Source of the DNA: Zingiber officinale
Taxonomy: Eukaryota > Streptophyta > Magnoliopsida > Zingiberales > Zingiberaceae
Direction: 5' to 3'
Length of the DNA stretch: 64,000 nucleotides
Assembly: GCF_018446385.1 (NCBI RefSeq)
Contig: NC_056000.1
Span: 30,272,011-30,336,010, forward strand
Position 1 is the stretch's first letter. The number at the start of each line of letters is the position of its first letter. A model generated the notes under the pieces. That model was not told the DNA's origin, did no database searches, and saw only the letters and a program-made list of their open reading frames with translations. The position numbers and the translations under genes are program-made. Positions 1 to 64,000 of this stretch are shown here, piece by piece.

Positions 1-215
1 TCCGTGTAACCCACAAAGAGCAAATCGTCTGCTTGGTAAACTAGCATATAATCTCTAGTCCTTCTCAGGTACTTTAATATATGCTTTACTACAGTCCAAT
101 ATCCTTGTCCAGGGTTACTCTGATATCTGCTAACCATGCCCATGACAAAACAGATATCAGGTCTCGTACACAGCATTGCATACATAAGGCTTCCTACAAC
201 CTTAAGGAATTTAAA
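1..215 (-). mobile_element. Copia reverse transcriptase/RNase H fragment
   Basis: The minus strand encodes copia polymerase-end sequence: a segment like SLMYAMLCTRPDICF followed by HILKYLRRTRDYMLVYQ. It closely resembles the corresponding region of the copia element at 44275-44475. It could belong to the SIRE-like element to its right or to the older copia element that this one split; the window ends before this can be decided. Broken. Confidence 0.7.
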
Positions 216-649
216 ACTAATGCATGATGGTTTTATGGCATACATTAAAATAAGTAATTTTCAAAAGAAAACATACTATAGCTACATGGTGCATGTATGG
301 CATGACATGATATTTTTGTTTATTTTTCATAATAAACGTGAATGCAACATATGCTGTCATGGCATATGATTGGGAAACAATCATGGCATGTTAGCATAAA
401 TAAAATATACCTAGATAATCTATCTAAGTATCCTTTATTCTTAGCTAAACTTAAAATTGATCCTAGATTTGTCTATATCTTCCTAAGAAAATGTCAAACC
501 CCAACTTAACATTTCTTTTTGATTTTCCTCATTTGTACCAATTTTAAATTTAATTTAATTTCTCAAATTTTGGCACATTTTACTCTTCCAGAGAGTAAAC
601 TATTTATCCTTTTCATTTTCAAAGGTTAACAAAAACTTTGAAAATGCCT
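216..649. other. AT-rich spacer within retrotransposon DNA
   Basis: No coding potential or known repeat was recognised. The stretch lies between copia polymerase-like and gag-like sequence. It may be decayed element DNA. Confidence 0.4.
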
Positions 650-1571
650 CAAAGTATCAACTTTATCAAAGTTGAATTAGCGACCCCACCCATTTAGAGT
701 TGACACGCTCTAAACCCATCTAGGGTGTAGAGAATATGCTCCTCGGAACCCAAAGCCTATTAGTGTTCTTTGGATGTCTAGGTATTCACTAGGGATGACT
801 TCCCTAGATACCTTCCTAGGCTTCTTAGAAGCCTTGGTCACACTTGACTCACTTAGGTCAACTCTAGGGATAACTTCCCTCGTGACCTTCTTGGTGACTC
901 TCTTTGACTTCTTAGAAGTCTTCGTCATATTGGTCTTGGCAAAAATACTTATAGGGATAGCTTCCCTTGTATCTTTGACTTGACCCCTAGACCTAGGGTT
1001 GGCTCCATAACTATATAAAACCCTTATGATATAAAGTCACATTTTTCTTGGCCTTAGATTTGTATCCCAGACCTCTACGGTCATTTGATGGCTTTTGTCT
1101 TTCTAAGCCTTGGTTATGCTTATTTTTCCACTTAAAGGAATTGTCCATTCTTTTTAGAGTCTTTTCTAATTTTTCAAGCCTTGCTCTCAAGGCTTGGTTT
1201 TCCAACCTTAAATCCTTAGATTTTGATTTTTCTTGATTCCTTTAAGCATTTATATTTTTAGGCCTATATCTAAAATCCTTAAAGTTATTGCCTAATTTGT
1301 TATCTATTTTTCTAGCCTTAGATTGAGTGATTTTAGCATGATAAGCTACATAATTTTCCTTAATTCTATCATACTTCATATTTTCATGATAAATAGCCTT
1401 AAAATTATATAAACTAGACCTTGCATGCTTTTTATCATGACTTAAAGGAATATGCTCAATAAATGATACCTTGGGTTTGCTCTTGAGAGCTCCCCCTTGA
1501 GTTGAGCTTCAACTTCTTCTCCATCTAGCTCGTTGCCCTTTTCGGCAATGATTCTGGTGAAGAGCGACCAT

Positions 1572-1583
1572 GCTCTGATACCA
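1572..1583 (-). other. Primer-binding site (initiator Met-tRNA type)
   Basis: The + strand reads GCTCTGATACCA, that is TGGTATCAGAGC on the minus strand, the usual copia primer site complementary to the 3' end of initiator tRNA-Met. It lies 2 bases from the LTR end, as expected. This fixes the element's strand. Confidence 0.8.
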
Positions 1584-2070
1584 CTTGTTAGGGTCGATTT
1601 GTAGCTAGAGGGGGAGTGAATAGCTCGTCGCGCTTGATTTGCTTGCTTCGGTGTGGTTGATATGCAACGGAATAAACTTGAGACAAGACTCACAACGCTA
1701 ACACAAGGATTTACTTAGTATCTACCTCAAGAAGAGGTAACTAATCCAAGGATCCACACACGATACGCTCTCTACTATGAAAAACACTCCTTCTCGGTAA
1801 CTATCAAAGGCGGAGAAGCCTTGTACAACCTCTCAATACAACAAGAAGAAAAGAAGAAGTGAATACAAAGAAAATCTTGCAAGATTTACACAAATGAAAC
1901 CCTAGCTAGCTTCTTCTTCTTGTGTGGAACGTCTCTTAACCTTGGAAATGTAGCAACACTTTGCTCCAAGAAGCTTCAAGAATCGTGAGAAGAGGAAGTG
2001 GAGAATCGCTAAGGAAGAAAGCTCACCGTGGCTTTTTTTACTGTGCGCTTCCTTTGCAACGGTCATATCC

Positions 2071-2400
2071 CAATCGATTGGTCAATCGATTAGAGAGGCT
2101 TGAATCGATCGGCTGATCGATTCAGAGCACTTTTGTGCTCTGCTGGAAAAGGCCTAAATCGATCGCCAGATTGATTCAGTCTTTCTCGCGTCGCACGAGA
2201 TTTCCAACCCCAATCGATCGCCCGATCGATTGACAGTGCCCAATTGATCAACTGATCGATTGGGGAGACTTCTATGCTCGTAATTCAGACCCCCAATTGA
2301 TCATCCAATCGATTGAGTTGCAGTTTATCGCAGCACTCTCCCAATCGATCGGCTGGTTGATTGGGCTTGCTCCAATTTGATCATTTGATCAAATTGACCA
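2071..2400. repeat. Cluster of ATCGAT-centred imperfect palindromes inside the LTR
   Basis: About ten degenerate units of the form CAATCGATnGGnnGATCGATTG occur in roughly 330 bases, many being near-perfect inverted repeats around ATCGAT. They are spaced 30-50 bases apart and separated by less conserved spacer. This is seen directly. Whether they are promoter or terminator sequence of the LTR, or a simple expansion, cannot be told from sequence. Confidence 0.7.
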
Positions 2401-2404
2401 ACCC

Positions 2405-3180
2405 TAACTTGCCTAATCTCAAGTCTAGGGTCCCCAAATCCAACATTCGATCAACCGTGACCTATTGGAACTCCTCATGCCTAGCATCCGGTCAGCCTTG
2501 ACCTGTTGAGACTTCTTCACCAAGTGTTCGGTCAATCTTTTGACCCACTTGGACTTTTCTCCTCGTGCCAAGTGTCTGGTCAACCTTAACCCACTTGGAC
2601 TTACCGTCTCGTGTCAAGTCTCCGGTCCTCCATAACCTACTTGGACTTCCTTCCACCAGATGTCTGATCACCCTTGACCCATCTGGATTTCCTTGTGCCA
2701 AGTATCCGGTCACTCCTTTGACCTACTTGGACTTCCCAACACCAGGTGTCCGGTGAATCTTAACCCACCTGGATTTCCATATGTCTGACTTCACTCACCA
2801 AGTCTTTCCATCTGCCTAGCTTCACTCACTAGGACTTTCCATCCGCCTAGCTTCACTCACCAGGACTTTCACCTTGCTTCACTCACTAGGATTTTCACTT
2901 GGCTTCACTCATCAGGATTTTCCCACTGCTTAACTTCACTCACTAGGACTTTCACCTACGTGGCTTCACTCGTCAGGACTTTCACCTAGCTTCACTCACT
3001 AGGATTTTCACTTGGCCTCACTCACTAGGATTTTCTGACTACCTAGCTTCACTCACTAGGACTTTCACCTACCTGGCTTCACTCACCAAGACTTTCACCT
3101 AGCTTCACTCACTAGGATTTTCACCTGGCTTTACTCACTAGGATTTTCCCACTGCCCAGCTTCACTCACCGGGACTTTCA
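2405..3180. repeat. Two tandem-repeat arrays inside the LTR
   Basis: From about 2436 to 2775 a unit of about 45 bases recurs, with a core like AAGTGTCCGGTCAACCTTGA and CCACTTGGACTTCC. From about 2780 to 3180 it gives way to shorter units of about 25-35 bases built on GCTTCACTCACTAGGACTTT. Copies are diverged, so this is an old expansion. Reading frames crossing it are by-products of the repeat. Confidence 0.75.
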
Positions 3181-5779
3181 CTACCAAGTGTCTAGTCAAC
3201 ACTGACCCACTTAGATTTTTATTTCTGCCAACCTTCCTGTTGGACTTGTCTTTGCCTAACCTCCAGTTAGGACTTTCCCAGTTAAGTAATCGGTCATCCT
3301 TGACCTACTTGACTCTTCTTCACATCAAACTGGTCAAACCTTAACCAGAGGAGAATTGCACCAACAATCTCCCCCATCAGACAATTGCACCTGCAATCTC
3401 CATATATTGTCAAACATCGAAACTCACACATCAAGACTCAAGCTTGATCCAATTTAAGCTTAGTCAATTTGGTCAACCTTTACCCAGGGATATTATACCA
3501 ACACCATTTTTAAGAAGGATCTCTTAGAGGGATCATAAAAATTATACCCCTTTGATTCTCAAAGTAACCTACAAAATTATAGCTAACTGCACTTGAGTCA
3601 AGTTTTCTTTCGTTAGGCCTGTAAGGCCTAGCTTCAGCTAGATAACCTCAAACGTGTAAATGCCTAATGTTAGGATTTCTACCCATTCACATCTCGAATG
3701 GGGTTTTAGTTACTGCCTTACTGGTACTTTATTGAGTAGATAAACTGCAGTCTTGATTGTTTCACACCATAAGAACTCTAGGAGAGAAGTGAAAGTCATC
3801 ATATTTCTTACCATGTCTTTTAGGATTCGATTGCGATGCTCAACTAACCATTCTGACTAGGTGTACCAGCATGGTATATTAAGTCACAATCTCACACTCA
3901 GCAAGGTAGTTCATAAAAGGTCCTAAACGTTGTTCACCTGATTCATCATATCGACCATAATATTCACCTCCACGGTCGGATCATACGACTTTAATTATCT
4001 TACCTAGTTGAAGTTTAACTCCGTCTTTGAAAATTTTAAACATGTCCAAAGATTATGATTTCTCATGAGTAAAGTATAGATAGTCAAATCTGACGGTTGT
4101 CTGTGAAACTAATAAAATATGTGTGTCCATTCCAAGATACCTTAAGGAATGGTCCACAAATGTCTGTATGTATTAGCTCTAAAATGTTATTACAACAGCT
4201 AGCCCCCTTATTCCTTTTGTTAGTGGTTTTCTCCTTAACACACTATATGCAGATATCAAAGTCTGACATGTTAAGGAAATCAAGAATTTCATGTGGCATT
4301 AACCTTTCAAGGCGTTGTTTGGATATGTCCTAAACGTCTATGCCATAACATGGAAGAATTTTCGTCGGTCAATTTATGTTTTATACTTATACTATGCATT
4401 ATTACATTGTCAATCATATGAGTAAAAGAGTTCAATTTATAAAGCTTATCAACCAAGAAATCATTACCAACCAACACTGAATTAAAGAAAATACTGAAAA
4501 TTCTATTTCTAAATGAATAAGAATAGATTTGTCCGAACAAAAATATATAACCTGATTTTTTCAAACAATAAATTAAATTAAATTCTATCAAAAAGATAGT
4601 ACAATAAATGCATTTTCTAAATCTAGAAAGATATTGGTTTCTAAACAAAGCCTAAAATACCAATCGACTTGACTTTAGCATTGTTTCCATTTCCTGTATA
4701 GATGTATCTTTCACCATCAAGCGGAAGTCGGCTCCTGAGACAACCCTACATAGTGAAACTTATGTGAGTAGTAGTACCGATATCTACCCACCAAGTATCA
4801 GTGGATACAATAGATAAATTGACTTATGAACTAACAAAGTTGAGAAGTTTACCTTTCTTTATATGGTAGTTGGCATACTTGAGACAATCTTTCTTCATAT
4901 GACCTTTCTTCTTACAAAAGAAACAAGTGGATTCCTTATTCTGCTTCTTATGCTCCTTGTGGCCATTGCCTCTAAAATCTGTAGTTTGTTTTTCTTTTCC
5001 TTTATGTTATCGATCCTCTTTCGCTGCTTGCTCGCACTTTGAGAATCAGATGTTAAGTGAACGCTCTCAGATGTCTCAATCTTTAGTCTTCCTTTCTCTT
5101 GCACACATTGTGCAATGAGCTCATTCAATGTCTACTTTTCCTTTAGAGTATTAATAATATCTTAAAAGGAGTGATCTGTGCAGGCAGAGATATCAAAATG
5201 AAATGCACTAACATACCCTCAGACATATCGAGTTTTAGTACTTTCAGACTTGTCACTATATTGGACATCTCCATAATATACTCCCTTATATTTTCTTTAC
5301 CATTGTATCGCATGGTTACCAACTTCGTAAGAAGTGTGGTAGTCTCAACCTTTTCATTTGAGGTGAATCGGTCTGCCAATTGATTCAGGAAACTCCTAGC
5401 ATCTCCTCCCTCTGTTATTGAGTCCTTTATTGGTGCCGGTATGAAAATCCTCATAATACTCAGACACATGTGATTTGATTTCTCCAATAGCTAAAATTCA
5501 GCCCTCTGCTTTATAGTGCTAGCACTGGTCAGAGGTGTGGGACGATCATTCCTTAATGTATAGTCTAAGTTCATACAGCCTAAGACTACAATCACATGTT
5601 CTTTTTATTCAGTAAAATTTGAACTAGTTAATGTTAGGATATTATTAATACTTGCGGTTACAAATTGCACTGAAATTTAAAAAGAGAAATTTATTTAAGA
5701 TCATGATTTAACTAAACCCAAGAACATATAAGTAACATAAAATTATGTAAATAAAATAAATTTTTAAATGCGCATAAAT

Positions 5780-5807
5780 CACTACAACAAAAACTGCAAA
5801 CGACAAC
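5780..5807 (+). repeat. CACTA left terminal inverted repeat
   Basis: Twenty-eight bases starting CACTACAACAAAAACTG and ending CGACAAC, perfectly inverted at 22573-22600. Preceded by AAT, the target duplication. Confidence 0.95.
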
Positions 5808-6060
5808 ACCCCTACGACAACGGTTTTAAGAGAAAGCGTTGCGTATTTGCTCAAAGACAACGATTTTTGCCAAAACCGTTGTCTTTGAACTCCCCATTAA
5901 ATATAAAAGACAACGATTTTAGCAAAACTGTTGTCATTGAGCGACTTTTTTTTTAAACGACAACACTTTTTACAACGGTTTTATAAACCGTTGTCTTTAT
6001 CCGCGTTTTTAGCGGCTACGACAACAGTTTTGAAAAAACCGTTGTAATTGAATTTGGTCA
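5808..6060. repeat. CACTA left subterminal repeats
   Basis: About eight copies of a 10-15 base motif (ACGACAACGGTTTT and its complement AAAACCGTTGTC) alternate in both orientations. Such subterminal arrays are the transposase binding platform in CACTA elements (established for En/Spm). Copies are only mildly diverged. Confidence 0.85.
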
Positions 6061-6189
6061 TTTCCCCCCTTCGCTGTTTTCCTTTCCCTCGCTGTTTTCT
6101 TTTCGGCGCCGTGTTTTCACGTTCCCAAAGCTAAGCCATTTATCTTTCCCTCTCCTCATACGACATTGTGCTCCTTCTTGTTTCCTGGT

Positions 6190-6436
6190 GAGCGGCGGCG
6201 TTCTCCAATGGGTTGCCAAAGATCCAGACGCATGGGAGGGAAAAACCGGAGAACGGGATCTGCCACGACGACAGTGCGCCGCCGGTGAAGGCGAAGACCA
6301 TCGACGAACTGCACTCCCTGCAGAAGAAGAGGTCGGCGCCGACCACCCCCATCAAGGACGGCGTGCAGCAGGGCAACGCTGCCTTCGCCACCATCTCAGA
6401 GGAGGAGCGCCAGAAGCTCCAGCTCCAATCCATCAG
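6190..6436 (+). pseudogene. PCK1: Captured PEPCK exon 1
   Basis: Encodes the N-terminal region of plant ATP-dependent phosphoenolpyruvate carboxykinase: GLPKIQT, then ICHDDSAPPVKAKTIDELHS, LQKKRSAPTTPIKDG and EEERQKLQLQSI, matching the family from memory almost residue for residue. The reading frame stays open and the exon ends at a plausible donor (CATCAG then GTCAAT at 6437). The true initiator ATG of PEPCK is not seen in frame, so the capture probably began inside the first exon. PEPCK turns oxaloacetate plus ATP into phosphoenolpyruvate and CO2 in the cytosol; this piece alone lacks all catalytic residues. The same gene continues at 18782-19856, with the central exons missing. Confidence 0.88.
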
Positions 6437-6559
6437 GTCAATATTTAATCTCCAAACAAACATCTCTTTCTCAATAATAAAAAAAGGGGGAAACATCCAG
6501 ACTCCTTGCCGGATACTGGTGGGCCACCGTCGGATCGATTTTTCTAAACCTAAAAGGAA

Positions 6560-7033
6560 ACAATTCGTGAGAATAAGAATCCTTGAAGCACCTGAACCTC
6601 GTTTGAAGAATCCTCCTGCTGCCGAAGAGCCAAAAAAGAACAAGAAGATCAATGTTGAAGATGAGATCGATGTGAAGTATAAATCATTTAAGAAATTTGA
6701 TACTGTTAAAGAACACTCAGATCACTATTTCAGCATCCCAGAGCATCTCGATGGTGTTCCGTCTTGTCGGGAAATTAAGGTAAGTGTCATCTCTCTTAGG
6801 GATGATAATTTCCATTGATATGGTTATCTGAATCTACCCACCACGGTCGGTGTTATATGATCGATTGCATAAATAATGGAGATGAGATTGATATAGAAGT
6901 ATAGCCTGTCAGTAGGGCAGGGATGTGGCAATGAATGATGATAATTTCCTAATCTGTTTTTATTGACAGCCTTCAAAAAATTGGGCAAAAAGGATTCAAC
7001 TTGAGTGGAAGCTTCTAGAGAAAGATTTACCTG
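6560..7033 (+). pseudogene. Captured PHO2/UBC25-like E2 ubiquitin-conjugating enzyme exons
   Basis: Exon one (about 6560-6779) encodes INVEDEIDVKYKSFKKFDTV and a following EHSDHYFSIPEH. It ends at a clean donor (AAG then GTAAGT). Exon two (6970-7033, acceptor TTGACAG) encodes PSKNWAKRIQLEWKLLEKDL and ends at CCTG then GTAAG. This is the stretch just before and into the UBC fold of large plant E2 enzymes of the PHO2/UBC23-UBC25 group, which typically reads SKNWVKRIQ-EWKILEKDLP. The catalytic cysteine region lies further on and is absent. The fragment lies between two PEPCK pieces in the same orientation, so it was added by a separate capture or by template switching. Family assignment rests on remembered motifs. 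Confidence 0.72.
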
Positions 7034-7377
7034 GTAAGATCATTCTATTTTAGGTATTCCGACTTTACACTCTTTTGTTTATTACAATTGTTTTACACTA
7101 TAAATTCTCTGATTGTATCAAATGCTTGTATAAGTCTACTGTTTGTGAAGAGTTCTTTTTTTTTTATTTTCAAAATGCTTTTATTTAGTTATTTAGGCTT
7201 CATTAACAATTTATAATCAAGTAGGTTGGAAACGCTAGAATTTTAGATGTAAATAAAGTTTCCTTAATTTTCTGGTCTAGGGAAAAAAGATACCCAAATA
7301 AGTTGAAATATCTAATCATCCATGCAAGAGTATTGGCTTCTATGAACCCAAATGACTGTTAAATTTCATATGTAAAT

Positions 7378-10166
7378 TGTCACGCCCCCAGAGGAGACCC
7401 TGTCCGAGAAAATTTCGGCAGCATCTCCCCTGTACGGTGGACAATCTGAAACTTTTCTACATCTCATATACCTCAGCCACAGACGGCTGGAATAATAACA
7501 GGAAATAATAACAATCACCACGCAGTTTATATATATATTCAGCCTCTGGCTGTCACAACCACGCAGTATATAATAGTAAACAACAATAGTACTCTGACTC
7601 GAAATCCACCCTACTCAACTACACTCGTAAAGCTCAAAACCGACGAACTCACCTCTTATGCCGTCCAGGCAGGCATGTAGTAGATTAAATCCAAAATCCA
7701 AATCCATCGATATAATAAAATCTATACGATGTCCATAAGTAAATAAATCCAGAACATAACAAGTGCAAACAGTCTAGAACAGAAAAGGAAATCAAACGAA
7801 AACCCAATCACATCCTCGAGGTCTGCAGGGACCAGCAACTGGAACTCTCTCCTGACAGCATCAACTTGAAAATATCAACAATGGAGGCGGGTGAGTCCAA
7901 CACTCAGTACAATTGATATGCAAAGTAAAGAAACAACACCTAGCACTAATCATGCATACCGATAAGAAAGATAAAATGCATCTGAAGTAAACAGGAAGAA
8001 CTGTACTAACCCCCGAGTATAAGGTCAAACAGTCCGAGTGGTATAGGAATCCTGGATGCATGTCAAACATAGGTATCCAAACAATATGCAGATATAAATG
8101 CAAAGCACAAACACAGCAATAAATGCATCATGCATATGATGCCAATGATGCATCCTGGTCACCCGACGCCATCGATCATCTCACACACAATAGTGAGGCC
8201 GAGTGGGTAGGGTGATCACTCTGTCGTCACTACTCCCGATGAGTGACCGAGTGGACGGATGTTGTCGAGTACACCTATCCTCCTACCCCAAATCATAAAT
8301 GGGGAGCGCAATGCTCTCAACTCCCGGACGATGACGGGGAGGAATCCCTGCCGGATAACACGTTGTGTCACACTACCCATGAGCGGACCAACGGTGCCTA
8401 ACAGAGTCCCTGCTGCAACACACTCTGCCTGAATCGACCACTAACCCATGAGTGGTGGTGTGTGCAGATCCATGTAACTGGCGATGTGCTCAACAATAAT
8501 GGAGCGGACTATCGCACAGCATGCAATCATGCAAATGATGCATGGCAATAACCATATAAACATCCTGACTTAATCCATATATATAGAAAAGTGCACCCTA
8601 GGTCAACGAATCATATCGAATCAAAGGTACACAGAAGGTATAAAAACCTAGGTCCTGAACATGGTGAAGCATGGTATATCACTACCCCCTATAAGCATGT
8701 ATAAACAGGTAAAATATACATGAGATGCAAATCAATCAATCAATCAAGCACGTACCAAGATTTGGGTAGTGATTAACCGAAACAGATAAGAAACACAATT
8801 GATGCAATATGTTAATTTCATTACTAGGCATATCAAAGACAAAAAGTCAAAAGTACCCGCCTCCGATAAAATGGTCCAAATCCTGACTCCGAGATACTCG
8901 TCTCGCGTCAAAGTCCTGAAATACCGATATACAGATATTTTATTTAGCTAAAATTCAAATGAATTGCTAAATAAAATTCTCAACACAATTTAGGGCAAAA
9001 CCCTGAGTCATAATCATCAACCTACCTAATTTAACACATATAATTTAGTTACTCAACATATATTAAATAACTAAATCAAACTACTCACTCAATTAGGAAA
9101 ACCCTAATTATTGATCAACCTTAACTGATAATCAATTAACTTATCCACATCAAGACCTAAATCCACAACGTTAAACCCAAAAATCTTACCTTTCACTGAG
9201 ATCTAGGTTAACAACTATTGCTAATACAGTTTAGAAATCAAATTACCAAATATATCAACACCTACACCTCACCTTATGCAGTAGTTAACTTAATACAAAC
9301 CTTACCCAAATTTTCCGATGCCTCAACACTGCTCAAATCCTAGAGAACTTAATGCCGAGATCCGAAGAAGCTGCTGTGAGAAATCAGTGACAAATACCAC
9401 TGTAATCAGCCAACAAATCCAACATAGGATCCCAAATCAACAATCCAAATACCTAACATGCCTTACCTACTCAATACCCCCCTTGTTTCCTCTCTGCCGG
9501 CGACTGGTGGCGAAGAAGGAAGACCCGCCGGTGGAGTCTGAAGCACAGCAGATGGTTGCTGGACCTTGGCGTCAGCAATGGACGTTGGGCAGAAGGTAGA
9601 GGAAAATGAGGCTCGGCAGAACCCAGGGCAGAAGAATTCGGGGTGCTGTGCTGCTGAGGTCAAGCAGCCGGCGGCAACTCGTCGGACCAGAGAAAGGAAG
9701 AAGAAATCGCCGGTCGGCCGGGGCTGGCTAGGGCACCGAGGGGTGCGTCGGCGATTAGGGCACAGCCGTCGGCTGTGGAGTCGTCGGGTGAGGCTCGGCA
9801 GGCACGCGCGGGGAGAGAAGAAGGGATGAAGAAGTGCCGAGGGGTTTAAAACTTCGGCGAGGAAGAAACCGCCGGCCGACGATTAGGGCTCGGCATCGGC
9901 TTCGGCACGCGCGGGAGGGGAAAGAAATGGCACGGTTCGGCGTCGAGGGAAGGAAAAGAAAACGGGAATAAAAATAAGGAAAAAGAAAAAGAATTAATAT
10001 ATATAAACTTTTCCTCACTTAAATGGGGTAGCCTAAACAGGATTTTCCGGACCCCGTTTTTATCCCCGTCAACTCGTCCGTACGAGCTCCGAAAAATTCC
10101 CGAAAAATTTCCAAAAATTTCGAAAAATTCCCTTATTAATATTCGCCTATTTTCCAGTATTTTACA
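7378..10166 (-). repeat. 3' LTR of the chromovirus
   Basis: Starts TGTCACGCCC and ends TTTTACA on the + strand; the complement of a polypurine tract (TTCTCCCCCACTAA) follows. A GC-rich part near 9480-9920 contains frames repeated identically in the other LTR; they are not treated as genes. Confidence 0.95.
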
Positions 10167-13100
10167 TTCTCCCCCACTAATAAAAATTTAGTCCCCAAAT
10201 TTCATTATCTACCATCAGCAAGTACTAACAACAGATATAGAGTATAAATGCTGAACGGTAAATAAATCACATACCTCACGTAAAAAGATGGGGATATCGA
10301 GCTCGGATCGTATCCTCAAGCTCCCAAGTAGCCTCCTCATCCGAATGATGCTGCCATCCGACTTTAACCAGCCGGATGGTCTTGTTCCGCAACTGACGCT
10401 CCTTCCGATCGAGAATCCGTACCGGAACCTCCTCATATGTAATGTCAGGCTGAACTGGAACCGGAATATCTGCCAGCACATGTGTCGGATCAGGCACGTA
10501 TCTCCTCAGCATCGATACGTGAAATACATCGTGCACGCCTGACAGGGACGGTGGTAGTGCCAGTCGGTAAGCTACTGCTCCGATCCTCTCCAAGATCTCG
10601 AAAGGACCAATGTACCGCGGAGCTAGCTTACCTCTGAGGTCGAATCTCTTCACCCCTTTCGTGGGTGAAACTCGTAGAAATACATGGTCGCCAACAGAGA
10701 ACTCTAGTGGTCTGCGTCTCCGATCAGCATAACTCTTCTAGCGATCCTGCGCCTCTGACATCCTCCATCTGATAGTACGGACCAACTCTGCATCCTGATG
10801 AACTCTATGAGGTCCCAACAACTGGGCCTCTCCAACCTCATCCCAAAGGACGGGTGTCCGACAAGGTCTACCATACAACGCCTCAAACGGTGCCATCTGG
10901 ATAGCCGAATGAAAGCTATTGTTGTAGGTAAACTCTACCAACGGTTGATGATCCTCCCAACTGCCTCCGAAATCCATAACACATGACCTCAGCAGGTCCT
11001 CTAAAGTCTGAATGGTCCGCTCTGACTGTCCATCTGTCTGTGGATGGAAAGCTGTACTGAAACGGAGCTGTGTACCCAAGGCCTGCTGCAGCCTCTGCCA
11101 GAACCGAGACGTAAACCGTGGATCTCTATCCGAAATGATACTCAACGGAACACCATGTAGTCTGATGATCTCTCGACAATACAGATCTGCCAATCGATCC
11201 AGGGAATCAATCCTCCGGATCGCTAAGAAGTGCGCTGATTTGGTTAATCGATCAACGATTACCCAAATCGCGTCATGGCCTCGTCGTGTCCTCGGCAACC
11301 CTACCACAAAGTCCATGGTAATGTGATCCCACTTCCACTCAGGAATAGGAATCCGCTGAAGTAATCCTGCAGTGTTCAGCCTTCACCTGCTGACAGACAA
11401 GACATCTAGCTACGAAATCCGCGATGTCTTTCTTCATGCCGTTCCACCAATAGGAACGCCTCAAGTCTCGATACATACGGGTCCCGCCTGGATGGATCGC
11501 AAATCGAGAACGGTGTGCCTCCTGAAGTAGCTCCTGTAAGACCGGATGAGACTGAGGTACGCATAATCTGCCTCGGAAGAATATAATACCCTCCTCGTCT
11601 CGTGTAAACTCGGTCTGCTGCCCGGAAGCTATCTGACTGCTAATAAACTGCAAATGCTGATCACTGGCCTGTGCCTCTCGGATCCTCGTCCTGATCGACG
11701 ACTGAGCAACCATGGTAACAAGAATACCCTGCTCTGTCGGTCCCTGCTCCTCAAGATCTAACTCCGAGAAACTCTGAATCAAGTCCGTGACTGAAGTCCG
11801 GTGGCAAGCCAAAGTCCCTCTGGACTTCCTGCTGAGCGCATCGGCAACCACATTAGCTTTTCCCGGGTGGTAGCTAATGGTACAATCGTAGTCCTTCAGG
11901 AACTCCATCCATCTCCTCTGTCGGAGATTAAGCTCCTTCTGAGTGAAAATGTATTTGAGACTCTTATGATCAGTGAGAATCTCAAATGTGATACCGTATA
12001 AATGATGACGCCAAAGCTTCAGAGCAAAGATGATGGCAGCTAACTCCAAGTCATGAACTGGGTAGTTCTTCTCATGCTCCTTCAGCTGACGAGAAGCATA
12101 AGAGACTACTCTGCCGTGCTGCATCAGAACAGCGCCCAAACCCTGAAGAGACGCATCGGTGTAAAGTACAAATCCATCCTCTCCAGAAGGTAAAACCAAA
12201 ACTGGAGCCGACACTAATCTCCGCTTCAGCTCCTGGAAGCTGGTCTCGCAATCCTCGGACCATATGAACTTCACGCCTTTCCGGGTAAGACGTGTCAGTG
12301 GCATAGCAATACGCGAGAAGCCCTCGACAAAACGTCGGTAATATCCGGCCAATCCCAGAAAACTGCGGATCTCCTGAACTGACTTCGGCTGCTCCCAACC
12401 GGTGACAGCCTCGATCTTCTGAGGATCAACTGAAATACCTCTGCTAGAAACCACGACTGCTTGCACACTTGGGCCGAACTGCTTAAAGCTTGGTGTGGCC
12501 GGAGAATCTCCAAGACTGTGCGAAGATGCTGTGCATGCTCCTCCTCGGAACGAGAGTAGACCAATATGTCATCAATGAAAACGATAACAAACTGATCCAG
12601 ATACTCCAGAAAGATGCGGTTCATCAAGTCCATAAACACCGCTGGAGCATTGGTAAGCCCAAATGGCATTACCAAAAACTCATAATGACCGTATCTGGTA
12701 CGGAAAGCTATCTTCTGGATATCAGAATCTCTGACTCTCAACTGATGATATCCGGATCGCAGATCAATCTTAGAATACACTGATGTACCTCTGAGCTGAT
12801 CAAACAAATCCTCAATCCGTGGTAATGGATATTTATTTCTGATGGTCACTGCATTCAGCTGCCTGTAGTCAATACATAACCTCATGGTGCCGTCTTTCTT
12901 CTTGACAAATAGAACTAGAGAACCCCATGGTGAAACACTAGGGCGAATGAATCCTCTGTCTAAAAGCTCCTGGAGTTGAACCTTCAGCTCGTTCAACTCT
13001 TTTGATGCCATACGATACGGAGCTTTCGATGTCGGCGCGGTTCCCGGAATCAGCTCAATAGCGAACTCCACTGGACTTCTGGGAGGCAAACCTGGCAGCT

Positions 13101-15802
13101 CCTCTGGAAATACATCTGGGTACTCCCGGACAACAGGAACGTCGGAGAGCTGCGAACTACTACTGTCCTCAGTACTGATCAACGATAACAGAAAACCATG
13201 ACAGCCGTGAGACAGCAGCTTCTGCGCCTGAATCGCCGAAATAATCGAGATGTCGTCGTCTCTGATGCCAGTGAAACTCCACGAGGGTTGGTTCGGAGGC
13301 CGGAAGGTGACCACCCTCGTCTGGCAATCAACGGTAGCATGATACACTGACAGCCAATCCATGCCAAGAATGACATCAAACTCGACCATCTCCAATACTA
13401 GAAGATCTACCGTAAGTATCATGTTGCCAAAGTCTAACGGGCAACCTCTGATCTCCTGGGTGACGTCTAAAGTATCACCGGACGGTAGGGAGACAGTCAA
13501 TCGCCGCAACCTAACAGTAGGTAATCTACCAATCTCCCGCATAAAGGTACGGGATATAAAAGAGTGCGAACTACCAGTATCAATCAAAATATCAGCAGTA
13601 AATGCATAAATGGAAATCGTACCGCGGAAAACGGATCCGTCGGCCCGCTGAGCATCCTCTCTGGTAATAGCATGAACACGACCAGTCTCTGGCGGAGGAG
13701 GAGGTGGTAATGCTGCCAGCGGCTGCTGCGGCTGGGCAGAAGCCTGCCACTGAGGCGCTGCTGGACTATGTGCCAGATAAGACTGAGAGGATGGTGACTG
13801 ATACTGTGCAGCTGGCTGGGACTGAGTCTGATACTGCCCCTGAGTCGGATAATAAGGTCCTGGAGCAAAACTCTGGGGTGCTACAGAAGCACTGGAGTAC
13901 TCCTGTCCAAGCATGCCGCTGACGCTGTGAAGATTGGGCTTTCTGCCCTCCTCGATATGCCCCTGACTGACTAGACTGTCCCCTCTGACCTGACCCTCCG
14001 GAAGCCGTGTGCTGAGCCTTCAGCTGACAATCTCGGCTCTGGTGCCCCGGCAGTTTGCAATAAAAGCAAACTGACTGTCCCAGAGAGCAAGCTGGGGTGA
14101 GGTGATCTCTGGATCCACATCTGAAACAATGAGTATCACCGGAAGGTGGTTGCCGGTTCTGCTGAGAAAACCGGGAACGTCCTGAAGAAGACCGCCCTGA
14201 TTTCTGAGGCCTACGAGATGCCCCAGAAGTACCCTGACCTGACCGTCTGCGACTACTCTGAGGCTGTCCTGTCGCCTGAGTCTGCTGGACCTGCCCTGAT
14301 GTCTGACCCGTATGCTTTCTTTTCCTGTCCGGATATGCTGTCTGCCGAGCTAACTCTATCATCAAAGCTCGATTCAATGCATCAGAGTAAGATGTAATCC
14401 CTAATCCGGCAAGCTGTACATGCAGATAACCATCCAATCCCTGTATAAACTGCATCATGCGAGTTCTGTCCTCCGCAACTAACTCTGGACAAAACTGAGC
14501 CAACCGGAGGAATTCAGTATTATACTCGGTCACTGAGCGATTATTCTGCCTCAGACTCATAAAATCCTGTCGGCGAGACATCTGATAGGACAGTGGAAAG
14601 AAACGACTCTCAAAAGCCTCTCTAAACCTGGTCCATGTGACGTTGCGCTCACCAATAATAGAACGCTGAGTAACCCACCAGGCATTAGCTTCATCCCGTA
14701 AATGGTAAGCAGCCAGCTCTGCTTTCTCCCACTCGGAGCAAGCCATATAGAAGAAAGTCTGCTCCATAGTCTCTATCCATGACAGAGCCATACTTGGATC
14801 GAGATCTCCGTGGAAAAGAGTGAAACGAGTCTTCATCGACTCAGCTAGTGCTGGAATCCTAGCTCGTGTAGCGACAATATCAGTGAGCTGTGTCGGGATG
14901 GCTGCAGGAACTGGCGGAAACACTGGAGCTGGTACTACAGGTGGTACTGCGGAATAAACCGGAGGAGGAACTCCCGGTGCTGTTGTATACACCGGAGCAT
15001 AAGCCGTCGGTGGTACTGTCTGGGGAACAAAGGTGGTGGCAACTGGAGGTACGGTAGGTAATGGTACCGGATATGGTGCAGCAGCTGCTACTGTAGGCAC
15101 TGGGGGTACAGGTGCCACTGGTATAGGATACACTGTAGATCCAAGTGGTGGTAGCACTGAATACGACGTAGGCTGCGCTGGAGCAGATGTCGGGTACACC
15201 AATGGTACCCCTGATGGTACTGTAAACAGGGTAGGCGTGGATACCATCGGTGTGGCCAAAGTAGGTATCTCTACAGGAGCTATCGGGATTTGAGAGCCCG
15301 ATGCTCCCGCTGCATCCTGAGTCTGTCCCTGACTGACAGACTCACTAACAGTGGGCATCTCTGGCATATCCAGAGATCCCGTGGTCCTCGCACGTGGTCG
15401 ACCAGCACCACGTCTCGCAGCAATACGAGTAGATCGTCTCATATCTGTTAAATTAAATTACAGATATCAATACCAATATAACCAACATAAAATAACAACA
15501 TACCTATTTGCCGTCTGGAGATGTTCCGTCGCTGTCCAGTCCCCAAATTTGAACATATCGCCGGAAATCCAAATAAATTCGAAACGAAAATCCGAAACAT
15601 AACCATATCGAAAATCCGATAATGCCCAGTTTGACTCGCAAACCTGGCTAACCCAAATATCCAGAATACCCACAACCGGTATCCGATAAATCTCCAGAAC
15701 ACCAAAAGCAGGTATCATAACCCGCTCTGATACCAAATAAATTGGAATCAGATAAATCCCGAAAATCCAAAATACAAAAAAAATAGAATATCGTAAAACT
15801 GT

Positions 15803-15814
15803 GCTCTGATACCA
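15803..15814 (-). other. Chromovirus primer-binding site (Met-tRNA type)
   Basis: Complement of TGGTATCAGAGC, 6 bases from the LTR edge. It fixes the element on the minus strand. Confidence 0.85.
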
Positions 15815-15820
15815 CTAAAT

Positions 15821-18651
15821 TGTCACGCCCCCAGAGGAGACCCTGTCCGAGAAAATTTCGACAGCATCTCCCCTGTACGGTGGACAATCTGAAACTTTTC
15901 TACATCTCATATACCTCAGCCACAGACGGCTGGAATAATAACAGGAAATAATAACAATCACCACGCAGTTTATATATATATTCAGCCTCTGGCTGTCACA
16001 ACCACGCAGTATATAATAGTAAACAACAATAGTACTCTGACTCGAAATCCACCCTACTCAACTACACTCGTAAAGCTCAAAACCGACGAACTCACCTCTT
16101 ATGCCGTCCAGGCAGGCATGTAGTAGATTAAATCCAAAATCCAAATCCATTGATATAATAAAATCTATACGATGTCCATAAGTAAATAAATCCAGAACAT
16201 AACAAGTGCAAACAGTCTAGAACAGAAAAGGAAATCAAACGAAAACCCAATCACATCCTCGAGGTCTGCAGGGACCAGCAACTGGAACTCTCTCCTGACA
16301 GCATCAACTTGAAAATATCAACAATGGAGGCGGGGTGAGTCCAACACTCAGCAGGTACAATTGATATGCAAAGTAAAGAAACAACACCTAGCACTAATCA
16401 TGCGTACAGTCTCCTGATAAGAAAGATAAAAATGCATCTGAAGTAAACAGGAGAATGCCGTACTAACCAGGTCCTGAGTATAAGGTCAAACAGTCCGAGT
16501 GGTATAGGAATCCTATATGCATGTCAAACATAGGTATCCAAACAATATGCAGCATATAAATGCAGCAACCACAAACACAAGCAATAAATGCATCATGCAT
16601 ATGATGCCAATGATGCATCCTGGTCACCCCTGACGCCAGTCGATCATATCGCACACAATAGTGAGGCCGAGTGGGTAGGGCTGTGACAACCGTGCACTCT
16701 GTCGTCACTACTCCTGATGAGTGACCGAGTGGACGGGATGCTGTCGGAGTACACCTATCCTCCTACTCCAAATCATAAATGGGGGAGCGCAATGCTCTCA
16801 ACTCCCGGTACACAGTGACGGGGAGGAATCCCTGCCGGATAACACGTTGTGTCACACTACCCATGAGCGGACCAACGGTGCCTAACAGAGTCCCTGCTGC
16901 AACACACTCTGCCTGAATCGACCACTAACCCATGAGTGGTGGTGTGTGCAGATCCATGTAACTGGCGATGTGCTCAACAATAATGGAGCGGACTATCGCA
17001 CAGCATGCAATCATGCAAATGATGCATGGCAATAACCATATAAACATCCTGACTTAATCCATATATATAGAAAAGTGCACCCTAGGTCAACGAATCATAT
17101 CGAATCAAAGGTACACAGAAGGTATAAAAACCTAGGTCCTGAACATGGTGAAGCATGGTATATCACTACCCCCTATAAGCATGTATAAACAGGTAAAATA
17201 TACATGAGATGCAAATCAATCAATCAATCAAGCACGTACCAAGATTTGGGTAGTGATTAACCGAAACAGATAAGAAACACAATTGATGCAATATGTTAAT
17301 TTCATTACTAGGCATATCAAAGACAAAAAGTCAAAAGTACCCGCCTCCGATAAAATGGTCCAAATCCTGACTCCGAGATACTCGTCTCGCGTCAAAGTCC
17401 TGAAATACCGATATACAGATATTTTATTTAGCTAAAATTCAAATGAATTGCTAAATAAAATTCTCAACACAATTTAGGGCAAAACCCTGAGTCATAATCA
17501 TCAACCTACCTAATTTAACACATATAATTTAGTTACTCAACATATATTAAATAACTAAATCAAACTACTCACTCAATTAGGAAAAACCCTAATTATTGAT
17601 CAACCTTAACTGATAATCAATTAACTTATCCACATCAAGACCTAAATCCACAACGTTAAACCCAAAAATCTTACCTTTCACTGAGATCTAGGTTAACAAC
17701 TATTGCTAATACAGTTTAGAAATCAAATTACCAAATATATCAACACCTACACCTCACCTTATGCAGTAGTTAACTTAACACAAACCTTACCCAAATTTTC
17801 CGATGCCTCAACACTGCTCAAATCCTAGAGAACTTAATGCCGAGATCCGAAGAAGCTGCTGTGAGAAATCAGTGACAAATACCACTGTAATCAGCCAACA
17901 AATCCAACATAGGATCCCAAATCAACAATCCAAATACCTAACATGCCTTACCTACTCAATACCCCCCTTGTTTCCTCTCTGCCGGCGACTGGTGGCGAAG
18001 AAGGAAGACCCGCCGGTGGAGTCTGAAGCACAGCAGATGGTTGCTGGACCTTGGCGTCAGCAATGGACGTTGGGCAGAAGGTAGAGGAAAATGAGGCTCG
18101 GCAGAACCCAGGGCAGAAGAATTCGGGGTGCTGTGCTGCTGAGGTCAAGCAGCCGGCGGCAACTCGTCGGACCAGAGAAAGGAAGAAGAAATCGCCGGTC
18201 GGCCGGGGCTGGCTAGGGCACCGAGGGGTGCGTCGGCGATTAGGGCACAGCCGTCGGCTGTGGAGTCGTCGGGTGAGGCTCGGCAAGCACGCGAGGGGAG
18301 AGAAGAAGGGATGAAGAAGTGCCGAGGGGTTTAAAACTTCGGCGAGGAAGAAACCGCCGGCCGACGATTAGGGCTCGGCATCGGCTTCGGCACGCGCGGG
18401 AGGGGAAAGAAATGGCACGGTTCGGCGTCGAGGGAAGGAAAAGAAAACGGGAATAAAAATAAGGAAAAAGAAAAAGAATTAATATATATAAACTTTTCCT
18501 CACTTAAATGGGGTAGCCTAAACAAGCTTTTCCGGACCCCGTTTTTATCCCCGTCAACTCGTCCGTACGAGCTCCGAAAAATTCCCGAAAAATTTCCAAA
18601 AATTCTGGAAAATTCCCTTATTAATATTCGCCTATTTTCCGGTATTTTACA
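15821..18651 (-). repeat. 5' LTR of the chromovirus
   Basis: Same ends as the partner LTR. The primer site GCTCTGATACCA precedes it at 15803-15814 on the + strand. It is about 42 bases longer than the partner; most differences fall in one stretch (16320-16810 against 7880-8340). Confidence 0.95.
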
Positions 18652-18781
18652 TAAATACAATTCGTAGATCAACTTCTGCACTTGGCATAATTCTACATAT
18701 CTAGAGGATTCAGATATCCAAAACATGTAAACTAGAAGAAGAAAAACTCTCTTTTGCATGAAATAATTGGAAGGATCGCAG

Positions 18782-19856
18782 GTGCATCCGTACTACGCCT
18801 GAAGAACTGGAGGATTTCAGTACTCCGGACTTCACAATTTACAATGCTGGCCAGTTTTCATTTAATCGATACACACACTACATGACTACCTCCACCAGCA
18901 TTGATCTTCATCTTGATAGGAAAGAAATGGTCATCCTTGGCACACAGTATGCCGGGGAGATGAAGAAGGGTTTGTTCGACGTGATGCACTATCTAATGCC
19001 TAAAAGAAACATTCTCTCCCTGCACTCTAGCAACAATATGGGCAAAGATGGTGATGTTGCCCTTTTCTTTGGACTATCAGGTAAGTGTTGGTCGGACGAG
19101 ATTCTGGTGCATCACCTGCCCATTGCATGGTTACTATACTGCCCTTTGCAATTTAACTAGAAGCATTCCATGTGTAAATGTGTAGAATTATGTTACACTG
19201 CAGTGTTTTCGCCATATGGCTTCTTTGTTCTTATGACTTTTGCTTTGTTGTTTTAGGCACAGGGAAAACTACTCTGTCTACAGACCACAACAAGCTTCTT
19301 ATTGGCGATGATGAGCATTGCTGGAGTGAAAATGGTATTTCAAACATTGAAGGAGGTTGCTATGCAAAATATATCAGCCTAACAAAGGAGAAGGAACCTG
19401 ACATTTGGAATGCCATCAAATTTGGAACCGGCAAGTGCCCTATCAAACTCGACATGCACTTTGAACTGGAACCATTCATATTTTTTTGTCCTAATGTTTG
19501 CAAATTTCTTGCAGTGTTGGAAAACATCGTTTTCGATGAACACACTAGGGAAGTAGACTACTCTGATAACTCTATTACAGGTGATTAACAAGATGAAACA
19601 AACTTCTTGAGTGAATTGGTATTGTGTGAAAGGGAATCTAGTTCAATGGAATTGTTGATGTTGCTGAGAACACTCGAGCTTCATATCCAATTGAGTATAT
19701 TCCTAATGCGAAGATACTGTGTGTTGGTCCGCACCCTAAGAATGTCATCCTCTTGGCATGTGATGCTTTTGGCGTGCTTCCACCAGTTAGCAAACTTACT
19801 TTACCGCAAACAATGTATCACTTCATCAGCGGTTACACTGCTCTGGTGCATAGTCC
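18782..19856 (+). pseudogene. PCK1: Captured PEPCK exons with the ATP-binding P-loop
   Basis: Four exon-like blocks. (1) 18782-19080 encodes [20 protein letters not shown] then [20 protein letters not shown] and [16 protein letters not shown]. (2) 19257-19430 completes the P-loop ([26 protein letters not shown]). (3) 19515-19580 encodes [19 protein letters not shown]. (4) about 19668-19856 encodes [36 protein letters not shown] and [12 protein letters not shown]. Introns are retained, so the capture was from genomic DNA, not mRNA. The intron at 19431-19514 has a GC donor and AG acceptor. The splice acceptor of block 4 is not clear. The block between exon 1 and CIRTTPEEL is missing, as is everything after GYTALV, so no functional enzyme can be made. 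Just beyond, the frame runs into transposon-type sequence leading to the Ulp1 gene. Confidence 0.93.
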
Positions 19857-20917
19857 ATTGCATCAAGCACATCGTTATGTCTTGGAAAATGATGTTGACG
19901 TTGATCCTTATATCGAGTAATTCTCTTACTTATTAATATTTATTGCACTGTTCTTACGTTTTACTAATTAACTTATTAGTATTCTATTAGTTAACTTATC
20001 CCTAATCTGTTCATTAGGGATAAGTTCATATTTGTGGATCCACAAACCCTTCCAGTAATGTCATATGTATCCAAACTTGACAAAAATGAAAAGACTGAAT
20101 ACTTGAATAGCTAGGCAAGTGTTTTGACTGATAGGCTGAGTGGTGCAACAAAAAATCAACTAGTTTTGGCACCTCATAATGTTAGGTAAATAAATATTAC
20201 AATTCCATTTTTAATAGATTTATTTCAACAATTCTGTTGAATTTATGCATTGACTCTGTTTTGTGCATAGTTGTCATTGGATTTTGACTGTCATTGACCC
20301 TTATGTGGAGATGGTTTATTTGTTCGATTCATTTAATCATCACAATCGTTATGAGGACTGTAAATATGTAGTGGATATGTGAGTACATATTTGTTTTTTA
20401 ATTAAGCATTTAATTTAATTTATTAATCATACGTCAACTCTTGTTGTACAAAGGAGCTTGAAATTGTTCAATTCGAACAAGCAAAGGAAAGAGAAAAAGA
20501 AGCCTATGTGGGAAGTCGTAAAGGTTTGTATATTATATATACACACATATGTTTACTTGTGATTAATTTAAAAATATTTAACTGTGTATTATTTGTTGAT
20601 AATTTTTTGTTAACATAGGGTCCTTGACAACCTGATGCTAAACAATGTGGGTTTTATGTGATGAAATTTATGAGAGAAATTATTGAAGGAAATGCTACCG
20701 GTGAGAAGGATTCACTTAGCTCAATGGTAATATTTGACATATTCTCAATTTTCTCAAATAATTTCTTTTATTTGACTTTGCTTCTTCATTACTGATTTTT
20801 TTTACTAATATAATCTGGGTTTGTTAACAGTTCATGAAAACAATTTACTCCAACGAAGAAATTGAGGAAGTGCGATCCGAATGGGCAGATTGCGTACTAG
20901 ACTATATTCATTACTAG
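19857..20917 (+). pseudogene. Ulp1-type C48 cysteine protease gene of the CACTA element
   Basis: Split over about five exons: [20 protein letters not shown] (to 19918), DKFIFVDPQTLPVMSYVSKL (from about 20019), CHWILTVIDPYVEMVYLFDS (about 20270-20378), SLKLFNSNKQRKEKKKPMWE (about 20453-20525) and QPDAKQCGFYVMKFMREI with a tail to DYIHY and a stop at about 20915. The C48 signature residues are visible: His in CHW, Asp in the LFDSF segment, Gln and Cys in QCGFYVM. In-frame stops at 20112-20114 (TAG) and 20625-20627 (TGA) suggest it is dead. Ulp1-like proteases cleave SUMO-type conjugates and are frequent passengers of plant CACTA and MULE elements. Its 5' end is fused in the same orientation to captured PEPCK sequence. 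Confidence 0.85.
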
Positions 20918-22160
20918 GTATAAATTACTAGACTTCAAAAGATGGTTGAACACTTTGTTTGTGACTCCATGACTTATTGATTTTGATTCCTTAGTGCTAA
21001 TAATTTGTTTGTTCACAGCTAGCTATCTCCTTTGCTCAATACTTCATTCTTGCATTTCTACAATTAGCTGACATTTCCCTTATTTATTGTCTCTCTTTGT
21101 GGTCCAAAATTAATAATGGTTGGGTTGTGTGAGTAGCTGACATCTATATACTGCAGTTTGATTTCTTAATAGTTTGCTCTATATACTTTTGCTTGGACGA
21201 GCAATGTAAATTACCCGTGAATTGCACGTGCATTGCAGCTAAATTTGTTAGATTTTCTCTTTGTATTGATGAAATGGGAATGAAAAATCTATTTTTCCAG
21301 CTGGAATGTAGTGAATGTTATAGCTCTTAATCTACACTTATTTGATTGACACTTTGGTTCTTTTAGGTGTCCTATGTAATTATTAAAGTTGTGCATATGT
21401 GATTTCTATTTTGAGGAATTTGTGGAATTTTTTTAGCTCTACAAACAATTCACCCTACCATAACTTGTTACTTGCAAAATGGAAAAGCATATTGTGCCTA
21501 CCAGGTCTCAAAGGTAATGCAGTCTGAAAAATGGCACAGAAAATTGCATGAATATTTTGTTTCAAGATGTTAATGGATGTAATGCGCTTTGCATGGATTC
21601 TATTGATCTTGGATGATAGTTCACTTAAATAATGTTAATTGCATGCAGTGCTAATTATTTAATAAACTATGCTAAGCTAGGTATCACTGCTCCTAGTAGA
21701 TTCCATGTACTGTTATTCTCTAATAAACATCTCTTTTTGTTTCCTTCATTTGGTTTGTTTTTCCCTTCTATGCACTACAGATTGGTTAATTACATTCTCC
21801 TTTTGGAATTCTGGAATTTGATAAGTTTTGTTAAATTTTCTCTTGCAGGTCGGGCAATTCGTGAGGCTTGAATTTTTTTGATGCAAAAAGTGAGCTTTGT
21901 TAGGATGTAGCTTGCCTTGCTAATTTGTAAATTAAAAGCCATATGGAGAACAGCAAATGGAAAACATGTGATTTAATGTATATGGAGAGTAATGGAAAAC
22001 ATGTGTATTTTGATGAGTAACAACTCATTTTGTATATTTTTGTATATGTGGCTACAAGATGAATTATATATGGATGTTTATTTTGGATTTAATGTAGTAA
22101 ATATTTAGTTTTGTATTGGTGGTTTGCTTATAATAAAATAAGATTGGTTGTTTGGTATTA
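20918..22160. other. 3' flank of the Ulp1 gene within the CACTA element
   Basis: AT-rich sequence with no convincing coding region. It probably includes the 3' UTR and unique internal DNA of the transposon. Confidence 0.5.
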
Positions 22161-22572
22161 ATGAACATTAAATACAACAGTTAAAAATGTTGTAAAAACT
22201 AGGTAAACCACAACGAAATTTTTTTGTAAAAAGTGATAAAAGACAACGGTTTTATCCGTTGTAAAATATATTAAAACTGTTGTAAAAAAAACAAAACGTG
22301 TCAAATATTATCTACCACAACAGTTTATATCTGTTGTAAAAAATGTCTACAACAACGGTTTATTTCTGTTGTTGAAATTATCTACCACAACGGTTTTAAA
22401 ACGTTGTCGTATCCTTCGTAGCCAAATTTTGGGCATATAAATAACAACGGATAAAAACCGTTGTCAAATGTCTACAAAGACAACGGATTCAAAACCGTTG
22501 TCGTAGGGCAATACATTCTACAACACCCTCAGTTACAACGGTTTTTTGACCCTACGACAACGGATAATATCC
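22160..22572. repeat. CACTA right subterminal repeats
   Basis: Twelve or more copies of ACAACGG/CCGTTGT-type motifs in both orientations, the same family as at 5808-6060. Density rises toward the terminus. Confidence 0.85.
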
Positions 22573-22600
22573 GTTGTCGTTTGCAGTTTTTGTTGTAGTG
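22573..22600 (+). repeat. CACTA right terminal inverted repeat
   Basis: Exact inverted complement of 5780-5807, ending TTTTTGTTGTAGTG; followed by AAT, the target duplication. Confidence 0.95.
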
Positions 22601-22603
22601 AAT

Positions 22604-24149
22604 GTGCTCTTTATGAGATATCAAGTACAACATAATATGTTTTCCTTTGGGTCGACACATTATTTGTTAGCGATACTTTCTGATATAACTCAAATTTTAA
22701 TTGGTCACACAATGTGTCTTCTTTTAGGCCGACCCATTGTACGTATAATATGACACTTTATATGAGTTATAAAATGGTTTATAGCTTACAACAACTTTAA
22801 TCTATCATGCAATATGTCTTCCTTTGGGCCAACATATTTTGTACATGATCTGAACAGAATAAATTCTGTTCTATAGTTGTAGACTACCTTGAGTATATAT
22901 CTGGCATAAAAGTAACATTCCTTTGGGTCGATTACTCTTAACATAGATATACGTCTACCAAAACAAAATGCACTAAACCTACCTAAGGTGTCTTTCTTTG
23001 GGCCGACATATTAGTTCAACTTAGTAGCACGTTGGGTAGATAGACTCAATAAAATTTTAAGAACTTTAACCAAACAGATTACTTAATCAACCTTGATAAC
23101 TCCAAATTAGATTTATCAATCGATTGATATCATATGAGATCAGTTTTATCCAATCGATTATCATAGTTAATTTGAAAATCTACTATATATGACTAATGAC
23201 CATATATAGAATCCTTCCTTAAGAAGCTAAACTTCCTTTAAATTCTATAATTAAAAGGTATTATTTAATACTATTAATTCCTTAATTATTCATGTAAAAA
23301 ATAAAATAAAATATTTAATACATAAGTTTTTTTAGGCATGAAACACTAAATATGTTTATTGTTTTTTCTTTCTTTTACGTTTTTCATTCATTTCAATTTC
23401 ACCAAAATAGATCCTTCCCTTATTTGTTTTAATCTCAATTGATTAAAAATAATTCTAATTGATTAATAATTAACGTAGTCACGAATTTAAAATTATTTAT
23501 CGATTAAATTTTTTTATTATTTCTATTCAAAATTTAAGACTCGACAATCGATTACTCAACTAAAATAATTGATTGAATCATCACGATTTTACTTAAAATT
23601 AGATTAAACAGTGATAATTTTCGTCATTCCAGAATCACGAAAAATTCGAAAAACAAGTTTATCCTAGTTTTCTCTTATATAATTTTTGACGATCAAAAAA
23701 TTTATATTAATTAGGAAAAACTTGATATAGCATACAAACAATAAATCGATGAAAAATTAAACTTTATTACCAATAAAAACGATGAAACCAAACAATTTGA
23801 CTCTGATACCAATTGATAGTTCTTGTAAAATCTAAGTCATATGAATTCTATAAACCGTATAAGAATTCATATATAGAAAGTACAAAAACATATGAGCATG
23901 AATCTTCGTTTTCATCGAAAACATGACATAAGAAAATAAATACATAAACATAGTAACAAATAATTTGATTGAAAAGTCATGTCTTTGTCCTTTAGTATCA
24001 TCTATAAGATCCTGAGGAAGAAGAAGCGGAAGCAAACAGAGAGTATCTTCCAAGGGACTTAGGGGATAATGGCGCTGAAAAGTTTCTTGTCAATGGAGAA
24101 CAAGAAACTAAGTCAAAATGATACCCTAAATTCTTGGAAACCTCCCCTT
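22604..24149 (-). mobile_element. Leader and LTR piece of the older copia element
   Basis: Continues the interrupted copia leader. Several loose copies of a phrase like TCTTTGGGTCGACATATT occur at 22640-23030. A primer site follows at 23801-23811 and LTR sequence from 23814. No coding region is expected or seen. Confidence 0.65.
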
Positions 24150-24154
24150 ATATA

Positions 24155-26546
24155 TGTTGGTTGCTACTCGGAAAGCCTAGAGGTTCCACTGTACAAAAAT
24201 TTTGTACAAAGATCTGAACCTTTTCCTAGCTACCATGTGTTCTTTTAAATTAAATTTTGGATCGCCTGTGGAACTTAACACGTTTGATCCAAAACTTAAT
24301 CTATTTGTTCTTTTAGGTTTTGACTTGGATCTCCTGCGGAACTTAACACGTTCGACGCAAATCACCTTAAGTTATTAATTCCATTAAATATTAATTTCCA
24401 TAATTGGTTCCCAGTACTGACGTGGCGAGGCACATGGCCTTCTTGGATATGGGAGCAACCACCACCGACTAGACAAAACCTTTTATAGAAATATAATATT
24501 TAATTTCCTAAAATAACTTTAGGTTAACCGAAAAAAACAATCAAATCACAAGGAAAAATAAAACAAAAGAACACAACTTCGAAAAACATATTCGAAATAC
24601 TAGAACGTAAGCCTCTTGTATTTAGTATTATTTCCATAAATAACTAGTATGATGCGGAAAAGGAAAAACTACTAGTTATACCTTCTAGAAAGACCTCTTG
24701 ATCTTCTACCGTATTCCTCTTCTAACCTCGGACGTTGTGTGGGCAACGATCTTCCGAGATGAGAAAACCACCAACCACCTTCTTCTCCTCCAAGCTAGGT
24801 TCGGCCACAATAAGGAAGCTTCACCAAGGAAGAAAATCAAAACACCAACCAAGCTCCAAGAGATGCTAGCTTTCTCTCCTTTTTCTTCTTCTTCTCCAAG
24901 TAGTATCCGGCCACCACAAGAGCTCCAAGGGGGAGAAAGAGGTTCGGCCACCACAAGAGGAAGAGAGGGAGAGGATGATGATGATGGCCGGCCACACCAA
25001 GGAACAAAAGAGAGAGAGAAATAATAGAGGTTGTTCACCATGAAGGCACCCCTACCCCTTCTTTTATATTCCTTGGCTTTGTCAAATAAGGAAATTTATT
25101 TATAATAAAATTTTCTTAACTATCCTTGACAACAATTAATTAAGAAAAAATTAAATAAATTTTCCTAATTAATTGTATGTGGCCGGCCACCTCATGTAGA
25201 GCAAATAAGATAATTTTAATCAACAATTAAAACTTCCTTTTTTGTCTTTGGAAATTTTTAAAAAAAATAAAATTTCCTTTTAAAATCCCTTCATGGTTGA
25301 TAAAAAGAAATTTCTATAATTTTAATTTTCAACATGTGAATAATTTTTCAGAGAGAAAAAATAAAATATCTTTCCAATCTACAAATAAGGAAAGAGATCT
25401 AATCTCTTTCTTTTAATCTTTTTGTAGATCTTTTTAAAGAGAGATATTTTAATTTTAATTCTCTGTAATAAATTATATCTTCCACATAATAAAAATTAAA
25501 ATTAAAATTCTTTTTAATTTAATGGGGGTCGGCCACCTAAGCTTGGGTTCAAGTTAGGGCCGGCCCTAGCTTGAACCACAAGCTAGCTTGGCCGGCCCCT
25601 TTCTCATAGGTAGGTGGGTATAGGTGGGTATAGTACTCTATAAATAAGAGGCTACGATAGGGACCGAGAGAAGGAATTGGTTTTGGTCTCCCGATAAAAT
25701 TAAGCATCCCGTGTTCGCCCCGAACACACAACTTAATTTTATCAATAATAATTCATTCCACTAGAGAACTATTATTGAATTACCGCACCAATCCCAAATT
25801 ACATTTTTGGGCTCCTTCTTATTATGAGTGTGTTAGTCTCCCTGTGTTTAAGATATCGAATGTCCACTAATTGAGTTACTGACAACTCATTTAATTAATA
25901 TCTTAGTCCAAGAGTAGTACCACTCAACCTTATCATCATGTCGGACTAAGTCCACCTGCAGGGTTTAACATGACAATCCTTATGAGCTCCTCTTGAGGAC
26001 ATTATTAACCTAGTATCTCTAGGACACAGTTTCCTTCTATAATCAACAACACACACTATAAGTGATACCATTCCCCAACTTATCAGGCTTATTGATTCAT
26101 CGAACTAAATCTCACCCATTGATAAATTAAAGAAATAAATATCAAATATATGTGCTTGTTATTATATTAGGATTAAGAGCAGACACTTCCATAATAACCG
26201 AGGTCTTTGTTTCTTTATAAAGTCAGTATAAAAGAAACGACCTCAAATGGTCCTACTCAATACACTCTAAGTGTACTAGTGTAATTATATAGTCAAGGTA
26301 AACTAATTCCTAATTACACTACGACCTTCCAATGGTTTGTTCCTTTCCATTTTGGTCGTGAACTACTATTTATAATTGATAAGGTACTGATAACATCATC
26401 TTCTATATGTGACACCACATACTATGTTATCTACAATATAAATTAATTGAACAACTACAAACAAATGTAGATAAATTGACCAAATGTGATTCTTTATTTA
26501 ACATAAATGTTTACAAAAGTTTAGGCTTTCAGTATACACTCCAACA
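24155..26546 (-). mobile_element. Solo LTR of the copia family also found at 41287-50939
   Basis: The + strand runs from TGTTGGTTGCTACTCGG to CTCCAACA and is flanked by the perfect 5-bp duplication ATATA (24150-24154 and 26547-26551). It aligns over its whole length with the LTRs at 41287-43840 and 48356-50939. No internal region is present, so it is the product of LTR-LTR recombination. It sits in the LTR of the older copia element. Confidence 0.92.
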
Positions 26547-26764
26547 ATATAAGTAATCAATCTATTATCATCTCATAAATGATAACGGATCGAACTAAAG
26601 GATTTTACATATTCAACCCACATCTAATTATCTGAAACCATTTTGAAAGGTTCAGATCATATTCACATATACAACTTATAAATAAATCCACCTAATAAAG
26701 ATAATTATATTCAACAGACCTCGTCAAAATTATTTATATTTTCAAACTTCAAATAAAATTCGAA

Positions 26765-27320
26765 TAGATTTTATGCTCCTGAATCGTATACAGAGATTTG
26801 AAACCGGAAAATGTACCTGTTCATGACGATGGGCACATAATGCTATCTGATTTTGATCTCTCTTTGAGATGTATTGTTTCCCCTACTCTGATAAAATCAT
26901 CACTTGACTCAAATCTTTCCAAACATATAATGGTGCATTTTTGTCCAATCAGCATGCATTGAGCCTACTTCAGCTGCTTTATACCAAGACTCTTTCCCCA
27001 CAAGAACAAGAAAATAACAAGAAAATCTTGGGCAGAGACACCGGAGCAGCAGGTTGTCACACTGCCGGAATTTGTGGTCGAGCCAACTAATGATTGATGT
27101 CCTTTGTTGACACTCATGAGTATTTAGCCCCTGAAATCATCAAAGGCGAAAGCCAGGTAAATGGAAGTGTTGTGGACTAGTTGGTGTTTGGTATCTTCTT
27201 CGAGGACGGGACAATCTAGTGACTAGCAGATGATGAGCTCCCAACATTATAAGGGACATCATTTAAGGGCTCAAACAACAGAGCAAGATTGTTCAATGTG
27301 GTAGGCTCAAGCAAAGCCCC
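26765..27320 (+). pseudogene. AGC-type (D6PK/AGCVIII) protein kinase pseudogene
   Basis: Catalytic-loop and activation-segment motifs are read in shifting frames. RFYA and [10 protein letters not shown] occur near 26768-26815, then [14 protein letters not shown] (26830-26871), [12 protein letters not shown], a PRLFP plus basic run near 26990, a TPEQQVVTLPEFVVEPTN linker (27040-27093), SFVDTHEYLAPEIIKGES (27101-27154), a VVD*LVFGIF remnant and FKGSNNRARLFNVVG (27262-27306). This order, with the long insert between DFD and APE, is typical of plant AGCVIII kinases such as D6PK, which phosphorylate PIN auxin carriers. The pseudogene has a stop where one tryptophan of the DWW motif is expected (TAG, about 27178), several frameshifts, and lacks the N-lobe and C-terminus. 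It is a dead fragment of host origin. Confidence 0.82.
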
Positions 27321-27388
27321 ATAGAATAATCATTTTTTTTCTGGCAAGTGTGGGCAACTGCCACACTGGGCCTACATTAGCTCTGCCC

Positions 27389-27525
27389 CTGTCCGCACGT
27401 CCTCGTCCGCCTTCATGATCTTCTTGATCCGTGCCAGCGACAGCTGCTGGTTCTGGAACCCTGCCGCCGTCTCCATCCCCTGCCTCGGTAGTTCCAGAAC
27501 ACCTGCCGCAGCCTGGCTCGGCTGC
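27389..27525 (-). pseudogene. NF-YC: NF-YC transcription factor fragment
   Basis: The minus strand encodes GFQNQQLSLARIKKIMKADE DVR, the start of the histone-fold of plant NF-YC (family form KNHQLPLARIKKIMKADEDV). It is preceded in another frame by VFWNYR, which recalls the LFW-Q block upstream of that domain. The rest of the histone fold is missing and a frame change lies between the two blocks. It is a truncated copy, not a gene. It overlaps an open frame on the opposite strand that I do not recognise. Confidence 0.62.
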
Positions 27526-27780
27526 ATTATATGCTTCCCTCTGCCTTAAATTTTATGCTAGATCTGCAATTAAAGCCGCAACGTTTTGCAGCAAAATGGT
27601 GGACAAAACAGATCGCCCTCTGCTTCCAAAAAAATATGCTCGAGAAGAATGCACTGTAAGTAGTGTGGCAATGGCACTGGATGAATTAATGGAGTATTTA
27701 TGAGATAAATGAGCGGAGCTTAAAAGTCAAATGAGGCGGAGAAAGGATACAGAAAGGGCCTTGTCCACCATTTGCAGCTT
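27526..27780 (+). other. Unidentified coding-like stretch
   Basis: The + strand stays open for about 60 codons, with a natural-looking composition (AIKAATFCSKMVDKTDRPLL and further), then a stop at about 27701. Recognisable codon pattern continues past it (ELKSQMRRRKDTERAL). This could be a decayed exon of a host gene. I do not recognise the family. Confidence 0.3.
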
Positions 27781-28432
27781 GTGTGTGACTTGAGTCTATA
27801 AACAAGAACACAAACAACAAATGTTATAAAGGATACCACCCCAAATTGATGTCATTATGACGGATCGATCAAACAAGAATTGACAAATAAATGCATAGCA
27901 TATACACAAACAGAAGGTAGGAAACAAGTACATTTTTATAGACACAGCTCATAATCTTGAGATGAACATCATATCAACCAATTATGGTGAAGAAAATACC
28001 CATGATGCAGAGTTTGACCTAGTTTTTCAAGTGCATTTGGAAAAGTATCGACAATACTGATTCATATTGCTTGAAAAGCAAGGGACAACGATATACAACT
28101 TGAGAGTTAAAGAGCTGGACCATAACAAATCTAATTGGCTCATTCCCCTTCACATTGCTTAGAGCACAACAAATGAGACAGTACCAATAAAAGGACTAGA
28201 GCTCATGAAAAATATAGAGCTTCTTCAACTAATACATGCACCAAATGTAGCTTCCACACCTTCACATAGACTTTACAGACACCAAAAGAAAAGGTGCCAT
28301 ATAGGTGAGGAAGCACAAGTGCCTAACCTGAGTGTTTGTTGGAAAAAGAAAGAAAAAGACAACCAGCTGACAGAGAGCCAAACAAAGCCTAATGACTGAT
28401 GATATGATAATCCTTCATAATGGCATCTGAGT
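27781..28432. other. Intergenic, nothing recognised
   Basis: Likely 3' flank of the minus-strand NYN-LOTUS gene. No repeat or motif was identified. Confidence 0.5.
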
Positions 28433-30031
28433 TCATCTGCTTGCAAAGCTCAATACGAGAAACAACTTATTGCTTGCCTGATCCATAACCAATGCCACAA
28501 CATCTTTTATCTTCTCCATCAGTTCTTCCAGACTATCCACTCCAAAGTTTCTCAGGTTGATGTCTTTCTTGTATCGCTGCTTGTATAAAGCTTGAAATGA
28601 ACTAAGGGGAACAGGGCAAGAGTAACAAATGAGAAGCTCTTGTACTTCTTGTCTAATACATTGAAGTTGATCCCCAAACTCACCAGAACCTAAGAGAGGA
28701 TCATCATTCTTCTCATCATCCGAGAACCCATCAGATGAGTATCCTGAATGAGCAGAGGCAATTATCTCCGTGTTTTCCTCCAGAACTTGCTTTCCCTTAT
28801 CAATCTTCACGGTTGTTGGTCTACCAGGAAAACTCGTATCACTGTTGCGTAGGCACACCAGCTTCTTATGTCCCTTTCCAACCACAAATAATGTATCATC
28901 GCCCATTTTCTTAATGAGGGGCACCAACTTGCATACTCCATACTCTGCCATATAAAGTGGCCGGCCAAAGAACTTTAGATACTCTGAAGGAACACGAGGA
29001 AGAGGCATACTCCCGCCAGACATCTCAAGCAGCTTGACTATTTGACCTTTCAGACCCTGAAGGTCTCCTGGCTGAACCCACCATGCTTGTTCAGTTACAT
29101 TGTTATCTACTCCTGCACCTTTATTTAGGCATGATGGGAATCCTTGAGATTTTGATGAAAAATAAGGCCCTGTGAAGTTGCTGCTGCTGTATTCATTGAA
29201 TGAATATGAAGTTTTACCAACTCCTCCAGATGTATAGGCAGAGTTGTGGCAAAGGTCACGGCCAATGTTTGATTCAGTGACATATTCATGTTGAGAAATT
29301 CCTTTGTAGACAATGGCCTCCTCATCATTCTGAATATTTTGTGTCACTTCTATGCCACAACTACTAAGACATGGAGCGAGATCAGAAACACCAGCCATAA
29401 AAGAGTTCGCAGGAACAAAACCTTCACCTCGTGCTATGCTAGGCCAGTTCCAAACAAATTGCCCAGCATTGATGAGAGCTGACGAAACACCAACTCCAGA
29501 AGGAATTACAAGGATTACAGTGTAACCACGCTGACCAAGTATATGCAAAGCTGGAGAAAAATCTACATCCCCAGAGATTAGCATGATCGAAGATGGCGGC
29601 CGATTGTCAAGTGCAAAAAGAAACATGTCAACTAAGATAGCTTTGTCAGCAGCATCTTTTCGCCCACTTGGAACATCTACTAGTTTAACCCCAGTTCTTT
29701 GGCAACCTTCTCTTAGCCTTCGAGGGAAGGCATTGAAATCCCCATAAGCAGAAAACATTGTGACAGCTCCTCTAATGACAGGGTGCAGCCGTAATGCCAT
29801 TCGAATGTTCCCAGCAACATCTTCAGGGCAAACATCATTAGGGACTGGACAGTTCTCAATATCCCAAAGGATTGACACAGGTTCATGCAAGGACCCTGTT
29901 TGCAGATTATGTGTGTTAGCTGGGTCTAGTTCTGAATTTATGTAAACCACATTGTTTGGATTTGAGATATCTGGTGCCATAATTTTCGGAGAAGAGGAGC
30001 GATTGGCCATTGTTTTATCTTCATAAGCCAT
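28433..30031 (-). CDS. NYN-LOTUS domain protein (MARF1/limkain-like), 532 aa
   Basis: Single coding exon starting at an ATG (30029-30031). Residues 52-197 form an NYN (PIN-like) nuclease domain: VSILWDIENCPVP, a KDAADKAILVDM helix and LISGDVDFSPAL, with the acidic residues D57, D126/D129 and D155/D157 expected of the metal site. Two LOTUS (OST-HTH) domains follow: about 323-397 (LKGQIVKLLEMSGG to KLVCLRN) and about 457-530 (CIRQEVQELL to LFLVLSFA). The linkers are Ser-rich. NYN-LOTUS proteins are RNA-binding proteins or RNases; animal MARF1 is the best known member, and plant members are largely uncharacterised, so the RNase role is inferred. The region just upstream of the ATG has a good acceptor (ATCTAG, 30041-30042), suggesting a 5'UTR intron. 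It looks intact. Confidence 0.9.
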   Translation of the reverse strand: MAYEDKTMANRSSSPKIMAPDISNPNNVVYINSELDPANTHNLQTGSLHEPVSILWDIENCPVPNDVCPEDVAGNIRMALRLHPVIRGAVTMFSAYGDFNAFPRRLREGCQRTGVKLVDVPSGRKDAADKAILVDMFLFALDNRPPSSIMLISGDVDFSPALHILGQRGYTVILVIPSGVGVSSALINAGQFVWNWPSIARGEGFVPANSFMAGVSDLAPCLSSCGIEVTQNIQNDEEAIVYKGISQHEYVTESNIGRDLCHNSAYTSGGVGKTSYSFNEYSSSNFTGPYFSSKSQGFPSCLNKGAGVDNNVTEQAWWVQPGDLQGLKGQIVKLLEMSGGSMPLPRVPSEYLKFFGRPLYMAEYGVCKLVPLIKKMGDDTLFVVGKGHKKLVCLRNSDTSFPGRPTTVKIDKGKQVLEENTEIIASAHSGYSSDGFSDDEKNDDPLLGSGEFGDQLQCIRQEVQELLICYSCPVPLSSFQALYKQRYKKDINLRNFGVDSLEELMEKIKDVVALVMDQASNKLFLVLSFASR

Positions 30032-30040
30032 TTAAGCTTC

Positions 30041-31870
30041 CTAGATATGGATATTAATAGAAAATGAGATGGACAAAGAACTAAAAGCAGGGAACAATTG
30101 TCAAAGAATCTATAAAGTGCACTAGTGCATAGTATGAAGTCTAGATAGCAGTACATTAGTCAAGAAATACTTGCAACAATCTGTATGATATACTCATCAT
30201 AGCAGCAATGTCACACTTAAACATTAAAAGATAATACGTTAAAAAACAGGAAAGAAGGGAAGCCTTGGGTAAAGTTGTTGTTTTGTGACCTAAAGCTCAC
30301 GGGTTCGAATTCTGAAAATAGCCGTAAGGTTGTGTACAATGGATCCTTCTCCGGGACCTTGCATGGTGGGAGCTTCGTGCACTAGGTTGCCTTTTTTTAA
30401 TGTTAAAAAAAGGAAAATATAAGCTCCTTAGATAATTAGAATATTGGAACAAATTAGTCAAAAAAACCAGTGTTGTGTCAGAGTGGGGATGTTCTATAAA
30501 GTGACAAACTCAGTTGTCTATTGGTATTTTTGATGCATTTCCAATATAAAATAGAACCTTTTTTACAATGAACATAGTGTAGAACAAATGTAAATACTTA
30601 TCACACAACTTAAACAACATTAAATTATGCCAGCATCCCTATGATGCTGTGGACAGTGAATTGCCTATAGACAGATTAAACCATATTAGCTGAATCACAA
30701 GTCATATTAACAAATCAACAATCATAATAGAAAATCACAGTATTGCCAAACTAACCCGTATAAACATTGGAATCAACAACTAAAGGGAATAAGAAAATTA
30801 TGACTAATTAAACTAAATTAAGTATTTTGTTTTTGAGAAAATACCATGGTGTATAAGAGTCAGTAATGCAAACAATATAAGGTTTTTAGCAGAGCAACTA
30901 AGGGATGTACACTTTCAATAAGAATCAGATTCTGAACTAAACAGAAACATATATTAATAAAAAAAATGTAACAAAATAAAAGTGTTTTTAGCAGAAAGCC
31001 ACAGGAATGCTTCTTTTATCTCTAGCCGATTTCACTTATAGGAACATTGCAATCAACGTAATGTGAGTAAAACAAAAAAGGATCAATAACTATACTGCTG
31101 CGGCTGCAATTAATGGTAAATACTGCTGTTTCTGTGTTAATAAAGAAAAATAATAATAAGAAGTATGATCTGTGAATAGGTTAGAGTCTTAAGATATATA
31201 TAACATTCTCTTATCTGGTAGCAGGTTGCATAATTAATATAGTCATTCTTCCCAACCACTCCACTGTAATCATTTTTTTTAGTCTTAAGAACTTTCTCCT
31301 ATGTTCCATCCATACCATGACCAGAATAGAATAGCTCTTTGAGCTTAAGTTCCATTTAGCAAAATATAACCTAGAGATACAAATATTTCCAATCATCAAC
31401 TCAAAGTACTGTAGCGTATCAGTACCCTTGCACTGCTAATAAAAGAAAAAGCTCTACAATGCTGACCTTCTAAAGACAACCTAGTTCGATTGATACAATA
31501 GCACAAGAATCCAGATTTCACACCCAAAACAACGTGCGAAAGCGATTTAGTAGTGACCAAGGTATCATCTTTAGCATCTGACAGCATCTCATTTCCTCCG
31601 CAAAAAAGAAACCCTAATCAAACAGCCAACCAACCAAAGACACGGCGAGCACTCGGGAAATCAAAACTTCCAGCAGCAACAATCGCATCCTTTGAACAAT
31701 CATACATGATTCATCGCACGAGAAAATCAAAGTCCGACAAAGATCACAACTTTGGGCACAAGAGCTACTTCTTCCTATCGAAGGGAATGGGGTTCCAAAG
31801 CACCTGATCGTGCCAAAAGAGATCTAAGAAGAAACCCCCTTCTACTCCAGATTACAGATAAGAAGTTTAC
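30041..31870 (-). other. Probable 5'UTR intron of the NYN-LOTUS gene
   Basis: AT-rich, without coding content. It contains the Au-like SINE at 30254-30401. Long leader introns often raise expression in plants (established knowledge, not shown here). Confidence 0.45.
30254..30401 (+). mobile_element. Au-like tRNA-derived SINE
   Basis: Carries a Pol III B box (GGTTCGAATTC), followed by TGTGTACAATGGATCC, CCGGGACCTTGCATGGTGGG and AGCTTCGTGCACTAGGTTGC, then a T run, as in plant Au SINEs. Flanking copies of GTTAAAAAACAGGAAA (about 30238-30253) and GTTAAAAAAAGGAAA (about 30402-30416) look like a target-site duplication. A box A is less clear. Confidence 0.85.
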
Positions 31871-32150
31871 CTGGATCAATTGCCCATAAAACGACCGTCG
31901 GGGCTGTCGCAGCAAAAGGAGAGCTGACTTCGAGACTTCGGAGAAAAGCAGGCGAAACGAACACAAGAACTCCATCCCTATCCTCTCCCCCTCTCTCTCT
32001 TTGTTCTCTCTCCAGCGGATAGCTTTCATCAAAAATAATAATAATAAAAATAAAATAATAATAATAAAAAAAATAAAAATAATAGCGGATAGCACGTGAG
32101 TCCCCTGCCGATAGAGACTCTCGTGTGGAGAAGTGATCGCAACCATTCCT
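31871..32150 (-). other. Probable 5'UTR exon of the NYN-LOTUS gene
   Basis: A strong donor (ATCCAG then GTAAAC) lies at 31870/31871 on the minus strand. Pairing it with the acceptor at 30041-30042 gives an intron of about 1.83 kb just before the ATG. The exon holds CT-rich and AAT-rich runs typical of plant 5' leaders. The transcription start is not determined. Confidence 0.45.
31985..32095. repeat. CT-rich run and AAT microsatellite
   Basis: CTCTCTCTCT-rich tract near 31985-32012, then an (AAT)n-like tract near 32036-32082, both in the presumed leader of the NYN-LOTUS gene. Confidence 0.7.
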
Positions 32151-33557
32151 CATCTAATCATAAATTGGAAGGGATTTGCTTGAATTGATCACAAGCCGTT
32201 AGTTTGATGAGCCAGATGAATAGTAAGATTAGTTTATTTTAATTTATATAAACTATTTTTTCTCAAATAATCTATATATTTCCATTGATAAAAATTTATA
32301 AATCATAATTTTTATCACATCATATAATAAAAGTTTACAAATATTTTTCATGAGACAAAACAACTTAAATGTATATCATATTCAGTATTGTTCTTTCTTT
32401 ATAGTATTATCCTTTTCCATGACTAAAGAGAAAATAATAACATTTTTTTATTCTAGTGATCTCTTTTGTTAACAAATTCTTGAGTTTAAATGGAAATTTT
32501 ATTCATTTATTTTATTTTATTTTATTTTATTGGTGGAGTTTTTATGTAGGGCAATTTTTTAAAATATTTCTAATGTTTAATTTTCTGAAGTGTCCACTAA
32601 GATTTTATTAGTATTCAAATGCTCTTTTAAATTTTTATTTTGCTACTAAAATGTCTCTGTCCATATAAATTACCACTTATAGTATTCATTGGTTAAAGAA
32701 GAATGGCATTTTGATAAAATAAAAATAAAGGTATTTTGATATTAATAAAATCTTAAAAGATATTCTAAAAAAATCTAACCTCAGGATCATTTTAAAAATT
32801 ATCCTCTTGAATACCTAAAATATTTTTTAATAAAAAAAACAGAGCAAATTAATTTTTTATCGAATGAATAAAAAATCATATAAAAATTGCATCCATTAAA
32901 ATTCTGAAAATAATGACGAGTGCATACAAATATTAGCAATTAGTTATGACCTCCATTGTCCATTGTTGCATGTACTTGACCTAAGAGTCTTGTGGTTTGA
33001 TTCCGCGATCTTATATGGTAAGTATATCATCATTTATCATCTCGGATGACTTGTGGAGTTGAGTGTCGTGTTTTACCTCGCTCGTGATGACCTGATATCA
33101 AGTGCAGCGGGAACGTTGGAAGCGAGCGATTTTGACTTTTACCAAATGTACTTGACCTCATGACCTCCACTCATTGTTCCGCTCGTCTGAATCACTCTCA
33201 CCCCGAACCCTTGTTAGTGAAGAAGCATAAGGGTATCGCTGCTAGAAGTGAAAAGAGTGGGCACCTGGAAGCAGGTTACCAGAGGACCATGGAGGAGAAG
33301 GAACAGGACCATAGGCCTCTATTACACATCCAATCCATGAAGACCTGGCTTCAGTTTTATTCAGCAGACATAGAACAATGAAAATGAACCATTTTCTGAT
33401 GCAGCATTTGCTTTAAATTAGCAAAAAAAACCCAGAACATAATTCACCTAAGGTTTAACCAAGCTAAAACAATTATGTAGATCTTGCAGCTTTTGCAATT
33501 CCAAACATGATTTCCAACTGAAAGAATCATGAAAGGCAACATGATTCGGTACCAACC
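32151..33557. other. Intergenic, AT-rich
   Basis: No gene recognised. Near 32990 a phrase GTGGTTTGATTCCGCGATC resembles a degenerate tRNA-type B box and may be a SINE trace, but no second landmark was found. The left part should hold the promoter of the NYN-LOTUS gene. Confidence 0.4.
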
Positions 33558-35690
33558 TCAAAACTCATCGACCTTGATAGAATCACGGGGCATCTCGTAC
33601 GCATCCTTCGGTCTCAGTTTCTTCATGCCAGCCATGAAGCAGATTTTGTCTGACTTGTAGCTTTCCACACTCACTTGGGTAACTTTGACCCAAACCAGCA
33701 CCTTCGTCTTCATGCCTTCAATTCCAGACAACTTCCCTCTCAACAATGTACACTTGATGCGCTTGGCATATCGTAGCACCGAGGAATCTTTGAAGCTGAT
33801 CTCACAGGCGGAAGGAAGGTGAACAGTCAACTTTAATGTCGATTCATCAAACTCATAGCATATGATGTTCCTTGGAAAGAGGCCCTGTGGGAGGCCATAC
33901 TCACGAAGGAGATCTGGTAGAGATTTTGGTGGTTTCCCTGAAGAAAATAAGAGCACAATGACTACCAATAGATACATCCTTTTTCTGTGGTTTTATAGAA
34001 TCCAACTTAAAAATGTTAAAGTCGATACAATGGAGGTTGACTATAATCATCACAGACAAATTAATCATCTTAAATTTTACTGGTTTGCAAAATCAAATAA
34101 AAAAGGCATGTCTACTCACAAGCAACTTGTTAACTTATTAACAATAACATCACAAAAGAAAATTCTAGTTTTTGAATAGTTTTCTTTTGAATGAATAACC
34201 TATACATCCATAAAGTGTAATTTAAAAGAATATTGAGAATCTATAAGAAAAATAATTCACCCAATAACTTAATAGATTCTTAGGAAACTTCAAAAAGCAT
34301 CCAAGTATGGTATGCTTAATTGGTATTCCTCTTCGAGAGGCATAATCATCATCGTGCTTTCAGATCATCACATTCCTCATCACTCTCCTTGTATGAATCT
34401 AGCTGAGATTTACTAATTTCTATCATTTGACAGCTCTTCACAGTTTGCATAACAAAATCTTGCATCAAAGTCGATAAAGTTTAACTTCTCTTTATTAATC
34501 CATCAAATAACATTTCTCTTCAGATAACCTGTAATTTTTAGACGAAGGACTGCTTTCTGGTTAATCGTTTATATTAAACATAAACTACCAAATCATCTCT
34601 TTTTTTATGTCTAGTTTATTCCCAAAGATGTTGTTGAGCTAAGCAAAAAAAGGCTAATTTGGTCTGAGTGATCTAATCCCGCTAATAAGTACTCTCCTAG
34701 AACACGGTAATATTGCAGAAGTATGAAGAAACTCCGGTTATATGAACTAGATATACTTCAGAATCATATGAGAGGGTTATGATAGATAAAAAAGAAAGAA
34801 AAAAAAAATAGTGGAATAGGAAAAAACTTTTGCAGAAAAAAGAAGACTAGCCTCAAGAACAAGCAATCAGTAAGTGGGATCTTAATGTACAAGAATATCT
34901 CAACCAAAGAAAGCCACACTCTACCTTCCATTGAAGGTTCAATTATTAAAAAAAAATGACAAAGAAAGTTACGTCAGAGGTGAAGGATTGAGCATCCATA
35001 TAACATATCTTGAAATGAACCAGAATTACGAAAGATAAGAAAGATCATGTTACCTAGAAGCAAGAAGGGAAGTTGAAAATTGACGGCAAAACAATGATAC
35101 AGAATCCCTCACCTTTCAGCTTCTCAAAGAGCCACTTAGCCTTGTCCTCCACCGTGCTTGAAAAACGCTGATGGCATGATGATCATCATAAGGCATTAAT
35201 CAACAAAACATCAATAAAAATTCAAATGCAGGCATGCATGCGCCTCTTCCCTCGTATGAAGAAGAAATGGGCAAAACCCAAAATGTAAAAGACACAAGTT
35301 TTTTAGATTTAGCCTGCGTCCTCGAGATGACCTAAAAATCCATCTTTGCATCGAAACCCTGAGCAAGGATAACAAGTTTTGATCCTTGGGGAATTTTGTT
35401 TCCCCAAATGCGGCTCCAGATTATCCTGGATTCCAACACGCACACTGCTCTTCTTCCGCACAAGATCGACATTGCCTTCTTTTACCGCTTCTTGGATAAG
35501 GCCGAACAAATCTTGTAGGATTCGACCATTGGAATATCGGGGGAACCCAACTACATAGAATGAAAAATAGGAGAAATCAGAAACATAAAAAGGTTCGTCT
35601 TACAGAGAGATCGTCGCCGATGGAGGAGATCTCCGCTTTAGCTTTCTTCGCAATGGAAAAGCTCGCGACTTTCATGAGCGCTTTCTCCAT
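33558..35690 (-). CDS. DUF538 family protein, three exons, 173 aa
   Basis: Exon 1 is 35604-35690 (ATG at 35688-35690), exon 2 is 35113-35167, exon 3 is 33558-33937 (TGA at 33558-33560). All introns are GT-AG and phases match. The protein starts MEKALMKVASFSIAKKAKAE, continues RFSSTVEDKAKWLFEKLKG and then KPPKSLPDLLREYGLPQGLF. It ends MPRDSIKVDEF. It matches the cytosolic, signal-peptide-free DUF538 group over its full usual length of about 170 aa. DUF538 has a BPI/LBP-like fold and an unclear biochemical role; some relatives (SVB) affect trichome growth. Exon 3 alone also opens from an upstream ATG in the intron, but the exon 1-2-3 join restores the conserved N-terminus, so I prefer it. It appears intact. 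Confidence 0.93.
33938..35112 (-). other. Intron 2 of the DUF538 gene
   Basis: 1,175 bases, AT-rich, with donor GTGAGG and acceptor TTCTTCAG. No element recognised inside. Confidence 0.75.
35168..35603 (-). other. Intron 1 of the DUF538 gene
   Basis: 436 bases, donor GTAAGA and acceptor CATCAG. A 66-codon open stretch inside (35309-35509, minus) is not recognised and probably accidental. Confidence 0.75.
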
Positions 35691-36966
35691 TTTGCGGCGC
35701 CTACTTCTTTCCTCTGAAGAACTCGATTCAGAGTGAGCAGATATGGAGCACAGCGAGAGGAGAAAGAGAATAAGCGGCGCCTGCAAGCTCAAGAAGAAGA
35801 TGAGAGGCTGAGGCACACGATGAATGCGCCATTAAAGGGATCAGTGAAGCACAAGAACAGGCCCCACACCAAATGCTTGCCTGCCACATCGCAACGCTTC
35901 TGTTCTATATTTCTGCTTTTGTCCAGCAGAAAAATAACTTCGATATAAATGGAGTTCTATTAAATAATTGATAAATATTTATTATTATTATTTTCCATTT
36001 TTATATTATTAAAATATAAATATTTAACCGCACTCACTATATACATGCTTCCTTTTGGAATAAAAGAAAATATCGACCGACCCTTATCTCAATACAAAGT
36101 ATTAAGTTATCAAGACCACTTCATTTTTATTTTTATCTCCATCCTATTTATTTTCAATCCTTGCAGAAATAATAAAATAAATAAATATTTAAATCTCAAA
36201 TGTAATAAATATTCTCGAGATTGATTTTAAGTATGTATAAATTATACTTTGAATTTATTAGATAGATGAATTAAAAAAATCATCTGTCTTCCAAATTAAT
36301 TTGACAAAATTTAGACACTTAAATTATTAAAAAAAAAAAAAACTTTGATTCTACCATTATTTGACCTGCCCTGAGCTCTCCCCCATGGAGCTGCATCGAA
36401 TAAAAATAAGCATAAATTTCCTACAACCCCCTAGTAAGTCTCCTAGCACTTAAAAAATTCTCCAAGTTAAAAGTAGAGACAATTTCATGTTATCCTCAAT
36501 AATTTGCTTAAATACCTTAAAACCTATTGAAATCTTATCTCCTGTATTAACTACTTGGGAAGTTGATAGTGTTGGGACTATTCTGGTACTTGTCTTCTTC
36601 GATTAGGTAAGAAACTCTTGTTTATTGTAATTTTTCAAAAAAAGACTTAATTAGCAACAATAAAATAAAATAAAATAAAATTTATTTAAATATAGATGAT
36701 GATATAATAAGAGATAAAGCTTAATAACATAAAATGATTCATACAACTGACCCCAACTAAAAAGAAAATGCTGGATTGTTATTATTGTTATAATCCTGAA
36801 AGTTTTCTTCATTGAATCTTTCCATTTTGACAAAATCCATAACAAAGTTACAAAGCGAATTTTGCTGAGAAGCATGTATAATTTCTTAAGATCGTTGGGA
36901 CTATTGTGATACTTGTCTTTCTCAATTTGCTTCTATAAGGAACTCTTATTTATTGTTGTATTTCTC
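35691..36966. other. 5' flank of the DUF538 gene and AT-rich intergenic DNA
   Basis: Should include the gene's promoter. A TAAAA-rich microsatellite lies at about 36659-36682. No other feature was recognised. Confidence 0.5.
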
Positions 36967-37187
36967 AACTTCTCATTCAAACTCTGGAAAACATTCAGGC
37001 CGCTCGAACCTCACACGGTTTCCCTTCCATTTATATGGAAATCACCAACAGATAGTCATGCGAAACATATGCCAGCAACTTCTCATTCACACTCTGGAAA
37101 GCATCCGGGCCGCTTGAACCGCACTCGATTTCCCTTCCATCGATCTATATGGAAATCACCAACAGATAGTCATGCGACACATATCGT
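36967..37187. repeat. Tandem duplication of about 110 bases
   Basis: Two copies of a block starting CAACTTCTCATTC and containing ATATGGAAATCACCAACAGA, at about 36967-37076 and 37077-37187. The copies differ at scattered sites and by one short indel, so it is an old local duplication. Function unknown. Confidence 0.85.
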
Positions 37188-37849
37188 AAACTAATTTGCA
37201 AATTGGTTGATTAAGGTTTAAAAAAATAGAAAAAACAATCAACCTAATGCTAATTAATAAACTAGAAAATCACTAGATTCTTGAAGCAAAATATCAGAGA
37301 ACTTATTTTAAGCTCATAAACAAGCAGTTTCTTCATCATCCTAATGCTAATACACAAATACTTCACTAATAACCAACGATGGAAAAAGAACATAATGACT
37401 GACTAGATAGAAAGACAATGATGCCTAAAAAAACACTAATTTCTCCCAGCAAAACAATGGAGAAGATACTTTACGTCCACAAACATGATTCAAAAGAAAG
37501 TGAAGAGTGGCTCTTAGTTAGATGAGCAAAAAGGGTCATTCACTATTACCAATTGGCATGCAGAATCTTAAATGAATTCCCTTCTACAGCATAATTAGAA
37601 TCATACGTCTGAGAGTCCTGTGAAATACTATATATAATAGACTCAATATAATCTAACCCTTCTTCGGAGCCCTATATCGACAATAGCTTTGTACACCGGA
37701 CTACTTTTTTTAGTCCAAGTGTATGGTGGAGAAGGTTTACTGTCAGCATTCAGGAGTGTCCAAGATGAACCAAGAAATAGAAAATTAAGAATTGAGATAA
37801 TAAAAATGGAAGTAAACAAAATTAAGTCAGTGAAAATAGGATGCCAAAA
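37188..37849. other. Intergenic, nothing recognised
   Basis: AT-rich. A short open run on the minus strand near 37690-37770 (KPSPPYTWTKKSSPVYKAI) may be relic coding DNA but is not identified. Confidence 0.4.
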
Positions 37850-38262
37850 TGGATATTAGCAAGATGTGCATTTACAATGTTAATGAAACAATCCTCTGAA
37901 TAATCTCCATCATTACCAAATTCCACTTCCCAGGAAGAGGTATCTAACAAATTCCACTTCCCAGGAAGAGGTATCTAACAGCATCTGCTCCAAATCTTGG
38001 CACTAGATTCCATTGGCTCCAATATATTTCCTAATAATTTCCCATCTTCATACCATCCTAAAATTTTAAAATAATAAGAATTGCTGCATGAAAACTAAAT
38101 GTGTACATGAGATAAATATTCTCCTTTCAAGAATTTAACTTGACAAATGACATACTTGAAAAAATTCCATGACCAAATGCCAGTTTGGAACACTTAATCC
38201 TGCCGATAGTAGCATAGCCGACCAGTAAACCGCATCGAACTGCAACATATCCTTAAGACGTG
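37850..38262 (-). pseudogene. Organellar methionyl-tRNA synthetase pseudogene fragment
   Basis: Minus-strand exon-like block at about 38160-38262 encodes KDMLQFDAVYWSAMLLSAGL, followed in another frame by FGHGIF. A second block (37853-38057, after a TTTTAG acceptor) encodes DGMKMG, then LGNILEP after a frame change, LVPRFGADAVRYLFL, and later EVEFGNDGDYSED and FINIVNAHLAN. This is the KMSKS region and downstream part of bacterial-type MetRS as found in plant chloroplasts and mitochondria. The KMSKS loop is disrupted by a frameshift, and a 31-base tandem duplication (37916-37977) breaks the frame again. No N-terminal exons were found nearby. It is a dead copy; the real gene must be elsewhere. 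Confidence 0.82.
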
Positions 38263-39198
38263 AACACAAACTAGTAAGATTTTCTTAACACAAACTAGTA
38301 AGATTTTCTTGTCCATACTACTAAAATCCAGCAATTTTAAGAAAATGGTTAGTGTATCAAGTCATAGAAAGTGAACCAAAGTATATAAAATGCTTGTCAA
38401 TTCCAAAATCAATTAAAATAATAAATTGCTTGTGCTTAATAGTTGTATGTTTCTAAATGTGAGAGACTAGCACGGAAAGAAAGAGAAACAGATTGCAGAT
38501 ATAGTTACTGAATAGTGAATTGCATCTGACAGCATCGTCGGTATTAAAAGGCAATAATGCCTTACAGATACAGTTAGATGTCAAACATGGTTCAAGTATC
38601 AGGATAAAGACGCATCTATTATAATTCTCCATAAAAGACCATAAGGATCTCATAATGTATTAGTTTCCATGTTGAGTGATAACATGTTGAAAGGATGTCC
38701 CTTCAACAACTTGGAAGTTTCAAATCTCCACACATGAATTCTCACGTCGGTAATAAAATTGGGATCTCCAAGAATTGTACAATGGTACGTTATGACAAAA
38801 TGTTATGAATGGTGATAGTGCTTCCAGACATTAAATAGAATGAATGAACACACGAGGAAAAAGTATCAATGGATCATGGCTGAAGACACTAAATAAAAGT
38901 TGAATCTTTGATGCAACTAAATTATCCTACAAGAGAATCTGGACCAAATAATTGCACCTTTCCATCAAGGGCAATGAAGCAGGTCAACTAGAATTAACTG
39001 CTTGTTGTAAACTTGGTTGCAACACCGACGTTCTTGTGCATTACTTGTTGGTGTGCTTCTCAACACCGACGTTCTTGTGCGAGACATTAGAGGGAAGGGG
39101 TTTTTTTTTAATCAAAGTCTTCCGATGGAAAGATTTGAGAAAGATAATGAATTTAAAAGAAATATATGATATTTCTATTGACATGAGTCCTTTTGGAT
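38263..39198. other. Intergenic with small local duplications
   Basis: A duplicated ACACAAACTAGTAAGATTTT (about 38264-38308) and a duplicated CAACACCGACGTTCTTGTGC (about 39021-39080) are visible. No gene recognised. Confidence 0.5.
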
Positions 39199-40725
39199 AC
39201 AGACGGGGATATGGGTTGAGTAATAGGGAAGAAATTAAGAGGAAGAAGGGGGACATTTTAGTCTTTTGGGCTAGTTAGGGCTTGAGGAGAAAAGAGGAGG
39301 GACTGTAGCATGAAAAAGGGGTTGCTGCTTCGTGGTTTTGGAAGTCGCCGCAGCCAACAGAGAAGAGAGTTCTTCTCCCTCTCTCTTACCGCCACCCTCG
39401 CAACTCCGGTGACAACCCCTCCTTCATCCTTCTCCTCGCGACAGCCCCTCCTTCCTCCTTCTCCTCGCGACACCACCGCCGGACTCCCTCTCCTTCTCGC
39501 GACGTTGCCGCCGCCGGACAGGCTACTGCCCCTCCCCTCTTCCTCATGCTCCGCTCTTCGCCGGCACTCGCCACTGCTCCTTCTCCTTCTCCTCACGACG
39601 ACTGTCTCTCCACTTCCTCCTCTTCGCGATGTCGACGTCGGACAGGTCATTCTCCGGTGCTGCCAGGGGGCTGGCCACGCCGCCCTCGTCGCTTCCGACC
39701 ACCGCCTCCTCCCTCTCACGCTCGCTTCCCTGCTGATGCCTCCTCTCTGCCCCCTTGAGGGCATCGCGACCCCTGTCGCGAACGCCGACGCCGCTACCTC
39801 TCTTGACGTCGTAACCTCCTCCCCTTTCTCTTCTCCACACTGCTGCCAGCCTTGCTTCTCCCTCCTATTGGCGTCGTCGACAATGAGCGACCACGACCAC
39901 CACGTGCCTTTGCTCTCCTTCCGTCCCCGCTGCATTCCAGCCATCCACCGTAGCTCCGAAAGCAACCCTAGTGCCGCTTCACAGCCCTTGACACTGATCT
40001 GACCTCTAAGCCCTCGCTGTCGTGGGCCTTGCTATCACCGACACGACCGTCTCCACTCCCATTGTGTTCCGGCCTTCGGGCCGATTTGGCTTGTATGTTA
40101 TATTTCACTAATCTGGCTTGTGTGTCATGTTCTGGGCCTTCGTGCAGTTATTATTTTATCTCGGCCTACGTGCCGATGTCTTATCCCGGTCTGTGTGTCG
40201 ATCTTATGTCCCGGCCTACGTGCTGATCTTATGTCCCGGCCTGTGTGCCGATCTTATGTCCCGGCCTGCGTGTCGCTAGCACCTCTCGGCCTGCGTGCCG
40301 GTGTTTTATCCCGACCTGCAGCTTGTCTTCCGGTTCCCTTTCGTGTTCGTCTTTGTGTCGCCAAATCCATCCCTTCATCCTGATCAGGCGTCGTCTACTC
40401 TTCCGGGTCACAACAACTCGAGCAGCGTCCCATCCGAGGGCGCCCCTAGGTCAGGGTATGTTTTCTGTACTCGCCTCTCTTTCATTTCATTATTATATTA
40501 TTAGCATGTTACTTATGCATTCGTTGGATCTGCCTCGAGCCTCGGGGTACCAGGGACCAGGGGGACCCAGTCACTGGCTGCAGGTAGCGTTGACCAGAGG
40601 ACTTCTGAAGACTTGGTCAATATAGAAGTCATCTCAACACACCCCCCTCCGGGACGTCGCAACTCAGTCAACATTTCATCCACCTCACCCGACGGTCCAT
40701 CTGACTCAGATTCCGGACAGGATCA
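39199..40725 (+). repeat. 5' LTR of the LARD-like element
   Basis: GC- and CT-rich. Contains short tandem units of about 26 bases built on CGGCCTGTGTGCCGATCTTATGTCC at about 40160-40310. Long open frames in both directions reflect base composition. Confidence 0.8.
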
Positions 40726-40729
40726 ATTT

Positions 40730-40747
40730 AGCGCCGTCTGTGGGAAC
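40730..40747 (+). other. Primer-binding site of the LARD-like element
   Basis: GCGCCGTCTGTGGGAAC a few bases after the 5' LTR resembles the non-Met primer sites of several plant gypsy lineages. This is the main hint that the mobilising partner is a gypsy element. Confidence 0.65.
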
Positions 40748-41069
40748 ATCCTTCACCTGTTCTAGAACGTGAAGATGGACGACGTCGGGAGGTTCTATGC
40801 TATTATCACAATCCCGGAGGATCTCGACGCACATATTATCTTCTATCCTCACTCCACCGGTATTCGTGAGTCGAGGGATCGAGTGGAGCTTCAGCTGGCT
40901 GACAGATTAGTTTTTCCGTTATGTTTTTTCCCTGACTCCACGGGTATTCGGGAGTTAAGGGATCGAGACAAACCCTTAGCCGGTTGGCACGGCTCCCCGA
41001 TCAGGTACGCTACAAGCTCTGCTCCCTTTTTACGATTATAGGAACTAATATAGCTTCCTGATAAGAGAG

Positions 41070-41286
41070 TAAAATCCTAGTTCCTTGATCAAAGACTACG
41101 GCCTTCGATTTTTGATCGGACACTAGGGGCACAGCTCCCCGCTCATACACTAGAGACACAACTCCCCGATCATTGACTCGCAGTACCACTTCCCGATCAG
41201 GATCTAGGGGTTTCTCTCTTTGATTACAGGCTAGGGTCTTTACTCTCCGATCAAGGACCAAGGTTCCAGCTCCCCGATCAGGTGTC
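41070..41286. repeat. Minisatellite of about 30-base units (LARD interior)
   Basis: About seven diverged units each carry a CTCCCCGATCA-like core. The nested copia element inserted at the end of this array. Confidence 0.7.
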
Positions 41287-43840
41287 TGTTGGTTGCTACT
41301 CGGGAAACCTAGAGGTTTCACTGTATAAAAATTTTGTACAAAGGTCTGAACCTTTTTCCTAGCTACCATGTGTTCTTTTAAATTAAATTTTGGATCGCCT
41401 GCGGAACTTAACACGTTTGATCCAAAACTTAATCTATTCGTTCTTTTAGGTTTTGACTTGGGTCTCCTGCGGAACTTAACACGTTCGACCCAAATCACCT
41501 TAAGTTATTAATTCCATTAAATATTAATTTCCATAATTGGTTTCCAGTACTGACGTGACGAGGCACATGACCTTCTTGGATATGGGAGCAACCACCACCG
41601 ACTAGACAAAACCTTTTATAGAAAGCTAATATTTAATTTCCTAAAATAACTTTAGGTTAACCGAAAAGAACAATCAAATCACAAGGAAAAATAAAACAAA
41701 AGAACACAACTTCGAAAAACATATTCGAAATACTAGAATCGTAAGCCTCTTGTATTTGGTATTATTTTCATAAATAACTAGTATGATGCGGAAAGAAAAA
41801 TTACTAGTTATACCTTCTAGAAAGACCTCTTGATCTTCTACCGTATTCCTCTTCTAACCTCGGACGTTGTGTGGGCAACGATCTTCCGAGATGAGAAACC
41901 ACCAAGCACCTTCTTCTTCTCCTAGCTAGGTTCGGCCAACACAAAGAAGCTTCACCAAGGACGAAGAACAAAACACCAACCAAGCTCCAAGGGATACAAG
42001 CTTTCTCTCCTTCTTCTTCTTCTTCTCCAAGTAGTATCCGGCCACCACAAGAACTCCAAACAAGAGATAAGTTTCAGCCACCACAAAAGAGGAAGAAAGG
42101 AAGAGGATGGCCGGCCACAATAATTTTCTTCAAGGATGAATAATTTCGGCCACCACCAATGCTCCAAGGGATGCTAGAGATGAGACTTGCTTTCTCTCCT
42201 TCTTCTCCTTCCTTGATCCGGCCACAAACAAAAGCTCCACCAAGAAGATAGGTTTCGGCCAACAAGAGGAGAAGAGAGAAAGGAAAGGGCCGGCCACCAC
42301 ACCAAGGAAAAGAGGGAGAAAAATAATAGAGGTTATTCCCATGAAGGTACCCTCACCCCTTCTTTTATATTCCTTGGCCTAGGCAAATTAGGAAATTTAA
42401 TTACAATAAAATTTTATTAATTTTCCTTGACATGAATTAATTTGAAGTATTAAATAAAACTTCCTTTTTATCCATGTATTGGCCGGCCACAATCAATAGA
42501 GAAAAATTAGGAGAATTTCAATCAACAAATTAAAACTTCCTAATTTATCTCCGAAAATTTTAAAATTAAAATTTCTCTTTAAAAATCCCTTCATAGTTAA
42601 TAAAAAGAAATTCCTATAATTTTATTTTTCAACATATGAATAATTTTACAAAGAGAAAATAAAATATCTTTCCAATCTACAAATAAGGAAAGAGATCTAA
42701 TCTCTTTCTTTAATCTTTTGTAGATCCTTTTAAGAGAGATATTTTAATTTTAATTTTCTCCAATAAATTATATCTTTCACATAAGAAAAATTAAAATTAA
42801 AATTCTTTTTATTTAATTATGGCCGGCCCCCTCTAGCTTGGGTTCAAGCTTAGGGTCGGCCACCTCATTAACCATGCTTAGGCCGGCCCTAGCTTGATCC
42901 AAGCTAGCTTGGCCGGCCCCCTTTAGGTGGGTATAGGTGGGTATAGTACTCTATAATTAAGAGGCTACGATAGGGACCGAGAGGAGGAATTGGTTTTGGT
43001 CTCCCGATAAAATTAAGCATCCCGTGTTCGCCCCGAACACACAACTTAATTTTATTAATAATAATTCATTCCACTAAAGAACTATTATTGAACTACCGCA
43101 CTAATCCCAAATTACATTTTTGGGCTCTTTCTTATTATGAGTGTGTTAGTCTCCCTGTGTTTAAAATATCGAATGTCCACTAATTAAGTGAGTTACTGAC
43201 AACTCATTTAATTAATATCTTAGTCCAAGAGTAGTACCACTCAACCTTATCATCATGTTGGACTAAGTCCACCTGCAGGGTTTAACATAACAATCCTTAT
43301 GAGCTCCTCTTGAGGACATTATCAACCTAGTATCTCTAGGACACAGTTTCCTTCTATAATCCACACTTGCTATTATGATGTCATTTCCACTTATCGTTAT
43401 TGATTCATCAAACTAAATCTCACCCATTGATAAATTAAAGAAATAAATATCAAATATATGTGCTTGTTATTATATTAGGATTAAGAGCACACACTTCCAT
43501 AATAACCGAGGTCTTTGTTTCTTTATAAAAGAAACGACCTCAAATGACCATACTCAATACACTCTAAGTGTACTAGTGTAATTATATAGTTAAGATAAAC
43601 TAATACCTAATTACACTACGATCTTCCAATGGTTTGTTCCTTTCCATCTTGGTCGTGAGCTACTGTTTATAATTTATAATAACATGATCTTCTGTGTGTG
43701 ACACCACACACCATGTTATCTACAATATAAATTAATTGAACAACTACATTTATCATAAATGTAGACATTTGACCAATGTGATTCTTATTTCTAAATAAAT
43801 GTTTATACCAAAAGCTAGGCTTTTAGTATACATCCCAACA
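41287..43840 (-). repeat. 3' LTR of the nested copia element
   Basis: 2,554 bases, near-identical to 48356-50939 except for scattered changes and one short deleted or replaced stretch near 43360-43400. The family also occurs as a solo LTR at 24155 and a partial LTR at 63892. Confidence 0.93.
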
Positions 43841-46800
43841 ATCTCCCACTTATACTAAAAGACTAAGTTGCTATATCTGCTGCCATACATCTGATTCCTA
43901 ACCCTTCAACATGCCCATCAAAAGCTCTTGCCTTAAGGACCTCAGTGGAAGGATCTATAGGTCATCACCTGATGCAATCTAGGTGGCAACAACTTCTCCT
44001 CGTTTATACGATTTCTCGTATTGGGTGGCACTTGTGCTCTATTGTGTTTACTTGCCTTATAGACTTATGGTTTCTTCGAGTTTGCTACTGCACTATCATT
44101 ATTACAATAAATTGTAATAATCTTTGGACAAACCAGAAATCATATCTAAGTCTATCTTGAGGTTATTGAGTTATACAGCTTTCAATGGCTACCTCAGAGG
44201 CTTGCCATATACTAAGCTTCTATGGTGGAGTCCATAAAAACACCTATGCTTATCACTCTTCCATAGTTATGACTTTACCTCCTAAAATAAACACAAAACC
44301 CCGAGGTTGACTTATTATTGTCCCTATCCGTTTGGAGGTCAAAATCCATACAACCCATAGGAACCAAATTAACTGCCTTGTAAGCTAGCATATAATCTTT
44401 AGTGCCTCTAAGGTACTTTAATATATGCTTTACTGCAGTCCAATGTCCTTGTCTAGGATTACTTTGATATCTCACTCAAAAATGCCCGCAATTAACGACG
44501 GCATAGCGACATTTATATTCGTCGGTGTAAGCATAAAGAACTGCCTACATGTCCTCAATCTCCTTTGATGTCATCGGAGACATCTCTTTAGATAAAGACA
44601 CTCCATGCTTAAAAGGTAAGAAAACTTTCTAGGAATTTTGCATGCTTAAAACGAGCAAGGATTTTTCCGATGTATCAAGCTTGGGATAAATATATTTTTT
44701 CTTGCGATCCCTTATTACTTTGATCTCAAAAATATATACATTCTCCCAAGTCCTTTATATGGAATTATTTGGACAACCATACCCTTACTTCTGACAACAT
44801 TTTGATATTGTTTCCAACTACCAAAAATGTTATCTACGTATAGTACAAGAAATACCACCACGTTTCCATCACATATTTTGTATACACAAGACTTTATCCG
44901 TTTACTCAATAAATCCATAGGTCTGGATTACTTTGATAAACTGGATGTTCCAAGAACTTGAAGCTTTGTATCAGTCCATAGACTGATTGAGCTTGCACAC
45001 AAGATGCTCTTTGCAATGAACCCTTCGGGTTGCTTTATATGGATGTTTTCTTCAAGACTTCCATTAAGGAATGCTGTCTTGACATCCACTTGCCAAATAG
45101 ATAAAAGAATCCGGATAGACTTAAGCATGGCTACCAGTGAAAAAGGTTTCCTTTTTCTTCAAGCCTTGCTTTGAAGGTTTCTACCTTCCTGTCTATCCCT
45201 CTTTTTCTATTATAGACCTTTTACACCCAAAGGCTTTTACACCACTTAGTAGTTCTACAAGCTTCCATATTTTATTAGAATAATATATTCTAATTCTATT
45301 ATTCATTACTTTTTGCCAAGATGCTTTATCTTGGAGTGCTTCGTCATATGTCCGGAGATCAGGTTCATGTCCTCCAGGGATCGAGTTCAAAAACTCTCCC
45401 AGAACATGAATCTTTTAAGGTTGCTTAACAACCCTCCCACTACGACAAGGCATTTTCTGCAATTGTGTATCATTTGTGATACGTGTTGCAGTTTTCTTGT
45501 GGTATCTCATCTTGTACAGTTGGTACTAGATTAGACATGTCTTTTATTATTTCCTTAAAAACAAATTTACTTATGAGCACGTGGTTCATTATATAGTCCT
45601 TTTCTAAAAATCAGTCATTGATGCTATTAATGACCTTCTGATTTTTAAGACTATAAACCTACTTTTGTTTATCTAGGATAACTTACAAACAAGTGAACTC
45701 CTATCCAACTTATCATTATCTCTCTTTAACATATGTGCTGGATTACCCGAATCCGAATATACTTCAAAATAGGCTTATGTCTATTCAGCAATTCTATATG
45801 AGTAGAGAGTTATGACTTGGAAGGCACTATGTTCACTTTCGTTTTCAGAGTTTATCCTTAAAACAAATTTAGTAATTTTCTGAATAACTCATCATCTATC
45901 TAATTATTCCATAAGAGTCCTTTACCTACTTTCTACTACACCATTCTGTTGAGATGTACCAGATGCAGTTAGTTGGGATTGAAATCCAACTTCTGATAAG
46001 TGACTCCTAAAATCTCTCAAGAGGTACTTGCCACTACGATCTTCCATAGTGACTTTTTACTTTATTCCTCCGCATCAACCTTGTACTCTTTGAACTAATC
46101 AAAGTACTTAGTCTTGCGGTACATTAAGTAAATTTATTTGTATCTTGAATAGTTGTCTATAAATTAGACAAAATATTCAATACTACCTCTTGTCTGGATA
46201 GTCATAAGATCACACAAATCAGAATGAACCGATTTCAACATATCTTTGACTCCATACCCCTTGGACTTAAAAACTTCTTGGTTATTTTTCTTCCAAGTAA
46301 GACTCGCAGGTTGGAAAGATTTCCACTACCAATGAACCCAAAAGTTCATCAGCTACCAATGAATCCTACTCAAGTATAACCTAGCTTTAGATGCCAAAGA
46401 TATAATTGGTTCATTTCCGAAGGTTGCTTTCTCTTAAAATTAGAAAATGTGTTACTAATTTCCATTTGTTGCATCGTGGGAGTTTTTGGATTATAAATTG
46501 TCAATCATCATACCAGAATAGATAACTTTCCTATTTTTCTTGATAACAACTTTGTTATCAAAATAAACACAATATCTATAATAGTTTAGAAACTGAAATC
46601 AGGTTCTTTCTAAACTTGGTACGTAAAGACAATTACTTAAAATCCATATTTTATTCTTATCAAAGGATAAACATCTCCCACTGCAACAACTACCACTTTT
46701 ACAGTAGTGCTCATGTGGACGGTGATTTACCTTTCATTTAGTTGTCGGGTTTCCTAGAACCCTGCAATGAATTGCAGACATGATTAATGACATCTTGTAT

Positions 46801-47019
46801 CTACACTCCAGGTTCTAGTAGATAACACCACTAGACATGTTTCAACTAATGAATTAAATACACCTAAATTGTTCTTAGTTCTAAGAAGACAGTCTACCTT
46901 AATGTCCAAGTCCTATTTCCTATCATTACAATTGGGACTACTAAGTCTTTTTCTATAGTATGACTACTAGGGATTGACAAACATCCTAAGAATCACAAAA
47001 ATATTTGGTCAAGATCAAC

Positions 47020-47460
47020 TCCTTAAAAATCTCCATGAATTTTGTGTATACAAAATCGAAGAGGAGATTTTATTCATTAATTTTATTATCTCGTCAACTT
47101 TACTTTATACGAATAAAATTAATAGTTGATCTGTCTTTGATCAAATATTTGGTCAAAACTCTTTGAATTTAAAATAACATTGATTCCTCAAACAATATTA
47201 TTTAAATTCACCAACACCTCAAACACCGTGAATTTTGCATGCCACGTTAGTGTGGACGTATACAAATTCATCATTTGTAAGAGGAGGGTTTTACCCATTG
47301 ACTATCTTGTCAATATAACTTTTTGACAAATAAAATTATCTCAACCACCATGAATCTTGTATGCCACGTTAGTGTGGACCGTATACAAATTCAAACATTT
47401 GTAAGAGGGATTTATTTTGTTATATTGTCAATCTAGTTTTATGACAAATCAATAGTTGGT
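47020..47460. repeat. Tandem leader repeats in the nested copia element
   Basis: About three diverged units of about 115 bases, with a shared GCCACGTTAGTGTGGAC core followed by GTATACAAATTCA. They lie in the untranslated leader, where packaging or translation signals would be expected; function unknown. Confidence 0.75.
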
Positions 47461-48355
47461 TTCCCTTTGGTCACACAAGTGATAGTAGTGACTCCGTTGG
47501 GGAGGATACTATTAAATGTGTCTAAGTGTATACAATTACTTGACACTAAGTCCATTAATAAGATTATGCCCCTTCCGTTGGAGAAGATCACACGCTCTTA
47601 ATTAACTTCCTATAGTCATCAAAAAATGGAAGTATGTTCTAGTGATCCACAAACAAGCTCATCCGTTATGGAGGAAGGCACTCAGAGCCAACGCGCAAGC
47701 TTGTTTGCATCACTTACAAACCAGTAATGGAGACCATGAGATTTACTTAAAAATCCATCTCCCACTTAGTTATTTATAAATGAGGAATTTTAACTATGCT
47801 AGCCTACTAAATATGTAAACCAACATGCACACACAGCATAATATAAAAGCAATAAATAGAAAATCTAATTTTCAACTATTATGACTTTTATCTCTAGTTG
47901 TCCTCCATGTGTTGTCATCCCACTGCTGCCATATTTGGCCACCGCCACCAGGACTAGCTGTCGTATCCATCTTGCTCCTAGTTTCGATGCGCCTCTGGTC
48001 CTTAGAAGGTTCCACGCTTTGCAAGATTCGATCCGCGACATAAATAGAATTTTACATTTTTGATCCTATATTCCATAAAAGGAATGTACATGTATCTAGA
48101 TCAAAAATAAAATCCTAATAAAACTAAATACAGCTCCTGCTGTATTTTATAATACAATCATGCACACACATATAAATGCCCTTGACATGTCCAAGGGTCC
48201 AATCACACACATAATAACTAAAAGTCATAATAGTTGGATCCTGCATCCACAAAGTTAGCACATCCTACTATTAACCTGCCTAAATTATGTATGACATGTG
48301 CATAATTAAACTAATACCAAATACACAGAGGCAAAACCCTAGCTCTAATACCAAT

Positions 48356-50939
48356 TGTTGGTTGCTACTCGGGAAACCTAGAGGTTCCACTGTACAAAAA
48401 TTTTGTACAAAGGTCTGAACCTTTTTCCTAGCTACCATGTATTCTTTTAAATTAAATTTTGGATCGCCTGCGGAACTTAACACGTTTGATCCAAAACTTA
48501 ATCTATTCGTCTTTTAGGTTTTGACTTGGGTCTCCTGCGGAACTTAACACGTTCGACCCAAATCACCTTAAGTTATTAATTTCATTAAATATTAATTTCC
48601 ATAATTGGTTTCCAGTACTGACGTGGCGAGGCACATGACCTTCTTGGATATGGGAGCAACCACCACCGACTAGACAAAACCTTTTATAGAAAGCTAATAT
48701 TTAATTTCCTAAAATAACTTTAGGTTAACCGAAAAGAACAATCAAATCACAAGGAAAAATAAAACAAAAGAACACAACTTCGAAAAACATATTCGAAATA
48801 CTAGAATCGTAAGCCTCTTGTATTTGGTATTATTTTCATAAATAACTAGCATGATGCAGAAAGAAAAATTACTAGTTATACCTTCTAGAAAGACCTCTTG
48901 ATCTTCTACCATATTCCTCTTCTAACCTCGGACGTTGTGTGGGCAACGATCTTCCGAGATGAGAAACCACCAAGCACCTTCTTCTTCTCCTAGCTAGGTT
49001 CGGCCAACACAAAGAAGCTTCACCAAGGACGAAGAACAAAACACCAACCAAGCTCCAAGGGATACAAGCTTTCTCTCCTTCTTCTTCTTCTTCTCCAAGT
49101 AGTATCCGGCCACCACAAGAACTCCAAGCAAGAGATAAGTTTCGGCCACCACAAAAGAGGAAGAAAGGAAGAGGATGGCCGGCCACAATAATTTTCTTCA
49201 AGGATGAATAATTTCGACCACCACCAATGCTCCAAGGGATGCTAGAGATGAGACTTGCTTTCTCTCCTTCTTCTCCTTCCTTGATCCGGCCACAAACAAA
49301 AGCTCCACCAAGAAGATAGGTTTCGGCCAACAAGAGGAGAAGAGAGAAAGGAAAGGGCCGACCACCACACCAAGGAAAAGAGGGAGAAAAATAATAAAGG
49401 TTATTCCCATGAAGGCACCCTCACCCCTTCTTTTATATTCCTTGGCCTAGGCAAATTAGGAAATTTAATTACAATAAAATTTCCTTAATTTTCCTTGACA
49501 TGAATTAATTTGAAGTATTAAATAAAACTTCCTTTTTATCCATGTATTGGTCGGCCACAATCAATAGAGAAAAATTAGGAGAATTTCAATTAACAAATTA
49601 AAACTTCCTAATTTATCTCCGGAAATTTTAAAATTAAAATTTCTCTTCAAAAATCCCTTCATGGTTAATAAAAAGAAATTTCTATAATTTTATTTTTCAA
49701 CATGTGAATAATTTTACAAAGAGAAAATAAAATATCTTTCCAATCTACAAATAAGGAAAGAGATCTAATCTCTTTCTTTAATCTTTTGTAGATCCTTTTA
49801 AGAGAGATATTTTAAATTTAATTTTTTCCAATAAATTATATCTTTCACATAAGAAAAATTAAAATTAAAATTCTTTTTATTTAATTATGGCCGGCCCCCT
49901 CTAGCTTGGGTTCAAGCTTAGGGCCGGCCACCTCATTAACCATGCTTAGGCCGGCCCTAGCTTGATCCAAGCTAGCTTGGCCGGCCCCCTTTAGGTGGGT
50001 ATAGAAGATGGGTATAGTACTCTATAATTAAGAGGCTACGATAGGGACCAAGAGGAGGAATTGGTTTTGGTCTCCCGATAAAATTAAGCATCCCGTGTTC
50101 GCCCCGAACACACAACTTAATTTTATTAATAATAATTCATTCCACTAAAGAACTATTATTGAACTACCGCACCAATCCCAAATTACATTTTTGGGCTCCT
50201 TCTTATTATGAGTGTGTTAGTCTCCCTGTGTTTAAGATATCGAATGTCCACTAATTAAGTGAGTTACTAACAACTCATTTAATTAATATCTTAGTCCAAG
50301 AGTAGTACCACTCAACCTTATCATCATGTTGGACTAAGTCCACATGCACGGTTTAACATGACAATCCTTATGAGCTCCTCTTGAGGACATTATCAACCTA
50401 GTATCTCTAGGACACAGTTTCCTTCTATAATCAACAACACACACTATAAGTAATATCATTTCCCAACTTATCGGGCTTATTGATTCATCGAACTAAATCT
50501 CACTCATTGATAAATTAAAGAAATAAATATCAAATATATGTGCTTGTTATTATATTAGAATTAAGAGCACACACTTCCATAATAACTTAGGTCTTTGTTC
50601 CTTTATGAAGTCAGTATAAAAGAAACGACCTCAAATGGTCCTACTCAATACACTCTAAGTGTACTAGTGTAATTATATAGTTAAGATAAACTAATACCTA
50701 ATTACACTACGATCTTCCAATGGTTTGTTCCTTTCCATCTTAGTCGTGAGCTACTATTTATAATTTATAAGGAACCGATAACATGATCTTCTGTGTGTGA
50801 CACCACACACCATGTTATCTACAATATAAATTAATTGAACAACTACATTTATCATAAATGTAGACATTTGACCAATGTGATTCTTATTTCTAAATAAATG
50901 TTTATACCAAAAGCTAGGCTTTTAGTATACATCCCAACA
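48356..50939 (-). repeat. 5' LTR of the nested copia element
   Basis: 2,584 bases. The primer site (complement of TGGTATTAGAGC) lies at 48342-48353, 2 bases from its edge. Confidence 0.93.
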
Positions 50940-50944
50940 GTGTC

Positions 50945-51200
50945 TTATAAGCTCTGCACCCTTCACCATGAGGCTCTGCATCCTCTTATTGCTACAGGCT
51001 CTGTACCCTTCACCATGGGGCTCAGCATTCTCTTGCTGCTACAGACGTTTCACTCTATTATTAATATATGCTTTGCATCCTTCACTTGTTGTGCATCCTC
51101 TTACATCTACAGGTGTTGCTCCCTTCACCTACGGTGCTCTGCTTCCTTTTATGGCTATGGGCTCTGCTCCCTTATATCGGCTTCACGCTCTTTATCTTCT
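50945..51200. repeat. Minisatellite of about 50-base units (LARD interior)
   Basis: Units carry CTCTGCACCCTTCACCATG- and CTCTTATTGCTACAGG-like phrases. Four or five diverged copies. Confidence 0.7.
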
Positions 51201-51424
51201 CCCCTCGCTCCATGGGTATTTGGGAGTTGAGAGACCGAGACAGATCCTCAGTCGGTTGACACCACTTCGCGATCAGGTATGATAAAGGTTTTATTCCCTC
51301 ATATTGATACGGGCTCCGCTTTTATGGACTTCAAGGCTTATCCTCCCCCGTTCGGGGTCGAGTTATCGCCACTGGTCTCGGATCAGAATATCACCACCGG
51401 TCTCGGATCGGAGCATCGCTAACG

Positions 51425-51785
51425 ATCTCTCGGTCGGACTTCCAGACCAATTCTTGGTCGGGCTTCTAGACCAATTCTCGGTCGGGCTTCTAGATCAATT
51501 CCTGGTCAAACCTCCAGATCAATTCCTGGTCAGACCTCCAGATCAATGCCTGGTCAGACCTCCAGCTCAATGCCTGGTCATACTTCCAGATTGCTTCTTT
51601 GTCAGGCCTTTAGATTGTTTTCTTGTCAGGTCTTCAGATCAATTCCTGGTCAGACTTCCAGATCAATTCCTGATCAGGTCTCCAGATCAAGTCCTAGTCA
51701 GACATCCAGATCAATTCTTGGTCAAGTCTCCAGATCAAGTACTGGTCAGGCCTTCGGATCACCTCCTGGTCGGGATTTCAGACTC
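51425..51785. repeat. Minisatellite of 24-base units (LARD interior)
   Basis: About 14-15 copies of a 24-base unit like TTCCTGGTCAGACCTCCAGA plus TCAA. Because 24 is a multiple of three, every frame gives an eight-residue repeat; this is not taken as a protein. Confidence 0.85.
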
Positions 51786-52560
51786 TCACCCTAGTGTGAG
51801 TTATAAGTGAGCATGCTCTCACGCCCAACGACCTTCCTGGTTGGGTCCCAGACTCTCGCCCCAGTGCGAGTTATAAGTGAGCACTGCTCTCACGCCCAAC
51901 GATCTTCCCGGTCGGGTTTCAGACTCTCGCCCCAATGTGAGTTATAAGTGAGTAGTGCTCTCATACCTCCAGACTCTCGCCCCAGTGCGAGTTATAAGTG
52001 AGCACTGCTCTCACGCTTCCAGACTCTCGCCTCAGTTCGAGTTATAAGTGAGCATGCTCTCACGCTTCCAAACTCTCGCCTCAGTGCGAGTTATAAGTGA
52101 GCATGCTCTCACGCCCAACGATCGACAGGTTGGTGTTCCAGACTCTCGCCTTAGTACGAGTTATAAGTGAGCATGCTCTCACGTCCTACGACCGACAGGT
52201 CGGGTCTCAGACTCTCGCCCCAGTGCGAGTTATAAGTGAGCATGCTCTTACGCTTCCAGACTCTCGCCTCAGTACAAGTTATAAGTGAGTATGCTCTCAC
52301 GCCCAACGACCGACAGGTCGGGTCCCAGACTCTCGCCCCAGTGCGAGTTATAAGTGAGCATGCTCTCACGCTTCCAGACTCTCGCCTCAGTGCGAGTTAT
52401 AAGTGAGCATGCTCTCACGCTTCCAGACTCTCGCCTCAGTGCGAGTTATAAGTGAGCATGCTCTCACGCCCAACGACCGGCAGGTCGGTGTCCGAGACTC
52501 TCGCCCCAGTGCGAGTTATAAGTAAGCATGCTCTCACGACTAACGACCGGTAGGTCGGTG
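51786..52560. repeat. Minisatellite of 49-base units with two hairpins each
   Basis: About 13 copies of a 49-base unit beginning CAGACTCTCGCCCCAGTGCG, with longer variants that include CCAACGACCGACAGGTCGG. Each unit holds ACTCTCGC...GCGAGT and GAGCATGCTC inverted repeats. Copies are close to identical, suggesting recent expansion. Confidence 0.9.
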
Positions 52561-52985
52561 CTCACCCCTCGCTCGCAGCTCTACCTGGCACTCATCACAC
52601 TCGCTTCACTCGCCACTTTGCCCCGACACCCATCCTTAGTGTTTCACTCACCGTTGTTGCTCGATCGACACTTACTGCTCACTCGCCACTCTAGCTGGCA
52701 CTCATCATACTCACTTCACTCGCCGCTCTACCCGGCACTCATCATACTTGCTTCACTTGCCGCTCTGCCCAACACTCTCAGTTCGCGTTTTCGCTCACCA
52801 CTGTTGCTCGGTCAGCACTCATCTCACTCGTTGCTCGATTCACGAGCCCTGCGCCTGCTCAGTTCAAGGGCTTTGTTCCCGTTTACCTTCGATCTTGTTG
52901 GCTCCATGCTCGCGTCGTTCACGGGATCTGCTTTCGCGTTGTTCATGAGTTTTGTGACCATTCGTCATCGACCTCTTGGTTCAGC
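52561..52985. repeat. Short degenerate repeats rich in CACTCGC/TCATCACACTCG
   Basis: Loose units of 30-60 bases (for example ACTCATCATACTCGCTTCAC) grade into the next array. Confidence 0.6.
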
Positions 52986-54410
52986 TTGACGATTGTCTTT
53001 TTATCTGGTCGACATTTTTTAGTCGCCCGGTCGAGATTTTATGGTCGTTGGGTTGGTATTTTCTTGGTCGCGCTCAGAGTTTTACTCGTCGATCCGTCTC
53101 TCTATTACCCGGTCGCGATTTTACTATCGCTGGGTTGGTATTTTCTCAGTTGCGCGCTCGACATCGCTCGCCCGTTCTCATTCCGCTCGATCGACATTAT
53201 CTTTATTTCTTGATTGGTATTTCCTCGGTTGCGCACTCGACATTGCTCACCTGTTCTTATTCCGCCCGACCCGCATTCTCTATATTACTCGGACAACATT
53301 TTTTCGATCGCGCTTACGGATTTACACATCCTGGTTGCGGTTTACTGTCGCTCGGTCGACATTTTTCTCAGTCGCGCTCACAGCTTCGCTCGTCCATCCT
53401 TCTCTCTATTGGTCGATCACGATTTACTGTCGCTCGGTCGGCCCTCGCTCGGTCACGATCAAGGCTTTGCTCGTCCATCACGCTCTTTATTGCCAGGTCT
53501 CGATTTACTGTCGCTTGGTTGGCACTAACTCGGTCACGATCTTGGTTTCGCTCCTTCATCATTCTCTTTGTTGTCAGGTCGTGATTTACTATCACTCGAT
53601 CGGCACTCGCGCGGTCACGCTCTTTATTGTCAGGTCGCGATTTACTGTCGCTTGGTCGACACTCTCTCAAGCGCGCATTCGGTTCTACTTATCCGTCAGT
53701 CTACTCGCTCGGCATTATCTCGGTCACCTATTTTTTGATTGCCCGATCACGATTTACTATAGCTTGGTCGACACTTTTCCGGTCGCACTCACGGCTTCGC
53801 TCGTTGATTCGTCTCTCTATTGCCCGGTCACAATTTATGGTCACTCGGTCGGAATTTCTTTCTAGGTCGTGCTCGTAGCTTTGAGCGTCCATCATTCTCT
53901 TTATTTCTCGATCGTGATCTATTGACACTCGGTCGATATTTCCTCGATTGCGCTCACGGCTCTGCTCGCCCGACACTCTCTCTATTGCCCGGTTGCGATC
54001 TATTGACACTCGATCAATATTTCCTTGGTTGCGCTCATGGTTCTGCTTACCCATTATTCTCTCTATTGGTCGGTCACGATTTACTGTCGCTCGGTCGACG
54101 CTCTCCCGGTCGCGCTTACGAATTTACTCGTCCTGGTCGCGATTTATTGTCGCTCGGTCAGTATTTTTCTTGGTCACGCTCACGACTCTGCTAGTCTATC
54201 ATTTTCTCTATTGCTCGATCACGATTTATTATCACTCGGTTGACACTTTTTCGATCGCCCAGTATTGATTTATTGTCGCTCAATCGTTTTACTCAGCATC
54301 TCTCGACCGTCTGCTCAATATCGCTCGACATTCACCAGATCGCTCTTTTGACACTCGCTCGATATGCCTTTTGTCGCTCGATCGGCGCTTATTCTTTTCA
54401 TCGCTCTGCT
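52986..54410. repeat. Minisatellite of about 100-base units (LARD interior)
   Basis: About 13 units of roughly 100 bases recur with phrases GGTCGCGATTTACTGTCGCT, CGGTCGACATTTTT and TCTCTATTGCCCGGTC. Divergence is moderate and unit order is scrambled. It ends about 130 bases before the purine tract of the element. Confidence 0.85.
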
Positions 54411-54539
54411 AGGTACCAGTCGTCCACAGCTACTCATTCGATGTGATAAGACGAGCCAAGTGAACTGATTCTGCATCCAATAGCGATTCTATTTTAGGCT
54501 TGGTCTAGTCAGTCAGACTTGCGCCTTCTTTGACTAGAC

Positions 54540-54553
54540 TTGAGGGGGAGGCT
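54540..54553 (+). other. Polypurine tract of the LARD-like element
   Basis: TTGAGGGGGAGGCT directly abuts the 3' LTR start TGTGACG, as expected for plus-strand priming. Confidence 0.75.
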
Positions 54554-56034
54554 TGTGACGTGGATATGGGTTGAGGGGTAGGGAAGAAATTAAGAGGAAG
54601 AAGGAGGGCATTTTAGTCTTTTGGGATAGTTAGGGCTTGAGGAGAAAAGAGGAGGGAATGTAGCATGCAAAAGGGGCTGCTGCTGCTTCGTGGTTTTGGA
54701 GGTCGCCGCCGCCAACAAAGAAGAGAGTTCTTCTCCCTCTCTCTCACCACCACCATCGCAATGCCGACGACAACCCCTCCTTCCTCCTTCTCCTCGCGAC
54801 ACCATCGCCGGACTCCCTCTCCTCCTTGCGACGTTGCCGCCGCCGGACAGGCTACTACCCCTCCCCTCTTCCTCATGCTCTGCTCTTCACCAGGGCTCGC
54901 CACTGCTCCTTCTCCTTCTCCTCACGACGACTGCCTCTCCACTTCCTCCTCTTCGCAACGTCGACGTCGGACAGGTCGTTCTCCGTTGCTACCAGGGGTT
55001 GGCCACGCCACCCTCATCGGTTCCGACCACCGCCTCCTCCCTCTCACGCTCGCTTCCCCACTGATGCCTCCTCTCTGCCCCCTTGCGCACATCGCGACCC
55101 CCGTCGTGAACGCCGACGTCGCTACCTCTCTTGACGTCGTAACCTCCTCCCCTTTCTCTTCTCCACACTCCTGCCAGCCTTACTTCTCCCTCCTGTTGAC
55201 GTTGTCGACAATGAGCGACCACGACCACCACGTGCCTTTGCTCTCCTTCCGTCCCCGCTGCATTCCAGCCATCCACCGTGGCTCCGGCAGCAACCCTAGT
55301 GCCGCTTCACAACCCTCGGCACTAATCTGGCCTCTAAGCCCTCGTTACCGTGGGCCTTGCTATCACCGACACGACCGTCTCCACTCCTATTGTGTTCCGA
55401 CCTTCGGGCTGATTTTGCTTGTATGTTATATTTCACTTATCTGGCTTATGTGTCATGTTCTGGGCCTTCATGCAGTTATTATTTTATCTTGGCCTACGTG
55501 CCAATGTCTTATCCTGGTTTGCTTGCCGATCTTATGTCCCGACCTACGTGCTGATCTTATGTCCCGGTCTGCATGCCGATCTTATGTCCCAGCCTGCGTG
55601 CCGGTGTTTTATCCCGACCTGCAGCTTGTCTTCCGGTTCCCTTCCGCGTTCGGCTTTGCGTCGCCAGATCCATCCCTTCATCCTGATCAGGTGTCGTCTA
55701 CTCTTCCGGGTCACAACAACTCGAGCAGCGTCCCATTCGAGGGCGCCCCCTGGGCCAGGGTATGTTTTCTGTACTCGTCCCTCGTTCATTTCATTATTAT
55801 ATTATCAGCCTGTTACTTATGCATTCGTTGGATCTACCTCGAGCCTCGGAGTCGGGGTACCAGGAACCAGGGGGACCCGGTCACTGGCTGTAGGTTGCGT
55901 TGAACAGAGTACTTCTGAAGACTTTGTCAACACAGAAGTCATCTCAGCACACCCCCTCCAAGACGTCGCGACTCAGTCAACATTTCATCCACCTCACCCG
56001 ACGGTCCATCTGACTCAGATTCCGGAAAGGATCA
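54554..56034 (+). repeat. 3' LTR of the LARD-like element
   Basis: Starts TGTGACG after the purine tract and ends GGATCA. It has fewer copies of the 26-base unit than the 5' LTR. Confidence 0.82.
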
Positions 56035-56050
56035 TAGCCCAAGAGCAAAA

Positions 56051-56470
56051 TTAAAAGGATTTAAGTCCAAAATGGACAATCTCATTCATTATGGAGATAT
56101 TTGAATATCCTTTAGGCACAACATTCTTCTTGTCCCGAGGAACTCGGAAGGGGCGACCTCCTTGGCTTTTTAGGCCTAGAGCGATAGAGCTTGGCATTGA
56201 GCTCGACGATGGGAGCAACTCCAAGGGCGATGGACTTGCGCTTCGGTGACTCCGTGAGCCATCCCAACGACTCCACACGCTTCTTCCTCTTCTCATCCTC
56301 CTCTCCTCCCCCTACGATCTTCCCCATGTGATCCTGCTGCTTCGTAGCATCGGCATCACTGATGACTCCGTGATCCATCCCAGCGACTCCACACGCTTCT
56401 TCCTCTTCTCATCCTGAACTCTCTTCCCCTGCGATCTTCCCCATGTGATCCCGCTGCTTCGTAGCGAGAT
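56051..56470 (-). pseudogene. First-exon fragment resembling a CCDC174-like (DUF4078) gene, internally duplicated
   Basis: The minus strand encodes MGKIVGGGEEDEKRKKRVES then LGWLTES and, in the same frame, IALGVAPIVELNAKLYRS, recalling plant proteins with VESLGWLTES...VGASSIVELKAQLY, a conserved N-terminus I associate with CCDC174-like proteins. A second copy of the start (ATGGGGAAGATCGCAGGGGA) lies just upstream, within a tandem duplication of about 110 bases (about 56240-56350 and 56350-56460). The upstream copy runs into a stop soon after. The 88-codon frame ends at about 56112 with no clear continuation of the family. It is probably a truncated, duplicated copy next to the LARD insertion. 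Family name is from memory and uncertain. Confidence 0.42.
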
Positions 56471-56699
56471 CTACGAAGGAATACACAAAGGGCAACAGCA
56501 AGAAAAGGAGAGAAAACGAAACCAACCGTCGCAGCCTGAGGCTAAAGGGAGGAAGGCTAGGGGGAGAAAGAACCAGAGCTCAGTTACAAGCTCTTGGGAA
56601 AATGGAACTCTCCTTCACAGCGCGATGTGGAGGAGAGTTCGATCGTTAAGAGAAAAAAATTTTGCCACGCGATGAGATTTTTTTTACGCTCACTTGAGA

Positions 56700-57340
56700 A
56701 TAACTTTACTGTAAGACTGTTAACAGCTCACCCTGCCCTCCGATAATTAAGACTATAAATGAATCAAGCGTTCGTGAACAAGTTTGGTGTTCGGCTTGGT
56801 AAGAGCTTGTTTATGTTCGTTTAATAAACATAAGATTAATTAAACAAACAAGCTTGAACAACTCGTTAAGCTAAACAAATAAGCTTGAACACATATATGT
56901 TGAACTCGTTAATATTCGTGAACAATGTTCATGAATCATATTTATTAATAAAACTCATTTTAATATGTTAAATAAATAATAAAATAAAATAAATAAATAA
57001 ATTTAAATTATCAATCTTAATAACCAATCAAACAATTAAAAGCTTCAAACAATCAAACAAGCTTGAATTGAGAGTTTGATAATATTTAAATGAATCAAGC
57101 TCAAGCCAAGCTCGAACCAAGCTCAAGCCAAGCTTGAATTGAGAGCTTGATAACATCTAAACGAACCAAGCCAAGTCAAGATTCAAACAAGCGCAAGCTC
57201 ATAAAAAATAAATCAAGCCAAGCTTGAACACCCATTTCAAAATCTTAGTTCATTTTAAACTCGGCTCAGCTCGGCTCGATTATCTTATCAAATAAGCTTG
57301 AACATCCCAAAATTTAACTCGATTCGACTCATTTTCCACC
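56700..57340. repeat. AT-rich DNA with dispersed AAGCTTGAAC/GAGCTCAAGC repeats
   Basis: Many diverged copies of a 10-20 base phrase (CAAGCTTGAAC, AAGCCAAGCTTGAATTGAGA) in the same orientation. No termini or coding region. It may be a minisatellite or a non-autonomous DNA element; I cannot classify it. Confidence 0.55.
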
Positions 57341-58130
57341 CTAGCGATAATTAAATTTTAACAATGCAAAAAATGCGTTGTTAATATTAAATTTTGACCG
57401 TGTTTTTTTTAATGTATTGATTTGTATGCACAGAAATATTAATAATAATGTTAATAGCGTGCTTTTAAGATGTGTATGTTGTACGTAAAAAATCAAATTT
57501 GTTATAGTCCAAGTAAATATAAAATATTTGAAATAAATAAAATAGCTGTACATAAAGATTAAATATTTTAATATAAAATATTAGTTTAAGAAGCCAAATT
57601 TTATGGAGTGATTATGTATGAGTCAGTTAACTCTAGTCAATTACGTGGTTGACTTTAAAAATCCCTAGTCTCAAGATTAAAAGCCACTCCCTTACATCCT
57701 TCTTTATTAGAAGGTCTCCTAAATTTGTTATCTGTTCGTACCTATAAAGGCTTCTTACCTACTTGGTGTCTGGTCTTTTCTGTTTTAATTAGACTTCTTG
57801 TTCTTTCCAATTGTTCGATCTATCTGACCTATTTGTATTTCTCTTCATTGCCAAATATTTGGTCCTTCTGATCCATTTTGAATTTTTCATGATCAACCAA
57901 ATGTTCAGTCAGTCCACTTAGCCCATTTGATGTTTTCCCTGAGCTCATGTTAGTCTTTCTCATTGATCCTACAATTTGTCAAGTTTTTTAATATCTGCAC
58001 ATTTGAAGCATATGTTAGATTACAAAATAGTTAAATTTAAACTTTTTGTTATATATTAAAATATTAATTTGATTGTTTGGTGTTTGCTTGTGCCAATAGC
58101 ATAAACCTAAGATCATTATTGCCTAGAGAA
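57341..58130. other. AT-rich intergenic, with possible old SIRE-LTR remnant
   Basis: At 57735-57955 phrases such as TGGTGTCTGGTC, CAAATATTTGGTCC and AAATGTTCAGTCAGTCCACTT resemble, in diverged form, the 45-base repeats of the SIRE-like LTR at 2436-2775. Otherwise nothing recognised. Confidence 0.4.
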
Positions 58131-58255
58131 CTCAGGAAACTGAACTAAAAAGGAAAGCTCAGGGGGCTGAGCCAGACGGTGAGATCGGAAGGCTGAACTA
58201 GATTGTGAGCTCCGGAGGCTAAGCTAGATGATTAGCTTAGGAGGCCAACACAGAT
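58131..58255. repeat. Short tandem repeat of about 27-base units
   Basis: Four or five diverged units built on GGAGGCTGAACTAGATGGTGAGCTC-like sequence. Function unknown. Confidence 0.65.
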
Positions 58256-59048
58256 GGAAAAATTGACCTTTTCTATTGTCAAAGCACTAGAATTTTCTAA
58301 TTTGGCGACGGCTTTTCTTGTCAAACCACAAACTTATATTATTTCTAGAAGCACGAGGATCAAACCGGTCGTGAATTTGTTTATTTTTTTAATTATTCCA
58401 CATTATCGTCCTACAGAATTCGTTCGAAGTTATAACGTATATAGATTCCCTTTGCTGAAAAAAAATAACGATAATTTTAATTAATTTTATTGATTATTTG
58501 TTAGATGATTAATTTGATTGCAGAAAAAAATTTTATCGATCATCAATATAAATTAAGAAGCGCACGTGTAGTCAGTCTAAAAATTCAACATTGTTTGATT
58601 ATACTTTCATTTTAAAAAAAAATTCCTACAAATAAATCATAACTTGAATTTGAACCACGAATTTGTAAATGATAATTTGAATCTCTTATCGCGACATCAT
58701 AATCCCAGGGACAGATTCCCTTTGCTGAAGCTCTTATAATTTGAATGATGAACGTCTTTCAACCGTTATATTGTATCAAAAGGTGCATTCAAACTTTAGC
58801 AGTCATAAAAGAGCATTTCAAAGGACCTATTTTATAATTAATGTCTTTATCTTTCGTTTGATCGAAGAAAATTCAAACTTTGGTATGCTCCAAAGAAATT
58901 GTCTCGTGCAAGCTAACATAAAGTTCATTTAAAGACGGACATTTTCTATTTACAACACATTTGGATTTTTACACACACACACACAAAAAAAAACTTGGTC
59001 TCAAAATTTTCGCAATACAAATTGAAATCCAATCCGAACGCACAATCT
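58256..59048. other. 3' flank of the ATL gene and AT-rich intergenic DNA
   Basis: Nothing recognised apart from an (AC)n run at about 58971-58984. Confidence 0.5.
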
Positions 59049-60074
59049 TTAAATCCGATCCAACGGAGTGGAGGCAGCGGAAGACGACTCCGCCTCCTTT
59101 GCTCCCGTTTCTAGATCTTTTGCGGGTTCGGACTTTGCATGATCACTTCCTTTGAATTTGTGGCTCGGGGACTCGGATTTCTCACTTCTGCCTTCGCTTC
59201 CGAGAACAATTTGCGCCGGCGTCGCTTCCGGTCGCCGCCGCACCGAGAACGTCCGTTGGAGGAACCGCCAATGCCCGCTTCGCGCCCATTCCCTCCTCAA
59301 GATAGTTTCCCTGCGCAGCGGCCGCGGAGTTTCTGTCACACTCGAGGTCCGCCGGAGCTCCGCCGCTGCCATCGAGAAGACCTCGCTTCTCACGTGTTCC
59401 GGCAGATGTAGCCGGTGTCGGTCCACCTCCTCTCCCTCGTGTCCAGTCGAGTACCACCGGTGGTATTTAATAGACGGACGACCGACCTCCAGATCTGGCC
59501 CTTCCTCCGTCGCTGGGGTAACAGGTTCAGGCGGTGACTCGCCTGAATCGCTCACCAGAGCGGCTAAATTAGCGCGGCAAACGGGGCAGGTGACGTGGGT
59601 GTCGAGCCAAGTGTCGATACAGTCAACGTGGAACACATGGCAGCACGGGGGGAGCAAACGGAGTTTGTCGTGGCCGGAGAACTCAGAAAGGCACACGGCG
59701 CACTCGAGCGCGCCCTTCCCTTTACTATGCGCCTTCGCCTCCGAGTATGACATGGTGGGAAAGGAGGCGAGCACTTCAGGGTCGATGCCTTGGCGCGAGG
59801 CGATGCCCCCTGCAGCAGCGGCAGCAGGTGAGGGGACCGTGTCGTCGGACCTGCCGGCGCAGCGGCGGATGTACACAGAGAAGAATCCAAGGAAGAAGAA
59901 ACCGAAGATGAAGACGACGACGAGGGAGGCGAGGGCGGGATTCAAGCGGACGTTGTAGCGTCCGCCGTAGAGGTTGTCGTCGTTGGAGGTGGGCTGGGCG
60001 GCGGAACGGGCAGCGAGGCCGAGGAACAGCCCGAGCGCCGCCATGGGAAGTGGAAGGTGGCTCGCCGGCGCCAT
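59049..60074 (-). CDS. ATL-family RING-H2 E3 ubiquitin ligase (ATL6/ATL31-like), 341 aa
   Basis: Single exon, as usual for ATL genes. I chose the ATG at 60072-60074 (context CCACCCATGG), because the frame further upstream has no ATG. The protein has a signal peptide or hydrophobic N-terminus (residues 1-27, MAPASHLPLPMAALGLFLGL, ending SAAQ), a transmembrane helix (48-69), the ATL GLD motif as GIDPEVLASFP (96-106) and a canonical RING-H2 (125-166: CAVC, PCCHVFHVDC, WLDTHVTCPVC) that recruits E2 enzymes. The C-terminal half is Ser/Arg-rich and ends ASTPLDRI. ATL6/31-type ligases act at membranes in carbon/nitrogen and defence responses, with 14-3-3 proteins as targets in Arabidopsis. Length and layout fit; the exact subgroup is inferred. 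GC content is much higher than the surroundings, which creates long spurious frames on the other strand. Confidence 0.95.
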   Translation of the reverse strand: MAPASHLPLPMAALGLFLGLAARSAAQPTSNDDNLYGGRYNVRLNPALASLVVVFIFGFFFLGFFSVYIRRCAGRSDDTVPSPAAAAAGGIASRQGIDPEVLASFPTMSYSEAKAHSKGKGALECAVCLSEFSGHDKLRLLPPCCHVFHVDCIDTWLDTHVTCPVCRANLAALVSDSGESPPEPVTPATEEGPDLEVGRPSIKYHRWYSTGHEGEEVDRHRLHLPEHVRSEVFSMAAAELRRTSSVTETPRPLRRETILRREWARSGHWRFLQRTFSVRRRPEATPAQIVLGSEGRSEKSESPSHKFKGSDHAKSEPAKDLETGAKEAESSSAASTPLDRI

Positions 60075-60189
60075 GGGTGGAATCGTAACTTGCGAGAACG
60101 GAACACGGGACAAAAAAGTTGCGAATTTTATTAAAAGTAGGAGAGAGGCAACGGTGGCGGCGAGGTGGTGGCGTGAAGCTTAAGGTGGA

Positions 60190-60230
60190 GCAGGGCTTAA
60201 TAAGAGCAAAGGAAGTCAATTAGTTATACC
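60190..60230 (-). promoter_or_regulatory. Putative core promoter of the ATL gene
   Basis: A TATA-like TATAAC on the minus strand (60223-60228) lies about 150 bases upstream of the ATG, at a reasonable distance for a short 5'UTR. It is a weak match to the TATA consensus. Confidence 0.3.
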
Positions 60231-61483
60231 CTGGACTTCCTTCAGTAGCGAACTAATCCGCTGTGATGTTCACAATAGCGAGCAGGACGACCGGTGACGA
60301 TCATTGACTACATAAAACATAGCCGGAAAATATTTAGCAGTATTGGAGTGGAGGATTTCGCTGGATTCTGGCTTTGGAGAGGCAGAAATAATCTCCAGAG
60401 ATTGGCTATGGAATGACGCGACGTCGACATGGCATGGTCAAGAACGATGAAGGCAAAAGATAATGGAGGGTTGGTTTGGTCAACAGAAGGGAGGCGAGTT
60501 ATCTCGACGGAGAGGCTGCTTTAAACTTACGGCAATTACTTGGAAAAATGAAAGTCAATGGCAGACCGCCATGTGCAGTGCCTGCTCTTCGAATGCTCGT
60601 AATTTTAAAAAATCGACAAAACTTAACTCACCAATTGGGTTTTAGGTTGATGGAATTCAACTTCGACCTATGAACAACTCTACTGATCAGAGTCCTATGC
60701 CCAATTTATAATATGGAACATGAATTACGTAGAGATGAATCATGTATAGGATAAGAATTATTATTTCCCTCATATTTTGTCCTAGTAGTTATCTGCAATT
60801 TATCTTCTCAATGTTGACTTAGGAATGAATTGATGGGAGCACTGAAAGCAAGTGAATCATCTTTTTACCACATGTATAAGATAAGAATTCTTTATGAAGG
60901 ATGATATACCAAGGATCTTGTCTAGGGCTGGGCACGCTATAGGGAACATCAATACATACCATGAAAATATTCTTGATCGGGAACATCTCCGAAGCTTCAA
61001 CACATGTTATGAGAATATCCCTCATCAGAAACATCCACGATCGGAAATGATGACAATCGATACTACTCAATTGCACCCTACCCACAGGTTTAAACCAGTA
61101 GAGCTTCTGCCTTCCAACACTTGGACGACTCCTGGGCTTGGATGTCAACATGCATTCGTAGGTGTCGGAGTGGGCGGCGCGACCACTCCGATGGTCAAGT
61201 CAGCATTGGGTTGAGAAGAAAGTGGAAAGCTTATGTTCTCGTGGAGAATATAAGCTCTTTGACCATCATCAACCACATTTCTATACTGTCGAACCTCAAT
61301 GTCCACATGGACCATCATGTTCGCCTACAAACTACCAGAATCCTGGGATAGCACGGAGTCACATCAGCCCATGGTCAGAAGTATGGGGTCACATGGGGTG
61401 TCAGACGTGTAACTTTTTTCAAGATATTCTTGGTCAGGGATGTTCCTAAAGTGAGTGCACAACTAGAGTCTGTAAATACCCAC
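60231..61483. other. 5' flank of the ATL gene and unclassified repeat-like DNA
   Basis: No gene recognised. At 60900-61470 phrases such as CTTGATCGGGAACATC, CCTCATCAGAAACATCCACGAT and CTTGGTCAGGGATGTTCC recur loosely. Together with higher GC content this suggests old LTR or repeat sequence of unknown family. Confidence 0.4.
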
Positions 61484-62351
61484 TGTAGGATTCTAGGTGG
61501 CCGGCTAGAGGAGGATGAATAGCACTACAAAGGAAAACGAACCTTCCTTGAACTTTATAGCTTTATAAGAATCAACACTTGCATAAAAGAAATAAGAGAC
61601 TAAATAAAGAAAGGGAGAGACACAAAATGTTTAGTTAGTTACAAGTGAGGAGATTGTTAATCTAAGAAAGATAAAAAGCTCACTAATGCCTCCTTCAGAT
61701 GGAGAAGCCTTTTACAACAGTTGAAGCACTCAATTACAGAACAAGACTGAAAAGAAATCAATTACAAGTGTTGTTATTAAGCTTCTGGGACCTATATTTA
61801 TAACTCTGGTCGGGACGCTTGAAAGAGTTCCAACGCCTAGGGGGATAAACTTTTATCCCCATCGTAATAGAATGCACCACGTCGCGTTCCGGATAAAATC
61901 CTACTCCAAGTGCCCGGAAGGGTTTCAGGTGCCTAGATTCAAAAAGTCAATATTCTATTGACTTTTTGTCCTGACCTTCCACTCCGGTTCCGCTCGCATT
62001 GGTCCAAGTCTTCTGCTCCTACTCTGCTCGCTTGGGTGATCTCGACCATCCAGAATAGGGCTCATCCGAACCCAACTTCCGACCTTGGAGCAGTCTTCCG
62101 CTCCGGCTTCTCGTCCCTCGAAAACGTTGCACACCTCCTTCTCGTCTACTAGCATACTCTTCCGCAGCACCTCGTCCCTCAGACGCACTGAGCTCGTCGG
62201 CTCTCTCCCGTGCCATCCTTCTCGCTAGCTGCGTCTTTCCCTCGACTTTCTGTGCTCCTAAGTTCTTGCACACTTAGACACATGGGTTAAAAATCAACAT
62301 GACCTAACCTGACTTGGTTGATTACATCAAAACTACCTTGTGGTACTAACA
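61484..62351 (-). mobile_element. LTR of a second SIRE-like copia element (3' LTR, minus strand)
   Basis: The + strand runs TGTAGGATTC... to ...GTACTAACA and is followed by ATCTCTCCCTTTTT (62352-62365), the complement of a polypurine tract, so the element's interior lies to the right. The CTAGAGGAGGATGAATAGC phrase near its left end matches the SIRE-like signature at 1586. The interior to the right (62352-63250) is non-coding and the rest of the element is not seen. Confidence 0.72.
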
Positions 62352-62365
62352 ATCTCTCCCTTTTT

Positions 62366-63250
62366 AATGTGAGCAATCCCAAGTTAAGTTAGAGTAATAA
62401 CAAAAACAAATAATAACAAGGTAATCAAATTGGTAAAATAATAATGTGTAAAAAAATTAAATAAGTTGCATTACCCTCCCCCTAGACTTAATCTTCACTT
62501 CTCCCTCTTTGATCACATTAAAATTGAGCAAACTATGCAAAGTCTAAGGAATAAAATCAAGAAGTTTTTGGAAAAGAAATGTTTAAGTTCTAAAAAATGT
62601 GAGAGTTTTAAGCTTAAAAAAAAATATATTTAAAAATGAAAATAAATTTTACAGATAAGTGAAGAACTTTTCTTTATTAGAAAAATTAAGTTCTGAATAA
62701 TTTCTAATAGAAATTTTGACAAACAGTTTAAAACATTAGTTAATTAAATGCTTCACAGTTAGTCCATTAAATATTTTATTTTAGTAATTGGCTCCTAGTT
62801 GTGGTGAGGTACTAGACCTTCTTAGTTATTAGAACAACAACCACTTCTAGATAAAATCTTTTAAAGAAATTAAATATTTAATTTTCTCTCTGAAAATCCT
62901 AGGTAAACAAATCAATCTAAACATTATTTTAGAACCCAAAATAGATTTCTTTCTACAGGATTAATTAAAAAATTTTAGGAATATATTTTTGTGATATTTT
63001 CCTAATTCGACCCTTGTGTTATTTAAAGTACTAATTTAATCCATTGTATTTTTTAACATGTTGAATATGTGAGCATACATGATTTTTCTAATTTTCTATT
63101 TTCTTTTTTAATTTTAAATTTTTACTTTGGTGAAATCTTCTAATCGACCAGAACTAACTAAAGTTGATTTAAATTCTTTATTTTTTTTCTAACTTACAAC
63201 AATTTTTCGATAATATTTTTACAAACTGAAATAACTTGTTAGGAGGAAGA
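62366..63250. other. AT-rich element interior with a module shared with another LTR family
   Basis: 62740-62990 is a diverged match to about 24385-24550 (and to the equivalent parts of the LTRs at 41287 and 48356): CCATTAAATATT, TAATTGGCTCC, GAGG-AC--GACCTTCTTGG and AACAACCACCAC-like blocks occur in the same order. No gene is present. Confidence 0.55.
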
Positions 63251-63891
63251 TGTTGGATCGTGAAAGTCGATAGAGGGGAGGTGAATATCGATCGAAAAAA
63301 GTTATCGTAGAGTAAGCAGCGAAAAAGTAGAATCACAACGCTAACAAGAACCGTTTTACTTGGTTCGGAGCCTTGGTCGACTCCTACTCCAAGGCCCGCA
63401 TTCGTCGAGTGGTTTCGTTGGGCAATCCATTAGCAGTTTGAAAAGATGATTACAAAATTTGAAGTACATATATGCTAAAATAAATGAAATACTGACAACA
63501 AGTAAGGAAAAAAAAATCAGCGCGTTGTCAGAGAAGCTTCGTCGCAGGATCGCAAGCATCAGAAGACATAGTCGTGAGTTGATTCTTTGCTCCAGGGTGC
63601 ATTCTCCTTATATTGGAGGCTCCGGGCGCCTGGAGTGTGACGTAGCTCGGCCAACCAGAGTGTTCCACGTGGCGACATGCGACGGGGATAAAGTTTGCAC
63701 TCCGGGCGTCCGAATCCCTTCTGGGCGCCCGAACCTCTGTTTTCTAGCAGTCTGCAAGAAAATATTAGTCCGAGGTAAAATGCAAACCTACCCTGTAAAA
63801 CAAAGTGTTAGCACAGTTAAAAAAGAATAGTAATTAGATTTTGTCTCACCGAGACCGGAATCTAGTCAGGATCTCAACTTAGAAATCCGAA
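63251..63891 (-). mobile_element. Truncated LTR of a third SIRE-like element
   Basis: Begins TGTTGGATCGTG and carries GATAGAGGGGAGGTGAATATCG, the SIRE-like end signature. It is interrupted at 63892 by another LTR. Open frames in it are not taken as genes. Confidence 0.55.
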
Positions 63892-64000
63892 TGTTGGGAT
63901 GTATACTATAAGCCTATCTTTTGTATGAACATCTGTTTTGAAATATTTTAAAATGAGAATCACCTTAGTCAAATGTCTGCATTTATATTTCTATATATGT
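63892..64000 (+). mobile_element. Start of a + strand LTR of the copia family seen at 24155 and 41287
   Basis: TGTTGGGATGTATACTATAA followed by GCCTATCTTTTG and TCAAATGTCTGCATTTATA matches the minus-strand reading of the LTR ends at 43840 and 50939. It runs off the window. It is the only copy of this family here in the + orientation. Confidence 0.82.

Follow-up and report, generated by a model that had tools for sequence, protein, structure and literature searches.

Successive Host Gene Loads in a Non-Autonomous Pack-CACTA Transposon of Ginger: Captured Exons as Probable Passengers

Introduction

There is debate on the route by which CACTA elements acquire genes. The Pack-CACTA and Pack-TYPE elements of Arabidopsis, maize and rice, as presented in the sections of PMC8903248 used here, are non-autonomous, share their ends with a CACTA element and occur in multiple copies. 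They contain host coding DNA, can hold more than one locus per element, and gain such DNA stepwise within a family. The model given in those sections, after Catoni 2019, is that two family elements flanking a host gene are mobilised as one, with deletion of their inner ends. Tgm-Express1 of soybean (sections of PMC1947982) is a 5.7-kb CACTA element with five captured host gene fragments whose introns are retained; it is inserted in a flower-colour gene, and chimeric transcripts were shown. Captured host gene fragments are also found inside CACTA elements of Chenopodium, where, in the sections of PMC8978399 used here, the captures lie 5′, upstream of the coding part, and no nested series of loads is seen.

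The ginger (Zingiber officinale) element described below shares with the Pack-TYPE elements of PMC8903248 all the features listed for them. It differs, as far as those sections go, in that its loads are large (about 0.7–2.5 kb) and include introns, successive loads replace earlier ones rather than just extend them, and the sources of the loads are identified at 92–98% identity. Unlike Tgm-Express1, it belongs to a dispersed family with alternative loads, known from sequence. An earlier note on this DNA regarded its four-part array of phosphoenolpyruvate carboxykinase (PEPCK), UBC, PEPCK and C48 protease pieces as unfamiliar. A literature search for CACTA together with captured phosphoenolpyruvate carboxykinase returned no report of such a capture by title, and the ginger paper PMC8342452 has 0 occurrences of "CACTA" in its main text; however, since CACTA elements with several captured genes have been published, the novelty is lower than was claimed.

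Limits and Class of the Element

The window is a 64,000-nucleotide stretch of contig NC_056000.1. The element occupies 16.8 kb of it, from 5780 to 22600 (Table 1). Its terminal inverted repeats start with CACTA (CACTACAACAAAAACTGCAAACGACAAC), and short subterminal repeats, ACAACGGTTTT/AAAACCGTTGT, lie in both orientations near both ends. The perfect 28-bp inverted pair and the AAT duplication proposed earlier were both read directly, and the partner chromosome has an empty site with a single AAT (C16:26207700-26207940). Two siblings read at both ends have the 3-bp duplications TGG and CTT. The 28-mer end occurs 1268 times in the genome with at most one mismatch, and the reversed control 0 times. 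The element is a non-autonomous plant transposon of the Pack-CACTA type: host gene DNA with known PEPCK and UBC donors lies between CACTA ends, the sole transposase sequence found inside is a tail, and the UBC load is present in 23 copies with differing duplications.

Table 1. Features of the element and its flanks, in window positions.
Feature	Position	Strand	Evidence
Target-site duplication AAT, left copy	5777..5779	.	direct reading; single AAT in C16:26207700-26207940
Terminal inverted repeat, 28 bp, left	5780..5807	+	100% complementary to 22573-22600
CACTA family 5′ end, subterminal ACAACGGTTTT-type repeats	5780..6191	+	5780-6086 92.6% identical to C1:71100346-71112240 left end
PEPCK block 1: exon 1 without start codon, part of intron 1	6192..6579	+	6192-6493 95.4% identical to donor 105-408
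UBC24/25-type E2 fragment (first two coding exons), first part	6583..7377	+	93.9% identical to host gene, C3:1017900-1019100 (from 6583, over 693 aligned columns)
Nested Gypsy (Ty3) LTR retrotransposon	7378..18651	-	LTRs 7378-10166 and 15821-18651, 97.6% identical
UBC fragment, last 63 bp	18657..18719	+	97.0% identical to donor over 18657-18723
PEPCK block 2: four exons and introns	18720..19861	+	96.8% identical to host gene C7:159756355; PF01293
Tail of the CACTA's own transposase (tnp2) frame	19858..20020	+	97.5% identical to C1:71100346-71112240 transposase region
Peptidase C48 (Ulp1-like) fragment, two in-frame stops	20019..21465	+	95.6% identical to C6:25478600-25480900 over 20019-21138
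CACTA family 3′ end	21462..22600	+	vs C1:71100346-71112240 right end: 21828-22600 94.7%, 21647-21695 95.9% identical
Terminal inverted repeat, 28 bp, right	22573..22600	-	pairs with 5780-5807
Target-site duplication AAT, right copy	22601..22603	.	direct reading; empty site

While these limits hold, the description as one CACTA unit had missed a Gypsy (Ty3) retrotransposon nested inside it, to which 11.3 of the 16.8 kb belong. It encodes gag, protease, RT, RNase H and integrase domains and is flanked by a directly read TAAAT duplication (7373-7377 and 18652-18656). The C1 and C4 siblings are without it at the equivalent point, and it entered this copy after the load-bearing element had spread.

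The presumed parent of the family is C1:71100346-71112240, as judged from its sequence. It has the 28-bp inverted pair, a tnp2 transposase (PF02992, E 7.7e-99) and DUF4218, and both its ends are similar to those of the element; these comparisons cover parts of the parent.

Captured Segments and Their Sources

The PEPCK exon 1 and P-loop exons recognised earlier are borne out, exon 1 by the donor gene and the exons by PF01293 matches (E 2.9e-36, 8.1e-29 and 1.9e-27). The exons of block 2 lie at 18782-19080, 19257-19430, 19515-19580 and 19667-19846, and in this copy the splice acceptor of the last one is lost (AG to TG). The donor pair C7:159756355/C8:137425235 is 95–97% identical, introns included; it displaced the initial candidate C5:3134034/C6:5085210, which reaches 86–87% with introns. 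The left junction of block 1 has a shared GCGGCGGCG. The 60 bp at 6494-6553 were considered as filler and rejected, the paralog having the same intron stretch, which the C7 allele lacks and the C8 allele partly lacks. In the PEPCK-block tree, 24 element copies group together in one clade (support 0.88), separate from the paralogs and the donor alleles: PEPCK was captured once in the family.

The host gene sought as the source of the UBC25/PHO2-like exons was found as well, at C3:1018114-1018866/C4:1095669-1096421, and its next exons match UQ_con (E 2e-9 and 1.7e-7). The capture comprises its first two coding exons only, without the catalytic part, and the 88-aa UBC peptide alone gave no match in Pfam and PDB. 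The first part of the fragment contains an insertion of ~107 bp, and a 3-nt filler, TCC (6580-6582), separates it from PEPCK block 1. In sibling copies, the C1 sibling among them, the UBC load is 97–98% identical to the host gene.

The transposase tail continues in frame from the last PEPCK exon, and its peptide is identical to the end of a 679-aa ORF in the presumed parent. As for the Ulp1 protease named earlier, PF02902 sequence is indeed present (E 2e-12 when the five C48 pieces are joined with X at the two stops; single C48 exons stayed under the Pfam cut-off), but the region consists of the transposase tail and a stop-broken Ulp1 fragment of another repeat. A C48 gene belonging to this element was considered and rejected, because the fragment matches another repeat and carries stops; its origin, to go by the C6 match and further copies elsewhere, is another dispersed repeat. 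In the 1.8 kb of the parent that was read downstream of the transposase, the sole match to this element is 29 bp long. PEPCK, UBC and C48 are all on the + strand, in the one orientation stated earlier.

A Modular Family

The PEPCK-UBC-PEPCK-C48 array, whose recurrence the earlier note had proposed to look for, is found with the same ends in six copies, this one included. Three of these have both ends and different 3-bp duplications (AAT, TGG and CTT), so the array was transposed after its assembly. That the exon pieces go back to an old segmental duplication around which unrelated CACTA ends happen to lie has a negligible probability: the same load with the same ends stands elsewhere between different duplications, siblings do carry the inverted ends, no CACTA end is present in the PEPCK donor loci at the start of the captured stretch, and the empty site exists. 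No support for such a duplication was found, and capture by a CACTA element stands.

The family is modular and exists in several alternative forms, of which the array is one. Its members have the PEPCK load in common; a UBC piece takes the place of PEPCK exons in 23 copies, and the C48 part is overwritten by an epimerase piece in six copies and by a B-type response-regulator (ARR-B) piece in 11. A separate lineage of 17 copies has a fifth segment. For all five loads (PEPCK, UBC, epimerase, ARR-B and the fifth), the two chromosomes of a pair each hold a source at 92–98% identity. The ARR-B peptides gave no identification in Pfam and were named by NCBIfam and PDB; for the loads of C19:74140393 and C21:94530348 no identity was obtained. 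Sense orientation is common to C48 and the four identified host loads, a same-strand bias that rests on these few events.

The copy counts give a nested order in which the PEPCK load was followed by UBC, and UBC by epimerase or ARR-B. The UBC part lies inside or within 13 kb in all six epimerase copies and in 10 of the 11 ARR-B copies, the 11th having a deletion across that place, and five copies have PEPCK exons and C48 sequence without a UBC part. The groups lacking and carrying UBC have weak tree support (0.77 and 0.73, respectively), and the loads are not resolved in trees built from the 3′ end. ARR-B and epimerase copies form no clean clades in the PEPCK-block tree, which could mean exchange between copies.

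Coding Potential

The captured exons have the look of passengers in decay rather than of a functioning new gene. Codon constraint of the kind expected of a functional gene was not detected in PEPCK block 2, the part compared among 24 copies: variable sites number 60/240, 56/239 and 45/240 at codon positions 1, 2 and 3, and 88/423 in introns. The donor and its paralog differ at 6, 3 and 24 sites of the respective positions. In-frame stops occur in 8/24 copies and exon gaps in others. It is very improbable that the array is expressed and functions as a chimeric gene, even though the identified pieces all have sense orientation, the reading frame continues across the PEPCK-transposase junction, and the frame running from PEPCK exon 1 into UBC is open for 208 aa here and in C16:48588676, for 197 aa in C13:23989244 and, after a deletion, for 83 aa in C5:12072422. 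Of the 15 UBC-bearing copies shown, 11 have a frame that stops earlier, and such a gene would lack PEPCK's start codon and C-terminal exons, the catalytic part of E2 and an unbroken C48 frame, in addition to the stops, the gaps, the absent constraint and the splice acceptor lost here.

Capture Mechanism

In the family, the parent's 5′ end and the tail of its transposase enclose a PEPCK piece of ~2.5 kb that lacks the start codon and last exons. Next comes a C48 fragment derived from another repeat. A UBC24/25 piece has taken over ~1 kb of the PEPCK part, and in sub-lineages C48 sequence has given way to an epimerase or ARR-B piece. With its load the element has spread to many places, presumably mobilised through its shared ends by the transposase of the parent. 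Each load may have been acquired during repair synthesis of an internal gap, with a template jump to a host gene and closure through microhomology or filler.

The junctions have 2–9 bp of microhomology or short filler. The 20-mer filler of the ARR-B junction matches at 19–20 of 20 positions in nine of the ten copies read (14/20 in the remaining one, C6:49422990), and it is also found 18 bp past the far edge of the gap (17–20/20 in all eight copies read there). The filler was copied from across the gap, which favours copy-type repair. The 3′ junction of the epimerase holds a repeated 25-nt piece. Judging by the junctions, we consider gap-repair synthesis with a template jump somewhat the better account of load capture. 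That two family elements flanking a host gene were mobilised as one and lost their inner ends, the model published for Pack-TYPE elements (sections of PMC8903248), seems rather unlikely. It predicts contiguous internal host segments, as in the captures read, and neighbour fusion with end joining also yields such DNA together with microhomology. However, under cut-and-paste removal the sources, which the two chromosomes of each pair both hold, would have to be restored, additional fusions would be needed for the C48 and transposase parts, and the templated ARR-B filler and the 25-nt epimerase repeat are signs of copying.

We are highly confident in the preferred explanation apart from the capture mechanism, and only slightly less so in the explanation as a whole, a non-autonomous Pack-CACTA element with successive captures and passenger exons. 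The fuller proposal, in which host segments were captured at least five times, with three captures nested and each later one overwriting the middle of the element by template-switching repair synthesis, has about an even chance of being correct.

Concluding Remarks

The P-loop exon of PEPCK is a warning for gene annotation: besides eight places at host PEPCK loci, the same search gave at least 57 others, those in this element included, of which some were read. The presumed parent, sources on both chromosomes, intermediates and junctions can all be read, still little diverged, within a single genome, which makes a direct comparison of the two capture models possible. If the proposal is true, this CACTA family would have captured genes mainly through copy-and-switch gap repair, not through fusion of neighbours.

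The Focal Element and Its Empty Site

The focal CACTA element (5780-22600), which carries PEPCK, UBC and C48 pieces, is flanked by AAT on both outer sides of its inverted pair. The plant genome (3,090,333,446 bases, 211 contigs), in which the window occupies C15:30272011-30336010, was searched with the left and right flanks fused around one AAT. Among the best 40 of 1267 candidates, which were scored, C16:26207421-26208213 matches this query uninterrupted at 94%, and the fetched sequence contains one AAT and no element. The remaining 39 matches, at 86-88%, are explained by the flank, which belongs to a dispersed repeat. Other loci occur as pairs on C3/C4, C5/C6 and C7/C8, so C15/C16 is taken likewise as a pair, and we read it as two haplotypes of one diploid. 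The ginger assembly is described as 3.1 Gb in eleven chromosome pairs (PMC8342452).

A Gypsy element with a TAAAT target site duplication is nested in the focal copy. At that point it is missing from the siblings C1:66282772 and C4:4028202, in which the left half joins the right half directly and the end-to-end length is 5.7 kb. Its LTR is present at many further places in the genome.

Features of the focal CACTA element and junctions of the family (window positions)
Feature	Position	Strand	Details
Terminal inverted pair, 28 bp	5780-5807 / 22573-22600		100% complementary
PEPCK block 1, left of Gypsy	6192-6493		95.4% to host PEPCK gene C7:159756355-159759669
UBC load, between PEPCK blocks	6583-7377 + 18657-18719		93.9% (left piece) and 97.0% (right piece) to host locus C3:1018178-1018866/C4:1095733-1096421
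Gypsy (Ty3) LTR retrotransposon	7378-18651	minus (coding)	gag, protease, RT, RNase H, integrase domains
Gypsy LTRs	7378-10166 and 15821-18651		97.6% identical; 23 mismatches, 26 gap openings
PEPCK block 2, right of Gypsy	18720-19861		96.8% to the same PEPCK gene, introns included
CACTA/PEPCK junction			common GCGGCGGCG
PEPCK/UBC junction			filler TCC
UBC/PEPCK junction			common AAAA
PEPCK/transposase junction			common TTGC
Transposase/C48 junction			common GA
Transposase/epimerase junction			about 2 nt common
ARR-B left junction			filler, 31 nt

Elsewhere in the window, a 532-aa open frame at 28433-30031 (minus strand) encodes NYN and OST-HTH/LOTUS domains (PF01936, E 3.1e-26; PF12872, E 1.5e-19) and is probably a host gene. 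Two plus-strand frames, 53041-53865 (274 aa) and 54665-55903 (412 aa), have no Pfam match at E 0.01.

Sources of the Captured Segments

The PEPCK donor on C7 has an allele at C8:137425235 (97.6% identity) and a paralog at C5:3134034/C6:5085210 (86-87%). Its exon pieces form an open frame that starts at the ATG and extends almost to the limit of the part fetched, and the captured sequence starts within exon 1, downstream of the start codon.

The UBC capture is limited to the first two coding exons, and the load of the C1 sibling is 97-98% identical to the same host locus. Downstream of the captured part, the exons of the host gene match UQ_con (E 2e-9 and 1.7e-7), and a joined query retrieves E2 enzymes of the UBE2O/BIRC6 class in PDB. 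The earlier note had called the E2 piece UBC25/PHO2-like; this label is consistent with both matches. An insertion of about 107 bp lies within the load (6583-7377; positions 690-1565 of the fetched stretch L011), with the short direct repeat ATGTAAATA on its flanks; it occurs in the element copies read and is absent from the donor.

The 163 bp after the last PEPCK exon show 97.5% identity with the transposase region of the presumed parent, whose frame they keep. The C48 fragment that follows is interrupted by two stops and shares 95.6% identity with a different dispersed repeat. The first 100 perfect 28-mer copies listed, reaching into C3, were paired as plus/minus neighbours up to 30 kb apart. 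The 28 resulting units measure 4.1-7.1 kb in 23 cases, 11.9 kb in two and 14-24 kb in three. One 11.9-kb unit, C1:71100346-71112240, has a Transposase_21 match in a frame of 814 aa; 150 of 6544 candidates were scored, so the genome holds other transposases as well. At its two ends this unit shares 92.6% and 94.7% identity with the focal element, and we presume it to be the parent.

Coding State of the Captured Exons

In PEPCK block 2 of 24 element copies, variable sites number 60/240, 56/239 and 45/240 at codon positions 1, 2 and 3, and 88/423 in introns; positions 1 and 2 vary as often as position 3 and the introns (Fisher P = 0.11, in the direction opposite to constraint). The donor and its paralog differ at 6, 3 and 24 sites of codon positions 1, 2 and 3, respectively (P = 3.6e-6). 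In-frame stops interrupt these exons in 8 of the 24 copies; the focal copy has none and has lost one splice acceptor. Of the 15 UBC copies shown, four keep the PEPCK-UBC frame through to its end: the focal one (208 aa), C16:48588676 (208), C13:23989244 (197) and C5:12072422 (83, after a deletion). We conclude that the captured exons are likely passengers.

The Family and the Order of Its Captures

Fifty-two merged stretches comprise 8 at host PEPCK loci, 2 in the focal element and 42 at other element places. A PF01293 search (91 of 434 candidates scored) gave, by hand count, at least 65 P-loop exon places including the focal one: 8 at host loci, representing two alleles of each of four genes, vs. 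at least 57 elsewhere, part of which were read. The UBC load is found in 23 element copies including the focal one (33/33 first-look candidates scored). The PEPCK-UBC-PEPCK-C48 array occurs in six: the focal element, C1:66282772, C4:4028202 and three truncated or interrupted copies (C13:99084667, C5:120067361, C10:64782615).

Further loads were identified. The epimerase segment (6 copies, 14/14 candidates scored; PF01370, E 1.3e-11; TIGR01179 galE, E 7.9e-22, yet under that model's own cut-off) derives from C3:104445545/C4:91472128 (98%). The ARR-B segment, from a B-type response regulator (11 copies, 25/25 scored), has sources at 96% and 94%; the donor peptide matches TIGR01557 myb_SHAQKYF (E 5.1e-12) and ARR1 in PDB (E 3.7e-14). 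A fifth segment (17 copies, 31/31 scored) has source loci at C8:130265831 (93%) and C7:122644498 (92%); 16 of the 17 adjoin a PF01293 P-loop exon, and C10:18154469 adjoins a left element end. Two more load types of about 0.76-0.85 kb occur in PEPCK-bearing copies (stretches L063, L037 and L049). The five sources are confined to two chromosome pairs, C3/C4 (UBC, epimerase, ARR-B) and C7/C8 (PEPCK, fifth segment), which could be due to chance or to local capture.

Five copies (C20:35286176, C20:58150710, C11:47155369, C6:69714851, C13:96860690) carry PEPCK and C48 sequence without UBC. Their PEPCK block keeps the order of the donor throughout, two of the copies having small deletions, and several have a shortened or interrupted C48 part. 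The UBC load stands in place of PEPCK donor positions ~450-1452. In epimerase copies, family sequence stops 18 bp past the PEPCK/transposase junction and returns late in the C48 part; in ARR-B copies, it stops within C48 and returns in the 3' end. UBC lies beside 6/6 epimerase and 10/11 ARR-B places, counting as one interrupted element the four in which it is 10-13 kb away (C7:30450763, C11:66029157, C4:42810902, C5:12062339); in the eleventh ARR-B copy, C6:49422990, a deletion spans the UBC position. The order of loads is therefore read from structure: PEPCK and C48 first, UBC next, and epimerase or ARR-B last. In a PEPCK-block tree of 28 sequences, the 24 elements form one clade (support 0.88). 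The shape is star-like, the groups without and with UBC are weak (0.77 and 0.73), and epimerase and ARR-B copies fall outside clean clades. Trees of the 3' ends resolved no groups.

Mechanism of Capture

The first 18 nt of the ARR-B filler and the 2 nt preceding it form a 20-mer that recurs in the element 3' part (window 21959), 18 bp outside the ARR-B gap on its far side. It is identical at 19-20 of 20 positions in 9 of 10 ARR-B copies read, and its source site at 17-20 of 20 in all 8 copies read there. At the epimerase right junction, a 25-nt piece is repeated. Templated filler of this kind points to template-jumping repair synthesis, by which the loads would have been acquired through copying. 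The published Pack-CACTA model has neighbouring insertions fuse (PMC8903248; review PMC13317346), and PMC8978399 cites Rubin and Levy for a mechanism. Fusion could likewise have joined these loads, and we rank it below copying, which the junctions lead us to favour by a modest degree.

Relation to Known CACTA Captures

Multi-gene capture by CACTA elements is already known. Tgm-Express1, as described in PMC1947982, holds five fragments in 5.7 kb and produces chimeric transcripts; like the present family, it combines several captured host genes in a CACTA element. In maize, Pack-TYPE elements frequently contain multiple loci, Pack-CACTA most of all according to PMC8903248, and in this too the present family is similar. 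What is new is the family itself, with its series of overwriting loads whose sources have been pinned down.
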